A stretch of 64,000 nucleotides of DNA from contig PSQN01000001.1 of the NCBI GenBank assembly GCA_002989075.1, positions 905,760 to 969,759 on the forward strand, written 5' to 3'. This document shows positions 1-64,000 of this stretch, piece by piece. The notes under the pieces were generated by a model, which worked only from the letters and a program-made list of their open reading frames with translations, ran no database searches and was not told where the DNA came from. The position numbers were made by a program, and so were the translations under genes. The number at the start of each line of letters is the position of its first letter. Position 1 is the first letter of the stretch. Source of the DNA: Arthonia radiata. Lineage: Eukaryota > Ascomycota > Arthoniomycetes > Arthoniales > Arthoniaceae.

Positions 1-539
1 AATCAGGAGGAGGGAGGGCCGGATGTAGGATTGAGTTACTTTGCATTTCTGGCGATGCTGTTGGAGTGAGAACAGCATTCTAGCACATCTAAATATTGCG
101 TGTTCATAGCGCCAGAGCGTGATCAATCGATGTCTACGGCGCTTCTCTGCTTTACATGAGCCTGCATGGCGTTGGCAGATGACTACCGGAGAGATCTTTG
201 AAAGCTTCATGCAAGAGCGTGACTTGTCGTTGCCTTTATGGAAAAGCGATAAAAGTCGAGAAAAGTAATTGCAAGTTCGCTTGTCCTTTTGTACTTACAC
301 TGTGAATTCTGACACGATGAAGCTTCCACCGCAAATGGAGCGCCAAGACCAGGTCTTGAGATGTGCAGGGGGAATAATGTTAACCTCCTAAGTGATGGCC
401 ACTACCTTTAGTCCTACGATCTGCAATCGCTCATGAATTGGCTAATCATGTGAGATTCAGCTACGACAGCACTTTCAGCGAGCGAAAAGAGGATAGCTGA
501 TGGCTACGCAATGCACGCTCTCAAGATCCACCTAGGAAG
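1..539. other. Intergenic, left edge to rgp1
   Basis: No gene is supported here. The last part should hold the rgp1 promoter and 5' leader. I see no repeat, RNA gene or long open frame. Confidence 0.5.
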
Positions 540-3500
540 ATGTCCGCTCCGCCCTCCAATCTGCGCGTCTTTGTCTCGTTCAAGGAGATTACGGTCTTTG
601 CCGGGGAGGACATTGAAGCTACGATAACATTCAAAAACGTAGAGCCGCCGAAGCCGCCTCAAGAGAAGTCCATCAGACAGCGGAGTAGTGCCGCAGTACC
701 TCAGATCCACGAGTCTCCAACCAGCACTCAAGTACCTCCCTCACATCCAGGCTCAAGAGCTCCACACTCCCGCCACGCCTCATTCGCCTCACAAGCAAGC
801 AAACCACAACCTCGAGCTGCGCAAGTACGGCGTCAGTCGCAGCTCGGACATCGGCAAGCGCTCTCGTTGAACATTCTAGACACAAACCAGCGAAGCGGCC
901 AACCTCCAGTAGCTCAATCAGTAGGCACTGCGCCTGGTACCCGTAGAGGCAGTAAGAGTCATGGACGGTCCGTATCCATCGTGTCGATTGGGAGCGACGC
1001 AGACAAGGGCAAACGAGCACCGGCCCAACGAGACCCAGGAAGGCCTGGGCTTAAATTGTCGAGAAGTGCCAGCGTACAGGTAACACCAACGACTGGGGCG
1101 TCGTCTAGATGGGGGATGTCAGCTAGTAAGAGCCTTACTCGCAGAACTTAAGCAGAGCTTGAGCTGACCTAGCACCTCAAGGCAATGGTGGTTTCAGGAC
1201 AGCACCTTCGCCGCTATCAGCAGCTTCGGCCACGCCTGATAACTTTCAATGGGACCAAACCGCCTTAAATACGACGGCGAGCCACGCACGACATGCCTCC
1301 GTGGGTCAAGGCGTACAGTCTGCGCCACCTTTGTCACAGTCACGGACTGCGTCGGGACGAATACCTCAAGCCTCAAAAATGCCACCTTCAAGTTTTAAGT
1401 TCCCACCTTCACCCACGGCTTCACCAGCACCGCCGCCGCAGGAAGACGAGACAACACCCCGCATGGAGTCGGTGCCCTTCAGCCCTGCTTCAAGCGCAAC
1501 GATCACGCCCGCGAGATCGGACTTTCCGCCGTCATTTTCGCCACCTCGTAGAAAACAATTGCCTTCCGCCCCACCGAGACTTATGAGCCCAGAGCGTAAG
1601 CCCCCTTTGAGTCGCGTCTTTTCTCTCTCCAGTGAGGCCGGCACCCCTCGCTCAAGTACAGATGTCTACTCATCAAGTAACCACTCCGACGAGACCATGG
1701 CATCTGAGATACCTTCTGTTGGTAGTCTACTACGGAGGCCGCAGTTCTTCCGAAATGCTTCTTCTCGCATGCAGATCCAAACACGACAGGGGCCTGAGAT
1801 TTTGATGATGGGGTTTGCAAACATCACAGGTACGTTCCAGGTTGACGGCTCACTGGTGCAACAAGCCCCTTTTGAGGATGTCAAGCGGCGAGCTGTGGTT
1901 GGCGGGCATGCAGCTGGAGGGGTGGTAGGCGTTGACCAGAAAAGAGGTCAAGGCGGATTCTTTGGTGGATTCAGCTGGGGAGGAATAGGTGAGTCACTGG
2001 GAAGTATGCTCGGCGGTGATCAACAAAGCACGATCCGTGACATGAAGAGCACAGCCGAGTCGAACAGCGTTCCGCTGCTTTCGACGCCACAGTCAGTTCT
2101 GTTCGTCGACTTATGTTTGGCTCCTGGCGAGAGCAGGAGTTACAGCTACTCATTCACATTACCACGGGGTCTGCCGCCCTCCCACAAAGGTCGTGCTATG
2201 AAAGTCTCATATCAGCTTGTCATCGGGACGCAACGCCCTGGAAATAGTAGATCACGCGAGCAAAAGATGCATGAAGTGGAGATCCCTTTCCGAGTTTTCG
2301 GCGGCGTGGATGGCCGCGGGGAGATAATTGGCCACGATTTGATGTCGCCATACATCCTCTTGCGAGATCAAGCACGCTCGTCACAACTTGAGCTGGACGC
2401 CAACGGGAAGCGAAAGGAAGCCGTGGCGAGATCGACGGCTGCGCCTCAATCGTCAGAAGCGGATTTCGATACATATGTCAACAAGCTGCTGTCCTCACCC
2501 CGCCGAAACTCTTCAGCTGGTCTCATCTCTCCTAGCGCAATGAACTCACCGCAACCGCCATCGTCAAATCACAATCGCAGGCCTTCCGGAGCTGTTCTGC
2601 CTCCAGCTCCGCTCACGCGTGTCCTGGTTGACTCGGCTATACGAATGTCGACGCACGGGCGAGCAGGTGATCAGACTGCCACTTCTCAGACCAATTTCAC
2701 AATCGCACGTGCTGGCCGCCCTGTAGCTACTCTTACGCTGTCAAGGCCGGCACTTCGGCTCGGCGATCTGCTGAGCTTGACGCTCGACTTTACTCATCCA
2801 GCAGCGGCTTCGCAAGGTTCAGGCGCACCCCTCCGAAAAACTCTCGTCCACGCTATCACCTTGACGCTGGAATCGACGGAGCATATAGACCCTTCCCTAT
2901 CTGTCCGCTCAGCAGCGTCCATTGACAGGGCCACTCGGCGCGTCTGGGATCGTCGTGTGGTTGGGGGATCGCAAGGTGCAGCGCTAGGCTGGTGCAAGAG
3001 ATGGAGTGGCGGTCTCAAGATTCCGAATCACGCGACACCATCCTTCAGCACCACAGGCGTGCAGTGCAAGTGGGTAGTGAGAGTCGAGATCGCAGTGGGC
3101 GTTACATCGCATCGTCGCAAAGAAAGCTTGTTACAAGGCACGCCTTTGGCCCAAGAAGCAGAAGACAGCGAGGAAGAAAATGACCACCAAGGCGAAGGCG
3201 CTGCGAAGCGACGACAGGAGCGTGAGGCTCAAACTCAGTCGCCAGAGAAAGTGCTCTCATCATCTGAGGACGTGTCGACAGCTTCACATTCGCCCGCACC
3301 CAGCCGTATGAACTCATTACGGCGCAAGCCGACATTGTCACGGCAGAACACGCTGAACAGAAGAAAGTCAGAGAAGCACAAGCAGGCTCAAATAGCTGCA
3401 ACACAGGAGGAAGAGGCGTTTGCACGGTCGAGGCAGCTACTGGAGCGAGTGATCGACGACGAGCGTGGAGTCACACTTGCCGCTGTACGAAAGGTGCCTG

Positions 3501-3601
3501 GCGAGGTTTTTGAGATCGCTGTACCGATAAGGGTCTTCGGGGGCATTGGCGTGTTAACTGGGGAACAGGGGACGGCGGCTGAAGAAGGCTTGCCTGTATA
3601 A
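540..3601 (+). CDS. rgp1: Rgp1-like subunit of the Ric1-Rgp1 Rab GEF
   Basis: Rgp1 pairs with Ric1 to form the exchange factor that activates the Rab GTPase Ypt6 at the Golgi for retrograde transport (known for the family). The start gives the family N-terminus with LRVFVSFKEITVFAGEDIEA, an arrestin-like beta-sandwich. The first frame closes at 1151. A 47-nt intron at 1126-1172 (GTAAGA donor, CTAG acceptor) restores phase and gives 1004 residues. The central part carries GPEILMMGFANITGTFQVDG and the conserved block around APGESRSYSYSFTLPRGLPP. The C-terminal part ends in a beta-rich segment with IAVPIRVFGG. Between them lie long Ser/Pro-rich linkers, as in other filamentous fungi. The branch-like CTGAC sits very close to the acceptor, so the exact intron ends are less certain than the gene identity. 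Confidence 0.85.
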
Positions 3602-4576
3602 AGATAGTATTAGAGGCTGAAGATAGCTTTTGGGTGCTTGAAAGGTGACCAGAAGTCGCGAACATTCACACAGAACACATTGGAGGCTCACAAGAGCATC
3701 TTTCGGAAACATTTCCAAAATATTGAAGCGTAATAAGCATCTTCCTGGAGAGCTTGTACTATGCGGAATTATATCTTAGGGCAAGTAACCCGAAGGCACA
3801 TATTTTGTTTCCCTCTCACCTCTTCCTCCTCCTCCTCACGTCGGTAAACAATAATTCTTGCGCCATTCCGCGGCTCTGCATCGCATCAAAGTAATCAGAA
3901 GCGGACGAGACCGGACGGTGCAGTTATAAAGTGCCATGCGCCTTCGAAAGCCGTTGCACAGTGACGCAAACGCGTTCATCACCTCCGCCTCCACACGCAG
4001 AAGCTCATGATCTGCGCCCAACTACCTGGGCAGATGCGCAAACGTCCTACGGCTTGGCCTCAAGGCGCCTTCGAAACACCAAAGAAGCTAGCCGACCTTG
4101 AAAGAAAATTAGAAATGTAGACCTTCGCTGTAGCCGCCGAGTACAGGTAGGCGCTTATTGGTTGTGAAGTAGCAAACTCTGAAACTCGACGCGAAGTGGT
4201 GAGCGCGTCGCAGCCACATCGACAGCCATTGACCGGGCGACCACCACTTTGAGATGTGGCACATGCGCCCATTGAGTTTCTATTGTGCACTGTTCAGTTT
4301 CCGACGTTTGTCTTTGTTCGCTCTTCACATTGTTCTTCCACCGTACCAACATCCACACTCCCTCCCCACAAATGCCACGACCTTCCTTTGTGGCTCTCTC
4401 TCCTTCCGCTCCTTTCTCCCTTTTGCGATTTTCGATGCATTGATTGCGTCCATCATTCGCTTGGCGCATAGCAGCATAGCGATCGGAGTTCTTGAGTGGG
4501 ATATTTTCACGACTGACGACACCAGCGACCTACTGGATAGGTCTATTCATTCGTTTCTTTCAGCACGTTACTTCTC
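3602..4576. other. Intergenic between rgp1 and prm1
   Basis: About 975 bp without a supported gene. The 3' part (about 4300-4570) is rich in C/T runs on the + strand, as is common in the promoter and leader of well expressed ascomycete genes, and should serve prm1. Short frames here show no protein-like composition. Confidence 0.5.
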
Positions 4577-7093
4577 ATGACAGACACTAATCCACACACC
4601 GAGCCTACATGGCGAGATGCGCACGACGCCGATGCGCGGGCCGCTAGACAAAACCTAGTCACGCAGTCGCCATGGATCACACCCTACCTGGGTCTCCGAG
4701 CCCGATTATCACAAGTCTGGATCAACCGATGGACCGTATTATTGCTGCTCATCTTAGTTCGCGTCCTCTTCGCCATTGCGGACATCGAAGACAAGATCAA
4801 CGATGCCCGCGCCGATGCACTGTCATCATGCACAGCCATGGAGAACGTCGGCTCAACGATGGCCTCGGCACCACACTACATGGCGCAAGGCATCAACGAG
4901 ATGACGGCAACCGGCGTCGAGAAGGCCATTGACGGCCTCATGGACATGCTCACGCTCACCGTCACCGGCGTTGAAGAGATCTCCATCTTCGCCATCAACG
5001 TCTGGACTCAAACTTACCTTTGTCTCATCACCCTCGCTATCTCCGGCTCCCTTCACGTCGCGCTCAATGTCATCGAGGATGTCTCCCACTTCCTCAACGA
5101 CACCATCGGCGGCATCGGTAAAGGCCTGCACGCGGGCATCAACGGCTTCGATAACGATCTCAACAAAGCGATCTCCGGCGTTGACAAGCTGTTCGGCGCC
5201 AAGGTACCCCAGCTCAACGTCGGCGACTCTCTCGACAAGCTCGACCATCTCGTCCTACCGCCCGGCCTCGACCAAGGGCTGCAAAAGCTCAACGCCTCCA
5301 TCCCCAACTTCGCACAGGTCAACAACCTCACCCAAACCGCCCTCCGCTTCCCCTTCGAGGAACTCAAAGAGCTCATCCGCAACCACACCGGCCACTACAC
5401 CTTCGACCGCTCCCTCTTCCCCGTCCCCGATAAACAGCGTCTCAACTTCTGCACCGACGACAACAGCATCGGCGATTTTTTCGACGGGCTCATCCACGTT
5501 GAGGCCACCGCACGCAAAGTCGCCATCGCTGTCCTCGTCCTGCTCGCATTGGGCATCATGATCCCCATGACCTGGTGGGAAATCAAACGCTGGCGCATGG
5601 CGCAGGACCGCGCAAAGTACGTCGATGACCACGCCTTCGACAGCATGGACGCCGTGTACGTGGTCTCGCGTCCGTATTCCTCCATGCTCGGCATCGAAAC
5701 CTCGAAGCGCGTGACGAACGACTACAAACGCCGCACCCTCATCCGCTGGATGATCGCGTACTGCACGTCCACGCCCGCGCTCTTCGTGCTGTCGCTCGGT
5801 CTCGCCGGTCTGCTCTCGGGCTTCTGCCACTACCTCGCGCTCAAAGCGCTTACCCAAGAGGTTCCACATCTCACGCAGCAAATCGCGCACTTCTCGGACA
5901 AAGTCTACGACACCGTGAACAACGTCAGCGTGACATGGGCGCACGACACCAATGCCGTCATCCTCGACATGAACAATAAAGTCAATCACGATGTCTTTGG
6001 CTGGGTGAACACCTCCACGTCCGCGCTGAATCATACGCTGAATGTAGCGACAGACGAAATGGTCGGCGCGCTGAAGAAAGTCTTTGGCGGCACCGTCCTC
6101 GAAGACCCGGTGATGGAAGTATACAATTGCCTCATTGGCCTCAAGGTCGCTGGGATAGAGAAAGGGCTGACGTGGGCGCACGAGCACGCGCATATTGACT
6201 TTCCGCTACTCGCTAACGATACACTGTCAATGAGCCACCTCGCGAAGCAAGCCAACGCAGCGAAAGCGTCAGGTAACGACACGAACGCAGACGCCGGTGC
6301 CGGAAGCAGTTTCCTAGACGACCCCGACGGCCAGGCGACAGGCGCCGTCAAGAACGCAGTCGCCAAACTCGTCAAGAAGATCGAGAAACACATACGCCAG
6401 GAACTCGCCATCTCGGCTGCGGTTGTGGGTGTGTGGTTACTCGTCTTCCTCCTGGGTCTGGGACGGATGCTCTGGCTTATGTCCACCGCGGATAAGACGC
6501 GCGGGACTGGCGCGGGACTGTTTGGCGGGCGCCTTGGGAAACTGGGGAGTCATAACCACTCTCTAGGGCCGAAGAGCCCGAAGAGCCCAAAAGAGGGGGT
6601 GTTTGGGGAAAAGGGGTTTGAGGAGAAAGCAGCACCGCCTGATCCACCACACCAGCCTAATCCGTTTGATACGCCGCGGTTTCCTTCGCCTACATTTCCT
6701 ACGCATCCCGCACATCGAACGGGTGATGGGACGCTGACGCGCGAACCCACGCTGCCGAACGTGGCTGATAATACCGGCTCAAATTTTCGGGGTCAAGATT
6801 ATACGCTTGCGCCTGCGCCGTTGCCGCTGTTCTCACGGTCACCGCCTCCTTCGCATCCATCTTTACATCCATATCCACCACAAGAACGTAGAATGGATGA
6901 TGTCCCGCTGAGTCCGAAGGATAGAAGTCAGCCGGGCGTGCGCAGTGTCAGCGGCGGGGCAGTGGCGCCCGTGATGGGGCATCCGCGGACGAGTTGGCGG
7001 CCTGAGTTTGTGGGGAGTGGTGTGAATGGGGGCAAGGGAGGAAGGGAAGAGCGCATGGACAGTATGAAGATGTTCGGGGGTGGGCTTCGATGA
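4577..7093 (+). CDS. prm1: Plasma membrane fusion protein Prm1
   Basis: Prm1 is a multispanning glycoprotein that helps plasma membranes fuse during mating and hyphal fusion (family knowledge). The single exon encodes 838 residues, near the usual length for filamentous fungi. The N-terminus has the conserved TPYLGLRARLSQVWINRWT followed by a first membrane segment (about residues 52-70). Further hydrophobic segments are at about 135-160, 315-340, 400-430 and 615-640. Two large extracellular loops carry paired cysteines and many N-x-S/T sites. The C-terminal 190 residues are a disordered Pro/Ser/Gly-rich cytoplasmic tail. No intron is needed. A long antisense frame overlaps this gene but is a codon-bias shadow. 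Confidence 0.93.
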   Translation: MTDTNPHTEPTWRDAHDADARAARQNLVTQSPWITPYLGLRARLSQVWINRWTVLLLLILVRVLFAIADIEDKINDARADALSSCTAMENVGSTMASAPHYMAQGINEMTATGVEKAIDGLMDMLTLTVTGVEEISIFAINVWTQTYLCLITLAISGSLHVALNVIEDVSHFLNDTIGGIGKGLHAGINGFDNDLNKAISGVDKLFGAKVPQLNVGDSLDKLDHLVLPPGLDQGLQKLNASIPNFAQVNNLTQTALRFPFEELKELIRNHTGHYTFDRSLFPVPDKQRLNFCTDDNSIGDFFDGLIHVEATARKVAIAVLVLLALGIMIPMTWWEIKRWRMAQDRAKYVDDHAFDSMDAVYVVSRPYSSMLGIETSKRVTNDYKRRTLIRWMIAYCTSTPALFVLSLGLAGLLSGFCHYLALKALTQEVPHLTQQIAHFSDKVYDTVNNVSVTWAHDTNAVILDMNNKVNHDVFGWVNTSTSALNHTLNVATDEMVGALKKVFGGTVLEDPVMEVYNCLIGLKVAGIEKGLTWAHEHAHIDFPLLANDTLSMSHLAKQANAAKASGNDTNADAGAGSSFLDDPDGQATGAVKNAVAKLVKKIEKHIRQELAISAAVVGVWLLVFLLGLGRMLWLMSTADKTRGTGAGLFGGRLGKLGSHNHSLGPKSPKSPKEGVFGEKGFEEKAAPPDPPHQPNPFDTPRFPSPTFPTHPAHRTGDGTLTREPTLPNVADNTGSNFRGQDYTLAPAPLPLFSRSPPPSHPSLHPYPPQERRMDDVPLSPKDRSQPGVRSVSGGAVAPVMGHPRTSWRPEFVGSGVNGGKGGREERMDSMKMFGGGLR

Positions 7094-7900
7094 GCGCGGG
7101 AGCTGTACATACCTAGCAAACCAATACATATTGATACCCAACCTCAATCGTATATTCTGATAACTTTTGCATCTGTCTGTGACTGCCCTCAATGCAGTCT
7201 CTGCAAGTAGAGCGAAGGTTGCGATATGTGATCAGAAGCGTGGTGAGAGCTGCATGTGAGAAGGAGTTTTACATGGACTGAGATGTGTTTGCCATTCTCC
7301 TTGGGTTCGAACTAGGTGCTCTGGAGTTCTCGTCCGGAGCGAAGAGTTAATAACCTACCATGAGGCTGAATTAGGAGTGTTATGCTATGTACTGGCCAGG
7401 ACGGCTACTAAGCGCTAACAGCACGATGGGCTGACTTTGTTGCTGATGTAGGTGTTGTTGTGCAGTGCTTCTGCGGTCCGGAGAAGACGGTGAGCACGAG
7501 AAGAGGGTGGGCACGAGAAGAGGGTGAATACGAGAAGAGGGTGAATACGAGAAGAGGGTGAATACGAGAAGAGGGTGAGCACGAGAAGGGGTGAGCACGA
7601 GAAGAGGGTGAGCACGAGAGGAGGGTGAGCACGAGAAGAGGGTGAGCACGAGAAGAGGGTGAGCACGAGAAGAGGGTGAGCACGAGAAGAGGGTGAGCAC
7701 GAGAAGATCGTGAGGACAGCAGTTTAGTCTCACGGCACGATGCATCCTTCGATTCTGTTGTGGGCGAGTCCGGATGGTCATGTCGATGTTCTCGGCTGGA
7801 TTCGCTCATGCTTAGTACGTTTACTAGAACCTGTCTGTATTGTCTTGAGCTGCTACCTACGTATCGTTCTACCTACGCGGGTCCTTTCCTGGGAAGCCTC
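7094..7900. other. Intergenic with minisatellite
   Basis: The region is 3' of prm1 and 3' of the minus-strand gene at 7901-8482, so it joins two convergent gene ends. Apart from the tandem repeat at about 7486-7707 I see nothing that looks like a gene. Confidence 0.6.
7486..7707. repeat. 17-bp minisatellite, about 13 copies
   Basis: Tandem array of the unit CACGAGAAGAGGGTGAG. Variants are clustered: consecutive units carry GAATA in place of GAGCA in the left part, and the right part is nearly homogeneous, as expected from slippage or unequal exchange. One unit is a base short. The array is open in more than one minus-strand frame (repeating SRAHPLLVLTLF), which is a by-product of the repeat, not evidence of coding. 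Confidence 0.95.
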
Positions 7901-8482
7901 TTACCACCTCCTCCGCTCCCTCATATTACTCTTATAAAGACTTCCCTTCCCCTTTATCCCAGATTCTCCCCGCCGCTTCGGCTTCACCACTACTACATCC
8001 GCCTCATCCTCCTCCTCACTAACTTCTGCAAGCCGCGGAGGTCTCGGTCTCCCACTCGACTGTCTCTGGTGCGACCGCGGCGCTGTTGGTCCCGGAACGG
8101 GGTCATCGTCCTCCACTGGCCCGTAGCCGTACTTCACGGGCACCCGCCTCGAATGCCGCGACTCCGGCAGCCGGGGGTCGTGGACCGGCTCCTTGGGCGG
8201 CGGCGGATAACTATACTCGCGCTGCTCGTGCTGCTCGGGATCGTGCTTTTTAAACGAATATAAAGCATCCTCCGCCGCTTTGAAGGGGTGGCGTAAGTAG
8301 CGGATGATATAATCCTCTGCGAAGCGGTTGTGTTCTTTGGTGCTGACCGGGTTGCCATGCTTGTCGCGGAAGCCGGGGATGTCCCATAGTTTGCCGTGGG
8401 CGTCCATGTAGTCGGTGATGCGGGTTGTACTGTGGGGCACGTCGCTGGGGTCAATATACTCATAGCTGGGGACGCGGGACAT
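7901..8482 (-). CDS. Conserved-looking hypothetical protein, 193 aa
   Basis: Single exon with an ATG start. I do not recognise a named family. The N-terminal two thirds are compact and mixed in composition, with WDIPGFRDKHGNPVSTKEHN and an aromatic helix-like part EDYIIRYLRHPFKAAEDALY. The C-terminal third is low complexity, with RQSSGRPRPPRLAEVSEEED, a run of valines and a basic tail. No signal peptide or membrane segment is visible, so a cytosolic or nuclear place is likely. The coding look (third-position G/C bias, globular N-terminus) supports a real gene. Function unknown. Confidence 0.65.
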   Translation of the reverse strand: MSRVPSYEYIDPSDVPHSTTRITDYMDAHGKLWDIPGFRDKHGNPVSTKEHNRFAEDYIIRYLRHPFKAAEDALYSFKKHDPEQHEQREYSYPPPPKEPVHDPRLPESRHSRRVPVKYGYGPVEDDDPVPGPTAPRSHQRQSSGRPRPPRLAEVSEEEDEADVVVVKPKRRGESGIKGKGSLYKSNMRERRRW

Positions 8483-9322
8483 TGTTTTTTACGACTCTGG
8501 GCTGTACGGTAGGAGGAGCGTTGGGTTTGAGAGGAGATTGGAAAGAGTGCGCGTGTGGTCTTATAGGCGCCGTTTGTGTTTAGGTGGAGTGGTTGAGACG
8601 TGGCACTTCTACTGGGGGCTGCGGTGGGTGAGGGTGGATGGGCAGCTTGCTTTGCGGAGCATGTGGTGATGTGTTAATGTGGTGATGTGTTATGTTGTTA
8701 AGGATACATGGTGCGCATCTGTGAGTTAATTGTTGTGAACAACGCAAGCGAGCTTCCGCGCTGGAGTTTTGGGCTATGTGTCGTAAGTGAGGGTGGCTTT
8801 GCGGCTGTTAGGATCGTGTGTGGAGGAGCACAGTGTTATTAAGTCGTCCTCGATAAAGAGTACCTCTAGCAAGCGGTGGATTGAAGATATCCCGTAGATC
8901 CGAGTTGCCTAAAGCGACCCGCCCCAAAGTTGGCGGCGTGAATCCACCAGGCTGTTGATTTTTCGGAGTAGTCTCAGTATCTTGGACCCGAAACATCTTG
9001 GTAGGGTTGGTAGCAGACTTGGATTCGGTGATCCCGATCAAGCCTTCGTGGTCCATAGCCACTCAACCTTGTTCTGGCAACTTCGTTCTGTCCGTGCTCG
9101 AGAATTTGGAATGCCCGACTTCCACTCTCCAGCCAAACGAATTGTACGCAGAAATGGACTACCGGACTGTCTAAGACGTGCTTGCGTGGAACTCTATTGC
9201 GTCGCATCGCAAACGAGTTTTGATACTACTCAGCAGTCAAGCAATGGCTGGGGATCAGCAAGTCCTCATTGCCTTAAATGTTTCACGAGCTTCCGCATCC
9301 CTCTCATCTTCCACCTCGACAT
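8483..9322. other. Intergenic with degenerate copy of the nuclease-like gene 3' end
   Basis: The left part (8483 to about 8700) is the upstream region of the 193-aa gene. It contains a short direct repeat of TGTGGTGATGTGTTA near 8665-8695. The right part contains the minus-strand relic described separately (about 8970-9110). No intact gene is seen. Confidence 0.5.
8970..9115 (-). pseudogene. Degenerate fragment of the nuclease-like gene C-terminus
   Basis: On the minus strand, a stretch around 9060-9110 aligns with the last exon of the gene at 11111-13179. Over 16 codons I count about 35 of 48 identical bases, and both copies share the residues PEQG in the same frame. The similarity fades on both sides. 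Several differences are G-to-A or C-to-T, as expected for RIP-type decay, but the sample is far too small to prove it. The fragment is broken and has no gene of its own around it. It is best read as the remains of a second copy. Confidence 0.5.
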
Positions 9323-10219
9323 TCACATCATCCGTCGGGTCCACCCAAGCCCAAGTGCATCCAGGCTCGCAGCTTGAGGCCCAAAATCAATTGGTGTTTC
9401 CCCGCCGGGGTTAAACATAACCTCCCCTGCCGGTGGGCCCACGCGCGGGTTATCCCTCCGCCACTGCGTTATACCCCGCTCCAGAAGCTCAGGGGATTGC
9501 AGAACGTGAGAGCCGCGTGACGTGTGGGCAGGAACCACGCCGAAGACGCAGCCGTCCTCATCGCAGAACGCGAGCCAGAAGCACTGGCCCCGCTTCCGAT
9601 GCGGGCGAGGCCACCTGTCGCGTTGAGACTCCGCCGGCAGTAGATCATGGCCACGGAAGAAGACGCTAGCGTGTACAGCATTAGTGAAGGGTACGACGGA
9701 GATGCGGAAGGGCGTGAGGTACCAGACGACGACCTGAGCGAGCTTCTTCCCTGGCGGCGGACGTGGGCTAGCGCTCTTTGCAGCCATGAGAGCTTGGGTC
9801 TTGATGAGCCTGAGGCTCAAGGAGTATTGGAGGCGGAACATGGAGTCTGTGCCTTCGTTCTCTTCGGGGTTGTGGGGGAACCGTGGCACGTCTTCTTTCT
9901 CGATCCCATACCTGTGCGTGAGAAAATTCAGCTTTTGGATCATGTGCTCGCGATGGTGCGTCGCTGCGTGGTGGTTTCTTTCCTCTGCCGGCGATGGCAG
10001 TCCCGCGAGACGAAGATGCGCCAGATGATGGAGGTTCCAATACGTTTCGTGGTGGAAAGCAGAGAGCAAGTCTTCTCCGAACTCTTCTCGTTCGTCCCAT
10101 GCTTGCTGGGTCATGGTGAGTGCGGCTCCATCGGTTTGTAGGCAATCTCGGCCGAAGGAGTTGGGTTTCAATCGGAGGATGAGCTTGGTCGGCTGGAGAT
10201 GCTCCTCACTCCAAGTCAT
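9323..10219 (-). CDS. Hypothetical protein, 298 aa, in accessory island
   Basis: One open exon from an ATG (MTWSEEHLQP). I do not recognise the family. The N-terminal half is rich in His, Arg and aromatic residues and probably helical (AFHHETYWNLHHLAHLRLAG, then HHREHMIQKLNFLTHRYGIE). The C-terminal half is richer in Gly/Pro and beta-prone residues (GQCFWLAFCDEDGCVFGVV). No signal peptide or membrane segment is seen. It lies between the relic fragment and the MITE-like repeat, whose near end is about 200 bp upstream of the start codon. It could be lineage specific or a decayed remnant of a larger gene. The length and the lack of stops argue for a real or recently real gene. Confidence 0.45.
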   Translation of the reverse strand: MTWSEEHLQPTKLILRLKPNSFGRDCLQTDGAALTMTQQAWDEREEFGEDLLSAFHHETYWNLHHLAHLRLAGLPSPAEERNHHAATHHREHMIQKLNFLTHRYGIEKEDVPRFPHNPEENEGTDSMFRLQYSLSLRLIKTQALMAAKSASPRPPPGKKLAQVVVWYLTPFRISVVPFTNAVHASVFFRGHDLLPAESQRDRWPRPHRKRGQCFWLAFCDEDGCVFGVVPAHTSRGSHVLQSPELLERGITQWRRDNPRVGPPAGEVMFNPGGETPIDFGPQAASLDALGLGWTRRMM

Positions 10220-11110
10220 ATCAAGGAACGGGTAAATGCTAATGGCTAGAAGAAATGTAATGCTGGGATGCTATTGTTAGAGAAACCCTGCGAGCGCTCA
10301 TTGTTATAACGACGCGAATAACAGAGTGTCTTCGTGTGCAAAACTACCCCCATCAAGTCATGGCTATGCCATGCGCAGGTAAATCTACAGTCTTAGAATG
10401 ACAAACTTGCTTAGGCCCAAGATTCGCGGTGCGGCTCAGGGCAACTCCATATCGTTACCCTATTTCGAAATGGTACTCCCCCCAAGAATAGAAAGATAGG
10501 GGCCTGAATACCTAAGTCTTGGCGCTAAGTGGATAGTATTACCGCTTGCGCTCTCTACCATCTAGCCCTTACCTATACCTAGGTCCTCCCGTAGGTATTG
10601 TCTCTCTACGCTTCGCTACGGGGTACCCTCTCGCGGGCCCCTCCCTGGTTTAGCTCAACCTACGTTTCAGAAGTTATACCAGCCCTCTAGTAGAAGGAAT
10701 ATAGTTCAGTGTTTGCGGGGTAATTGGTAAATTTGGAGCTGCCCCGTAGAAATGGGGTGACGATTTGGGATTGCCCTGAGCCGCACCGCGATATTCGCCT
10801 TTTACGGTCGCTATTAACCATCCTAGCTATTTTGGTACTTATTCCGTCGTACTATAACGACATGTATCGTCGCGAAAGGCGCGCCACAATGTAGCCCACC
10901 ATCACGTCGTTGTGTTGCTCGGACCAGAACCAAATGCAGGGTTGGGAGAATTGAAGCAATGGCACTTTCTTTACGTTAGTGAGGTTGACATTCCCATACT
11001 GAAGCTACCGTTTAAGCGCGATCTGGATACAAGGCTGACAACTCCACATACAGTGAGGCGCTCGTACTCAATATATCGCGCGTTGGTCGACGTTTATGTT
11101 TCAGGTATGC
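10220..11110. other. Intergenic holding a MITE-like inverted repeat
   Basis: No gene supported. Most of the interval is taken by the 375-bp inverted-repeat element at about 10421-10798. The rest is the upstream region of the 298-aa gene and the 3' flank of the nuclease-like gene. Confidence 0.55.
10421..10798. mobile_element. MITE-like element with ~50-bp terminal inverted repeats
   Basis: The left end (about 10423-10473) reads CGCGGTGCGGCTCAGGGCAA and is repeated as its reverse complement at the right end (about 10741-10791), with 20 identical bases and then lower similarity over roughly 50 bp. The ~270 bp between the ends is non-coding and contains short palindromic stretches such as CTACGCTTCGCTACGGGGTA. 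Size, ends and lack of coding capacity fit a non-autonomous DNA transposon (MITE). I could not settle a target-site duplication because the outermost bases have diverged. The superfamily is not known. Confidence 0.7.
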
Positions 11111-13179
11111 TCAAGCCGCTTTACAATAGATGTAACCAGGCCCTTTGGTACCCCAATTCGTACTCCAATAGCGGACTTGTTTGTTCTCGTCCCGACTGAG
11201 CCGGTCCGATTTGATGTCTACCCAGCCTTGCTCTGGCACCTTCAATTTGTACGTGCCGGAGAACGTGCTTGCTTTGAGGCGCCAGGCCGCGGAGGGCGGG
11301 ACTAGCACGCGCTCGGCTTTTGAGCATGTGACGTCGGCGTGAGGTCGGTATGCAAGTTGCTGTTGTGCGCCGCCTGACGTGTAGGTGGACTCGTTGCTGG
11401 AGGTTTTCTGCTCCTTGAAAGTGCCACGGGGAGGTGACATGCGGTCGCGTTTGTTGCCGGTTGATGGACCCTGAGACTAAGCGTTGATGTTAAATCATTC
11501 ATTGTAAGTATGAGAAAGAGGGTATGCGATTGCCCTAGACTTACGCCGCCAGACTTGAAGTCGGTCAAATTGTATACCTCTTTGGGCAGGGGTGGTAGCA
11601 TCCTTACAAACAAAACGTCAGCACAGCCCCTTTCGAAATTTCGGATTAAATAGAGCATTCTGAGGCAATGCCAGCGCGCTAGCTGCCTGAAAATCGTTGG
11701 GGAGCAACAGAACGGAAGGTGTGCATGCTCTAAGGCTTACCCAGAGGTTTGTTCGCGTGCGGCCATCAGCATGAGATAGAGCATTGCCTGCTTTGTCGTA
11801 ACATCTCTGCCTGCCGACTCTGCTACAGCGCTCGAGCTTCCACGATAGTTTGTAGCAGAATTACGCAAATGATCTGCAGCTTGTTAACAGCAGATTTAAA
11901 GTCCAGAACATCGAGTCATACCGGTACTGCGAATTACTTCAGAGAGATAGAGGCTGCAGCGACGGCTGCAATCGAGAAAGTCAGTCGCAAGCGGGTGGGG
12001 GGGGGNNNNNNNNNGGGGGGGGGGTGAAGACAAAGTAGGCTGCTTGCTCTGGACTCACTTGGCATCCTGTTCAAACCTCACCAACACGGTCTCCTGATAT
12101 GTAGAGATGAATCCAAGTTTGGCTCCGGTCATCTCCATATAGAGGAAGAGCTGCCCAAGTGCATGTCCGAAGTGGTTCGTCGTATAGCCGTTACGGTAGT
12201 TCACAATTTCCTGTCTCATGTTCTTGACAGTCCAGCAAGTTTTGAGTTCTCCTACGCGTTCCGGTGTTAGCAGTGTTGTCTCTACACAGCACACGAGCAG
12301 CTCGCTTCAAGGGGTTCGTAGCTAGGCTGTAACTCACCGACGGCTCTGGCGTGCTTGTCTTCACAAGTCAGGACGATATCAGCTTCGATTTTGCTTGTGT
12401 CAATGCTACTCCAACGACTAGTGTGCCGATACAAGGGTGGACAAATCCGTCCGTCGCCTGAGAACGTTACAGTCAGTACGTGGCAGTCCTGACCATTGCA
12501 AACCCACATCTAGTGGCCCGAGGGGGTACGCGACGCTTTACGGTAGTCGCTTGTGTTTGTTTTCTGGTCAATGGGCAGGCTGTTCCGTTGTTGATACTGG
12601 CCAGGTCATCTGGACAGCAGTCGCGTCTACTCCGTCGGCCTTTGTTTGCAGCGATCCAGCCAAAGCCGTGCGCTTAGCGCTGCACTTACCAACGCGTGGT
12701 TTGGGAAGAAGCGCGGCCATCGGACCTAAACTTGCGTCTTGTCTCCTGGCATTGATTTGCTTGAATGCTTCGACGGCAGGTACTAAGGCATTCTCGGCGA
12801 ACCTGCCTTGCAGGGAGTGCTCGTTTCCACACTGAAATGTTTCGCGTCTAGGTGTAGGGTTAGAGCAGACGGCTCTCTGGAATATGGTTGACAGAGGCGT
12901 AGACGTCGAGAACACTCTTGCGCATACTTACCGGAGTCTCCAATCATCATCACCGTCCTCAGCTAAATGCTCTGCACGCCATGAGATAGCATGCCCAGCT
13001 TGTCTAATCGCTTCGGTAATTGTGGTCTCAAAATTCGACCAATTGTTTACTATATTGTTGTCTGCAAGATACGCTTCTCTGACGGACGGGTTGGTAGTGA
13101 GACTGGCCACGGGTCGTGAGTCGCCGATCAGCAAGTCGGGTAATGGCTGAGCCAGGAACTGCAGTGGTGTTGCGAGCAT
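11111..13179 (-). CDS. PD-(D/E)XK nuclease-like fungal protein, 8 exons
   Basis: Exons on the minus strand: 13179-12932, 12874-12690, 12457-12338, 12251-12059, 11965-11922, 11822-11741, 11686-11545, 11476-11111. All phases fit and give 459 residues. After a Trp/Ser-rich lead (HTSRWSSIDTSKIEADIVL) comes an acidic Asp in ADIVL, then GELKTCW about 14 residues later. This is the D...ExK pattern of the PD-(D/E)XK nuclease fold seen in fungal proteins that often accompany kinase-like domains. It is followed by GQLFLYMEMTGAKLGFISTY, the helix-strand unit typical of that family (a gatekeeping Q and a strand ending in STY). The C-terminal 120 residues are a separate Lys/Ser-rich, beta-prone segment without a known match. 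The third intron is 232... nt long by my model (12458-12689), the others are 51-95 nt apart from the gap-bearing one. Nuclease activity is inferred, not shown. Divergent neighbour: the kinase-like gene at 13954. Confidence 0.7.
12006..12014. other. Assembly gap (9 N) inside a poly-G tract
   Basis: Nine N bases are flanked by G runs of about 12 and 10. The gap falls in an intron of the nuclease-like gene (between the exons ending at 12059 and starting at 11965), so the protein model is not affected unless the true gap is long. The G homopolymer itself probably caused the gap. Confidence 0.99.
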
Positions 13180-13953
13180 ATTGAAGACGTTTCACCCCGT
13201 GCTGTAGGCTGCTATCAATTTCGGTGGCGGGCGAGCCGTGGCCCGCTTTGGAAACCCTTGTTGAATGCCTGTGTCTTGGCGATGGAGACAGATTTCACCT
13301 GCACAATGGGTTGCCACGCGTAGGCTACGCTATTAGATAGCAAGGTGACCGATCGGGTTCTGAGATGCTAAGATGAGAAAGGAGGTCCCGAAGAACGTTC
13401 AGGGAAAGTATTGATCAAGACCTGAGAGTCACATTTGGTCGTCTTTTAGAACTCTTATACTACTGTAACAGCGTACATTGACTGCCAACATGGTCTGTCC
13501 GCGAGGCGTTGCATGCACCTAGCACCTGGCGTCGGCTGTTTGACGTTTGCCTTGATGCTGGCCACTTACTCAAAAGGCTGAGAACTAACGCCGGCGTCTA
13601 ACAGCGAGGAAGCCTTATTGTTTTCGCGGCATTTCCGTTGAAACACATTCGCAAGACGCTACCGTGAGATTGCTGGATGGGTCTGCTTCTTTCACGCGTT
13701 CGCATACGCGCTGGGCCTTCATGGCCGTGGCGCAGCTGGCGTGGGCGGTTAATGCAGGGCTCGAGGGCACACGTTTCAAGCGCGCGCCTTGAATCCACCC
13801 CCACAGTAGCCACCTCTGCTTGCTGAAGAAGCTCACAGACGATTCAGAGGTAGATATTGTCGTGTTCAAAACGTGAACGCGCTGTTGAAAGTGGAAGACA
13901 AAGGTGAGGCTGGGGCTTGAATTGGGAAAACGCCGCTAGACCATTTTTGGACA
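13180..13953. other. 774-bp divergent promoter region
   Basis: The interval separates the start of the minus-strand nuclease-like gene from the start of the plus-strand kinase-like gene, so it should hold both promoters. The short frames inside show no protein-like features, and I see no clear repeat. Confidence 0.5.
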
Positions 13954-15039
13954 ATGGCTTCCTCCGATCACGTTTACCCTTCTCCAGACTGCCCAGCATT
14001 TCCGCTTTGCACAACTTCCGTTCCACAGCCAGATGTGATATACGTAGATATGGGAGTCGTTGGCTTGTCTGACTTGTTCAGCAAAGACGACTTCATTGGT
14101 CGCACGATCACGTTTACGACCACAGGGCAATGGAAGCTGACCGAACTTATCAACGCATCATGCCATCACTACGATATCTCGACCGGCTTTGCTGAATCGA
14201 CGGGCGTTTTCCTCTGCAAAGCACTGCAAGACACCTCACATGGCCCGCGAGGTCGCGAAGCCATCATGAAGGTGTTCATTCAGCACGATCCGTGCGAAGT
14301 GCGGCATGGCGGCTTCCAGGACGTCGAGCCGGCCACCATACCCGCTTCACTGGCCAGCGAAGAGTTTTACTGGCTCGAGCTGCTTACGGATCGAGACTGC
14401 AAGAGCATACCACAATGGTTTGAAAGTTTGTTCGATGTGCAGTCGAGCGATATGCCTTTTCCCGGCGGGTTCTTGAATTGCCTAGTGGAACAAAGGCTAC
14501 CTGGTTGCAACCTTGCGTACTTCTGGCAGAACTATAACAGGACGCAACGAGATGAGATACGCGATGCGTTCAAAGTCGCTATGAGGTGATTCAAGAGTGT
14601 ACTGTGGGTTATTAGTCAGCAGCGCTGACTTCGAACAGTGACATGCTACGCTGCCGTATTTACCACTCAGATGCGGCTCCCCGAAACATCATGTGGGACG
14701 AAGCAGGCAAGCGATGGTGAGTTCCATAAATGGAGGCGAACAGACTAATGCTGACCACACTTGTGCATAGCTATCTCATCGACTTTGAAAGCTGCGCTGA
14801 GCGTAAGTCCACTAACTTTCTTCAGGTGGACATGACTATGAAGCGCATATGCTGACACATCTGCAGTACCAGAGCCAAAAGAGTTCAGTCACTACAATTT
14901 CTACATGTATGATTTGGATGAGAACGATGACAGCTCAGCGTGGGATAGCGACAAGTCTCTCTCCCCAACGCGCGGCTCTAGCTCGGACGAAGACCGACCA
15001 ACTACTATTGGCGCATGGCCTGAGGAGTGGCCACCTTGA
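13954..15039 (+). CDS. Fungal protein kinase-like protein, 4 exons
   Basis: Exons 13954-14585, 14639-14716, 14771-14802 and 14867-15039 join in phase to give 304 residues. Introns are about 53-64 nt with GTRAGY-type donors. The C-terminal part carries the catalytic-loop look-alike YHSDAAPRNIMWD (HxDxxxxN) and, after the next intron, YLIDFESC, where DFE replaces the usual DFG metal-binding motif. The N-lobe keeps the strand IMKVFIQHD, whose Lys fits the ATP-binding position, and EEFYWLELL with a matching Glu further on. No glycine loop is clear, so activity may be weak or altered. This type is widespread in filamentous fungi as short, degenerate kinases. It is transcribed away from the PD-(D/E)XK-like gene and converges with rrg9 with only 74 bp between stop codons. 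Confidence 0.75.
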
Positions 15040-15113
15040 AGTACGCGCAAGATTTGTTGCGCCGCAAGTCAATCAATCAGATCGCAAATCCCACTGGATC
15101 AACATCAAGAGAT

Positions 15114-16214
15114 TCATCCGATACGGCCAGTCAACCCACCAAGCCACGCCCTCCCGCCTTCAACGTCCTGACCACCACTAGGCCCGCCAACACGGCCGCT
15201 TCTCTCACGACCTCCACCACCGAACCCACCACTATCCTCTTGCCTCCGACTCCTATCCTGCGCAACCCTCCTCGGACCAGTCCCAATTCCCCTACTCCTC
15301 CAAGCCCTCGGCGCATGCACACCCTGCTCCACCAACCCCTTCCAGATTCTCTCCCCACGCCTCTCCCAGCGCTCCCTCTTCGCTTCTTCCTCCTCCGGAC
15401 TCGGCCGCCACTTACTCTTCAGTATCCTCCTAATGGCTTCCGGCGACACTTCAAATTGTTTCGACAGCGTGGCCGTAGAGAACGCGGAGGGGTCGTGCGC
15501 ATGCAGCGCGCGTATACCGTCTTGTGCGTCTGGCGAGAGTTTCTTTGGAGGCGCCCAGCCTGTGGGGAACTTTTCGCGGAGGATGGATGTTTGTGTTTGC
15601 CAGGGTTCGCGTTTGGGTGGGGTCCATTGAGGGGGTGTGGGTTTGGTGTCGGATTTATTTGTGGGCGCGGTGTCTCTCGAGGACGTAATCTTGGACATTG
15701 TATTTTTTTGATCTCTTCTCGGAATTTTCAAGCTTTCAGAGGCAGCGGCGTCTCTCCTGGCAGCTTTCACAGCTTCCGCAAGACCCTCTTGTGTATCCGG
15801 AACATCACCCTCCCTCAGATCTTCGCGTATCTCGATCGCGGGATCCATTGCTTCCATCACATCAACCTCATCTTCTGCGCCTTCCCTCTTTTGCTTCGTC
15901 CCATCATTTCCCCTAATCTTCCGCGGCATTTCCACCTCCTTCTTGCTAGCGCCCAGTATCACGCTGGACGGTATACTCGCAACATCAAACGGCACGAATC
16001 CATCTGCCTCGAGTCCTCCAGTTACAGCAAGCTCATTGCGCCGCTGTGAGGAGGATGTGGCACATCGAAGAGGATGCGTAGAAAAGCCGCGGCGTCGGTG
16101 GAGGCGCGCTGTGTGCTGGAATGCGCGTGCTGCTATAGCGCGCTGCGTGAAGGACGAGAGGGAGAACGCATCAAAGCAGGCGGCCAAGGGCCTGCTGTAC
16201 GCTGCGACGGCCAT
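15114..16214 (-). CDS. rrg9: Required for respiratory growth protein 9 (Rrg9)
   Basis: Rrg9 (neugrin-related) is a mitochondrial protein needed to keep mitochondrial DNA and respiration in yeast. The conserved core is visible in the middle: REPWQTQTSILREKFPTGW, then LSPDAQDGIRALH and the signature VSPEAIRRILKSKWRPSPEE. The first in-frame ATG at 16214 (MAVAAYSRPL) is chosen. It gives 366 residues and an Arg/Ala/Ser-rich, acid-poor N-terminus that fits a mitochondrial targeting peptide. A frame extends further upstream but without an ATG. The C-terminal 70 residues are Gly/Arg-rich and not conserved. No intron is needed. Confidence 0.88.
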   Translation of the reverse strand: MAVAAYSRPLAACFDAFSLSSFTQRAIAARAFQHTARLHRRRGFSTHPLRCATSSSQRRNELAVTGGLEADGFVPFDVASIPSSVILGASKKEVEMPRKIRGNDGTKQKREGAEDEVDVMEAMDPAIEIREDLREGDVPDTQEGLAEAVKAARRDAAASESLKIPRRDQKNTMSKITSSRDTAPTNKSDTKPTPPQWTPPKREPWQTQTSILREKFPTGWAPPKKLSPDAQDGIRALHAHDPSAFSTATLSKQFEVSPEAIRRILKSKWRPSPEEEEAKRERWERRGERIWKGLVEQGVHAPRAWRSRGIGTGPRRVAQDRSRRQEDSGGFGGGGRERSGRVGGPSGGQDVEGGRAWLGGLTGRIG

Positions 16215-16648
16215 GGTGCTGTTTCTACAAGATCCCAAGTGGTGGACGATTAATGCAGGGGAGATCGCAATAGCGCGCTAGTCCACATTTGGGAGCGCGC
16301 TAGGTTCGGCGTCAACGCCATCGAGTTGCATGTTCGATATTTGAACTCGGAGCGAAAATCTGGGTGGGTGCGCATGCCTGCTTTATTGAAAATCTGGGAA
16401 AGCGATGCGGGCTGAGAAGTTGCAGCGTCGCGGCGTTGAGAGCAGGTACTCATCCGTCTCATTCCATCGTGCTTCCACTCAACTGCAGCACAGTACGAGC
16501 CAACTCAAAGGATTACGATAAAACTTGATGAACTCACGCCTGGCTGGGAGCATGATGGAATGCAATGTGCTGTACGCGATACCAAGTCATCATACATCAC
16601 TACAAACTTCACACGACCAGAGTAAATACTCACCAGGAGCACACCCAT
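16215..16648. other. Intergenic, rrg9 upstream region
   Basis: About 430 bp between the rrg9 start and the 3' end of the next minus-strand gene. It should hold the rrg9 promoter and the terminator of the upstream gene. Nothing else is seen. Confidence 0.5.
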
Positions 16649-19351
16649 CTAATACTTCACCCACCTATCCATGGCGCCCTTCAACTCATTCTCCAACTTC
16701 TGCTTCTCCGCACGCCGCACGTTCTTCGCATGCGCTTTCAACCCCCACGTCCCCTTCCCAGTCACCCCCTTACCCTCATTAGCCTGCTCCAACCACTGAT
16801 CCGCCTTCGCTTTCTCTTCGTCTTCTTTCGTCTCCTCCGCCAATTGCTCTTTCAGCGATGCGAGCATGGCCTTGAACTGCGGACCTAGATTCGTCTTCGA
16901 CCCGACTTCAGTTGACAAAGCTTCCCACTCCACGATGATATCGGCCAGAGTCTTACCGTGAGCAAGTTGGCGATCGATATCCAGCGCCAGGTCCTCAACG
17001 AGATGATCTACAGTATCCAAACTAGCATTGCTCATGGCATTCGAGGCAATACTAAACGCGCGCGGACGCTCTGAAGACACAGGCAACGGCAGCTTCTTCA
17101 TCGGCGGAGCCGGAAAGTTGCTTAAGCTCGGCGCACCCATCGATGAGCGCTGCGAGGAACTAGGCATGGAAATTGTATTACCGCTGTGTGGCGTATCCGG
17201 CGTCGAAACAGCACCAGGACGCATCCAATCGCTTCCGCTGGACGCCGCGGGGCGAGATCGAGGGCTGAAAGAGAAGTTAGCGAAGTACTCCGGAGTGTTC
17301 TGACCTCGACCGCCGCCGCGGATACTACCTGGTGTGGAGGGCGTGGTGGCGGAGAAGTACGAGCGGGGGAGGTCGTAGTTTGAGCTTGTCGTGGGGATGC
17401 GGAGGCCTTGATTATGACGGGGTTGTGCAGGTGCGGGTGCAGCACGTGGTTTCATGAATGTGCTGCTGACTGCGTGGGAGATGCCGAGGCCGTGGTTGGG
17501 TTGTGCTGCAGGAGGGGCTGGGGCAGCGCGCGGCTTCATGAATGTGCTGCTGACGGGGTGGGAGATGCCGAGACCTACCTGCGCTGGGTTGTTGGTGGTG
17601 GCGTAGTAACGGGGCATACCTTGACGCTGAGTCTCGAGGTGGGCGCGTGCGGCGTACTGGCTGGGTACGGGCAAAGGTCGCTCGGAGGCATCGCTGCCGA
17701 ACATGATCCGCTCATTGTCGTTCCAGCGGTCCGCAGGCTGGTAGCGAGGTGGTGCTGCAGTCGCAGGTGTCGGCGAGCCGAACATGGCGCTCATAACCCA
17801 CTGCATCACGGAGCGTGGAGGCTGAGGGACAACTGGGGCATCTTCAATTGGCTCACCTTGCCATAGCTCAGGACCCTCACTGAAGGAGGTGCGGTGGATC
17901 CAGCCTCGCACACGGTCGTTGACGCGGCGGAGATAGTCCTCCGCAAAGAGGGCAACCTGACCGGGAGTTGGCATCTCCTCGGACGGTGCTGGATTGAACG
18001 ACAGCCCGCCTGGCCAGATACGATACTTCTCCGAGCGGATGCTGCTCTCAGGGGTAGTATACGCATCCTGGACGCCTCGCTCTAGGTGAGCCCACTCGTA
18101 GTCGGAGAAGCTGTCATACGTGTTCGATGATGACGCAGGCACGGTCGAGATTGACTGGGTAGGATGGGAAGCTGTGGAGTGCAAGAAAGGGAGGTTCTCA
18201 AGATGAGCCCACTCGTGTTGAGCAAAGCTGCCGTCACTGCTGGATGCGTAACCGGAGTGGTGCGGAGCGTGAACGTCGATAGGTTGGCTCGCAACTTGAG
18301 AACGGAGCACCGGAAAGGCTTCGATTGAACTTGTCGCAGGGGCGTAGCCAAAACCAGATACAACCGTTGATGGAGGCGCGCCCGTGAAGCCCTGGGAAGG
18401 CAGGCATGGGAAAGCCTCGACTGAGCCTGCAAGTCCTCCGAAACTGCTTGTCGATGAGAAGCTGGGTCGTCGCTCAGTGGAAAGCGTGGGGAAGCGATAG
18501 TAGTCACCCGTGTGCTGGAGGGAACTCTGCCGCGAGCTCGAGCCAGTTGAGGGCTCTGAGTAATACAAGGGAGGTTGCGGAACTGGGTGATGATTAGCTG
18601 GCCGAGCTTTGAGGGGTGGTACTACCTGTGCTGGTTTAGGCTTCATGTCCACCTGTGACGCCCGCAGAGGATTGGTGGGAACTGCGGCAGCCACATGCGA
18701 CAATGGAGACACAGGAGCGTAATCTTCAACCTGCTCTGCGCCGGATTCCATCTGTGAGACGGGGCTCACAGCAGTCGGAGGAAGACCCACGCCGCCATCA
18801 GAACCAGTTGTCGAGGACGGCGTAGGAATGGTCTGACATGGAAGTGGCACGCCACCTTCATCGTCAGCATCACTGCTTGGAGCGTCCGAAGACTGGAGCC
18901 AGTAACTACCCGTTCGCGAAAGGTTATTGTAGTATCGGATGATATCTTGGACCTGAGAAGCAGTGCTCGGTGCTCGCTGAAACTCATCTGTCGATGCGAC
19001 AGCTTCCTGTGCCTCTGCAGGTGAGCTTTGGCGACGCTGCATCTGGGCAGCCGCACATGCCATCACATCTGCCATTGTGCTGTGCGGACACTGACAGATG
19101 TCACATGTCGGACGCACGCCTGGCAGCCGCAGAGGGACTGGAGCATGTCGAGCGAGCTTCTTTGAGACTGAAGCAACTGTTTGCGGTGTCTGAGGCTTCT
19201 CAGCGGGGACGTTGAGTAGATCACGCATTTGTGTACGGGCCGAAAACCTACGGCTTGGTCCTGAGTTACGCGCACCGCTTAGGTTTGCTCGCCCGGCGTT
19301 CGATGGTCGGCGAACGGCGGGTTGGGAAAGTGTGGTCTTCTCAGAGCTCAT
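16649..19351 (-). CDS. Large disordered fungal protein, ~900 aa
   Basis: No named family recognised. The open frame goes up to an ATG at 19432, but the first 27 codons look like translated intron: that ATG is followed at once by a GTAAGC donor and a GGCAG acceptor 61 nt later, and splicing would close that frame. I therefore prefer the ATG at 19351 (MSSEKTTLSQPAVRR). Features: a Ser/Pro/Gln-rich low-complexity body, a short Cys pair TCDICQC near residue 85, two imperfect repeats of LGISHPVSSTFMKPRAAPAP near the middle, and a charged coiled-coil-like C-terminus (about the last 130 residues, with LKAHAKNVRRAEKQKLENEL). The conserved-looking C-terminus suggests a scaffold or regulatory protein. 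Function unknown. Confidence 0.7.
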   Translation of the reverse strand: MSSEKTTLSQPAVRRPSNAGRANLSGARNSGPSRRFSARTQMRDLLNVPAEKPQTPQTVASVSKKLARHAPVPLRLPGVRPTCDICQCPHSTMADVMACAAAQMQRRQSSPAEAQEAVASTDEFQRAPSTASQVQDIIRYYNNLSRTGSYWLQSSDAPSSDADDEGGVPLPCQTIPTPSSTTGSDGGVGLPPTAVSPVSQMESGAEQVEDYAPVSPLSHVAAAVPTNPLRASQVDMKPKPAQVVPPLKARPANHHPVPQPPLYYSEPSTGSSSRQSSLQHTGDYYRFPTLSTERRPSFSSTSSFGGLAGSVEAFPCLPSQGFTGAPPSTVVSGFGYAPATSSIEAFPVLRSQVASQPIDVHAPHHSGYASSSDGSFAQHEWAHLENLPFLHSTASHPTQSISTVPASSSNTYDSFSDYEWAHLERGVQDAYTTPESSIRSEKYRIWPGGLSFNPAPSEEMPTPGQVALFAEDYLRRVNDRVRGWIHRTSFSEGPELWQGEPIEDAPVVPQPPRSVMQWVMSAMFGSPTPATAAPPRYQPADRWNDNERIMFGSDASERPLPVPSQYAARAHLETQRQGMPRYYATTNNPAQVGLGISHPVSSTFMKPRAAPAPPAAQPNHGLGISHAVSSTFMKPRAAPAPAQPRHNQGLRIPTTSSNYDLPRSYFSATTPSTPGSIRGGGRGQNTPEYFANFSFSPRSRPAASSGSDWMRPGAVSTPDTPHSGNTISMPSSSQRSSMGAPSLSNFPAPPMKKLPLPVSSERPRAFSIASNAMSNASLDTVDHLVEDLALDIDRQLAHGKTLADIIVEWEALSTEVGSKTNLGPQFKAMLASLKEQLAEETKEDEEKAKADQWLEQANEGKGVTGKGTWGLKAHAKNVRRAEKQKLENELKGAMDRWVKY

Positions 19352-20798
19352 GTATATCTTACTGCCAACAATCTTGTATGTTCGTTTGGTGTGGGACTTG
19401 TTGATTTTGGTGTTTGGCTTACCGTTGGACATAGAGATGGCCTCTGGTCAACTCGGTCCGTGTGAATTGAAGAAGGCTCTCTTACCTGCGAGAGCGAGAG
19501 GTTGCGAGGTACACTGTACTCTGCGAAAGATAGATACTGAAATGCAAGCTTACCAAATGCAAAGCGAGATACGAGATGGACTGAATGATACTGGGATTCT
19601 TACAGGGCTGACAGAAGGGAAGAAAGCAGCATATTGAGGGCCAGCCTGGACGGAATTGACAACTCACGCACACGGTATGCTGCCATTGTACAATTACAGT
19701 GTGCGTAGAACTCGTCACGATGTATGAGGTTGCACGCTGAAGACACTGTGGATGACCGCACAGTGTATTCGGAATCTCTGAGATTGTTCGAGAGCTCTAT
19801 GGAGCTGGTCATGCCTTTGTTCGGGTAGTAAGAACAAAGACTAATACAATGACTTTGTCAAGGCCCCGAGCTGATGATGCGATGAATTTCGACCAAGGTC
19901 GCAAACGATAGTCCCTGCTCGGAGAGTTACATTGAGACCTTGCGCACGAATGAGCTTGATGGCGTCGGCATGTGGGAAGAGGAGTAGTTGGAATTGTATA
20001 TGAGAACACAAGGAAGAGCAGCGTCGGGTGGTTGAATTGGATCAAGGGATGAGGAAATTACTTCGCGCCATGATCACGTGAGTAAACAGAAGCGGCTAGC
20101 TTGATCCCCTGAGCCCAGATTGGCTCCTCCCGGGGAAGGTGGCTCCGCCAGAACGCTTCTTCTCTTCTATCTTATATGCTTGAGAGAAGGATAAAGAGAA
20201 TTCAAAAGATCTGTCGTTTTCGAGAAAGTCGCAAAATGCAGTTCGTTGATATGACGGTGGTCTTCACTGCCAATCAAAGAGCCGTGCCTGACCTCAAGCA
20301 TGATACCTCACAGACTCGCAAGTTTGCTTTCAGCATCATGCTTCAAAGCACTTTCTTGAACTTGATGAGTTGGGGAGTCGCTGCTAACGCTTGTATAGCC
20401 TACGCGTCGTCACGAGCTAGCGTTCGACCATTCGGTGCATAAGCAATCGCATACGCCCAAATGGACATCACGTTCAGTATCCAGGAACAGAAATTCATGT
20501 TGAACAGCATACGCAAGAATGCACGAAGAGTCGCCTTCGAGACCCGTCGCCAGTTCTCTAGTCATCACATTCAAGCCACAAAACGCAGACAATGGTCCTT
20601 TGTGCATACCCTTCTTTGACCATCCACATGGCCACCATGCCTTCTCCTACCTTTATGAGCCACAGTGCCCCTTCAGTCTTCCTCCCAGTCTCCATTCTAC
20701 CCTCATACGTCACCCCTTGTCTTCCACCATTTCCCTTTCTGTTCATTCTTACTAGTCGTTGTCGTTCAGCTACATCTTAGTATTTCTGCGTTTCAGCC
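19352..20798. other. Intergenic, divergent promoter region (~1.4 kb)
   Basis: The interval lies between a minus-strand and a plus-strand gene start. It contains a probable 5'UTR intron of the minus-strand gene (about 19362-19422). The part at 20630-20790 is C/T-rich, as expected just upstream of a gene start. Short open frames here (for example 20176-20442) have no recognisable features and are not called. Confidence 0.5.
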
Positions 20799-22256
20799 AT
20801 GCCTTCCTTCACTTCGCAGTCTTCAATCAACATCGCGGACCGGATCCGCAAGATCTCGTACCCTTCTGGCACGGCCGGCACGAGTACACCCTCTACGACG
20901 CTGCATCGCGTTCTAGCATCCGATAAGACAGCAACTCTGCTACGCAAGCCGTCGCTAACCAGACGCCGAAGCGAGAACTTCATCAACGCACCATTGAAAC
21001 TGACCCAGAGCACTGAGAGCTTCCTTGCCAGCGCTCCTGCTACTGATGCTTCAGGGCTACGGACATTGACATCGCCGCGAGGCATCCCCGCGCCATCACC
21101 AACTAAAGTCAAGAACCTCGCCAAACGCCAAATCAAAGCCGACTATAGCACCATGCGCGCCCATCGCGAGCAACGCCGCGCTCAACGCCCGAAGCGAAAG
21201 TCAGTCCTCAACCGTGCGCCCTCCCTCAACACCATCGGCGAAGACCACAATGACGGCGCCTCCTTCTCGAGCAGCGGCGACAGCTACGGCAGCGTACACA
21301 CCAGTGGTAGTTTGCAGTCAGTCTCTGAAAACAGCGGCGATAGCAACACCACTATTTTCACCGACCTCAGCACACTCTCCGGTGGCAGCTGGCTCGACGA
21401 CTCTTCACCTCTTACTTCCTCGCCTGACGACGGCGATATCTCGCCTACCTGCTCCGACTTCTCGTTTGTGTCGTCTCTGCCTGACGAAGACGACGAAGAG
21501 AAACCGCGTAAGAACTCAAAGTTCACATGGACGCCGCAGCATCCGCTCCTTACCGAGAGTGCTGGAGCCTTGAACTCACACCCGGTCGACGCAGAGGAAC
21601 TGGTTCGAGCCCTATATTCGGACCGCTTCAGCGCCCGCCGTGCCAGCAGTCCTGAGTCTAAACTTAACGATGACAGTGACGCAGGAATGAGCACATTCTA
21701 CAACCCCGACAGCCCCACCCTCGGCAGCCCCAGCTCCGTGACAGTCGAGCCAAGCACGTCGCGCCCGATCTCTCGGATTGCCTCGCCGTTTCCATCGATC
21801 ACAGCAAGTCCGACGCCGCGGCCGAGTGTGTCAGACCCTGTACCCACAGCAGGTGCGCCGGCGCCTGACTCACCAACGCTGCCGCGCGCTTTCATGGAGC
21901 CGATGCCCTCGCTCGCCGTGCAGCCAGCCACGCCCGTCACAGCCATCCCAACCACTCAGTCGCAGCCGGCGATGCTCGACGCAATGGTGAACGCACATAA
22001 CACGTGTCTTGTGCGTCGGCGGAGCAGCGCGACGAAGCAGGATAGCCCGGTGATTGCGCGGAAGCCTTTGCCGAGTGCGATTGGAGAAAGTGGGGCTAAA
22101 GAGGCGGAGGGGCGCAGTAGTCTCGATAGTGTGACGAGCAGTAATTACGAAGGCGAGGAGGGTGATGAGCGCGAACTTGATGTGGGGAGTATGGGTGTGA
22201 GATGCCAGGGTAGTGAGGTGGGTGTGCGTGAGAGCGCTATTGGCGTGGCGTTGTAA
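20799..22256 (+). CDS. Hypothetical Ser-rich protein, 485 aa
   Basis: Single exon from a good ATG (MPSFTSQSSINIADRIRKIS). I do not recognise the family. The N-terminal 130 residues are basic and contain clusters such as RKPSLTRRRSENF, likely phosphorylation sites. The middle has an acidic stretch (SSLPDEDDEEKPRKNSK) followed by a short ordered block KFTWTPQHPLLTESAGALNS that looks conserved. The remainder is Ser/Pro/Thr-rich. No membrane segment or signal peptide. The pattern fits a phosphorylated regulatory protein, but that is inference. Confidence 0.65.
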   Translation: MPSFTSQSSINIADRIRKISYPSGTAGTSTPSTTLHRVLASDKTATLLRKPSLTRRRSENFINAPLKLTQSTESFLASAPATDASGLRTLTSPRGIPAPSPTKVKNLAKRQIKADYSTMRAHREQRRAQRPKRKSVLNRAPSLNTIGEDHNDGASFSSSGDSYGSVHTSGSLQSVSENSGDSNTTIFTDLSTLSGGSWLDDSSPLTSSPDDGDISPTCSDFSFVSSLPDEDDEEKPRKNSKFTWTPQHPLLTESAGALNSHPVDAEELVRALYSDRFSARRASSPESKLNDDSDAGMSTFYNPDSPTLGSPSSVTVEPSTSRPISRIASPFPSITASPTPRPSVSDPVPTAGAPAPDSPTLPRAFMEPMPSLAVQPATPVTAIPTTQSQPAMLDAMVNAHNTCLVRRRSSATKQDSPVIARKPLPSAIGESGAKEAEGRSSLDSVTSSNYEGEEGDERELDVGSMGVRCQGSEVGVRESAIGVAL

Positions 22257-23208
22257 GATATGGTCTATGGGTGGTGTATAGTATGGCCTTGTGTACAAAC
22301 AGAATGAGAATGAGAGGCTGCTGAGCAGCTATCTACTGTGAAAAATGATATATCCTGGTTCGAGTGATGATAGAGTGTTGCTTGCGAAGCAGTTATTGAT
22401 AAGTCACTTGCTGTGTGTTGAGCAATTTACTCGTTGCCCCTGCCTATCCACGGGCCAATGTAACACATCTCGCTTTCATGCCACCAAAGAACGTTGGAAC
22501 TCACTGCTAATGCCGGAGCATAGCGAAAGCAAACGCTCTAAGCGGACATGCCTTGGACAAAGTCCAAAATGCAAAAATGATAAGAAAGCGACCATACAAT
22601 AACAAAAAAGACCGAACAAACTTAATGCGCCGAATGTCTATGAACATTTAGAAGGTAATTCTCAACAGATAGGCAACGGCAGTAAACTCACGGATCGAAC
22701 ACATGACCTCCAGATAAGATCATCCTCGTGAACAAGGATGTGGACTTCAGTCTGGCTGTGATGGCGTCAGCAGGTGGGTTCGAACGAGAGACGCAGGGTA
22801 CCATACCGCTCTCCTTCGGGGGTGTTAGCGGGTCCTTATGAGCCTTGACGAGGACATTCGTACCCAACTGAGCTATCGCCGCTTTGGCTGCGTTATCGTA
22901 GCCGATGCTGATGACAAGAAAATGTATTTACACAATATCATGGTTACAGCTGTTTGCCGAGGGTAATGAGCGATTCTCGTCGTCATTCTGAGCGAAAACA
23001 GCCTGTGCCCCACTCATCGGTGGAGCTATCCAATATTTGCATGTGATTGTCTTTGTTCTTGCTGTCTACGGAAGCACTGAGCAGCCACACAGACAAATGA
23101 AACGTTTTTGCCTCTTGCAGATGTCCAAAAATATGTAGAGCATGTTCGATTCTCAGTTTATATCTGCTTACCCCTATCACGACCCCTGAAGACCCTGAAG
23201 AGATGACT
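22257..23208. other. Intergenic between convergent genes, with tRNA-like sequence
   Basis: The interval joins the 3' ends of the gene at 20799 and of NPC1. It holds the tRNA-like sequence at 22687-22882 and nothing else I can support. Confidence 0.5.
22687..22882 (-). other. tRNA-like sequence (A box, two B-box-like motifs)
   Basis: On the minus strand TAGCTCAGTTGGGTA is a perfect A box. Further on are CGTTCGAACCC and, near the end, TGTTCGATCC preceded by ATCTGGAGGTCATG, which looks like the 3' half of a tRNA. The A box to last B box distance is far greater than in an uninterrupted tRNA, and I could not pair an acceptor stem. It may be an intron-bearing, composite or dead tRNA gene. The anticodon is not assigned. 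Confidence 0.4.
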
Positions 23209-26200
23209 TCAGTCATCTTCGTCTTCTTCCTCCCACGCCCTTCTCCTCCTCAGATCTTCTTCCCAGCCCAGACCCCCCTCATCTTCTTCAGTCTTCCAGC
23301 CTCTTCCTCCGCTGCCACCGCCACCTGCCAAAGCTAGTGCGACAGGTAGCCATACAAGTGCGTGGAGTGCGCCGAGAACGACCAAGCTCAGCCATACCCT
23401 GAAGTAGTAGATCTCGAAGATCTTGCTGCGGGTGAATGCGAGCACGCACACTCCCAGCAGCTTGGTCAAAGTGATGCCGCTAAAGACGCTGCCGCCGACC
23501 GAAGCCAGCGATGCGAGCACACGTGCGTGCCGTGACAGGCTCGCTGTCTGCCCTGCTGACTTCGTGGCTGTTAGACGCGGACTCGCACCCAAATTTGCAG
23601 TGCGCGCAGCAGTAAATGAAGACGGCGTGCGTCTCGTAAATGTATTCCGGATGCCATTGATGCCATTAGCAGCAACGTTGCTGGCGCCATTGCCCAGTGA
23701 TACAGGGCTTGTAAAGCTGGCATTGGTCAGGAACGCAGCTGCATCTGCAAGACTGCGCTGACGCGGGAATTGGAAGGCGCGCGCGATATGAGCGCAAAAC
23801 TCAAGCGCTATGCCTACGCAGATGACAAGATTGACGAGTGTGACCGCGTTTAGGGAAACATTGAAGAGAGCCATGCAGCCCGCTATGTCGACGACCGTCA
23901 TGGTTACTGTCAGTGCGACAACTAGCGCTGTTCGGATAGAGCCGAGCAGAACGGCCGAGATGACGAAGCAGGCGGCGATGGCTGCTGCGATGAGTGAGAT
24001 AGTGAGATGGACGATGCTGGCGTATTGGTCAAAGAATATGTAGAACTTGGAGTAGGGAAAGACGTCCACGTCAGGGTTGTAGGACTTGATCTCATCGGCA
24101 ATGCGACGAGCTGCGGCGTACGCGTTGATGAAATCCTCTTGAGATCGAAGGGGTGTGTGAGATGTACGGAAGTGGGACGCGGGTATATCGAGAGTCTTGT
24201 TGTTGACGACAACTGCTGTTGAGTAGCCGGCCTGTCCACCAAGTGGCGAATCTTCGCCTGTGGGTGTAGCAAGCCATCTTTGTACGTATCCAATATACTC
24301 CTGTCCTTCCGGCATACCAGACAAAGTGACATTCCAGGGAGGGTCCCGGCCGTCAAAGCAAGGTGTTTCGCCATCCGCGCCTGTGCAACCGAGCGCGCCC
24401 AGAGTCGGGTTGAGCCATAAGAAGAAGTCGTCAACCCAGCTTGCGGCTGGATCGGCAACATAGGACACCTCCGGTCTCTTGCGCTCCTGTTCGAGCACAC
24501 CCGTCAGCGAGAACGAGTTGCATGTCGAGAAGCGGCCGCAGAGCTGCTGTTGTTGCGGTCTGTGGGTGGCGTTGACGTCGCGAGTGACGAAGTAAAGAGG
24601 TGGGCCGGCGTTGAAGTATTGGTACAAGTCATTGAAATAGGGTATCAAGTAAGAATCGGAAGGGATAGCAATGCGTTGATCCAAGCCCAGCTGAATTGAA
24701 GGCAGGAGTGCAAGACCAGCAGTGAAGAGCCCTACGAACAGGACGGTGACGACCACCTTGACGCGATTGCCAAGAAGCGCTGGCGCGTACGTCCTGCGAA
24801 TGAAGCGCTGCAGTCCAGAATCTTCCGGGTCAACGTTGTCATCGTTGTCATAAAGGCCAATTGGTTGTCTTATCTGCAGGCAGGGGACACAGTCTGCTCG
24901 TCCGCTTTCAACGCGTTGTTGATTCACTGCGAGGGCTGACACAAACATTGTAACTTGCAGAAGAGCGTTGATGACAACGGCACCCGCTGCATAGACTGCA
25001 AAGTTGCGCACTGCTGGCATTCCGACGACCGCACCAAGTCCGAAGGCAATGGTCTCCATGGAAGCCGAGAGCAGAATGCTCGGGCCCATACGGCCGAGTG
25101 CTTTTGCCAGACGCTCTTCGATCAGTTCGTCAGGATGGCTGGCGTTGACCCGCTCGAACTCATGCACAATGAGGAAGATGTTGTCCACGCCGATAGCCAG
25201 CACGAGGAACGGAATGACCTCGGCGATGATGAGCGTGACTTTGATGCCCATGGCCGAGAACAACCCCACTGCCGCAGAGACAGACAAGAGCACAATGACG
25301 ATTCCAACAACACCAAGTGTGAACTTAGACTGCACAAGTGCGGCAGAAGGATTCCTCATGATCTTACGGAGGGCAAGTGTAGTGGACCCAAGCGCAAGCG
25401 ATGCGTAAATGAACATGATAATGTAGCTGATAACAACAATCTTCGCGTCCGTATTCGTCGATTTGTTGAGTTCTCGCTCAAGGCTGATCTCCGTATTGAA
25501 TGACACTCGCAAGCCTCGTTGCTTGGCTTCCCACTGGACATTTTGCATGAGGTTGTTCACGGTGTCTTCCCATTCAATAGCACGAGCAAGCTCTGGTGTA
25601 CCCTCTTGATGGTTGCTGATGACAAACGTGGTCACAATAGCCTTCACATGCTCCACTGACCCATTGTAGCCCCCTAGCACGAGGTTGGGCTCAATAGGCA
25701 GACCCCAGTCGGGCCGACAATCTGAGGGAGTATCCACACAAGCTTGCAGATCGCTCGTCCAAGAATCCGGCTTGACCGATAAGAAGCTGCCAAAGTATCC
25801 TGTGATCGACTGCACGACACAAGCTGCGCCCGTCGGGTTGTAACAGATCTTGTCTAATGTAGCCGCCTGTTTTGGAGATTTCAAACGTCGTATTCTCTCC
25901 TCCACATCAAACCACCAGTGAAGGGTTTCGTAGCTCAATACTGGACCCGGACCAGACGGATGTGTATCGTTGACCAGGAAAGCCTGCTCTGCACGGTAGA
26001 AGGGTCCAAAGTTGTCGTCAAAGAACGCCTTTTCAGTCGCTGCTGCGGAATTTGGCGCTACCCAGAGACGAACCGGGTCTCTCTCGACGTCAAAGCGGAT
26101 CCAGCCCAAGCTCATAAGCGCAACCACAAAGAAACTGATGCTCATGGTCAAAGCTGGATATCTTGCGGAAGTCCTCGCGAGTCGACTGAAGGCTCGGTCG

Positions 26201-27225
26201 CACAAAGTGTTAATGAAATACTTTCTTGTGGGCAGAATGCTCGGCGAAGTTGGGTACAGCACCTCGTCGTCATCTTCGTCATCGCTCATCGCGGTATCTT
26301 GGAGCATGCGTAGGCGCTCATTGTTGCTCTGCGCACGTTTGCGGTATGCAACCTGGCCTACAACAGCGGTGATGAGAAGTGCTACGGCAATCGCATAGAT
26401 CAGAACCACCGCGAAGGACAGGCATGGCCAAGCACCCACGTGACATTCTGAGCTTTCCGCAACAGCGGGCAACTCGGCGCATGACCCTGCGCAATCCACA
26501 CAAGAGCACTTCAGACTAGGATCTGTGCTGTTGCATGGGACTGGCTTGTCATCCATTGGCGTCGTGCCGGGAAACTTTTCATCGCTGTGTTGCGGGAAGT
26601 TGATTTGGAAAGGACTGCCAAATGGTGGATTCTTCTTGCCCAAGAATGTCAAGAACTGAGTGTAGTTCTTGGCTCCTCCGCCAATGAAGCTCATTGCCGG
26701 AGTGTTGGCCGCGCCGAACTTGACATCTTTGCAGCTATCGTAAAAGCCTTCTTTGTACGCTTCGCTCCAGATATTGTCGAGTTCTGTCACCAACGTCTTG
26801 TCCTTGTTGGGTACTGTTTCAGTGACATTAATAAATGTAGACTGATTTGGCGAGCATGTGAAGGTGCAGAAGAGGTTGTAGAAGTTGTTGCGACAGGCCG
26901 GACACGACGCGATAAAGTTCTCAGCAGTCTGCAGATTCGAGGCCAGAGCTTCGACCTGATCCTCGGCGCAGCATACTGGACCCTCGTTCCATTTGTCGCC
27001 GCAGGTATCCACGATCTTTTTACGCAAGTCCTTCTCAGGCTCTTTTGCTAGCCCATTATCTGGACACGGGAGCTCCTTTCCGAAAAAGCTTTGCTTTCCA
27101 CAGTGGCCTCGTATGGCGCAGCGACCTGCCTCATGTTTCGAGGTTTCACCATCGAAGGCTGCTGAGTATGGTAGGAAGGTGAGGAGGCTCAAGCCTGTCC
27201 AGGCCCATGCGCTCAGTTGCACCAT
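23209..27225 (-). CDS. ncr1: Niemann-Pick C1-type sterol transporter (Ncr1)
   Basis: NPC1/Ncr1 moves sterols and affects sphingolipids at the vacuolar or lysosomal membrane. The single exon encodes 1338 residues, close to the family length. A signal peptide (about residues 1-22) precedes the Cys-rich N-terminal sterol-binding domain (CAIRGHCGK, GPVCCAEDQV, CPACRNNFYNLFCTFTCSPN). A first membrane helix follows at about residue 265. The sterol-sensing domain lies at about 590-780 with VISYIIMFIYASLALG and the hallmark AIGVDNIFLIVHEFER. A second helical bundle near the C-terminus contains LVICVGIALEFCAHIARAF. A Ser/Thr/Asn-rich insertion sits just after that, and the last 30 residues are strongly acidic. 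No intron is needed. Neighbours are unrelated. Confidence 0.95.
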   Translation of the reverse strand: MVQLSAWAWTGLSLLTFLPYSAAFDGETSKHEAGRCAIRGHCGKQSFFGKELPCPDNGLAKEPEKDLRKKIVDTCGDKWNEGPVCCAEDQVEALASNLQTAENFIASCPACRNNFYNLFCTFTCSPNQSTFINVTETVPNKDKTLVTELDNIWSEAYKEGFYDSCKDVKFGAANTPAMSFIGGGAKNYTQFLTFLGKKNPPFGSPFQINFPQHSDEKFPGTTPMDDKPVPCNSTDPSLKCSCVDCAGSCAELPAVAESSECHVGAWPCLSFAVVLIYAIAVALLITAVVGQVAYRKRAQSNNERLRMLQDTAMSDDEDDDEVLYPTSPSILPTRKYFINTLCDRAFSRLARTSARYPALTMSISFFVVALMSLGWIRFDVERDPVRLWVAPNSAAATEKAFFDDNFGPFYRAEQAFLVNDTHPSGPGPVLSYETLHWWFDVEERIRRLKSPKQAATLDKICYNPTGAACVVQSITGYFGSFLSVKPDSWTSDLQACVDTPSDCRPDWGLPIEPNLVLGGYNGSVEHVKAIVTTFVISNHQEGTPELARAIEWEDTVNNLMQNVQWEAKQRGLRVSFNTEISLERELNKSTNTDAKIVVISYIIMFIYASLALGSTTLALRKIMRNPSAALVQSKFTLGVVGIVIVLLSVSAAVGLFSAMGIKVTLIIAEVIPFLVLAIGVDNIFLIVHEFERVNASHPDELIEERLAKALGRMGPSILLSASMETIAFGLGAVVGMPAVRNFAVYAAGAVVINALLQVTMFVSALAVNQQRVESGRADCVPCLQIRQPIGLYDNDDNVDPEDSGLQRFIRRTYAPALLGNRVKVVVTVLFVGLFTAGLALLPSIQLGLDQRIAIPSDSYLIPYFNDLYQYFNAGPPLYFVTRDVNATHRPQQQQLCGRFSTCNSFSLTGVLEQERKRPEVSYVADPAASWVDDFFLWLNPTLGALGCTGADGETPCFDGRDPPWNVTLSGMPEGQEYIGYVQRWLATPTGEDSPLGGQAGYSTAVVVNNKTLDIPASHFRTSHTPLRSQEDFINAYAAARRIADEIKSYNPDVDVFPYSKFYIFFDQYASIVHLTISLIAAAIAACFVISAVLLGSIRTALVVALTVTMTVVDIAGCMALFNVSLNAVTLVNLVICVGIALEFCAHIARAFQFPRQRSLADAAAFLTNASFTSPVSLGNGASNVAANGINGIRNTFTRRTPSSFTAARTANLGASPRLTATKSAGQTASLSRHARVLASLASVGGSVFSGITLTKLLGVCVLAFTRSKIFEIYYFRVWLSLVVLGALHALVWLPVALALAGGGGSGGRGWKTEEDEGGLGWEEDLRRRRAWEEEDEDD

Positions 27226-28518
27226 GATATTGTCACTGCTCAGGACGGTCGGAGAAGGTTCAACAGCCCTTAATGAAGTTTCGCGCCTTTCTGAAAAGAA
27301 GCGGCGGGCTTAGCTGGAGCTTGACATGGACGCCGGATGAATCGACGTAGTGTCCAAGTGGCGCGAAGGTGCAAACGGGAGTGAAGTCGCTGAAATTTAG
27401 CGAACCATTCAAGTCGTGAGGCTGAGAATGCTTCCCGACGCCCAGCGCCTAGTATATAAGCCGAATCCGGACGAGCAGAGAAAGGAAGCCTTGGGCGTGT
27501 AAGAGTGGGAAATCAAGACGCGCCTACAGATGCGTGACGCAAGTGATCGCCTGCTGTCCTCCGACCTCCGCCGCGCCTCGTAGGGCTGACGCTAAGGAGA
27601 CGTTGATGCCTAACTCTTAAGGCTGGGGCGGCTTGTCTTGGCAGGCCACCTCTTACCACAACGACGACTTCTAATCTTCCTGAATATCAGCCGTGTGCAT
27701 GGATGGAGAAGGCGAAACCACGACGCGAACTGACGAGCTACCGTCTGCTGTCGCTTACCACCCACAATGTTCCAAAGTTCTCCTCAAATGCCTCTGACTG
27801 CAGGTTCTGCCCAGCCGAGCGAAATAGTGTCTCCAACAGGTTGACTGGACAGCCACTTCAACCCTGGAGTCAAGAAATAAGAGGGCTTGCACATGACTAC
27901 GCCGTCAGATTCCGCAAGGCGATATCAAACTCTGCGCCTGGGTAGGCGAACTCCGACCACCGGAGTATTCATACATTGTCTTCAGTTATGTCAGAAGCGC
28001 GATATCGCAGCTGGGGCGCTAGCATTGCTTGACCAGAGGTGAATCGCTCTGTTATAATCGAGATGAGTACATAAATCCAGTCACAAAGCGCTGATATACC
28101 TTCCCATGTGAGACGGAAAGTAGCCACATCCGTCATGCCCTTATATTTCCCCGGTATGTGACGGAGTGTATGCTTCTGCGTATGTCTGTATCCTCTGGAA
28201 ACGTCGGTACAGCCTGCAACTCCACTCATGACCGTAACGGAGTATTGTTTCCTATTTTGGAACTGCGCGTTATCGAAAGCGAGTTACGTGGCGTCACAAG
28301 GGTTATGGTAAGTAGATCTGTCGATATGGCAAGACTCGCAGCTTGCCAACAAAGCTATCTACAGCCATCGCAGGACTTCTGATGGCGCAATCATGCTTAG
28401 GCAATCGAGCTAGCCTATTATTCACTTCTATACTCTAAATCCCTTTCGCCTGCGCCGCATCGTATTTCAGAGCATTTACAGTAAGGGTACGTTCGCGAGC
28501 CTTAAGCGGCAAGCCAGG
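27226..28518. other. Intergenic, divergent promoter region (~1.3 kb)
   Basis: The interval lies between the NPC1 start and the SRR1-like gene start. It should hold both promoters. I see no gene, RNA or repeat that I can support. Confidence 0.5.
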
Positions 28519-29571
28519 ATGAGGCGCGTTGTTCGTCAGCTTCTTCGGCGAAGACGTGCACAATCTCAGGAGGTTTCTACACAATCGGACGAAGTGCAAG
28601 TGGGTCCAGAACAATCAGATCCAGTGCAATCAGATCCAGTGCAATCAGATCCAGTTCAATCAAATCCCGTGCAATCAGAGCCACTGCAACCAGAACCATC
28701 CCAGCCACAGCCTGTGCACTCTCATACAGTACAGGTAGGTCCAAGCAGTAGCGCACCACCTCAAAGCAACACTGGCGACTTCAACTCGCTCGGCTTCGCT
28801 CAACGCGCGCTCGCGAACGTTGATCCCAAACTCGCTGCACTAGCCAAACGATACCTCAAGGAGCACAAGAAATGGCTCGCCACCCAGTTCCGAGCGGACC
28901 TCCTCAAGGCCCTCAATTACCAGAAGCGCGCCTTCGAGTCCATAAAACTCGAACACTGCTTTGGTCTTGGCTCGCTCTGGGAACCTCACAGAAACAAAGA
29001 TTGGCAGTGTTTCACTACACGCGCTATCCAGCTCGCCTGTCTGATCGACGTCGTCGCGTATCTCGAGCACACCTCGACCGACCGCTATCCCATTCACATA
29101 TTCGCGCAGGATCCTTCGTTTCATGAGGAGGACTGTTCCCTGTTGGGTTCGTTCAATGTTATATCGACGACCCATCCAGAGAGCCTGCAGCCTCACACAG
29201 ACGCTACAACATTCTTCTACAGCCCACACGGTTATTACACTCCGAGCCTGATCCCCGTCTTCAGCTCGAAAGACCATCTTGAAAGGCTCAGAGGACCGCC
29301 AATTCTCCTCACCACAGATTCGGAGAACGCAGTATTCTCAGGCACTATGAAAGCCATCAACGCGCACTATCGCAAACATGAGATGAGCTCGTGGGAGACA
29401 CTCAACATGAACGAAGAGGCTGAGAAGACTGACTATTGGCTTGCGTTTGTGAATATGCGGCTGTGGATACGACAGGACCTGTATCAGGCGCCCGTTCTGT
29501 CAACACAGCGAGTCGGAGTCGAGAGACTTGGCTTGAAGCATGGTTTCTATGGCCCGCGGCCGACTAAGTAG
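28519..29571 (+). CDS. SRR1-like domain protein with N-terminal repeat
   Basis: Single exon, 350 residues. Residues from about 140 match the general plan of SRR1-like domains (first known from the Arabidopsis clock protein SRR1): FGLGSLWEPHRNKDWQCFTT, a helix with IQLACLIDVVAYLEH, then the strand and loop FFYSPHGYYTPSLIPVFSSK and RLRGPPILLTTDSENAVF. Fungal members of this family are small cytosolic proteins of unknown role. The N-terminal 70 residues are basic and then consist of a five-residue repeat QSDPV (QSDPV, QSNPV, QSEPL), encoded by a 15-bp tandem repeat. That part is probably disordered. A possible alternative is an unnamed fungal family with the same fold. Confidence 0.65.
   Translation: MRRVVRQLLRRRRAQSQEVSTQSDEVQVGPEQSDPVQSDPVQSDPVQSNPVQSEPLQPEPSQPQPVHSHTVQVGPSSSAPPQSNTGDFNSLGFAQRALANVDPKLAALAKRYLKEHKKWLATQFRADLLKALNYQKRAFESIKLEHCFGLGSLWEPHRNKDWQCFTTRAIQLACLIDVVAYLEHTSTDRYPIHIFAQDPSFHEEDCSLLGSFNVISTTHPESLQPHTDATTFFYSPHGYYTPSLIPVFSSKDHLERLRGPPILLTTDSENAVFSGTMKAINAHYRKHEMSSWETLNMNEEAEKTDYWLAFVNMRLWIRQDLYQAPVLSTQRVGVERLGLKHGFYGPRPTK
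28611..28700 (+). repeat. 15-bp coding minisatellite (QSDPV repeat)
   Basis: Five to six tandem units of CAATCAGATCCAGTG, the last ones diverged, lie inside the SRR1-like gene. The unit length is a multiple of three, so changes in copy number keep the reading frame. Confidence 0.9.
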
Positions 29572-29784
29572 CTCGCGTGTGTTCAAAAATGTCATAAACA
29601 CAGCGTCTGAACGCTGCTTGCATGTTCTGTGCATAGTTCTCAGAATCAAGACGCTCTGCGTGCTATTGTCGACTTGTACGTGTTTCGATGAGAGCGTTCG
29701 ACTAATTTGCCAGGTGCTGAGACTTTGTACACCATGACTGTACGGCGTTTCAACAGCGTTGTGGGCCTTTATCAGTCTTCTTCC

Positions 29785-31274
29785 CTAGCTTTCCGTCAGA
29801 CGTGGGACGGTCTTCCCACCACCCTCGATGATGTCAAGCCACTTCAAGATTCTCTTTTGCAAGAAGGAGTTGTCACAATTATCCACAGCGAGGTCGAAGT
29901 CTCTTTGGCGCTGGCTGGTCTTGTACACCTTCACCCACCGAGGCTCCAGTCTGGTCATCTCTGCCCCGAAGAATTTTCGAAGCTCGGTGAGTTCATACTC
30001 CTCCAGATGCTCGCGCCATAGCGACAACGGTCCACTTGTATCTGCATAGCATGATTCCTGCGGCTTCTCTCTTCGTTCACGTCCCTTGAGAAATTCGGGA
30101 AGTTGACAAGCTTTCCACAGAGGCATAGCCGAGACAAACTCCCAGTCGATAACGGCAGTCAGCTTCCCTTGCTGATCGATCAGTATGTTCTGACCAGAAA
30201 GATCATGGTGAAACAGCATTGTTGCTTCTGACGAACATGACGGGAATATCTTTGTAAGATTCTTCCGCAGTCGATCGATGATGAGCTGTATTTTCTCAGC
30301 CTCCTCGTTCACTTCTCCAACATCGTCGGGTTCTGATGCAAGGTGCTTCGCCGTCTGAAGCTTTCTGGCTTCGCTCACAGCAAGGCGAGCTTTGATCCAG
30401 TCTTGACTGGACTTGAAAGGTCCGGTTGGTGTGCGTGATCGGTGGCCTCCCCAGATGAAGTGCATGGATACCATCTCCTTGATCTCATGCGCGTGGTCGG
30501 GATACAAGTTGCCGATGCCAGAGAATTGCTGTTTGTATGTGGAGCTGGCGAAGATAGCAAGCTCCTTGACCAAGCCCTCCTTTTGAGATGCACTCACGGC
30601 AGTCCATCGGCTAGCAAGGCTGTCTCCTGGCATATAATCGAGGAGCATCCATTCGCAACCAATGCGGTTCGCAGTCGTCGCATCGTACGCAACAACGTTT
30701 GCCACGGGCAGTCTAGTCTTTCCCCGCACCCATTGCAGAGTTGCAGCTTCACTCTCCGTCTTTTTACCAGGCTCTACAGGGACGGTCACGCGCAAAACGC
30801 GCTTCTGATCACCGCTGTGGACTTTGTAGACGATATTAAAAGCGCCACGGGCAAGATACTCAACACGTATGGACGCGCCCTGCTTGAAAGCCTTCTTGGC
30901 TATCTCTTTGACGTCGCTTGACTGTCTCAATGTCAGACTGTTTTGACCTTGATTTTCGTTACATGATCAAGGCTCACGCTGGGTTCGCAAGTCCACTCGG
31001 GATGTACGTTGCCAAAATTATCGCACTTCCATACCACGCCAGGTAGTGTCTCCGGAGCCGCTGAGGACAGTCTGGAAACAGCGACTGCATCGTCGGTTTG
31101 ATTGTCTGGAGGAGGTATGTTCTCCAACTCGTCACTCTCCAAATTGTCACGCCCTGGGGAAATTGTGTTGCCTTGCATGTGCGAACGGCGACTTCTTCGT
31201 ATTTTCGGGGCGAACTTGTCTGTCAATTGATTGATGAGTCTGCTCACAAACAGCAAACGACGCGAATTTGTCAT
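29785..31274 (-). CDS. Aminoglycoside phosphotransferase-type (APH) kinase
   Basis: Two exons, 31274-30978 and 30921-29785, join over a 56-nt intron (GTGAGC donor, CTGAC branch, GACAG acceptor) and give 477 residues. The splice links PEWTCEPS to SSDVKEIAKKAFKQG, which is the usual start of fungal APH proteins (a W..EP motif followed by a helix). The N-lobe has EYLARGAFNIVYKV and RVTVP. The catalytic loop is FHHDLSGQNILID (HxDxxxxN) and the metal site is AVIDWEF. The family phosphorylates small molecules or proteins; the substrate here is unknown. The first 85 residues before the W..EP motif are Ser/Arg-rich and not conserved. The ATG at 31274 (MTNSRRLLF) is the first available, so the true start could lie in another exon. 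Confidence 0.8.
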
Positions 31275-32168
31275 CTCGATCTTTCCATCATCACCGCAGT
31301 CGATGAACAGTTCTGGGAAGGAACACAATCAACAGACCATGTTCAGTGACTACAAGAGACTTACAACGGGCGAATGACAAATGGGAAACTCCCTTTCTTC
31401 TCTTTTCACTACGAATGCAGCCGCGTCTGTGCAAGATAATGATAGTTCCAGGTTCAGACGCTGATTATAACGACCAGCAGAAGGTTCGGTCGCCTTTTAG
31501 CGCTAGCGGCGTTTCTCGTCTTCTCATTGGTCGATATGGGCAGACTGCCAGAAGAGGTAAAGTTTTACTCCGCGGCAAAGAATGATTTTTTAACCTTAAC
31601 TAACTTCACTAACAGGCTACTCCCCAATATGATACGATCAGGATGTATGCGAGACTACTCTACCATTCTGTGGAAGATCATCAAACACACCTTGTTCGAT
31701 ACATACCCTTTCAAGACATTATACAATGCGACATTGAGACGTTTCATATATCTGCATCTAGCTACACCTGCTGTCGGAACTGAGAGTATCTCCCGGTTCT
31801 GGAATTGTGATGACCTGGCATCAACGCACGACAAATAGTCAATATTAATGGATGACGCATACGGCGAGCGTGGCTTTCATCACCTCTCCCGCTATGACGC
31901 ACCATACATCAGCGATTGACTCATAATACGTGGCAACTGTTACCCTCTTCCCTCGAGCTATGAACAGCCTGATCGATGCAGAGCTTCTTCGAGAGGAGCG
32001 GTTTGTAACATCCTTGAATAGGGTAATTTTCCCAACTCGACGTTGCGACCGCATCAGGTCATAGACAGAGCTGGGATAGATGGCTGGTCAGGTCAGCTCT
32101 GAGACGAATCCATCTTTCGTTTGATATAATTGGGACCAGATCCAATCGGATGATCTGTTAGATGTCAA

Positions 32169-32215
32169 GGTCATAGCTGGCGGATCGTCAGAAACCTGGC
32201 CGAATCAGGCGGACC
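32169..32215 (-). repeat. Left arm of a 47-bp inverted repeat pair
   Basis: Its reverse complement matches 34581-34629 with about 39 of 47 identical bases, including the shared block CCGCCTGAT and CGGCCAGGT. The two arms enclose about 2.4 kb with two small orphan genes. Confidence 0.6.
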
Positions 32216-32239
32216 GGTCCGCAGGCAATTTATGAATCA

Positions 32240-32600
32240 ACGTTGGTTGGCCGTCGTCTGAAGCGGCCCGCGACATCGTCACCCGGAACGGACCCGCCGA
32301 AAGCACAGCGTATCAGTCTGCCTTCCGACCTCATCCTGATTAGGCCAAGCCAGATTGCCTTGAAGTATCAGGGTAATATAGCGGCATGGCTGACGGATCA
32401 GTTAGATAAGCTTTGCGTCGCCTCCCCACGCGGTCGGAGTAGTCTGAAGACGAGAAACTGATTCGGCTGACCCATTGTCAACACTGTGACAATAATAGTG
32501 CCAATACGTTCTAGGACAACGTGGGTTCTCTGTCGTCTAAGCAACTCAGAACTTCCTCAGCCGGAATGATACCGCCGAAAGCTAATTTTATCACGCTATT
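32240..32600 (+). repeat. Diverged direct repeat pair, ~275 bp apart
   Basis: The stretch CAACGTTGGTTGGCCGTCGT (from about 32231) and CAACGTGGGTTCTCTGTCGT (from about 32518) are followed in both copies by CCGGAA and CCGCCGAAAGC at matching spacing. The copies are about 80-90 bp long and clearly related but well diverged. Confidence 0.5.
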
Positions 32601-32895
32601 TATGACCCCGAACTTGTTGGAGGACAGCGTAGCCCATGGAACTACTTGTGCATATAAATCGTTCATCGTCGGTAGAAAGGATGAACCAAATCGCAAAGTA
32701 TCCTTGAAATTGATTGTATCCCTGGTGACTTGCTATATCAGACCCCAAACATATCTATAAGGTCTGGCCTACCAACGTTTTCTATCACCTACTGGGCTGC
32801 AGCGCCCGCGATAGACCACAGCGATCAACAAGCAAGCTCGTGCAGCACGCAGTACCTCACGTCTTCGCACCTGCTATCCGACTAAGCGCCAAAGT

Positions 32896-33370
32896 ATGGG
32901 CAAATCACAAAAGGCCTTTAAGGACTTCGTCGAATCGATTCCGGACGAAAGGCTTTCAGGTTTCTCGGACGGCAGTCGCACGATAGTCTCAGACGACAAC
33001 TTCCGTCTCGATAATCAGGGAGTATGCCATTGTGTCGCTGATTGCATGCAATAAAGAAAGCCCTTTACTAACTCGAATGGACTAGTTGACAACACCAAGG
33101 CCAGTTGAAGGGGAGAAGCAAGTGGAGAAGCACGGTCTCGCAGAGAAGCTTCACATAGGTACATCAAAAAAGCACAAGAAGGATGAGCACAAGAACGATG
33201 TGCACTATTCTCAAAATCACAATCTTCAGATACAAGTCAATCACGACCCAAAACTCACATCGCTGAAGGGTTACGCACCTAGGACAGTGTCGACGGTAGA
33301 GGTGTCGAAGGATCACCCTGCTCCGCCGGGCACAATCAGGAAGGCATTCAAAGATAACTGCGTATTGTGA
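32896..33370 (+). CDS. Small orphan protein, 136 aa, 2 exons
   Basis: Exon 1 (32896-33021) starts at ATG (MGKSQKAFKDFVESIPDERL). A 64-nt intron with a GTATGC donor, an ACTAAC branch site and a CTAG acceptor leads in phase to exon 2 (33086-33370). The splice signals are good, which is the main evidence for a real gene. The protein is charged, with a His/Lys cluster (TSKKHKKDEHKNDVHYSQNH) and a basic C-terminus ending in RKAFKDNCVL. The terminal Cys three to four residues from the end resembles, but does not match well, a prenylation box. No signal peptide. Function unknown. Confidence 0.55.
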
Positions 33371-33851
33371 CATATCAATCGCCAGGGGACGAAAAGACCA
33401 GTGGAATAATTAGCATCTCTACTGATGGTGAAGACATGTCTCGTTGTGTCTCTTCAACATCTTCAAGACAGCATGACTATAAGTTACCTGCACCAATTTT
33501 CCTATTTACATGATTCAGGTTTTCTGTTATATATCATTTGGGTAACTTGGATGAGTTTTGAAGGCTGCTCGGTCGGTCGGCAGTATCCGAGTCGCCGGTC
33601 TAGATGATTGTTTGGTCCACTGGCACACTGGGATTCATCTTCACGTACCCCTGCCACCTGGCTATTGGAAACGAACATGGCATACTAAGGCAAGGTGTTC
33701 TCAGCTTACTCCCTATTCATTTGTGCTAGTTTGCAGTCTGCTGGAGCATGCGTTTATCCAAGTAGCCGACAGAACGCCACGACTCCAGCCGTCTCGACCC
33801 GTACGAACGGAAGCAACAGCGGCGCTCTTTCGTGGTGTCTCCTCGTCCGCC
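33371..33851. other. Intergenic between convergent small genes
   Basis: About 480 bp between the 3' ends of two small convergent genes. I see no gene or repeat here. Confidence 0.5.
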
Positions 33852-34245
33852 CTACTTCTTCGTGTCTCCAGAAGTGCTAGAGTGACCTTGCTGCGGTCCA
33901 CCAGTAGTCGCACGTTCCTCCGACGCGTGGGCCCGCGAAGTTGCATGTAGCTTGGCCTCCTCGGCCAACTTCTTGCCCTTTCCCCACCTGCATTAGAGTG
34001 CCTCAGTCAGCATACCGAACGAGCCCGGAGAGGTTCGAGAGGGCGTACATCTCCGACATTCCCCTTTGCATGTGCTCTTGAGAGTCTTCGTGCACAACGT
34101 TATGCATCATAGCTCTGTCGCTGGCGGGTTTTTGGAGATCGTCGATATTGTCTGGTTTCACGGGGCGTTCGATGCCGCCATGTTCACCAAACACTGGTTT
34201 CTTGATAATATCCTCCTTGGAGATGAAGCTTTTCTGGTCTGGCAT
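33852..34245 (-). CDS. Small orphan protein, ~110 aa, 2 exons
   Basis: Exon 1 starts at ATG 34245 (MPDQKSFISKEDIIKKPVFG). The frame closes soon after 34010, but splicing 33988-34048 (61 nt, GTACGC donor, CTGAC branch, TGCAG acceptor) continues in phase to 33852 and gives 110 residues. A shorter intron using the donor at 34015 would also keep phase but would be only 28 nt, below the normal minimum. The protein is hydrophilic, with a helical middle (RAMMHNVVHEDSQEHMQRGM) and a Lys/Ala-rich then Ser/Gly-rich tail. No family is recognised. Confidence 0.5.
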
Positions 34246-35289
34246 TGTAATAGAATTCTAGAATGTATCGAAAAGAGTGGTAGGTAGTAATTGGTACTGA
34301 ATGTCTATTTATCATGTCACTCTCGCGGATACCTGGCCTCGCACTCCTCGCTTGCTAGGTACCCGCATAACAGCGTTCGTCTGTTTCCCTTGGTGGATGT
34401 CATTGTTCACCCATTTCCGCCGGGCGGCTTCAGGATGAGCTCGTCGTTGCATATGTGTTCAAACGAAGCGGCATTGAAGTTCTATGTGAATTCCGCGCAT
34501 CGCCGCGCAGTGTCCATAATGCGTCCAATGGTTTCTGCTCAACATCGAACTGATCCATCTCGGTCATACACATGGACGGATTGATCCGCCTGATCCGGCC
34601 AGGTATCTTAAAATCCGCCAGATATCACCCTAAGGCCTGTTGGGTCCAAAACTTGCCCTGTTCCGTAGAAAAAGGACGGATCCGTCGGCGCTTGACCTGA
34701 TCCGGCCATGCAGACTGTTTCAATAGACTCACTATCGGAGCCGGCATCGCGTGAATCGACCGTGGCTTCACACTTGCGAATTGCTAGTCGCTATGCAGGG
34801 TGTTTGCAGCCGCCGTGGCTGGCGGGGAAAGGAGAAGCGTTTCTTGGGACACACCTGGATTGGGGCTGCGCTCGGACCAGAAAAAATCGCTCCAGGGCTA
34901 AAACCGTGTGGAGGGCTATACTGCGTGAATCATCAACAGTAGAGCAACCGAACCCGGGTGTACAATAGCGCGATGCCACCCGCATACACCGCCAAGCTTC
35001 GTGCTTGCGAAATTATCAGACGCTGTTCACACTTAGCGCTCGAATCTCGAAGATACGCAGATTTCTACCGCAAGAATCAAAACCCCCATCACGCCTCGAG
35101 CGGTAGGCAATAGCCATCGGACCAAGACGCACTGCCGCTGCGTGATCGTTTTGCAATCGTTGACGTTTGCCTCAGCAGGTCGACTTACTTGTGACGCCCA
35201 TGACGCGTGCTGCGTGTTCTCGACTCGTACGGAGGAGGTGCTTCTGAATGCTGTGTTTTATCTATCAAGTATTAGCTGAGCGAGCTGTT
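34246..35289. other. Gene-poor stretch with right arm of inverted repeat
   Basis: About 1 kb without a supported gene. It holds the inverted repeat arm at 34581-34629 and, to its right, a further copy of CCTGATCCGGCCA near 34697 and the palindrome GACGGATCCGTC near 34674. Confidence 0.5.
34581..34710 (+). repeat. Right arm of inverted repeat and flanking GATCCGGCC repeats
   Basis: Positions 34581-34629 match the reverse complement of 32169-32215 at about 83 percent. The motif CCTGATCCGGCCA recurs at the other end of this stretch, and a 12-bp palindrome lies between. The layout looks like the end of an old repetitive element, but no transposase is seen. Confidence 0.55.
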
Positions 35290-36513
35290 TCAGTATTCGG
35301 CACAATTTGTAGAGCGCACGTACAGCACTCTGCTATCACTTACTCGGCTGGCCAGAGGCCGGCGACGCAGCTGATCCACACGGCTCGGGAAAGCCCAGTC
35401 GGGCAGGGCCTTGCAGCGGCTGTAGCTCAGGACATGCTGATCATCTATCGCAGCTCTGAAGCCTTTGTTTAAAGCATCCAGTAGCTCTAATGCATTGGGA
35501 CGTTGATGTGGATCGAAATTGAACGAATACTTCACGACCTCCTTGAGCCGCGGCGAGTAGGGCGATGACTTCAGGCAGGCGTCAACCTTGGACTCTTTAG
35601 TGATGCGGCCATCCACATGCCAAGCCTGCATTAGCTGAAGGATTGACAATCCAAGGCACCAGATGTCACGCGAAGGAGATTCGCCGTGACCGTCCTTGAA
35701 GCCTCTGTCTTTCGTCTGCGGTCCCCCAGGCTCGTTCGGTTGGAGGCGACCACCGCGTTGAGGTGGCTTGTAGTACATCTCTGGGGGATAATACACATAT
35801 GTGCCAGCAAAGCTCATGAGATAGCAGTCGTACGAGTTGAATTTCCGGGCCAGCTTGTCCAGCTGGGATTGCAGCAGGCTCGAACCCAGGTCACCTAGCA
35901 CGACTCTTCTGCACGTTGTTAATACCAACTCCTAAATAAGAAGAAGCTCTTAATCCACTCACGGGTATTTTGTGCCGGAAGATGACTTCAAAAATATGTT
36001 GTCGGGCTTGACATCAAGATGAATCATAGCGTCCCATTCAGGCTGAGGCCGACGCCCTGCTGACGCTGCAGCGAAGCGATTCTGACCGTAATGACAATAA
36101 GCAAGCGCTTCTGCGATGCAGGTAAATGCATGCCAGATGAACTCTTCCTGGACGTACACATCCTTGTGACGGTGCCTCTTTATCATGTCAAACATATCGC
36201 CAAGATCGCAATGCACGAGATAGAGGCTGATATGGGAGCCTGGAACATTCTCCAAGTGGGCGCACTTGTTGACGAACACCATGTTTATGTCCATGTTTCG
36301 CATCCACCTCAATGTCTTGAGTCTGGCCCGCTTATCCCACTCGGCGCGCTCGTCGCCAGGCCGATCAAGAGCCTCCCTCTCCTGCTTCTGGAAAAAGAGG
36401 CGGCCGGTCGGTTTGTGACGCGACAGAACTAAGCCTTGGTTATTGGCGCCTGGGAGGCCATGAAGTTGCCGGACAGCTTCAAACACTCCATTTTCGGAAG
36501 GTTGGAGAGACAT
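35290..36513 (-). CDS. Atypical protein kinase (HLD / DLG motifs)
   Basis: Exons 36513-35963 and 35908-35290 join over a 54-nt intron and give 389 residues. Kinase features in order: the start of the N-lobe with a glycine-poor loop (GANNQGLVLSRHKPTGRLFF, with Lys further on), the hinge region LYLVHCDLGDMFDMIK, the catalytic loop MIHLDVKPDNIFL, the metal site VVLGDLGSS, then FAGTYVYYPPEMY and RDIWCLGLSILQLM. The layout is closest to NIMA-related or general fungal Ser/Thr kinases. HLD replaces HRD and DLG replaces DFG, both tolerated in some active kinases. I chose ATG 36513 (MSLQPSENGVFEAV), where kinase similarity begins. An upstream ATG at 36678 is also in frame, but that part contains donor-like sequence and no domain. 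Substrate unknown. Confidence 0.75.
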
Positions 36514-37738
36514 TAGTACACGCGGTCGGTTGAGCGTGAGGCGTCCACGGCATTTCAGGCGCTCAAGCACGCCTTTGAGGATGACCCTACTCACCGACAG
36601 TAAATGACATAGGCATTTAGGCACTAAGAAACGCGCAGCGAAGGTTCGTTGAAGGCTACGTTTGTCATGGGTCTGCATGATGTGCGTGCGTTTGCCAGAC
36701 TGCTTCCAGTGGCGAAGTCGTCCTTCAACGTCGCGAACTCAAAGGCACAGCTCATATAGGCGCGCAGCTCTTGTCGGAGTGGTCTCCAATGCTGATGTAC
36801 TGATCAAGGCGCTGACATGGGTGTCAACATACACCAGACTTTTGGAAGGAAAGGCATGGAGGTGCGAAGCTGTGAGCCTTGACAAGTGTTCTGATGAATG
36901 TTTAGAAGGCCAGAAGATAAGCTTGCATGAATACTGAGAGATCTTTGAAAAACTTTCCCCCGAGCTCTGTGCCTCCGGATATGGTGTATCGAGTGCGAAG
37001 CGTTACCATAGGAGCCAGAGTCATAAAGACGCGCAACAGGAAAGCATTGCTGCGTTTACGAGGACTGTGTTGGTATGACCTACTCGACAAGGAGTAAAAG
37101 TCTTCAGCTCGCTTGTTTCAGCCTTTTTAAATTCCGCAACAACTTTTGCAAAGGATGGCCATCAAAACCGTCGAGAGTTATAATAGCTGTTGTTTCACGT
37201 ACGGCCAAACATTCATAACTTGAGTGGCGACGAGGACTAACGTAGACATCTGTCCTCCCGGAAGACCGCGAGCGTTGATGCTTGATAGCGATTCGTCTCC
37301 CTTCTGAGAGTTTGACACCGAAGATAGAGCATGTCAAGCACACTAACGATGTACCTGTATCAATCTTCTTGATCGGGTCGCTGTCATTGAAAGCAGCTCG
37401 CTGCTTGTGACCACAAGCTTGTGCAGCTTATCCAGCTGTTTACGCAATGCTCGGTGCATCAAATTCGCAAATGAAAAACAGGCTCAGCGCTAGAGTCGGC
37501 AGGTGCGTCACTCGATATATCCAGCGGTATACCCGTGTGCGGTGCCACAATATCTGACTACAAGCCTGAGGATGGGTCCCGTGATAGCGAGGAAAATAGT
37601 TATCCCGCTAGTGTTTTTGCGTGGATGTGCCTGCTTGCGAATTTATTTCCCTTACAAGATCCCCCAGGCCGACCCTTTCCACACGTCTTCGTTCGTCCAT
37701 GTAGAGAGCATGAGTAACTTTACATAATTGCATGCTTC
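36514..37738. other. Intergenic (~1.2 kb)
   Basis: The interval lies between the kinase start and the 3' end of the citrate synthase-like gene. I see no supported gene, RNA or repeat. Confidence 0.5.
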
Positions 37739-39411
37739 TCATCGATAGGCTGGCTTTTCAGCGTCTGCTTCTGGCCCTACAAATATCTGTTGCGGTCTCC
37801 ACAAGTGAACCGGCTGGCCTGGTAAGGGTAGTTGGTTAGCCAACATACTACATTTGCATTGAATGAAAGGGATGTTCACGAACCTGTCATCTCCCGCCAG
37901 TGCGCCATAACGCCCGGCATTCTCGCGAGCGCCATTAGAGACGTGATAATCTACGGCTCGAAGCCTCTGGAAAGCACCACAAAGTCAGTTTACTGCGAGT
38001 AGTCCGCGGTCAGGGTCACCTACAGAGCTGTATATGCTAGGCCGCCAAAGAGATCCGCATTGGCGCTTAGGTTTCGCGACACAAAATAATCGTCTTGTGA
38101 CGCGACACGATCGATTTCCAACGCGACCTGGAGTAGAGGACTCTTACGCTCTGATCCCGCTGTGATCTCATCTAGGATCTCCTTGATATGTCGAATGCGC
38201 GGGTCCGTCGTCCTGTAAAGTCGATGGCCATAGCCGAACAGGCGGTGCTTCTTCGCCCTAACGTCCGCCATCATTGACGCAACATTTTCAGGCTTCTCGA
38301 GACGCTCAAAATTGCGGTACGCAAGATCGATGGCGCCTCCGTGAAGAGGTCCGTTGCCGGCGGCGATGAATGCCCCACAGCATGATATGGGATCCGTGAG
38401 AGTAGACGCTACGTGAAGAAACGCGGCGGTTGAATTCGTCATCTCGTGGTCGCAGTAAAGCACCCAGATCCATTCTAGCGCCTGCACAGTCTTTGCCGCC
38501 GCCTCTGCGTCTTCTTCGGAAACAAATCGCATCATCGTGAGGACGTTGGCAATGAAAGACTTGCCTGGTTCTGGCGAACCCAGGGCTCGACCGTGGCGGT
38601 GGCAGTAAGCGACTGCGATGCATACTGCGAAAGATGCTATGGTACGAACGATTGCCTTATCAATCATGTCCTTGCGATCACGATACATGCACATGTCGCC
38701 CGCAGTCGTTGGAATATATTCGGGCTCCGCGGCATTGAGAGCAGCCAAACCCGCAAGAACCAGAGTGAACGGCGGTGAGTCAGACCTCCCTTGGTTAGTA
38801 ACAGTATGTTTGCAGGTAAAAACTGACCTTACTCACGGTAGTTGCTGCATAGCTGCTGCAACCGCTGGTGGAGCTCTTAGAGCATCGTTCAGGTCAGATC
38901 GAAACCGCAGTCCTTCCTCTCCAGTTGGTAGACGACCCCGGATGAGGAGGTAGGCTACTTCCTCCCATCCATGGTGCTTGAACACATAGTCAAGGGAAAG
39001 TCCTCGATAGTAGATTCTGCCCTCGATCCCATCCCTGTTACATTCAGTCTGGACTCTTCTCTTCGACATACTGCTGACGTGGTAGACTTACACAAACGAT
39101 ACCTGCGAAATCTTCACCGCCGTGTTTCTGAAGCCAGTATCCAGAACACGCAAGCCAGTTCTGCTGCAAGGCAAGGTAGGACATTCTCCCTTCACTGAAA
39201 TCGAACACAGATCAACCGCTTTGACAGCATTGTGAAAGATCGGTAGGTTGTAGATCTGTCCATCTCGGTTGTCGACGATCGTCAACGTCTCCTCAACAGG
39301 CCCTCGCCAGCTTCTCTGGGAAAGACACCTTATAAGTTGCCACAACCTGAATGGCTTGGTCACCCACGACCTCAAATAAACTACAACTCTCCCAATCAAA
39401 GCTGTCTTCAT
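37739..39411 (-). pseudogene. Citrate synthase-like gene (alkylcitrate type), broken fossil
   Basis: A multi-exon gene of the citrate synthase family spread over about 1.7 kb, with normal-looking short introns. Recognisable parts in order: an N-terminal strand region with EETLTIVDNRDGQIYNLP, the dimer and substrate region with GIEGRIYYRG, the catalytic-His region PLHGGAIDLAYRNFE, the second catalytic region LFGYGHRLYRTTDPRIRH, the third with NADLFGG, and a C-terminal helix ending in the common GVMAHWRE. The set of catalytic residues is therefore still visible. It looks broken by about one interruption, so I list it as a fossil. Location and sequence type (no mitochondrial leader) suggest a secondary-metabolic alkylcitrate or methylcitrate synthase rather than the TCA enzyme. 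Its neighbours (dehydratase-like and PEBP-like genes) support this. The family could also act on propionyl-CoA. Confidence 0.7.
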
Positions 39412-40320
39412 TTCGTCCTGATTGATTCACGCCAAGTATTGCAGAGCTTCTCGTTTTCCTGCTTGGCTAAAAGTAATTTCAAACTACAAAACGATACGCA
39501 AGAAAGCAATCTTGATCATGGATTTTCAAAAGAACTCCAATCTGGCCCAAGAACCTATTAGAACATATGTAACCGAAGGACATCATTCCCGATGGAGTAT
39601 GACCACAATGTTTTGCAGCAACTGAGGGCAGCAAATCCTGAGCAACAGGGTCGCTACGATGACGATGTATCACGACCCCTAAACCATTATACCGGCGGCA
39701 ATAGTCACGGATGTTGTGAGATCGAGCTTATTGGCTCTCGAGCTTCCCGAGCCTGCTTTTCGGGGCCTCAAAAATCCATATCAACGTCAGACGGATTTGG
39801 CTAAGCAAACAAGGCATATTCGATCGAGGCCGAGCATCAGTCCCACTAATCATCGGCATGAGGCACAGATTCGGCGGAGCCTGAGATCGCAAGGCATAAT
39901 ACCTACAAGGTATCTTTGTCAAGGTACACGGTACATACTAGCGCCGTGAGACTTTGCTCTGAATGCGGCGTGACGCCTCATCCCGCCCGTCCATGCAGAA
40001 CGTGCGGCTGAAGACCCACCATCAGGCGCACTAAACGTCATTGTTGTATGTGCATGATTCAGAGAGCCAATATGGGTGCGATTGACGTAGGGTAACGTTT
40101 CAGGTATTGGCCACCATGGTGTACCGCGCGCTCCTTGATCATTTGCGAGGCTGAGAAAGGATCGATCAATACAACGGATCTTCATTGAACACGAGGCTTG
40201 TCTCATATGACTGGCATAAGTATTTACTTCTCTATTGCAACTACCATCAGATTTGCTGATTGATAAGGGCGTTTTGCAAAGTGAAACCCTCGAAGAAGCT
40301 CTCGTTCACTCGCAGCGAAC
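39412..40320. other. Divergent region between synthase-like and dehydratase-like genes
   Basis: About 900 bp between the two divergent gene starts, a plausible shared promoter. Short frames at 39592-39949 and on the opposite strand at 39919-40206 show no domain I recognise. Confidence 0.5.
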
Positions 40321-41325
40321 ATGACAACCCACAAAGGATCAAAAGCGCCTACGCAAGCCGTTGAAAGATATGACCGTGTCCTCGAAGACATTTGCGAGTA
40401 TGTTTATGACTACATACCGGAGGGTTCTAACGTGAGAGAGCGCGCCCGAACAGCGCTTCTCGACGCACTTGGCTGCGCGATTGAAACTACTCACGTCAGT
40501 ACCGAATGCCAATCGCTTCTGGGTCCGGTTGTTGCTGGTACACGTGTCCCGCATGGTTTCAAACTCCCAGGTACTCCACATCAGCTGGACCCGGTGAAGG
40601 GCAGTTTCGACATGGGCACTCTCATCCGTTACCTCGACCACAATGATGCAGTGGGGGGAGCGGAATGGGGTCATCCATCGGACAATTTAGGCGCCCTTAT
40701 TTCTGTCGCGGACTGGCTCAGTCGCGAGAACTCGGCCCAAAACGCCGGCAATGGTGTACACTCTCAGCGCGCTCTTCCGCCATTGACCATGCGAACTCTT
40801 CTAGATGCTCTAATCAAAGCATACGAGGTCCAGGGATGTCTCCAAGAATTGAACTCATTCAACGCCGTCGGCCTCGATCATACGATTCTTGTCAAAGTGG
40901 CCTCGACTGCTGTAGTGTCCTGGCTAATGGGGCTCACCCACGCGGAAGCTCTTACAGCAATCTCACAGGCGTTCCAAGACGGCCATCCTCTCCGCACATT
41001 CCGTCAAGCGCCAAATGCGGGGCCCCGCAAAGGCTGGGCGGCGGGAGATGCATGCATGCGCGCTGTGCATCTGGCACTGTTAACGCGTGCAGGACAAACC
41101 GGTGCGCCAACAGTGCTGTCAGATCCGCGCTGGGGATTCAATGCCACGCTCTTTCGATGGGGCGAACTCAAATTGCAGCGGCCGTACGGCACGCACGTAA
41201 TCCAAAAAGTTGGATTCAAAGTCTTGCCCAACGCAGGCCGTGGCACCTCTTGCGTTGATCTTCGTCGGCGAGTGCCCATTTATTCCAACTTAGAAACAAC
41301 GTACACGGCTTCCGAAGTGTCGTGA
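40321..41325 (+). pseudogene. 2-methylcitrate dehydratase-like (PrpD/MmgE), broken fossil
   Basis: The open part encodes 334 residues that match the N-terminal and middle of the MmgE/PrpD family: RARTALLDALGCAIETTH near the start, the substrate region GTLIRYLDHNDAVGGAEWGH followed by HPSDNLGALISVADW, LNSFNAVGLDHTILVKVA, and GPRKGWAAGDACMRAVHLAL. Family members are about 480-560 residues. This one is short and lacks the usual C-terminal region, so it looks broken. In alkylcitrate pathways this enzyme dehydrates the alkylcitrate made by the synthase. It lies divergent to the citrate synthase-like gene, as often seen in such clusters. Confidence 0.75.
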
Positions 41326-41558
41326 CCCTGAGTCACTGAAATAGTATAGAAACCGACAAATTAAGGAAGCTGATTTAGAATCGGCATGTCGAGCACGCAA
41401 GGCGGCAAGATATCTTGCTTCGTTTCACACCATCATACTCCGCACCTGACATATCCATTGATCCCTGATCAGCGCACGTGTGTGGGTCAGCACAGCTCCA
41501 CCCAAGATGCCAGCCTCTATCTCGATGATAGCTTGCATTGACATATTCCCATCACCGA

Positions 41559-42473
41559 CTACATCCTTGTGGCACAGAAATAGATCATGCACCCGCCTGG
41601 ATCGAGCCTGGCCCACCACGCATTCTTGTTCTGCTCCACTGCCTTTGAGTAGATTTCGCTACACTCGACCGTCCATGACGAGCCAGTGTCATTGCCGACC
41701 TGCCTCCAAAACTCTGCCATGCTCTCCGCATTGTGTCGGTAGTTCTTACCTGTCCCGAAGTTGCGGTGCGGCATCGGATATGAGCCCGCATTCCTGCTCC
41801 CCATCTGCGTGCCGGCGATCATTGTTCCTGGGGCGGGTCTGCCCAATACCACGAGTCTCTTGGCGGCCTGGAACATTTCATCCCAATCGAAGACGTGCAG
41901 TAGCTGTGATACTTGAATCAGGTCCATCTGCCCATTGAGGTCATCCAGCTGCGGCTGAGCTTGACCCATCAAGTCTGCCGCAAACATGTTTGCGTTGAAG
42001 CGGCCGCGATCACGGAAGAGTTCGAAGCCGAGATCGATGAGTCCCTGCTCCAAGTCGAACCCATACAATTGGCTGGGGTCAATGTGATCTTCGATGGCGA
42101 GGTAGCGCAGCTCCTGGCCGAGGCCGCATCCGACGTCCATGAGATTCCCTCCCGCGTGAAGCTTCTGCAAGAATCGTTGACAGTAGGGAACCTTGCGCAG
42201 GCGGTCGTTGAGGAACTTGATCTGACCGATGCAGGCGAATTCTGCGATGGCAAAGCCTTTCTCGCGCTGCTCACAGCTTAAGCATGGCTCTACAAGGGCT
42301 GGGTGTTCGATACTCACAATGTTGAGAACATGAGGCAGTATCTCTTCCGTTCGGAAGCCACTATATTCTTGGAGTATCTTCTGACCCTCCAAAGGGATGG
42401 TGTCGAGGGTGACCTCCTGCTGATATTCTTGAGGCTTTTGTGTATCTGGCAGCTCCTGCTCCGACGATGCCAT
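41559..42473 (-). CDS. SAM-dependent methyltransferase, 287 aa
   Basis: Exons 42473-42318 and 42266-41559 flank a 51-nt intron. The intron is a multiple of three and open, so the unspliced frame also reads through. Splicing joins HVLNI to REKGFAIAEFACIGQIKFLN, which fits the fungal family better. Class I motif: LMDVGCGLGQELRYLA, then the acidic position in YGFDLEQGLIDLGFELFRD and AADLMG. The C-terminal part contains GRPAPGTMIAGTQMGS. This type is common in fungal secondary-metabolite clusters, including meroterpenoid ones, where it forms methyl esters or ethers. The substrate here is unknown. It starts 448 bp from the divergent membrane protein gene. Confidence 0.8.
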   Translation of the reverse strand: MASSEQELPDTQKPQEYQQEVTLDTIPLEGQKILQEYSGFRTEEILPHVLNIVSIEHPALVEPCLSCEQREKGFAIAEFACIGQIKFLNDRLRKVPYCQRFLQKLHAGGNLMDVGCGLGQELRYLAIEDHIDPSQLYGFDLEQGLIDLGFELFRDRGRFNANMFAADLMGQAQPQLDDLNGQMDLIQVSQLLHVFDWDEMFQAAKRLVVLGRPAPGTMIAGTQMGSRNAGSYPMPHRNFGTGKNYRHNAESMAEFWRQVGNDTGSSWTVECSEIYSKAVEQNKNAWWARLDPGGCMIYFCATRM

Positions 42474-42921
42474 GACGGTCGTCTCAAATATTTGGTGGAC
42501 TTCAGTTCGTTAAATGCGATTTCGTTCTCACGTAAACGATGAGAAGACACCTGCTTTACCCAAGGGAGTTTTGCTGGGTGCCATAAGCTGCATCGTCAAA
42601 CACAGGCTTTGTAGGCAAACATGGGCATGCGACGCGGGCCGCCCGGCCCCACAATGCTACGTAACATTCAGTGACGAGCATGCAGGGTCTGCATGCATGT
42701 TTAGTTGAGACAGCGCGGCTGCTTGTATGCGGGTCAGCCTACGCCCCGACGGGTTGGCAAACGCTAATTGGGCTAAGATAGTCGCCAGACACATTAGCAA
42801 CTTAAGGCAGGGCTTTCGTTGTAGCTCTATAAGAAATGCAGCTGACGTGAGGACTCGTTCGCGCTTCATGTTCTCAGACTAACATCTAGAGGTTCTAAGC
42901 GTTGTTGTCGGTCAAGCCACG
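42474..42921. promoter_or_regulatory. 448-bp bidirectional promoter region
   Basis: The interval separates the divergent starts of the methyltransferase and the rhodopsin-like membrane protein, so one region probably serves both. I could not identify specific factor-binding sites. Confidence 0.45.
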
Positions 42922-44385
42922 ATGCCCCACCCCACCGCGGATCAGCTGGCTCACTGGCATGACACAAGACAGCCCACGATCTATGGCATAGTGTCGATGT
43001 TCATTTTCCTCACCAATGCATCGGTCATCATTAGACTGGTATCACAGTGGCGCACCGGAAAGCACTTCTATATTGAAGACTGGGCTATCATAGCTGCAGC
43101 GGTAAGACTATCAACCTACCTTGACGATGCTGGCGTACTAACGATATCGATAGTTTCTTACGGATCTTGTGGGATCCATATTTATATGGTGTATGTACAC
43201 ATCTTCCAGGATGATCTAGAACAGCACTAAAAGTGTCATCCAGCTGCAATACGACATGGCGCGGGTCTACACTATTATCGTGTTGTCGAAGAGTTTGGGG
43301 TTATGGCGATAGTCGCCGGGTACCGTGTCAGTACGCTTGGGGACAGATGACAGCATTTTGACGATGAATCGACACTGACTGGGCTCACAGGACGCTTGGG
43401 TAGTCGCTTGGCTCTTGGGTCCGTGGCTCCTCGCGACCAAAGTCTCTCTTCTCTGTTTCTACAAACGGCTGTTCCTTATCCAGCAGAGATGGCTCAAGTG
43501 GGCTTGGTGGTCTAATATGCTCTTTGCAATTGCCTGGGCGACAGCGACCACACTGTACTATATCTTCCAATGTACGCCACCGTCATACTATTGGGAGCGA
43601 ATGGAAGTGAAGCTGGGGGTGAAACGGCCGCAACAGGTTCACGGCTCTTGCTCCTCTGTCTCTGAGGTTGCCATTGCGGTACCACTCATGATCAGCCTGG
43701 TTTCTGATATTGGCATATTGCTACTTCCGATGATCACGTTGGCGGCCCTACAGATGCCGGTGAGAAAGAAAATAGGGCTTACGTTTGTGCTCTGCTTCGG
43801 AGTCTTGTAAGTGCCAACCAGCCCTGTGGTAGAAAGGTTCCTATGTGGGTTGATGGTGCTGACGAATGGAAAGAGCTTGTGCTTGCGAAGTCGGTCGTAT
43901 CTATGTCGAAGCAACGGTAGACCGACAACTGGCAGATCCTACATGTGAGCAAGTTTGCCCAGTCACACCCCTATCTCGTATTAACAATAGCAGGGGGGGT
44001 TGTTCCATTCAGCCTTGTCAACTATGCAGAGCCGTGCATTGCTATAATTGCGGCTTGTGTACCTTTCATGGCTTCGCAACTCCGATGGACGTACGATAAG
44101 CTTGTTACTTTGTCGAGTCGCCGGTACACCTCCAGTAAAGGTCGCACCGCTTCGAGGTTCGAAAAACTGAAGTCTATCAAGCGCTTCGATCCCAGCAAGA
44201 CAAGGAACGGCAAGCCCACAGCTCAGCTGCCGGATGAAGCCAGTCGCGAGTGGCTGCGTCTTGAGAATGAGGGACCCACACTTCCAAAGTCAGGCCATGC
44301 AAGGAACGGGAAGCACGCGCCAGGACAGATTGGAGTATCGACTGAGATCGACATTGAACTTGGTGACTTTCGAAACGGTATATGA
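42922..44385 (+). CDS. Seven-helix fungal rhodopsin-like membrane protein, 6 exons
   Basis: Exons 42922-43101, 43154-43190, 43244-43326, 43391-43806, 43874-43944 and 43991-44385 fit in phase and give 393 residues. The N-terminal segment has the first helix (YGIVSMFIFLTNASVIIRL) and HFYIEDWAIIAAA, a hallmark of this fungal membrane family, followed by IRHGAGLH. Later helices are in VAWLLGPWLLATKVSLLCFY, WWSNMLFAIAWATATTLYYI, ISLVSDIGILLLPMITLAAL, KIGLTFVLCFGVL and EPCIAIIAACVPFMASQLRW. The C-terminal 115 residues are a charged cytoplasmic tail. The family (rhodopsin domain-containing, related to PTH11-like receptors) is usually of unknown ligand. The donor at the end of the third exon (GTCAGT) is weak, so that boundary is the least sure. 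Confidence 0.75.
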
Positions 44386-45070
44386 GTGGCTGCAGATTCA
44401 AGGACGACGCAGCGCTTGTGGGTCCTACCAACTCCTCTTATCGATTGAGTCGAGATGAAAGCCCCTGTACAAGTAAACCACACAGATAGTTGCCTTTCGA
44501 ACAGGTGTTGTAATGTATCCGAGCGGGCAAACAGCGCAAGCCTGTTTTGCATCGATGGACGTTTCAGCCAGCACGGGGAAATAAGTGTTTGCTTTGCTCC
44601 AATGTGATGATGACGCGTGGTCATCTCTCCAGCACTCGGAACGCAGATCTTTGCACGCCAGACTATCTTTTGACTGGAGCGGACAAATTGTAGTGGAACG
44701 GATATCTCGATCTTCGAGTGTATCTTTTATTAGACAATCGGAACTCTCTCACCGTGCATGTTTATCTTCTGTTCTAGGAAAGTGTTGAGGATCCCGTGAG
44801 ACTTACGTGAAAGCAGCTGATGTCCTGCAAGGTTCCGCTCTTTCAATCCCCCTTTCATCATCTCGTGTGGGAGATTCCGCTAAGGATAGTCCCTTCTCGT
44901 ATGAGCAAAGAATCTGCATCATACCCTAGCAGCGTAAGTTCCAATCAGATACGCCGAAGTGTTTTTGTTTGCCTTAATCTGCCTTCAGGGCCACGCGCGA
45001 TTCTGTATTCGCACGCTTCCACGTTCCTCTCACTTCATCAGCCAGATCACAACATCCACGGCGCTCGAAG
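44386..45070. other. Intergenic (~690 bp)
   Basis: I see no gene or repeat. The right end is the upstream region of the PEBP-like gene. Confidence 0.5.
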
Positions 45071-45682
45071 ATGCCAACGCTTGGTGCGCGAATCGAAGCG
45101 TCATTAGGTCGCCTCTTCTACTCCGCACGCGGTCGTGACGCAAAGCTGTTCACCAAGGCCACAGCTTTTCAAAACGTCCCCGAGATCAGCATCACAGTCA
45201 TGTCAGCCGAGTGTCCAGGCAACCCAGCACAACTGCTAGCTCACCACGCTTTCGAGCAGGACCGCTTTCCTGAGCTTCGCTAAGACATTACATCGTCCAC
45301 AACAGACGTTACTGAGTATATCCTTGTAGTAGAGGATCCAGACGCGCCGCTCCCGTCGCCGGTGGTGCACGGCTTGTACTATGGCATTCCCGCAACCAAG
45401 ACGGACGTCACTGCCGGGGACTTTGAATGTACAGAATCCCAGGGAAACACATTGAAGGGAGGGTTCAGGTTTGGAATCAACAGGCGGAAGACAGTGTGGT
45501 CGGGTCCGAGACCGGTGCTGGGGCACGGAACGCATCGGTACATGTTCCAGATCGTGGGCTTAAGTGCTGGCGTTGAGGCTGGGGAGAGGGAGCTCGGGAG
45601 GGAGGAGCTGTTGAGCGCGATTGAAGGGAAGGTTGTGGCGTGGGGTGTTTGGATTGGGACGTACGAGAGAACGTTGGAATAG
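45071..45682 (+). pseudogene. PEBP-like (phosphatidylethanolamine-binding) gene, broken fossil
   Basis: One exon of about 200 codons in a single frame with the full layout of a fungal PEBP-like protein. The N-terminus has the helix GRLFYSARGRDAKLFTKA typical of secondary-metabolite PEBPs. The centre contains VVEDPDAPLPSPVVHGLYYG, the ligand-pocket signature DPDAP with the following His. The C-terminus contains PVLGHGTHRYMFQIVGLS (the GxHRY motif) and a final strand with WGVWIGTYERTLE. It looks broken by about one interruption and otherwise well kept, so the loss is probably recent. In maleidride clusters PEBP-like proteins take part in dimerising the monomers, which fits the neighbouring synthase and dehydratase. 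A general lipid-binding PEBP is the alternative. Confidence 0.75.
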
Positions 45683-46218
45683 GAGACAACAGAAGCTCGT
45701 GACATCTAGCATGCATCGTGTTCGCTAGGGAGACCATGGTCGGGTCAGGAAAATCCATCAAGCGATGACCTGTATATCATCTCATGTATACTTCCTTGCG
45801 ATATATACACTTCGCGTCCTGTCGCAAGATAATAATCATGTGAAAAGCGCCATTGGCCTACACTGGCATGAGGGTTGGCACACGGCATGACGGGAGTCAG
45901 GACAGGGAAAAGAATGATGGAGGAGGCTGAACTGGCCATCGCTAAGAATAATCACGTGCACAGCGCGGCAATATCGGCGGCTAATTAGCGGGCTTGGCAC
46001 GTCCGGACCCTGATTTGGATACGCGACGAAAGCTTGGACACGTCTGCCCTCACTTGCATATCAGATTTACCACACTTCGGCGCTGAGACGCTTTCTCAGT
46101 ACGTCTCCGTTCATTCCTGGGAGCAAGAGCACGCCTCGAATGGGTCTGGATGGTGGCACAAATCACGCTTTCAGCTGTCTAGCTGGGTCATCCGGTGCTT
46201 GGCGCCGTTTGCGTCAGC
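45683..46218. other. Intergenic (~535 bp)
   Basis: The region is upstream of the HbrB-like gene. It holds no supported gene. Confidence 0.5.
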
Positions 46219-48744
46219 ATGGCACAACAGCCACGACAGTGGGGTGCTGAACCTCCGCATCACGGTCGCACGCCATCATATCCGAGACAGTCGTCGTTTG
46301 CCAGTGTATCATCAGATGACTCGCAAATCACATCTTTCTCCACGACACCCAAACCTGCCTATGCTCAAAACGCATCGGCAACGCAGAGCACGTCGTCTCT
46401 TTCCAATCCTTATCGAAATCAATCGCAGCCTTTGCGGCCGCCGCCGTCGAATATGAGCCCTCCAATGAGACATGACAGAGCGCGCCAGCATAACCAAGGC
46501 TTCTTTGAGCCAAGCTTGCCGAGTCATGCCGGTGGTAACGGTGGAAGCGTGCTCAATACCAGTGCAATTGCGGCACAGGCTGCAATGCATTTCCAGAGGC
46601 CGCAAGGTCATGATGTAAGACGATCGAAGACGGATTTTGAGCAAGGCAGCAGACAACAAGTCCCACCGAGAAAGCCCAGCAACCCACCACCCATCCAGAC
46701 CAACGTCTCTTCAGGTGCAAGCTCGTCTGCCTCGAATCGCGCCAATTCAGCTGGTCCGCGGAGTGAGAGTGCTGCAGCAGCTAATGCAGCTTTCCCAAGG
46801 AGCCCAGTGACGACACCACCGCCTCAGCAGCAGAATTTTGATGGGTACATCCAGTCTCCCGTGAACGAGAAAGATCCCAAGGCTGGGAAGGAGAAGTCAA
46901 AGAGGAAGCTGTTCTCGAAGCCAAATAAGATCCATATCTCCAAAGACCGCGATGTTGACAAGCATACAATCAAGACAGTTGGACCATATGGCTCAGGTGG
47001 GCGCCCAACTTTTACAGGTTCAACGACATCTCTCGCAGAACCGACCCCACCACCTTCTATATACTCGCTCTCAAACGCGTCAGCATCAACATCCACTCTC
47101 GTCCCGTCTGATCGTGGCATCGGTGCAGAGAAAGAGAAGCATAAGCACAACTTTCTCCTTCGACAAAAGCACAAGCTCAAAGACGATCACCATGCACTAG
47201 CACTTTCGTCCGCCTCCTCGAACTCTCAGCCTGTCAATCCAAGCGCCCCGCAGCCGCTCTACTCCTTCGCGCCATCTTCACCAGGTCTGGTCAACAAGTC
47301 CATCTCAGGCCTCGACTTACGGCATGGCGGCCGCGCCCTTCGAGAAAAGAAGAAGGAAGAGAAAGCTGCTGCGACGTCGTTCAACACCCCTCGACCAAAT
47401 ACAGCTGCTGGCTTCGACTCCGGCCGTGACGTCCTCGGCACTCTCGACGAGTCCAAACCCTACCTCGGACCACCTTCAAACACCTCAGCATACGGCCATA
47501 CGTCCGAGCTCGGCATACCCAACCAGGGTCTCAGCGGCTTCGGTCTTCAGGGCATGTCCGCCGACGACGCATGGCCATTACTGAAAGCGCGTCTCCTCAA
47601 TATCTTCGAAGGTGAAGATCTCCGCACTCCCGTTGAAGATTTCAATCGCCTCGTCTCCGTTCACCTCCAACGCTGCATCGCTCGCCGCAGTCCCATCAAC
47701 ATCCTCGAAGACCTACGCGAACTCCTCTTCACAGGCTTCACTGCTCTTGACACATCCCTGCGCACGATTTCCGATGACGCGCTCGTCGCCTCTCTTGTCG
47801 AAACCTGGACCTTCGTTTTCTCCACCGTCCTCCCCTTCCTACAAGCCGCCCTACTCCCCTTGGACCTCGAATTCAAAGGCCACGGCACCCTCCTCCAACC
47901 ACAACAGGCGAAGGACTTCTGGGCCACCGTAACGCACTCCTCATTCGACCCAAAGACATTCCCGACCCTCGACATCCGGACACTCACCCTCCTGCACTTC
48001 CGCGACGTCATCATCCTCCCGCGTCACGAAACCCTCCTCCTCATCTTCTCCCGCCTCTCCATCGACTCCCTCGCCACAGCCACGCTCTCCACGGCATCTA
48101 CTCACGACAATCCCGGCCTCCTCGTACGCCCCGGCACCTCCTCTTCCGCATCCGCCACCGCGGCTGGCACAGCTGGCTTAGGGCTGACAGGCCTCATGGA
48201 CCCCTCCTCCTTCAACAGCCAGAGCAGCACCCTCCTCTCCTCAACCTCCTCTGACACCCGCTCCCGCGCTACCTCCAACACCTCCGCTGGCTCTTTTCCC
48301 TCAGCTCCCCGTTCGAGAGCAGGCACCGCAGGCACCTTCCCCTCCGCCACCGTACCGCTTCCACCGCCCCCTGCACCGCTCGACTCCGCAAAGGTCACGG
48401 AAATGGCAGCGCGCATGCTGCAGTGCTTCACCCTCCTCTCTCGGCTACGCGGCACGGCAAAGATGATCGTCGTGGCCTCCGTGGGCGAGGAGCAGCGCGA
48501 GCGTGAAGTTGAGGAGGGCGAGACAGCGTGCAAGAAGATGGAGAAGCTGGCAAGGGAATTGAAGGTGAATTGGATGGGGAGGAGTAGGGTTGGTGGTGAT
48601 CGAAGGGGGATGGTGGGCGGTAGGGGGATTGTGTTAGGGACGCCGGGGATTGGTGGGCAAGGGGGTTTTGGCAGGGAGATGGGGGGCTGGCATAGTCAGG
48701 GGCATAGTAGGACGGGGAGTGGGGCTGTGGGGATTGCGAGTTAG
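46219..48744 (+). CDS. hbrB: HbrB-like TORC2 subunit (Bit61/Protor type)
   Basis: HbrB/Bit61 proteins bind the TORC2 kinase complex and affect actin and polarised growth. The frame is open a little upstream without an ATG, so the ATG at 46219 (MAQQPRQWG) is chosen, giving 841 residues and no intron. The first 430 residues are a disordered Ser/Pro/Gln-rich region. A conserved helical domain follows at about 450-630, with DDAWPLLKARLLNIFEGEDL, PVEDFNRLVSVHLQRC, the LETWTFVFSTVLPFLQ-like helix, LLPLDLEFKG and LLHFRDVIILPRHETLLLIF. The C-terminal 200 residues are Ser/Ala-rich and then Gly-rich, with a short amphipathic helix (MAARMLQCFTLLSRLRG) near 740. Length and layout fit filamentous fungal HbrB. 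Confidence 0.88.
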   Translation: MAQQPRQWGAEPPHHGRTPSYPRQSSFASVSSDDSQITSFSTTPKPAYAQNASATQSTSSLSNPYRNQSQPLRPPPSNMSPPMRHDRARQHNQGFFEPSLPSHAGGNGGSVLNTSAIAAQAAMHFQRPQGHDVRRSKTDFEQGSRQQVPPRKPSNPPPIQTNVSSGASSSASNRANSAGPRSESAAAANAAFPRSPVTTPPPQQQNFDGYIQSPVNEKDPKAGKEKSKRKLFSKPNKIHISKDRDVDKHTIKTVGPYGSGGRPTFTGSTTSLAEPTPPPSIYSLSNASASTSTLVPSDRGIGAEKEKHKHNFLLRQKHKLKDDHHALALSSASSNSQPVNPSAPQPLYSFAPSSPGLVNKSISGLDLRHGGRALREKKKEEKAAATSFNTPRPNTAAGFDSGRDVLGTLDESKPYLGPPSNTSAYGHTSELGIPNQGLSGFGLQGMSADDAWPLLKARLLNIFEGEDLRTPVEDFNRLVSVHLQRCIARRSPINILEDLRELLFTGFTALDTSLRTISDDALVASLVETWTFVFSTVLPFLQAALLPLDLEFKGHGTLLQPQQAKDFWATVTHSSFDPKTFPTLDIRTLTLLHFRDVIILPRHETLLLIFSRLSIDSLATATLSTASTHDNPGLLVRPGTSSSASATAAGTAGLGLTGLMDPSSFNSQSSTLLSSTSSDTRSRATSNTSAGSFPSAPRSRAGTAGTFPSATVPLPPPPAPLDSAKVTEMAARMLQCFTLLSRLRGTAKMIVVASVGEEQREREVEEGETACKKMEKLARELKVNWMGRSRVGGDRRGMVGGRGIVLGTPGIGGQGGFGREMGGWHSQGHSRTGSGAVGIAS

Positions 48745-50755
48745 GGGCATTCAAGGATGAGGGTGGTGGTGGGTGCGTGTGTGGTGGAGAGGGAGTGTAC
48801 GATTAACGCGGTGATGTGTATACCCATGAGACTATGAACCTTGCGCTCTGAAGCCGTAACATGTTCTCTCCGTGCTCAGTGTTTCTTCGCTGCGTCCATC
48901 CGGATACACCACATCCGCCTCTCCTGAATCTGTCCGTACATCGCTCGCATCCGAAGCGCATACGACGGCCGCACATCCTCTTAGATCCCCAAATACTGTA
49001 TCACGCCCCTCATCTCATCCTTTCCCAATCCACGCCCATTCCAATGCCGGAGTCTTCCCAACTCATGCCATAACTTTGATATGTCATGCACTCTTCACAT
49101 CAGTTGCAACGAGCTTAACACGCTAGCAATGACAGAGACGCCACGAGTCGATGATGTCACATCAGGGCCGGTGATGAGGTATACACGTACGAGGGAAGAG
49201 CAGGGGAAGTACGCTTCGTTGGTGGGAGGGTGAAGACATTTGAATAGGACGGCGTGGAATGAGCTTGAGAGTAATGGGTGGTTCCGGCTGCTGGTTTCAG
49301 GAAATGCAAGGGTTGTGGTAAAGAGAGGGGTGTTAATGGACTGGGAGCGGCGATATTCTGGTAGTGCCCTACCACTACGAGACTTGAATGTCGCCAGTCT
49401 TAACACTGGTGTAAGGGCGTGGTCTGGGTAAGACACGGCATTAGGTATGGGAAGGTCCCGCGTCAGTAGGGTCTGCCAACGACGTCTGCTATGCCTCGAC
49501 AGCGAAGTCTCGTCGAAGAGGTGTTGATGTGTAGAAATATTAGAGCAGAGACGACGATGGAAAGAACAACATTGGCATTCATGGCGACTGAGTTGAGTCG
49601 AGGCATTGCACCACCCTCGCTGCACCGCTCACCACACCGGCGAAGCATTGATCTTGCAGGCTAAAATGTGGTGATCATACTCACAAACTTCTTACGAACA
49701 TGCATAATTTTCCTTCAGAAGCAAAATATCCACCCAACAAGAACAAACAGAAAACGCAAACAACCGAAAGCAAATAGAAAAACCACAGTTCTCACATTCC
49801 TCGAAGAATCGAGACGAGCAACATCCTGTCGAACCCAGCAAAAATATCACCTAGTCGAAACGACAAACCATATGTACTCAGCAAAAAACCCAAAAAAATA
49901 TAGACGATATTTCCGTTGCGGGGAATCGCTAAATTCCATAAGCCCAAGGTCATTGGGGCAACTGCGGGAAATACTCACAACCCCGATCTCGTCGGTTCAT
50001 ATGGGAGCTTGAAAGCGACCTTTTGGGCGTTAGCACACGGCTGCTACGGATATGGTGGGGGTGCAGAGGGTTGAACATACGGATGCTAACCGTTACACCA
50101 CAACGGAGATGAGAATGACCACAAGCACACTCAAATTTGTTATATAATGCTAAAATACGCGGAAGCCGACGGCAATGTGGTTGATGGGGTGCTATGGGTG
50201 GCTCAGTGTGGGTGTGGTGGGGCATGAGGCGTCATCGTTGCTCTTGCATGTGATTTTGTAAGGCATTGCCGGTAGGATTGACTTCTTGACGAAGGAATGA
50301 GATGGAGGGGCTTCCTAGAGCCTGCAACTAAACCATAGGAACTTAGACATGCAAGTACTCAATAAAGGAGCCGCAAATAGACATAGAAAACAATCAGACC
50401 AAACGTCTCACCTGCTAATAATATATGCCTATTCATTCTCGAATCACGGCGCCTCAGCGGCTATGTGCCTGCTCTATCTATATGTTCTCGGTTCCTGCCT
50501 GTCCTGAAAGCATTCGTGCCCCAGGGCTATCCAAGCCCAACGCCTTGCCGATGGTGGTGATGCAAGCCCAGTCCCAGCGACGCCGTCGTCATGTCGTGAT
50601 GCGTAATGCGTGATAAGAGTACCTCCTGATCCTTTCCCTGTACTTTTCGAGTGACCAGTCCTCGGTCTCTGCTCGCACCGCTGATAACACCTTGATCTTT
50701 TATTATCGGTTTCCTCCAGTATGTGCCTTTACATGTGTGTCTTTATGCGGAGCCA
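48745..50755. other. Intergenic between convergent genes (~2 kb)
   Basis: The interval joins the 3' ends of the HbrB-like gene and atg13. It holds the tRNA-like sequence at 49974-50108 and an A-rich stretch near 49720-49920. The longest minus-strand frame (49095-49625) does not look protein-like. Confidence 0.5.
49974..50108 (-). other. tRNA-like sequence with A box
   Basis: On the minus strand CCGTTGTGGTGTAACGGTTA looks like the acceptor and D-arm of a tRNA of the Glu/Asp/Gln type, with a good A box. The B box is weak, and the spacing to the 3' part is about 60 nt too long. The 3' end (GATCGGGGTTGTGAG) resembles the tRNA-like sequence near 59900. I could not pair an acceptor stem. It may be an intron-bearing or dead tRNA gene. 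Confidence 0.4.
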
Positions 50756-53293
50756 TCATCGGTCTTCCCGCATCGTTTCCAGACTTCTTCGCTCGAGCTC
50801 ACTCATAGTAAATAATAGCGGCTCGTCGTCTTCTCCGGTCTCGCCTCCCCGTCGCGAGCTGATGCTGAATCGGCCATGGCCAGTGTCAGCGCTGCCAGAC
50901 GCATGTCCGCTCCCAGTGCCGATGCTGGAGTAGCTACCCCTACCGCTGGCGCCACCACGATAGAGCCGCGGTCGGTAGCTTGATGGCCTTGAACTATGCT
51001 CCATGGACGTGCGCCTGCCTTCTTCATCGCGTGACTCTTGTCGAGACTTGTGTCCTCTCTGCGCTGATGATGATGGCTGTTGAGCAGGCTCGGTGGCAGT
51101 GAATAGCTCACTGAGACTCAGCTCAGCACCCGTGCCATCATTCGGCATGCTTGCCGCACGCATGCCGAGCTCGTCTTCGACTAATGGGTTTCGCTGCGCC
51201 GCTGAGCTGGAGACGCGAGGACGGTAATAGCGTTGAGGCGAAGTGGGTATGTCAATTGCGTTCGAGCCACCCGATCGTCGGCTCTGCGGCTGAGACTCGT
51301 GTCTCCTATGCAAAGACGCATTCGACCGTCGTGGCGGCTCCGGCTCCGTTTGGTCGACATTGGCATGCGCGCTGAGGCGAGATGGCACAGCAGGCGTATG
51401 TGGCGTGCGGGGTGAGAAGTCTTTGCTGGGTGAAGACGACGTGGACACGGAGGCGCCAGCAAGCTGAGGTGGGAGGCTGGAAGGCTTCGCGCCCTGTGTC
51501 AACGGACTGGCTGGCTGCTCCAGCATGGACGATGAGATGCTCTCGCTAATAGCAACGTGCGAGTCTCGCATGCGCTGGAACTTTGACAGTTGAGCATTCG
51601 TTCGGCGTGCCGATGCATCTCGTGAAGCTTCGTCATTCTTGTTTAAGCTCTTCAGATCCTTCTTCTGCTCCAACAGATTCAAGAAGTCCGAGATGTTGCT
51701 GTCGTCCGCCTGCATTGATTCGCTGCTACCACTTCCACCTTCGGCCATGAGCCCTGAGCCGGGCTGATTTGAAGCTTGACTTGCTTTGCCGCTGCTGTTC
51801 TGATCATCTTCGGTCTTGTTGCTATTGCCACCGGACGAGAATCGCGATCGACGATGACTGAAGCTGCTGCTAAACCGTTGCATAGGTGGCGCTTTTGGTG
51901 AGCTTGGCCCGGACGATACCGCCTGCTCATTATCGGCGGAAGTGGCCTCCCGCAGATTCGATGGTGGTGGTATCGATGTTTGGGAGCTTGGTTTGCGGGC
52001 GTGAGAGAGGGCGCCACTACTAGTATTGGACGTATCACCGGACGGTAACCTGGGTGAGGTAGGAATGTTGCCGCTGCGACCTGGCGAGGATGAGAGCGAG
52101 CCCGCCTTGAACGGCTGAAATGACACTGATACACGTCTGGGCATTGATGGTGCAGCCTCGGCGGGTTTCAAGGAGGACTTCGAGCTTTGCGAGGATCGGT
52201 GGTCAGGCGGTTGTTTAACGGGCGGTGAATCGGCGGGAGAACCAGAGTTGAACTCGCGAGCAGCGCGCAATGCAGACACTGGGCTCGTTCCCGTTGGCGC
52301 TCCTACTTGATGGAACGTAGATAAGCTTCCATAAGCAGGGTTTGGGGGTGGCATCGCAGACCCATGCTGGTGAGCGGGCAGCGAGCCTGCCTCCTGAGCT
52401 GCTTGCGCTACACGTCGAGCAGTTGCTTCTCCAAACGTTGACGGATACTGCGGCGTGTCCACGCCTAGAAATTGCATACTCAACAAGGCTTCGGCATCAT
52501 CCACACGAAAGTCACAGTTGCTGCGATAGGCGACTTCGACGCCCATGAGGCCTGCGGGGCTGGCAACAGGTGTCAGAGTCTCACGCTCAACGGTTGGGTC
52601 TTGCGAAGGGTACAAGGGCGCCTCCAAGGCATCTCGATCTTGTCTAGATGGCTCGTTGATGGACACTTTGTACGTCGGTCGCAAAGCATTCAACGAAGCA
52701 GGCTCTTTGGCAAGCCGTCGATTGAAAGCGCATGCTGGTAGCTGATGCAGCAACGTGAATAGTGTTCTGAATAACACCACTGACTTTTTGTACACTGTTG
52801 GCATAGACTCTCGAAAGCTATCCTGAAACTCATCCTGTGCCAGTGTGATCTTCCACCGCTCAAGCACGACCTTTGTATGGCGACCCTTTCGAGACCGGGC
52901 ACCTGGCAACGCGTTGCCCGATGGCTCGAGGGCTTCGCATGCATTCCACCGCTGCTGTCTCTCATCGATGATGACTATGGTTTGATTTCGGGGCAGATCG
53001 GTGGTGTCGAGGAAGATTTCTAGGTAAAGAGGTGGTGGTGTCCCTAAGTTCAAGTCGAATGTTGACCACAAGCGAACATCCTCCTGAAGTGTTTCGCTAT
53101 CGTCCAGTATGAGGTTGAACCATTTGTCGCTCTTGAAAGTGGTTGAGTCTTTGAGAAAAGTTCGAGGCAAGCTGCATCGGTAGGAGGCGATGGTGAGAGC
53201 AGCCTTCGGGAAGAAATGCTGTACAACTTGGAGAGCACGACCCCATTCTTCGTCCTGCGAAGGCGGTGGCAGTGATCGGCCAGAGCCCGGCAT
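50756..53293 (-). CDS. atg13: Autophagy-related protein 13 (Atg13)
   Basis: Atg13 is the regulatory subunit of the Atg1 kinase complex and acts at the start of autophagy. The single exon encodes 845 residues from MPGSGRSLPPPSQDEEWG. The N-terminal HORMA domain (about residues 12-270) is clear: QVVQHFFPKAALTIASYRCS, KWFNLILDD, PPPLYLEIFLDTTDL, VVLERWKITLA and the PTVYKKSVVLFRTLFTLLHQ helix. The rest is a long Ser/Pro-rich disordered region, the target of TORC1 and Atg1 in other fungi. A short helical segment ISDFLNLLEQKKDLKSL (near 530) fits the Atg17-binding region. The extreme C-terminus DDEPLLFTMSELERRSLE fits the Atg1-binding element. No intron needed. Confidence 0.93.
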   Translation of the reverse strand: MPGSGRSLPPPSQDEEWGRALQVVQHFFPKAALTIASYRCSLPRTFLKDSTTFKSDKWFNLILDDSETLQEDVRLWSTFDLNLGTPPPLYLEIFLDTTDLPRNQTIVIIDERQQRWNACEALEPSGNALPGARSRKGRHTKVVLERWKITLAQDEFQDSFRESMPTVYKKSVVLFRTLFTLLHQLPACAFNRRLAKEPASLNALRPTYKVSINEPSRQDRDALEAPLYPSQDPTVERETLTPVASPAGLMGVEVAYRSNCDFRVDDAEALLSMQFLGVDTPQYPSTFGEATARRVAQAAQEAGSLPAHQHGSAMPPPNPAYGSLSTFHQVGAPTGTSPVSALRAAREFNSGSPADSPPVKQPPDHRSSQSSKSSLKPAEAAPSMPRRVSVSFQPFKAGSLSSSPGRSGNIPTSPRLPSGDTSNTSSGALSHARKPSSQTSIPPPSNLREATSADNEQAVSSGPSSPKAPPMQRFSSSFSHRRSRFSSGGNSNKTEDDQNSSGKASQASNQPGSGLMAEGGSGSSESMQADDSNISDFLNLLEQKKDLKSLNKNDEASRDASARRTNAQLSKFQRMRDSHVAISESISSSMLEQPASPLTQGAKPSSLPPQLAGASVSTSSSPSKDFSPRTPHTPAVPSRLSAHANVDQTEPEPPRRSNASLHRRHESQPQSRRSGGSNAIDIPTSPQRYYRPRVSSSAAQRNPLVEDELGMRAASMPNDGTGAELSLSELFTATEPAQQPSSSAQRGHKSRQESRDEEGRRTSMEHSSRPSSYRPRLYRGGASGRGSYSSIGTGSGHASGSADTGHGRFSISSRRGGETGEDDEPLLFTMSELERRSLETMREDR

Positions 53294-54947
53294 GGTGTTC
53301 GTTATAGGACGTATAATAGGGGGCCGCCCCAGGCGGAAGAGGCCGAACTATACCGCTACTGATGAGAGTGGAGAAGAGGGACAGTTGTAACTGCAGCAAC
53401 ATATTGAATCAGCTCATGTAATCGGCAAACGTCACAATCAAGGCCCAGTGCCGCGATGCAAGTCAGAGGTTGATGTGTATCAGCCGATCGTCCCTTGATA
53501 TCCGTCTTAGGGCAAGGGACTCAAGACGGTCCGCTCGCAAGTTCGGCTTGCAGCCGCTTCCGAGCTGATCTGTGGGGTCTGAAGGACTTACAGGAAGAAG
53601 TGTTGCAGTAATTGCTAATCCAAACAACGATGGCGGTTGTCAATGGAGGTCAGAGACAGAAATGCCATGGTCACAGAACAAGAGGCTCAATGCTCGCGGA
53701 TCAAGTGAATGAAGCGAGATTAGTCTTTGCCTTGTGAGGAGCTCAAGAGACGTAATCGACTCGATAGGTAGCGTGTGCTGGGAGCTCTGTTGGTCGCGTA
53801 ACTCAGGCAGCAGTCATTGTCGAGGCAGGTTGAGGTTGATGCAGGATGCGGTAATGGGGCGATATTGGATTTGATGGAACGTATGGGAGGCGTGTGCCTT
53901 GCAGCGGATGACTGCAGGGTAGTCAAGGGACAACGGGCGCGTGGAGAGGGCAGATGTTGGTCGGGGGAAGTGCAGAGCTCTGACGCCTCGTGACTAACGA
54001 TAGAGCTAGTTGGATGCGGAGTCGAGGTCAAAGAGATAGCTGGCGCAGCCAGACAAAGTCGTGTATTAGGATAAGAGTAGATAACGAGGGATGTACTCGG
54101 CCAAGGTCTCCTAATGTATCCCCAGGACAAAGGAGGAAGAGAAGTGGAGAGAGAAGATGGGGGGAGGAAGAAGTGACTTGTTATCACACGATGGACGAGC
54201 TCGAAGACGAGTTGGAGTCGGAGCACTAGATCTGTTGAACGCAGCTGATCCCGCACGCTAGTGGCCGAGCTAGCCTTCTTTCGTCAGATGGCGGTGTCAC
54301 AGAACTTCAATCCGAACAGGGACAATACTGAGGCAACAAGGCAACCAATTCCAACCTCCACTGATCAAATTGCAAACCATGCCGGGTCCTTTGGTTTGCT
54401 TGTGCGACAGGGCTTGTGTTCGTTCGCAAATAACGCGGGGATACTTGCATAGCTGTGGGGAAACCAATAAGGCCTCCTCCGGTATTCCACGCTCAAGTAC
54501 TCGTCCCATTTTCCTCTTCCCGCGGCCTAGCCTATGCTCGCTTCCCTGTCGTGGGCTTCTTGCCAACAAGCGGCTTGGTTTCCAGACACTTCTGGGGCCA
54601 ACACCTATCCTTTGGATCCGATCAAGGCTGTTCTCCGACCTGGCCGAGTAGCCCGTTCACATATTGTCCTCCCTATTAGCGTATATAGGTCTCCATTACA
54701 TTGCTCGTACAAAGTAAAGATGGGTGCCTCGAAGCCTCAGATAAGACTTCTTCCATCTCGATAGCTTATCAATGCCAGTGATCTAATTGGCCTGCTGGTG
54801 ATGTTGGGAGCGATCGAGGCGATTTTCCTGTCACTTTTTGAGGACGCGTACTCTAATTGCTTCCTATTTGCTTCCTAGCAATAGAGCTTGGCCAGTTTTT
54901 GAAAGTTGCTTTACGTTTCCGAGTGGCCTGCTGCCTTTGTACAGTGT
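53294..54947. other. Intergenic (~1.65 kb)
   Basis: The interval holds the atg13 promoter and the 3' flank of the Sif2-like gene. Frames such as 53720-54256 on the minus strand look random (high Ser, Leu, Pro, no domain). I see no repeat or RNA gene. Confidence 0.5.
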
Positions 54948-56888
54948 TCATGTCATTTCTCGGTCGTGTTCCGTCGTATCTGCTGGCACTTGAACCGCGC
55001 CTTCGGCAATATCTGGCATCTCAACGATGGAGATGCTACTGCCATGCGTCACCGCAAGTCGGCGAGCCGCATCGTCCCAAGCAAGCGAGTACATAGGCGA
55101 CATGTCTTCAGCGCCACTGTTATCGATAGAGTTTGGAAGGTCCATCTCTTGCCCGCCTTGGCGCTCACCGTTTCGGCGCTCCTCCTGAGCTTTTTCCACC
55201 CCTTCTTTCCACTTAGCAAGAAGCATACCGTTGACCTTGGCCTCCCACACACGTACTTCGTCGCCAATAATCGCGGCCAGCTTCGAGCCGTCTGGTGCAA
55301 ATTCGAGATTCCAAGCAGGCATCATCGGGCCGGCTGCGAATGAGTGAACGCACTCAAGAGCTTGGCGTGCGTCCCACAGTTTGACAGAGCCATCGGTGCA
55401 AGACGTAGCCAGCATTCGGGATTGATCGTCAGTAGAACCCTCCTTGTCTGCTCGCCCGCGCTGCCATTCAAAGCTCGTAATGATGTCCTCGTGGGCATTC
55501 TTGATCTGCAGAGTATGCTCGTTCGTGTCCAAAAGACCAAGCTCCCCCTCGTTGGCGGAAGTGCAGACAATCTTATCAGCAGAGTAGTCATGCTTTAGCT
55601 GTTCCCAAGGATGGTTCGTCTCAATGCTTTTCGTGTGCTTGATGGTCTCACTCTCGACCGCATATAGATCAAGCAAATTTTCACCGCAGCATGCGAAGGA
55701 ACCATCAGTAAGCCAAGTTGCGTCGTGAACATGCTTGCTGGAAACAATCCGACCTGTCGGCTGCGCATTCGTTGCATCCCAGATATTGATGAAGCTTTGC
55801 TCGCGATCGGCGGAATCCCAGATTGCCAGCAGTTTTGTCGAGCTTGAGTCCCACTTCAATGCCAGAACGACGTTGGGTGTATCGGCCAAATACACCAACT
55901 TGCCATCCTGCAAAATGCTCAGAGTGCCGTTCATTTCACCATTCTGGTAGAGCTGCTCAATCGCAGCGGCTACCTGTTCACCCGATGGCGCTCGCTCCCA
56001 TTGTCCAATGGAGTAGCCCACTGTGTCCTTCATATCAGACAACGCTGGCTCTGCAATGAGGTCATACAGTACTTCCTCCTCAACGTTGTGTTCCTCCGTG
56101 ACATGCCGGGCTGACTTGGGCGTAACTTTAATGGTATGGCACACAGACCCGCCGGAGACCACAAGGCTGTCTGGGGCATTCCAACTGACGCGCAAGATCT
56201 CGGCATTGGGTATACTTGTCTTGGCGATCGTTCTGGCAATGATTTTGTCTACGATGGGGTCACTTTGTATTCCAATACTGGTTCCGATCTCCAGTGTGTG
56301 TGGCGGAGGTGGAGGAGGCGGTTCTTCTTTAACAGGTGCTTCCTCCGCCATCTCCTGCATGTCCTCATCGTCGTGATCTCCTTCTCCATCGACGTCCATG
56401 GCGTCTCCAGACGTCTCAGCGGCCTGATCTGCGCCTTTCAAAGACTTTCTCCGTCCCGCAGGGGGACGCTGGCCTTCAGCCGTTTCGCGCCGCTGCCTCT
56501 TGCGCTTGAGCTCCGCATGATCGCCTGCAGACACTCGACGCGATTCTGTTTGCCTCGCGACTTGTCGGCGTTGTGTCACATCGACAAAGGTCCAGCGCTT
56601 GCCGAGGTGTTGCTCTTGCTGAGGAGCAGGGTTTTCTCCATTGAAACCTTCATCAACGCCATGGTCTTGCGTCTTGCTCGCTTCGCCTATAAGTAGGTCA
56701 TAGGCCAGCGCATCCTGTAGCATGCGAATAAGTGTGTGGTGCTCGACATTATCGGTGAAAGGTAGGGACTGTGGGTCATTGTTGTGCCAGTCTCGTTGCA
56801 ATTGTACTGCGGTCCTGCCGTAGCCCTGTTCTTGAAGATAGCGCCATATCACGTAGTTAACATGGTCTGTGTTCAGCGCTGCGCCCAT
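54948..56888 (-). CDS. sif2: LisH-WD40 protein, Sif2/TBL1 type
   Basis: This family (yeast Sif2, animal TBL1/TBLR1) belongs to histone deacetylase corepressor complexes, in fungi the Set3 complex. The single exon encodes 646 residues. The N-terminal LisH motif covers about residues 7-40 (TDHVNYVIWRYLQEQGYGRT) and should form a dimer, followed by a helical extension. A basic and then acidic linker runs to about 205. From about 215 comes a WD40 propeller with blades marked by LRVSWNAPDSLVVSGG, VLALKWDSSSTKLLAIWDSA, HDATWLTDGSFACCG, ATSCTDGSVKLWDARQALEC, NLEFAPDGSKLAAIIGDEVR and YSLAWDDAARRLAVTHGSSI. A nuclear place is expected. The match to Sif2 rather than another LisH-WD40 group is probable, not certain. 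Confidence 0.82.
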   Translation of the reverse strand: MGAALNTDHVNYVIWRYLQEQGYGRTAVQLQRDWHNNDPQSLPFTDNVEHHTLIRMLQDALAYDLLIGEASKTQDHGVDEGFNGENPAPQQEQHLGKRWTFVDVTQRRQVARQTESRRVSAGDHAELKRKRQRRETAEGQRPPAGRRKSLKGADQAAETSGDAMDVDGEGDHDDEDMQEMAEEAPVKEEPPPPPPPHTLEIGTSIGIQSDPIVDKIIARTIAKTSIPNAEILRVSWNAPDSLVVSGGSVCHTIKVTPKSARHVTEEHNVEEEVLYDLIAEPALSDMKDTVGYSIGQWERAPSGEQVAAAIEQLYQNGEMNGTLSILQDGKLVYLADTPNVVLALKWDSSSTKLLAIWDSADREQSFINIWDATNAQPTGRIVSSKHVHDATWLTDGSFACCGENLLDLYAVESETIKHTKSIETNHPWEQLKHDYSADKIVCTSANEGELGLLDTNEHTLQIKNAHEDIITSFEWQRGRADKEGSTDDQSRMLATSCTDGSVKLWDARQALECVHSFAAGPMMPAWNLEFAPDGSKLAAIIGDEVRVWEAKVNGMLLAKWKEGVEKAQEERRNGERQGGQEMDLPNSIDNSGAEDMSPMYSLAWDDAARRLAVTHGSSISIVEMPDIAEGAVQVPADTTEHDREMT

Positions 56889-57708
56889 GATGGATCATGA
56901 CCTTTTCCTGTAGGCGCGTGAACAGTTCGGTCGCGTTGTCGAATGGGTCAGTTCCTAGCCGCTGTGACACTGGACATGGATTTGTTGATGGTCGCGCAAC
57001 GAGTGGATTTGATGGAATAGTATTCAAAAGTCAAGTCAAACTCCAAGTGTATGTACAGATCATGTGAGGTTGTATTGGCTCCAATGTCGAACGCATTATT
57101 ACGTTGCGCCGAGTCGCACAGACAGAGATCGCCTAGGTCCAGAAAAGGCAATATCGGACGCAAGGGCAGACCAGGCAGCCAGGGTGCATATAATAACAGT
57201 ATAATTGTCGATACCAATGTTCTGGTCAAACAAATAATTCTTGCAGTCATGCGCGTCTCAAGGACAGATGCAGTGTACAAATCAAGCTGCCGTTTGCGTC
57301 GCTACTACGCATACATAACAATCGTAACCGCTACGGAGTATGCCTTGCCTCTAGTCATGCGCTGCACTAGCTTGTCAATTTGTACCTCGGAATTATTCAA
57401 GTGAATATTGAAGTCGTGCTTTGAAAGAGCCTGTACGACTTATCCGCCGTGAGATGATGCCCGTCACTTTCTGTTTCCCGAACGTTATGCTGAAGTGAAG
57501 AGTCTTGGCGCGATGATCGAGCTCCGACCACATTCAAGGTTTAGCGCCCCAAAAAGTGTCGCGCCAACGCATGTCATTTCTCCCTGCAATCCGGACGGTT
57601 TGAGCACCTGCATGCTGGTTATTGTTTTGCTCCCAAATGCTGTGATGCCATGTCGACCAGCCTGCTAGACACTCTTAGATAATACTCTTTCAACCTTAGC
57701 ACGCCGCA
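56889..57708. other. Divergent intergenic region (~820 bp)
   Basis: The interval lies between the starts of the Sif2-like gene and the TMEM115-like gene and should hold both promoters. I see nothing else. Confidence 0.5.
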
Positions 57709-58909
57709 ATGGCGCTGCGCATCAACATCCCACCCCTCACTCGCGGCCTCCTCGTTGGGCTAGTCATCCTCTCACTACTCAATGCCGCAGCGCGATATCG
57801 CTCATGGGAGGTGGACAAGACGACGCACCTAGGCAGCCGCCAATACTACGCCCCCTACCTCACACTCGTCCCAGGCATGTCCATCCAATACCCATGGGTC
57901 TTCGTCACAGCAACACTCGCAGAGCAAAACCCAGGGGGCCTGTTGATCACCGGCGCAACGCTCTTTTGGGGCGGCAGATACCTCGAAAGAGCATGGAGCA
58001 GCACGGAATATACGAAGTTCATCGCTCTCGTCAGCGTGATACCGAACCTCCTCACATTCCTCGCCTACGTCTCGCTATACGTCGTCACGCGCAATGCGAG
58101 TCTCGCGTATGTTCCCTCTTTGCGATTTCGCATGCAGATGCAATGATTGACGAGAGTATAGATCAACCAACATATCCGGCGGCATCGCCATCCAAGCCGG
58201 CTTCCTCGTTTCCTTCAAGCAGCTCGTCCCCGAACACACCATCTCCCTCCTGCGCGGCCTCATCCGCATCCGCGTCAAGCACCTGCCCGCAATCTTCCTA
58301 ATCGCGAACACCATCTCCGGCGTCGCGCTCGGCACAGACACAGCCATGATCCTCTCCTGGATCGGCTTCTTCACGGCCTGGACATATCTGCGCTTCTACC
58401 GGATATCGCCCAGCTTGTCGAGCGCAGCAACAGGCGCGAATGGGGCGCCTGCGGAGGTAATCCGAGGCGACGCGAGCGACACGTTCGCGTTTGCGTACTT
58501 CTTTCCGGATGCGATTCACGGACCGGTTGCGGCGCTGAGCGATGCGGTGTATGAAGCGCTGGTCGCGCTGCGCGTGTGCACACCCTTCAGCGCGGAAGAT
58601 GTGGATATATCGAATGAGCAGGCCATTGCGCGCGGCGAGGTGGGGCTGCCGTCGTTGCTCAATACCAATGGAAGAGGGCGCGGTGGCGGAAGGCGAGAAG
58701 AGGCGGAGCGGCGAAGAGCGCTGGCGTTACGAGCGTTGGATGCGCGCTTGCAGAATGTGCGGCCTCCGCCTGCGGCGCATACCGGGAACAATCCATTGGC
58801 TCAGACGCAGTATCAGCCGGAAGGGGAGGGCCAGCCCCAGAGGGAAGAGATGGTCGTCGGGATTGAGGGAGATGACGGTGGAGCGAAGGAAGGCAGGAGC
58901 GCGGATTGA
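57709..58909 (+). CDS. TMEM115-type Golgi membrane protein (DUF1751)
   Basis: Exons 57709-58106 and 58162-58909 join over a 55-nt intron and give 381 residues. The family (TMEM115 in animals, DUF1751 in fungi) has a rhomboid-like membrane core without protease residues and acts in Golgi transport. Visible parts: a first helix (LTRGLLVGLVILSLLNAAAR), the conserved QYYAPYLTLVPGMSIQYPWV, the strand-loop LFWGGRYLERAWSSTEYTKF, and helices at VSVIPNLLTFLAYVSLYVV, GGIAIQAGFLVSFKQLVPEH, IFLIANTISGVALGT and LSWIGFFTAWTYLRFYR. The cytoplasmic tail is Arg/Gly/Glu-rich with ASDTFAFAYFFPDAIHGPV, a conserved block of the family. No signal peptide is needed. Confidence 0.88.
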
Positions 58910-59236
58910 GAGCCATGTGTGATGCTCTTGTGGCGTGGGCCGAGCGTTGTATTCAGTGCTGTACGATAGACGTGCTTGCTGCGGTTGAGCCTGGCGTCTG
59001 GCGTGGCCTTGAATGGTAGTGAGCGTACCTCAAGCGGATCGCTTCTGACTCTGAATTCTGAGCCTGGCACGTTCCTCTTTCCCTGCTATCTCTCGTGGTG
59101 TGATTTGACTGCTCATGATCGTTTTCCCGATGAATGGTGCGTGTTAACTGCCACCCCCAACCACACCGCCCTTTGCCCATCCACGTTGTCAGGGGCACCC
59201 TTTCAATTGCCATTCTCGGCAATATCAATCTCGACT
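58910..59236. other. Short intergenic region between convergent genes
   Basis: About 330 bp between the 3' ends of the TMEM115-like gene and gon7. Nothing else is seen. Confidence 0.5.
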
Positions 59237-59524
59237 TCACTCCTCCCCTTCCTCGCCATACATGTCTTCCTCCTTCTGCTCGACGGTGTTGGCGCCAGCA
59301 GCAGGTTTATTCGCATTGTCCTCTTCCATCTTGCGCGTCAGGAAATCGTTGACCTCGTTTTGCATGTTCTTGGTCGCCGAGCCTAGCGCGGAGAGGTACG
59401 CGGTCTTGTCTTGGAAGGTATGGTTTTGCACAAGCGTGGGGAGAGGGGACGACGTAAAGGTTTGAGAATCTTTGCTGGGAGCGGCGTAGGTTGCTGTGAG
59501 GGTTGGATTGGATGTTTGGGACAT
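59237..59524 (-). CDS. gon7: EKC/KEOPS complex subunit Gon7
   Basis: Gon7 is the small fungal subunit of the KEOPS complex, which makes the t6A modification of tRNAs that read ANN codons and affects telomeres. One exon gives 95 residues, the usual size. The N-terminus MSQTSNPTLTATYAAPS and the helix DKTAYLSALGSATKNMQNEV followed by NDFLTRKMEEDNA match the ascomycete Gon7 pattern (a hydrophobic N-terminal part, a central helix and an acidic tail). The tail ends in a run of Glu and Gly. The protein is short, so the call rests on this overall layout. Confidence 0.8.
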   Translation of the reverse strand: MSQTSNPTLTATYAAPSKDSQTFTSSPLPTLVQNHTFQDKTAYLSALGSATKNMQNEVNDFLTRKMEEDNANKPAAGANTVEQKEEDMYGEEGEE

Positions 59525-61382
59525 GGTGTTAACTATGGTGATGTTTTTAAATTTCGTTCAAAATTCAAAGAAACATGGAGCAAAATTGTAGAAAAATACA
59601 GAGTCGATGCAGAAGAGTACAGAGCTGTGCAGTGCCGAGCAAAATTTCATGTGACAATTGCAGGCATGACGACTCAGTGACGCCGCTCCACACCCCACCC
59701 TTTCTCTTCAAGATGCCAGAACAATCCCTTGCGGCTAGTTTCTAGGCGCAAACTGTTCTGCGCAGTCTGCTGTATGCGAGAGAGACTGCCAAAAGCAAAG
59801 CGTGAGGTCAAAAACGCCAGGAAAAAAAAATGTCGATTTTCAGTTCGGATACCGCTGTGACATGTTAGTATTGATTCCAATTACGAGGGCAGAGGAAAGC
59901 TCACGGAATTGAACCCGGATCTACCCGGTACAAGCTCTGATTGAGAGCGGGTGATGCTCTGAGCTGTTGTCAGCGTTGTCGTCGTGAGAATGGTGACTGA
60001 AGGCGAACATACAACCATTACACCATATCCGATGGTTTGAACGCTTTTGAGCTTGTGATTGGATGATCTTGCACACCCAATCCGATTTTGCGATACCTGG
60101 TACGATTGAAACCAAAAATATAATAAACATTAACGTGCACGTGACCAAATCGGTCGATCACTCGAAGGACTTGGTCAATGCAGCCCGGTCAAACGCGGGA
60201 ACTCGCGACAGAGTCGAAAGCTTCTATTACTATTGTTACTGGCTGTCTAATTCAGCGGACGATCATGAGGAAATCGACCACCGCCCTCCCTTGTCTGCCC
60301 GTCAAAGCGAACAGGAAGCGCAACCGCGGCTCCGGTACGCGCCCATCATCTTGGGAGCAGTACGCGCAGCGGCAGTGTGTCGTATGACAGTGTCTGAGAC
60401 CCTCACATGTGTTTTCGCTAGATACTCCGGATGCGTTCCCAAACCTTCAACACCTCACACTGGCTTTCATGCTCTTGACAAGCTTGATGTGTCTTCCGCC
60501 GCATATTGTTGGGCACGCACAACAATGCAAATCTACGGTTGCATATCAAAATGCTCCTGCCGACGCTCACCCGCACAGTAGTTTTATTGATGTGTTCTGG
60601 GCGACAGCGTGTTTGATCACATCATCAGCATTTTGGTAAGCGCTCCAGCCCTTTCATTACGCTGGCCATTTTTACCGCAGCACCAGAGCCGGAACGATCT
60701 GTCGGAACGACACTCGGTGCTCTCCCAAGTGGCTGGCGTTTGAAAAGGTGCCCAGCCGGCGCGTGATGCCTGTATTACGACAGGAAGGAGCATCAAAGCT
60801 CTGAAGGCACTTTCCAAGCAGCATTGAATGCTTCGAAACATTGAAGGCTGGCAAGAGAATGCTTGTATGGTATGAGATGTCGTTGATGCGACGGTGCATT
60901 GCATGCAAAGCAAGCCGCCGAGTGTACTTCATACTGTACAGACCGCCAATACGCAGCGGGAGTGAATACACTGCGAACTAAGCTCAGCGCCGCATGACCG
61001 ATCGCTATCTCGATGCTGAAGCGTATATCATTACCCTCTATCTAGCCCTGGTCAGAAGGCAGAAGCTATCTTTTAGCATGCAGCTCATCCACATCAACAT
61101 GATTGGATGGGAGAGATCTTGCTGTGCCTCATCGAACAACCTCTACCTAGCTCTTTGCAGGCAAGCTAAGGACCGAAAACCCCCAAGCTTCCAAAGGATA
61201 CCACTGATGTCTGGCGTTGCTTTTCACGACTGATCCGTGCGAATCTCTTGCGGCGCTCCTCCTGAGACACGCTCCGACCTTGTTACGCTCTGCCCATTGC
61301 TCTGTCTACCTGATCAACGTCCTAATTGGACGTGCTATCAGTACGCTTACAGTAGATAGCTACGATCCCGTACATTAACAAC
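59525..61382. other. Intergenic (~1.85 kb) with tRNA-like sequence
   Basis: The interval contains the gon7 upstream region, the tRNA-like sequence at 59900-60033 and the promoter of the NRPS-like gene. Several 60-170 codon frames between 60063 and 61233 show no domain and are not called. Confidence 0.5.
59900..60033 (-). other. tRNA-like sequence with A and B boxes
   Basis: On the minus strand TATGGTGTAATGGTT is a good A box of the Glu/Gln/Asp class and GGGTTCAATTCC a good B box. They are about 60 nt further apart than in an uninterrupted tRNA. The T-stem pairs imperfectly and no acceptor stem could be paired. The length (134 nt) and the 3' end (CCGTGAG) resemble the sequence at 49974-50108. 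An intron-bearing or dead tRNA gene is likely. Confidence 0.45.
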
Positions 61383-64000
61383 ATGGCTGGCTCTCCTGAC
61401 CCTGAAAGAGGAAGACGAATATTGCCGGCTGTACTCGACGACCTGGCCAAGAAAACACCTAATCGTGTCTACGCCAGTGTCCTGCGAAGCAACGACGTTA
61501 GCGAGGGTTTCCGCGAGGTAAGTCCCCAAGCATCCACGCATTGGAATAATTGGCTCGAATGCAGTGAGAGCTGGTTCAGATGCTCTACAGAAGCATTCGT
61601 GCTGACACTGCTATCTGGGTGACCGTGAGCGAAGTCTCTCGTGCCACTGACGCTGTCGCATCTTGGTTCCACAACACGATAGGGCTAAGCAAGAGGTTTG
61701 AAACTCTTGCGTATGTTGGTGTCAATGATCTGCGTTATCCTATGTTGTGGTTTGCTGCGATCAAGTGTGGGTTCAAGGTGAGTCTAAGTGGCAAACGTTG
61801 AGGGCGCGTTTGGCGATAAAATGAGGGCAGTTGACTGATAAAACAAGGTCTTGCTCCTATCGCCTCGGAACACCCTTCCTCAGAACGTATCATTGATGAC
61901 ACAGACAAGCTGCACCAAGCTTTTCTACACCGACCCACTTGAATCCCTTGCGCAGAGCCTGGCAGATGCCTTGAAGCCTGAGTGCGAGTTGCACATATGC
62001 TCCGTAGCGCCTTTTGATACATGGGTCGCCTCCTATGCTGAGCCATACCCATACCGTAAGACGTTCGAGAAGGCTGAAGACGATCCCATCATCGTATTAC
62101 ACTCTTCCGGCTCCACTGGAGATCCCAAGCCGATCACGAACACCAACGGGTTCTTTGCCGCAGCTGATCGCGCGCTGCCGACAGTCGAAAACCATGAACT
62201 AGGTGGTATCTCATTGTTAGACTATGAAGGAGGAGGCGGATACTATTCACCATTTCCGGGGTTCCATATTGCCGGAATCACAGCGCTGGCGTTCTATCCA
62301 GTGATGATGAGGCGCGTACCAAAAATACTTTTGAAAGAGGACATTCGGACAATGGTACTAACAGGTGATCAGATCAGCCTCAGTCATCCTAGGGTTGGCA
62401 GATCGACCTCCGAGTATTGACATGGTATGTACATTTCCCTTACATCGTGTCCCATCGCTGAAATTGTGACACTAGGTGCACACAATATTGTTGCAAAAAC
62501 GGCCAAGAGTCCTGTACCTTCCTCCGTCAATAATCGAAGCTTTGAGCCAGATACCCTCGGCTCTAGACACGATGAAGCATGCGGAGAGCGTTGTGTTCGC
62601 TGGCGGGCCGTTGTCCAAGCCAGTAGGGGACATGCTTTCTCATCATGTGAAGCTCTCATCGTCATGTTAGTCCAGGGACCTAAGTTGCTCAACGATCTTG
62701 CTGACAACAGCCTAGATGGCTCCACTGAGATGGGAAACATTCCATGTCTCCTTCCAAGAGACCGTGCGGACTGGGCATGGCTGACTTGGCACCCGGCTTT
62801 GAAGATTGACATGGAACCAAGCGTCGAAGATGCTTACGAGCTCGTTCTGAACAGGAGTGAAGCCGCTGATCGATGGAGGGGAATAAGCAATACGATCCTC
62901 AAGCATCAAGCTCAATTTCGCTCACGAGATCTCTTCACTGTAAGTATTAAGACCATACGCCGTGGCTGACGTGCTGACCAGATGATAGCCTCATCCCGCG
63001 AAAGACGGCATGTGGCAGTTCTGTAAGTACTGGCGCTACTATCTCCCTATGTACGGTGATCATACTGACTGCTGTACGACAGATAGCCGCAATGACGACA
63101 TCCTCGTGCTATCAAATGGCGAAAAATGGAATCCAATCCCATCTGAAGGCATCGTGAGTGGCGTTAAAAAACGACTGAAAGTTCGTTCTGCTTACGGATC
63201 GCAACAGATTCAAAGCCATCCCAAGCTTGCAGGGGCATTCATAATCGGCGACGGGGAGTTCCAGCCCGCCGTCCTCCTGGAGCCAAAGGAGGAGTGCGCA
63301 GATTCTGATGCTCTTATCGGGGAAGTCTGGCCTCTGATTGCTCAGGCCAATGCCCATGCCCAGAGATTCGGGCGCGTGACGAGAACCAAAGTGGCCGTTG
63401 TTCCGCCAACTTCATTCAGCCGAGCACCCAAAGGCACAATCGTACGCAGATTGACCCTCCAAAAGTTAAACCATTTGAAACGGCAGCTCTACGGTTCCGA
63501 TGGGAATCACTCAACAATTACAGCAGAGCACAGCAACACCAAGCAAGGAGAAGTAACTCCTGACATGGCGATCGATCGAGAAGAGGATGTCGTGGAGTTA
63601 GTACGACACTGCGTCCGAGAGGTTTCACCGTTGCCAGAGATCAGTGACGGGGAAGACCTGTTCGTCAATGGGTTCGACTCCCTGGAGACACTGGAGCTTG
63701 CAAGACTGCTCAAACATCGCTTGTCGCTGAGCAATCTGAACAAGCAAGCGAGCTTCGTCAGCCCTCAATTTGTGTACACACATCCGACCATCGAGCTGCT
63801 CGCAAAGGGTATCTATGAGACACTGCACGGCAACATCAAAGAAGCTTGTGGAGCACACGATGAAGTGCAGCAACACGTGAAGTACCTTGTTTCCAAACAC
63901 ACCAAGAGTCTCACGCCGAATGCGCAGCCAGCTGCAGGGAACCTGACCGAAAATGATCTGCATGTGGTCCTCACAGGAAGTACAGGTTCTCTGGGTCGCG
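61383..64000 (+). CDS. NRPS-like A-T-reductase enzyme (partial, runs off window)
   Basis: Exons I can support: 61383-61517, 61580-61777, 61848 to about 62370, about 62390-62424, 62476-62665, 62716-62939, 62989-63022, 63083-63153, and from 63208 to the edge. The adenylation domain shows VLHSSGSTGDPKPI (the A3 loop), a pocket region with GFHIAG, YGSTEMGNIPC and the late motif SNGEKWNPIPSEG with a following HPKLAGAFIIG. The thiolation domain carries VNGFDSLETLELARLL, with the phosphopantetheine Ser. A reductase domain begins at VVLTGSTGSLGR (a Rossmann glycine motif) and is cut by the window end. Such enzymes reduce an acid to an aldehyde in amino-acid, aryl or polyketide pathways. One junction near 62370-62390 does not fit a normal intron in phase, so either a short intron or a frameshift is there. 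Confidence 0.75.

What the first reader, a model, noticed from the sequence alone, without database searches (positions are those of the whole stretch)
37739..45682. Fossil alkylcitrate (maleidride-type) pathway module
A citrate synthase-like gene, a 2-methylcitrate dehydratase-like (PrpD) gene and a PEBP-like gene lie within 8 kb. In maleidride clusters these three types act together: alkylcitrate synthase, alkylcitrate dehydratase and PEBP-like dimerisation factors. Here all three look broken. The synthase and the PEBP-like gene have about one break each and otherwise keep their family motifs, which points to recent loss. A methyltransferase and a seven-helix membrane protein that still look whole sit inside the group. 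No polyketide or fatty acid synthase is seen in the window, so either it lies elsewhere or it is gone.
Basis: partly seen in the sequence, partly recalled or inferred. Interest (0 to 1): 0.75.

Follow-up and report, generated by a model that had tools for sequence, protein, structure and literature searches.

The report
Decayed maleidride-like fungal gene cluster
In an unnamed fungus, three neighbouring genes of the kind that make maleic-anhydride natural products all look broken, leaving what are probably the remains of a lost chemical pathway; such decay is common in fungi and this case is a modest addition.

Summary
Within 8 kb lie a citrate-synthase-like gene, a PrpD (2-methylcitrate dehydratase)-like gene, a methyltransferase and a fungal-rhodopsin-domain membrane protein that both read as whole, and a PEBP gene. 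The synthase is interrupted by four ordinary short introns and one real in-frame TAG (37953-37951), just before its last conserved blocks. The dehydratase keeps its N-terminal domain but has lost about 200 C-terminal residues, with no trace of them in the window. The PEBP frame has one TAA (45281-45283). By sequence the synthase is of the bacterial/peroxisomal kind, not the mitochondrial one. Synthase + dehydratase + PEBP is the published maleidride combination; main texts on two FAS-type alkylcitrate clusters mention no PEBP. A ketosynthase was sought and not found, and no cyclase or hydrolase turned up, so I do not file it as a maleidride cluster. Best reading: relic of a maleidride-like alkylcitrate cluster between conserved genes (NPC1, HbrB). 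'Recent loss' has rough support only: two stops in 646 codons, no RIP signal; but conserved-site retention in the synthase is at or below the low end of working paralogs. No fungal collection was available, so orthology, gene order and age are untested. Ordinary in kind; interest modest.

The parts
37739..39411 (-). Citrate-synthase-like gene (alkylcitrate-synthase candidate), five exons; first in-frame ATG at 39411 but true start uncertain
   Evidence: PF00285 on two exon pieces; introns; profile matches in order along the gene (the first and last exons only weakly, E 4.9 and 7.9)
37951..37953 (-). In-frame TAG in the fourth exon of the synthase
   Evidence: exon before it ends at profile column 377, piece behind it covers columns 384-404; sequence
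40324..41325 (+). PrpD / 2-methylcitrate-dehydratase-like gene (alkylcitrate-dehydratase candidate), N-terminal domain only, 333 aa
   Evidence: PF03972 9.3e-73; TIGR02330 positions 1-273 of 468; C-terminal part not found in the window
41559..42473 (-). SAM methyltransferase gene, one 51-nt intron 42317-42267, reads whole
   Evidence: PF13649 3.1e-6, PF08241 3.4e-5; spliced frame open
42922..44385 (+). Fungal rhodopsin-domain membrane protein gene, five introns, 393 aa, reads whole
   Evidence: PF20684 7e-25 on one exon piece; spliced frame open
45071..45682 (+). PEBP gene with one in-frame stop
   Evidence: PF01161 2.7e-17 on 45284-45682; 55-bit match to a bacterial PEBP profile
45281..45283 (+). 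In-frame TAA in the PEBP frame
   Evidence: frame 44978-45283 and frame 45284-45682 are the same frame
27310..46182 (.). Stretch between conserved genes (NPC1 23212-27309, HbrB 46183-48741) that holds the group

Best explanation
The group is the decayed core of an alkylcitrate gene cluster of the maleidride kind. While whole, the synthase would have joined an acyl-CoA (polyketide-derived) to oxaloacetate, the dehydratase would have made the maleic-anhydride monomer, and the PEBP would have helped a separate cyclase to join two monomers; the methyltransferase would have been a tailoring enzyme. The acyl-chain synthase, cyclase and hydrolase are not in the window: deleted, moved, or beyond recognition. 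Shown here: the families, the introns, the stop in the synthase, the truncation of the dehydratase, the stop in the PEBP frame, the two whole genes. Inferred: that the three genes once formed one pathway, what it made, and that the loss is fairly recent.
For: Three pathway-type genes within 8 kb, each with a lesion. The same three are core genes of published maleidride clusters, with the PEBP as a helper of dimerisation (PMC8851701 sections 5, 12, 13; PMC4982102 passages). The synthase matches peroxisomal and bacterial citrate synthases (best 9x0i, 2.5e-38) far better than mitochondrial ones (5csc, 3.1e-5) and the eukaryotic model scores only 27 bits against 159 for the best model; for the oryzine synthase the closest UniProt hit listed is also a non-fungal citrate synthase, from Dictyostelium (PMC6162547 passages). 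Six of seven active-site-type columns that I looked at are kept in the synthase. The dehydratase keeps 98 of 126 near-invariant columns up to its break. Main texts on two FAS-type alkylcitrate clusters contain no 'PEBP' and no 'methyltransferase' (PMC7338620; PMC6162547). No RIP signature, so the stops are not part of a hypermutated stretch.
Against: No ketosynthase in the window, no cyclase, hydrolase, isochorismatase or CoA-ligase beside the group. No fungal sequence could be compared, so membership in the maleidride clade of synthases was not tested. The paper places the secondary-metabolism synthases nearer to bacterial methylcitrate synthases, whereas here the bacterial type-I citrate synthase models score higher than the methylcitrate synthase ones. 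The large synthase exon keeps 42 of 93 near-invariant type-I columns, at or below the low end of eight class-II control sequences (57-83 of 123). Codon usage does not separate the broken genes from the whole membrane protein gene.
Confidence: 0.66

Rival explanations
1. Relic of a fatty-acid-synthase-type alkylcitrate cluster (alkylcitric acid, oryzine or sporothriolide kind), with the PEBP gene a neighbour by chance.
For: These clusters also pair a citrate synthase with a 2-methylcitrate dehydratase (PMC7338620 passages; PMC6162547 passages). Neither PKS nor FAS is seen in the window, so the chain-maker is open. No test here tells the two synthase kinds apart.
Against: The two main texts do not mention a PEBP or a methyltransferase, while most maleidride clusters hold a PEBP and some hold a methyltransferase.
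Confidence: 0.17
2. Not a pathway relic: stray paralogs of primary-metabolism genes (methylcitrate cycle and others) that lie together by chance and decayed on their own.
For: The dehydratase matches bacterial 2-methylcitrate dehydratases at 47-55% identity over 300 residues and primary-metabolism PrpD models strongly.
Against: The synthase is not the fungal mitochondrial type; synthase, dehydratase and PEBP side by side by chance is unlikely.
Confidence: 0.07
3. The genes work: the stops are sequencing errors or are avoided by splicing, and the short dehydratase is a real variant.
For: Only one stop in each of two genes; introns are many and short here, and non-standard splice sites exist; no transcript data were on hand.
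Against: Three separate lesions in the three pathway-type genes, while the two genes between read whole; the dehydratase lacks 63 of 189 near-invariant columns; skipping the synthase exon that holds the stop would remove the conserved block behind it.
Confidence: 0.1

Closest known systems
Byssochlamic acid and related maleidride clusters (bf cluster; PMC4982102 passages, PMC8851701 sections)
   Same: Citrate-synthase-like gene, 2-methylcitrate-dehydratase-like gene and PEBP gene close together (there BfL2, BfL3, BfL5)
   Different: Here no PKS, hydrolase or dimerising cyclase was found, and all three shared genes look broken
Phomoidride-type clusters (PMC8851701 section 19)
   Same: A methyltransferase beside the alkylcitrate genes; the paper reports AusD-like methyltransferases in the phomoidride cluster and in five orphan maleidride clusters
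   Different: That the methyltransferase here is AusD-like is recalled from motifs, not tested (PTHR35897 is not in the libraries held)
FAS-type alkylcitrate clusters (akc of Aspergillus niger, oryzine; PMC7338620 and PMC6162547 passages)
   Same: Citrate synthase paired with a 2-methylcitrate dehydratase
   Different: Those have FAS subunits; their papers' main texts mention no PEBP

Membership tests
Maleidride cluster (core set in PMC8851701) | Alkylcitrate synthase gene | tested here: inconclusive
   Citrate synthase family confirmed, non-mitochondrial type; alkylcitrate clade not testable without fungal sequences; gene holds a TAG
Maleidride cluster (core set in PMC8851701) | Alkylcitrate dehydratase gene | tested here: inconclusive
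   PrpD family confirmed but truncated; clade not testable
Maleidride cluster (core set in PMC8851701) | PEBP-like gene (in most clusters, not all) | tested here: met
   PF01161; frame holds a TAA; type 1 or type 2 not determined
Maleidride cluster (core set in PMC8851701) | Highly reducing polyketide synthase | tested here: not met
   No ketosynthase match in any open piece of 12 aa or more of the 64-kb window (profile from 8 bacterial sequences, no fungal positive control); may lie elsewhere in the genome
Maleidride cluster (core set in PMC8851701) | Maleidride dimerising cyclase (NTF2-like) | tested here: inconclusive
   No NTF2/SnoaL-type Pfam match in the pieces scanned; no specific profile available
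Maleidride cluster (core set in PMC8851701) | AlnB-like hydrolase | tested here: inconclusive
   No hydrolase-type Pfam match in the pieces scanned; pieces under 70 aa not scanned with Pfam
[quoted passage not shown]
   No ketosynthase match; no FAS domain among the pieces scanned with Pfam
AusD-like methyltransferase | PTHR35897 subfamily | not testable with these tools
   PANTHER not held; Pfam gives only generic methyltransferase domains

The most novel reading that the evidence does not exclude
An undescribed kind of maleidride-like cluster (synthase, dehydratase, methyltransferase, rhodopsin-domain protein, PEBP) was lost in this lineage by stepwise breakage, and the methyltransferase and membrane protein inside it were kept and taken up for another use. 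The dehydratase differs from 79 of 79 bacterial PrpD references in a block next to a conserved His (their TWLAA reads AVGGA here), smaller side chains that could have made room for a long alkyl chain.
Probability: 0.15. Interest if true: 0.5.

Novelty: new member of a known kind. Interest (0 to 1): 0.3.

Why it matters
If right, it adds a case of a maleidride-like cluster caught in decay, and it would let one ask in which order such a pathway is dismantled and why some of its genes survive. Decayed secondary-metabolite clusters are well known in fungi (recalled), so the gain is modest. Of the sources searched, one search for 'gene cluster' + 'pseudogene' + 'maleidride' returned a single paper, where 'pseudogene' appears only in a reference title; this is a limited library and no claim of priority.

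Tried and rejected
Considered and set aside: (1) Broken reading frames throughout the synthase: rejected, most interruptions are short canonical introns. (2) RIP as the cause of the stops: TpA/ApT is 0.54-0.77 and (CpA+TpG)/(ApC+GpT) 1.05-1.24 in the three genes, outside the usual RIP ranges (thresholds recalled). (3) A decayed C-terminal half of the dehydratase: no match. (4) Ketosynthase remains: none. (5) Codon usage as a mark of decay: uninformative, the whole membrane protein gene scores as low as the broken genes. (6) Relatives in viral contigs for four of the proteins: none in four scans. (7) tRNA and Rfam landmarks: none. (8) Repeats in 27300-46300: one short direct family and one weak inverted pair, nothing that looks like a transposon end. 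(9) PHROGs for the methyltransferase: none. (10) Conserved-site count for the second synthase exon (11 of 43) is not used: its tail was placed wrongly in the alignment, which also inflates the span (123 columns) used for the eight controls.
Full report
What is there. The window is eukaryotic: introns are frequent and short, and conserved genes include Rgp1 (1163-3598), NPC1 (23212-27309), HbrB (46183-48741) and ATG13 (50759-53347); I take it to be from a filamentous ascomycete (inference). No genome is held for it. The group lies in the stretch between NPC1 and HbrB, whose open frame begins 0.5 kb behind the PEBP stop.

Synthase. On the minus strand from 39411 to 37739, two exon pieces match Citrate_synt (3.8e-56 and 1.1e-11). 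Four short introns (57, 51, 57 and 65 nt) link five exons; a profile built from 29 bacterial citrate synthases matches the pieces in the right order, strongly for the second and third exons (5.5e-9, 2.1e-50), at E 0.001 for the piece behind the stop, and only at E 4.9 and 7.9 for the first and last exons. One in-frame TAG at 37953-37951 stands between profile columns 377 and 384. A protein ending there would lack the conserved block with the Arg that all 29 references share and the C-terminal part. Of seven active-site-type columns looked at, six are kept (two His, three Arg, one Asp); the seventh (the His of AHPM) is Pro here, a place where the 21 class-I references have His and some class-II references have other residues. 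Site names follow recalled E. coli numbering. Against a simple 'well kept' reading, the large exon keeps 42 of 93 columns that are near-invariant in 21 class-I references, and the piece behind the stop 7 of 10, while eight class-II sequences keep 57-83 of 123 (46-67%) over a span that includes misplaced columns. So the synthase is at or below the low end of working but distant paralogs.

What kind of synthase. In the PDB the best match is a peroxisomal citrate synthase (9x0i, 2.5e-38), then bacterial ones; mitochondrial-type entries are weak (5csc 3.1e-5, 1csc 8.6e-5) and methylcitrate synthases are in between (3hwk 2.6e-14, 3o8j 1.9e-11). NCBIfam gives 159 bits for the best citrate synthase model and 27 bits for the eukaryotic one, all below the cut-offs, the query being one exon piece. 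The paper on maleidride clusters says that their synthases carry PTHR11739:SF4 and sit near bacterial methylcitrate synthases; the second point is not what I see, but I could not test it with fungal sequences.

Dehydratase. 40324-41325 matches MmgE_PrpD_N (9.3e-73), the PDB 2-methylcitrate dehydratases (4 of 4 hits, best 7.4e-88) and TIGR02330 at positions 1-273 of 468. With a profile from 79 of 80 bacterial loci, it matches columns 11-293 of 491; nothing else in the window scores above chance. Of 189 near-invariant columns, 126 fall before the break, 98 of them kept, and 63 behind it are missing. Among the 28 changed sites three stand together beside the conserved EWGHPSDN motif (W110V, L111G, A112G), with the Thr before them also different; this may reflect a larger substrate or decay.

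PEBP. 45284-45682 matches PBP (2.7e-17) and a profile from 10 bacterial PEBPs (55 bits). The same frame continues upstream of the TAA at 45281-45283 to an ATG at 45071, but that upstream part has no family match. An intron over the stop was looked for by eye only and no good donor was seen.

Whole genes inside. The methyltransferase (287 aa after a 51-nt intron) and the fungal rhodopsin-domain protein (393 aa after five introns) read through without internal stops. The methyltransferase resembles the AusD family in motifs that I recall; no call tests that.

Missing parts. All 35 open pieces of 70 aa or more that one search listed for the gaps between known genes in 27.3-45.1 kb were candidates; 34 of them were scanned with Pfam, 37494-37724 was not, and that list left out a few pieces that cross its bounds (such as 39922-40305 minus). 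None reached a cut-off. The ketosynthase profile (8 bacterial sequences out of 25 loci) found nothing in 2661 open pieces of the window; I had no fungal positive control for it. Other genes in the stretch are an SRR1-domain protein (28414-29568), an APH-type kinase (29788-30966) and a protein-kinase-like gene (36738-35293, below cut-off).

Comparison with the literature. In PMC8851701 (abstract, outline, and sections 5, 10, 12, 13, 14 [first parts of 5 and 14], 19 and 24 read) the maleidride core set is PKS, hydrolase, synthase, dehydratase, dimerising cyclase and PEBP; three orphan clusters lack a PEBP; an AusD-like methyltransferase is in the phomoidride cluster and five orphan clusters. In PMC12117428 (passages) a working maleidride cluster has no PEBP, so a PEBP is not universal; its presence here still favours the maleidride side, because the main texts on the akc and oryzine clusters contain no 'PEBP' and no 'methyltransferase' (passages and word counts). 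In PMC4982102 (passages) two PEBPs raised dimer yield over 20-fold. PMC9890510 and PMC8403587 were seen as passages.

Age. Two stops in 646 codons of synthase and PEBP pieces, with 3.1% of random changes making a stop, give about 0.034 neutral substitutions per site (0.004-0.12). The figure assumes that each stop is one neutral event after the loss and that my exon borders are right. No RIP signature.

Verdict. The group is probably the relic of a maleidride-like alkylcitrate cluster. It fails one tested membership feature (PKS in the window) and several could not be tested, so it is filed as 'works like', not as a maleidride cluster. It is ordinary in kind and of modest interest.

Noticed in passing
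61700-64000 (+): NRPS-like gene (AMP-binding PF00501, AMP-binding_C_3 PF23562 6.4e-25, PP-binding) whose reading frame changes between about 62.4 and 63.0 kb; either introns or a second broken secondary-metabolism gene at the window's edge.
   Followed up: partly
40651-40665 in the dehydratase: Block TWLAA, the same at near-invariant sites in 79 bacterial PrpD references, reads AVGGA here beside a kept EWGHPSDN motif.
   Followed up: partly
35293-36738 (-): Protein-kinase-like gene in two open pieces (PF00069 2.6e-5 and 0.02, below cut-off), separated by what may be a short intron.
   Followed up: no
28414-29568 and 29788-30966: SRR1-domain protein (1.3e-14) and APH-type phosphotransferase (1.8e-19) beside the group; a short imperfect repeat lies inside the first (28581-28655).
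   Followed up: no
12006-12014: Run of nine N, an assembly gap.
   Followed up: no
57700-58143 (+): DUF1751 membrane protein piece (PF08551, 4.3e-22).
   Followed up: no
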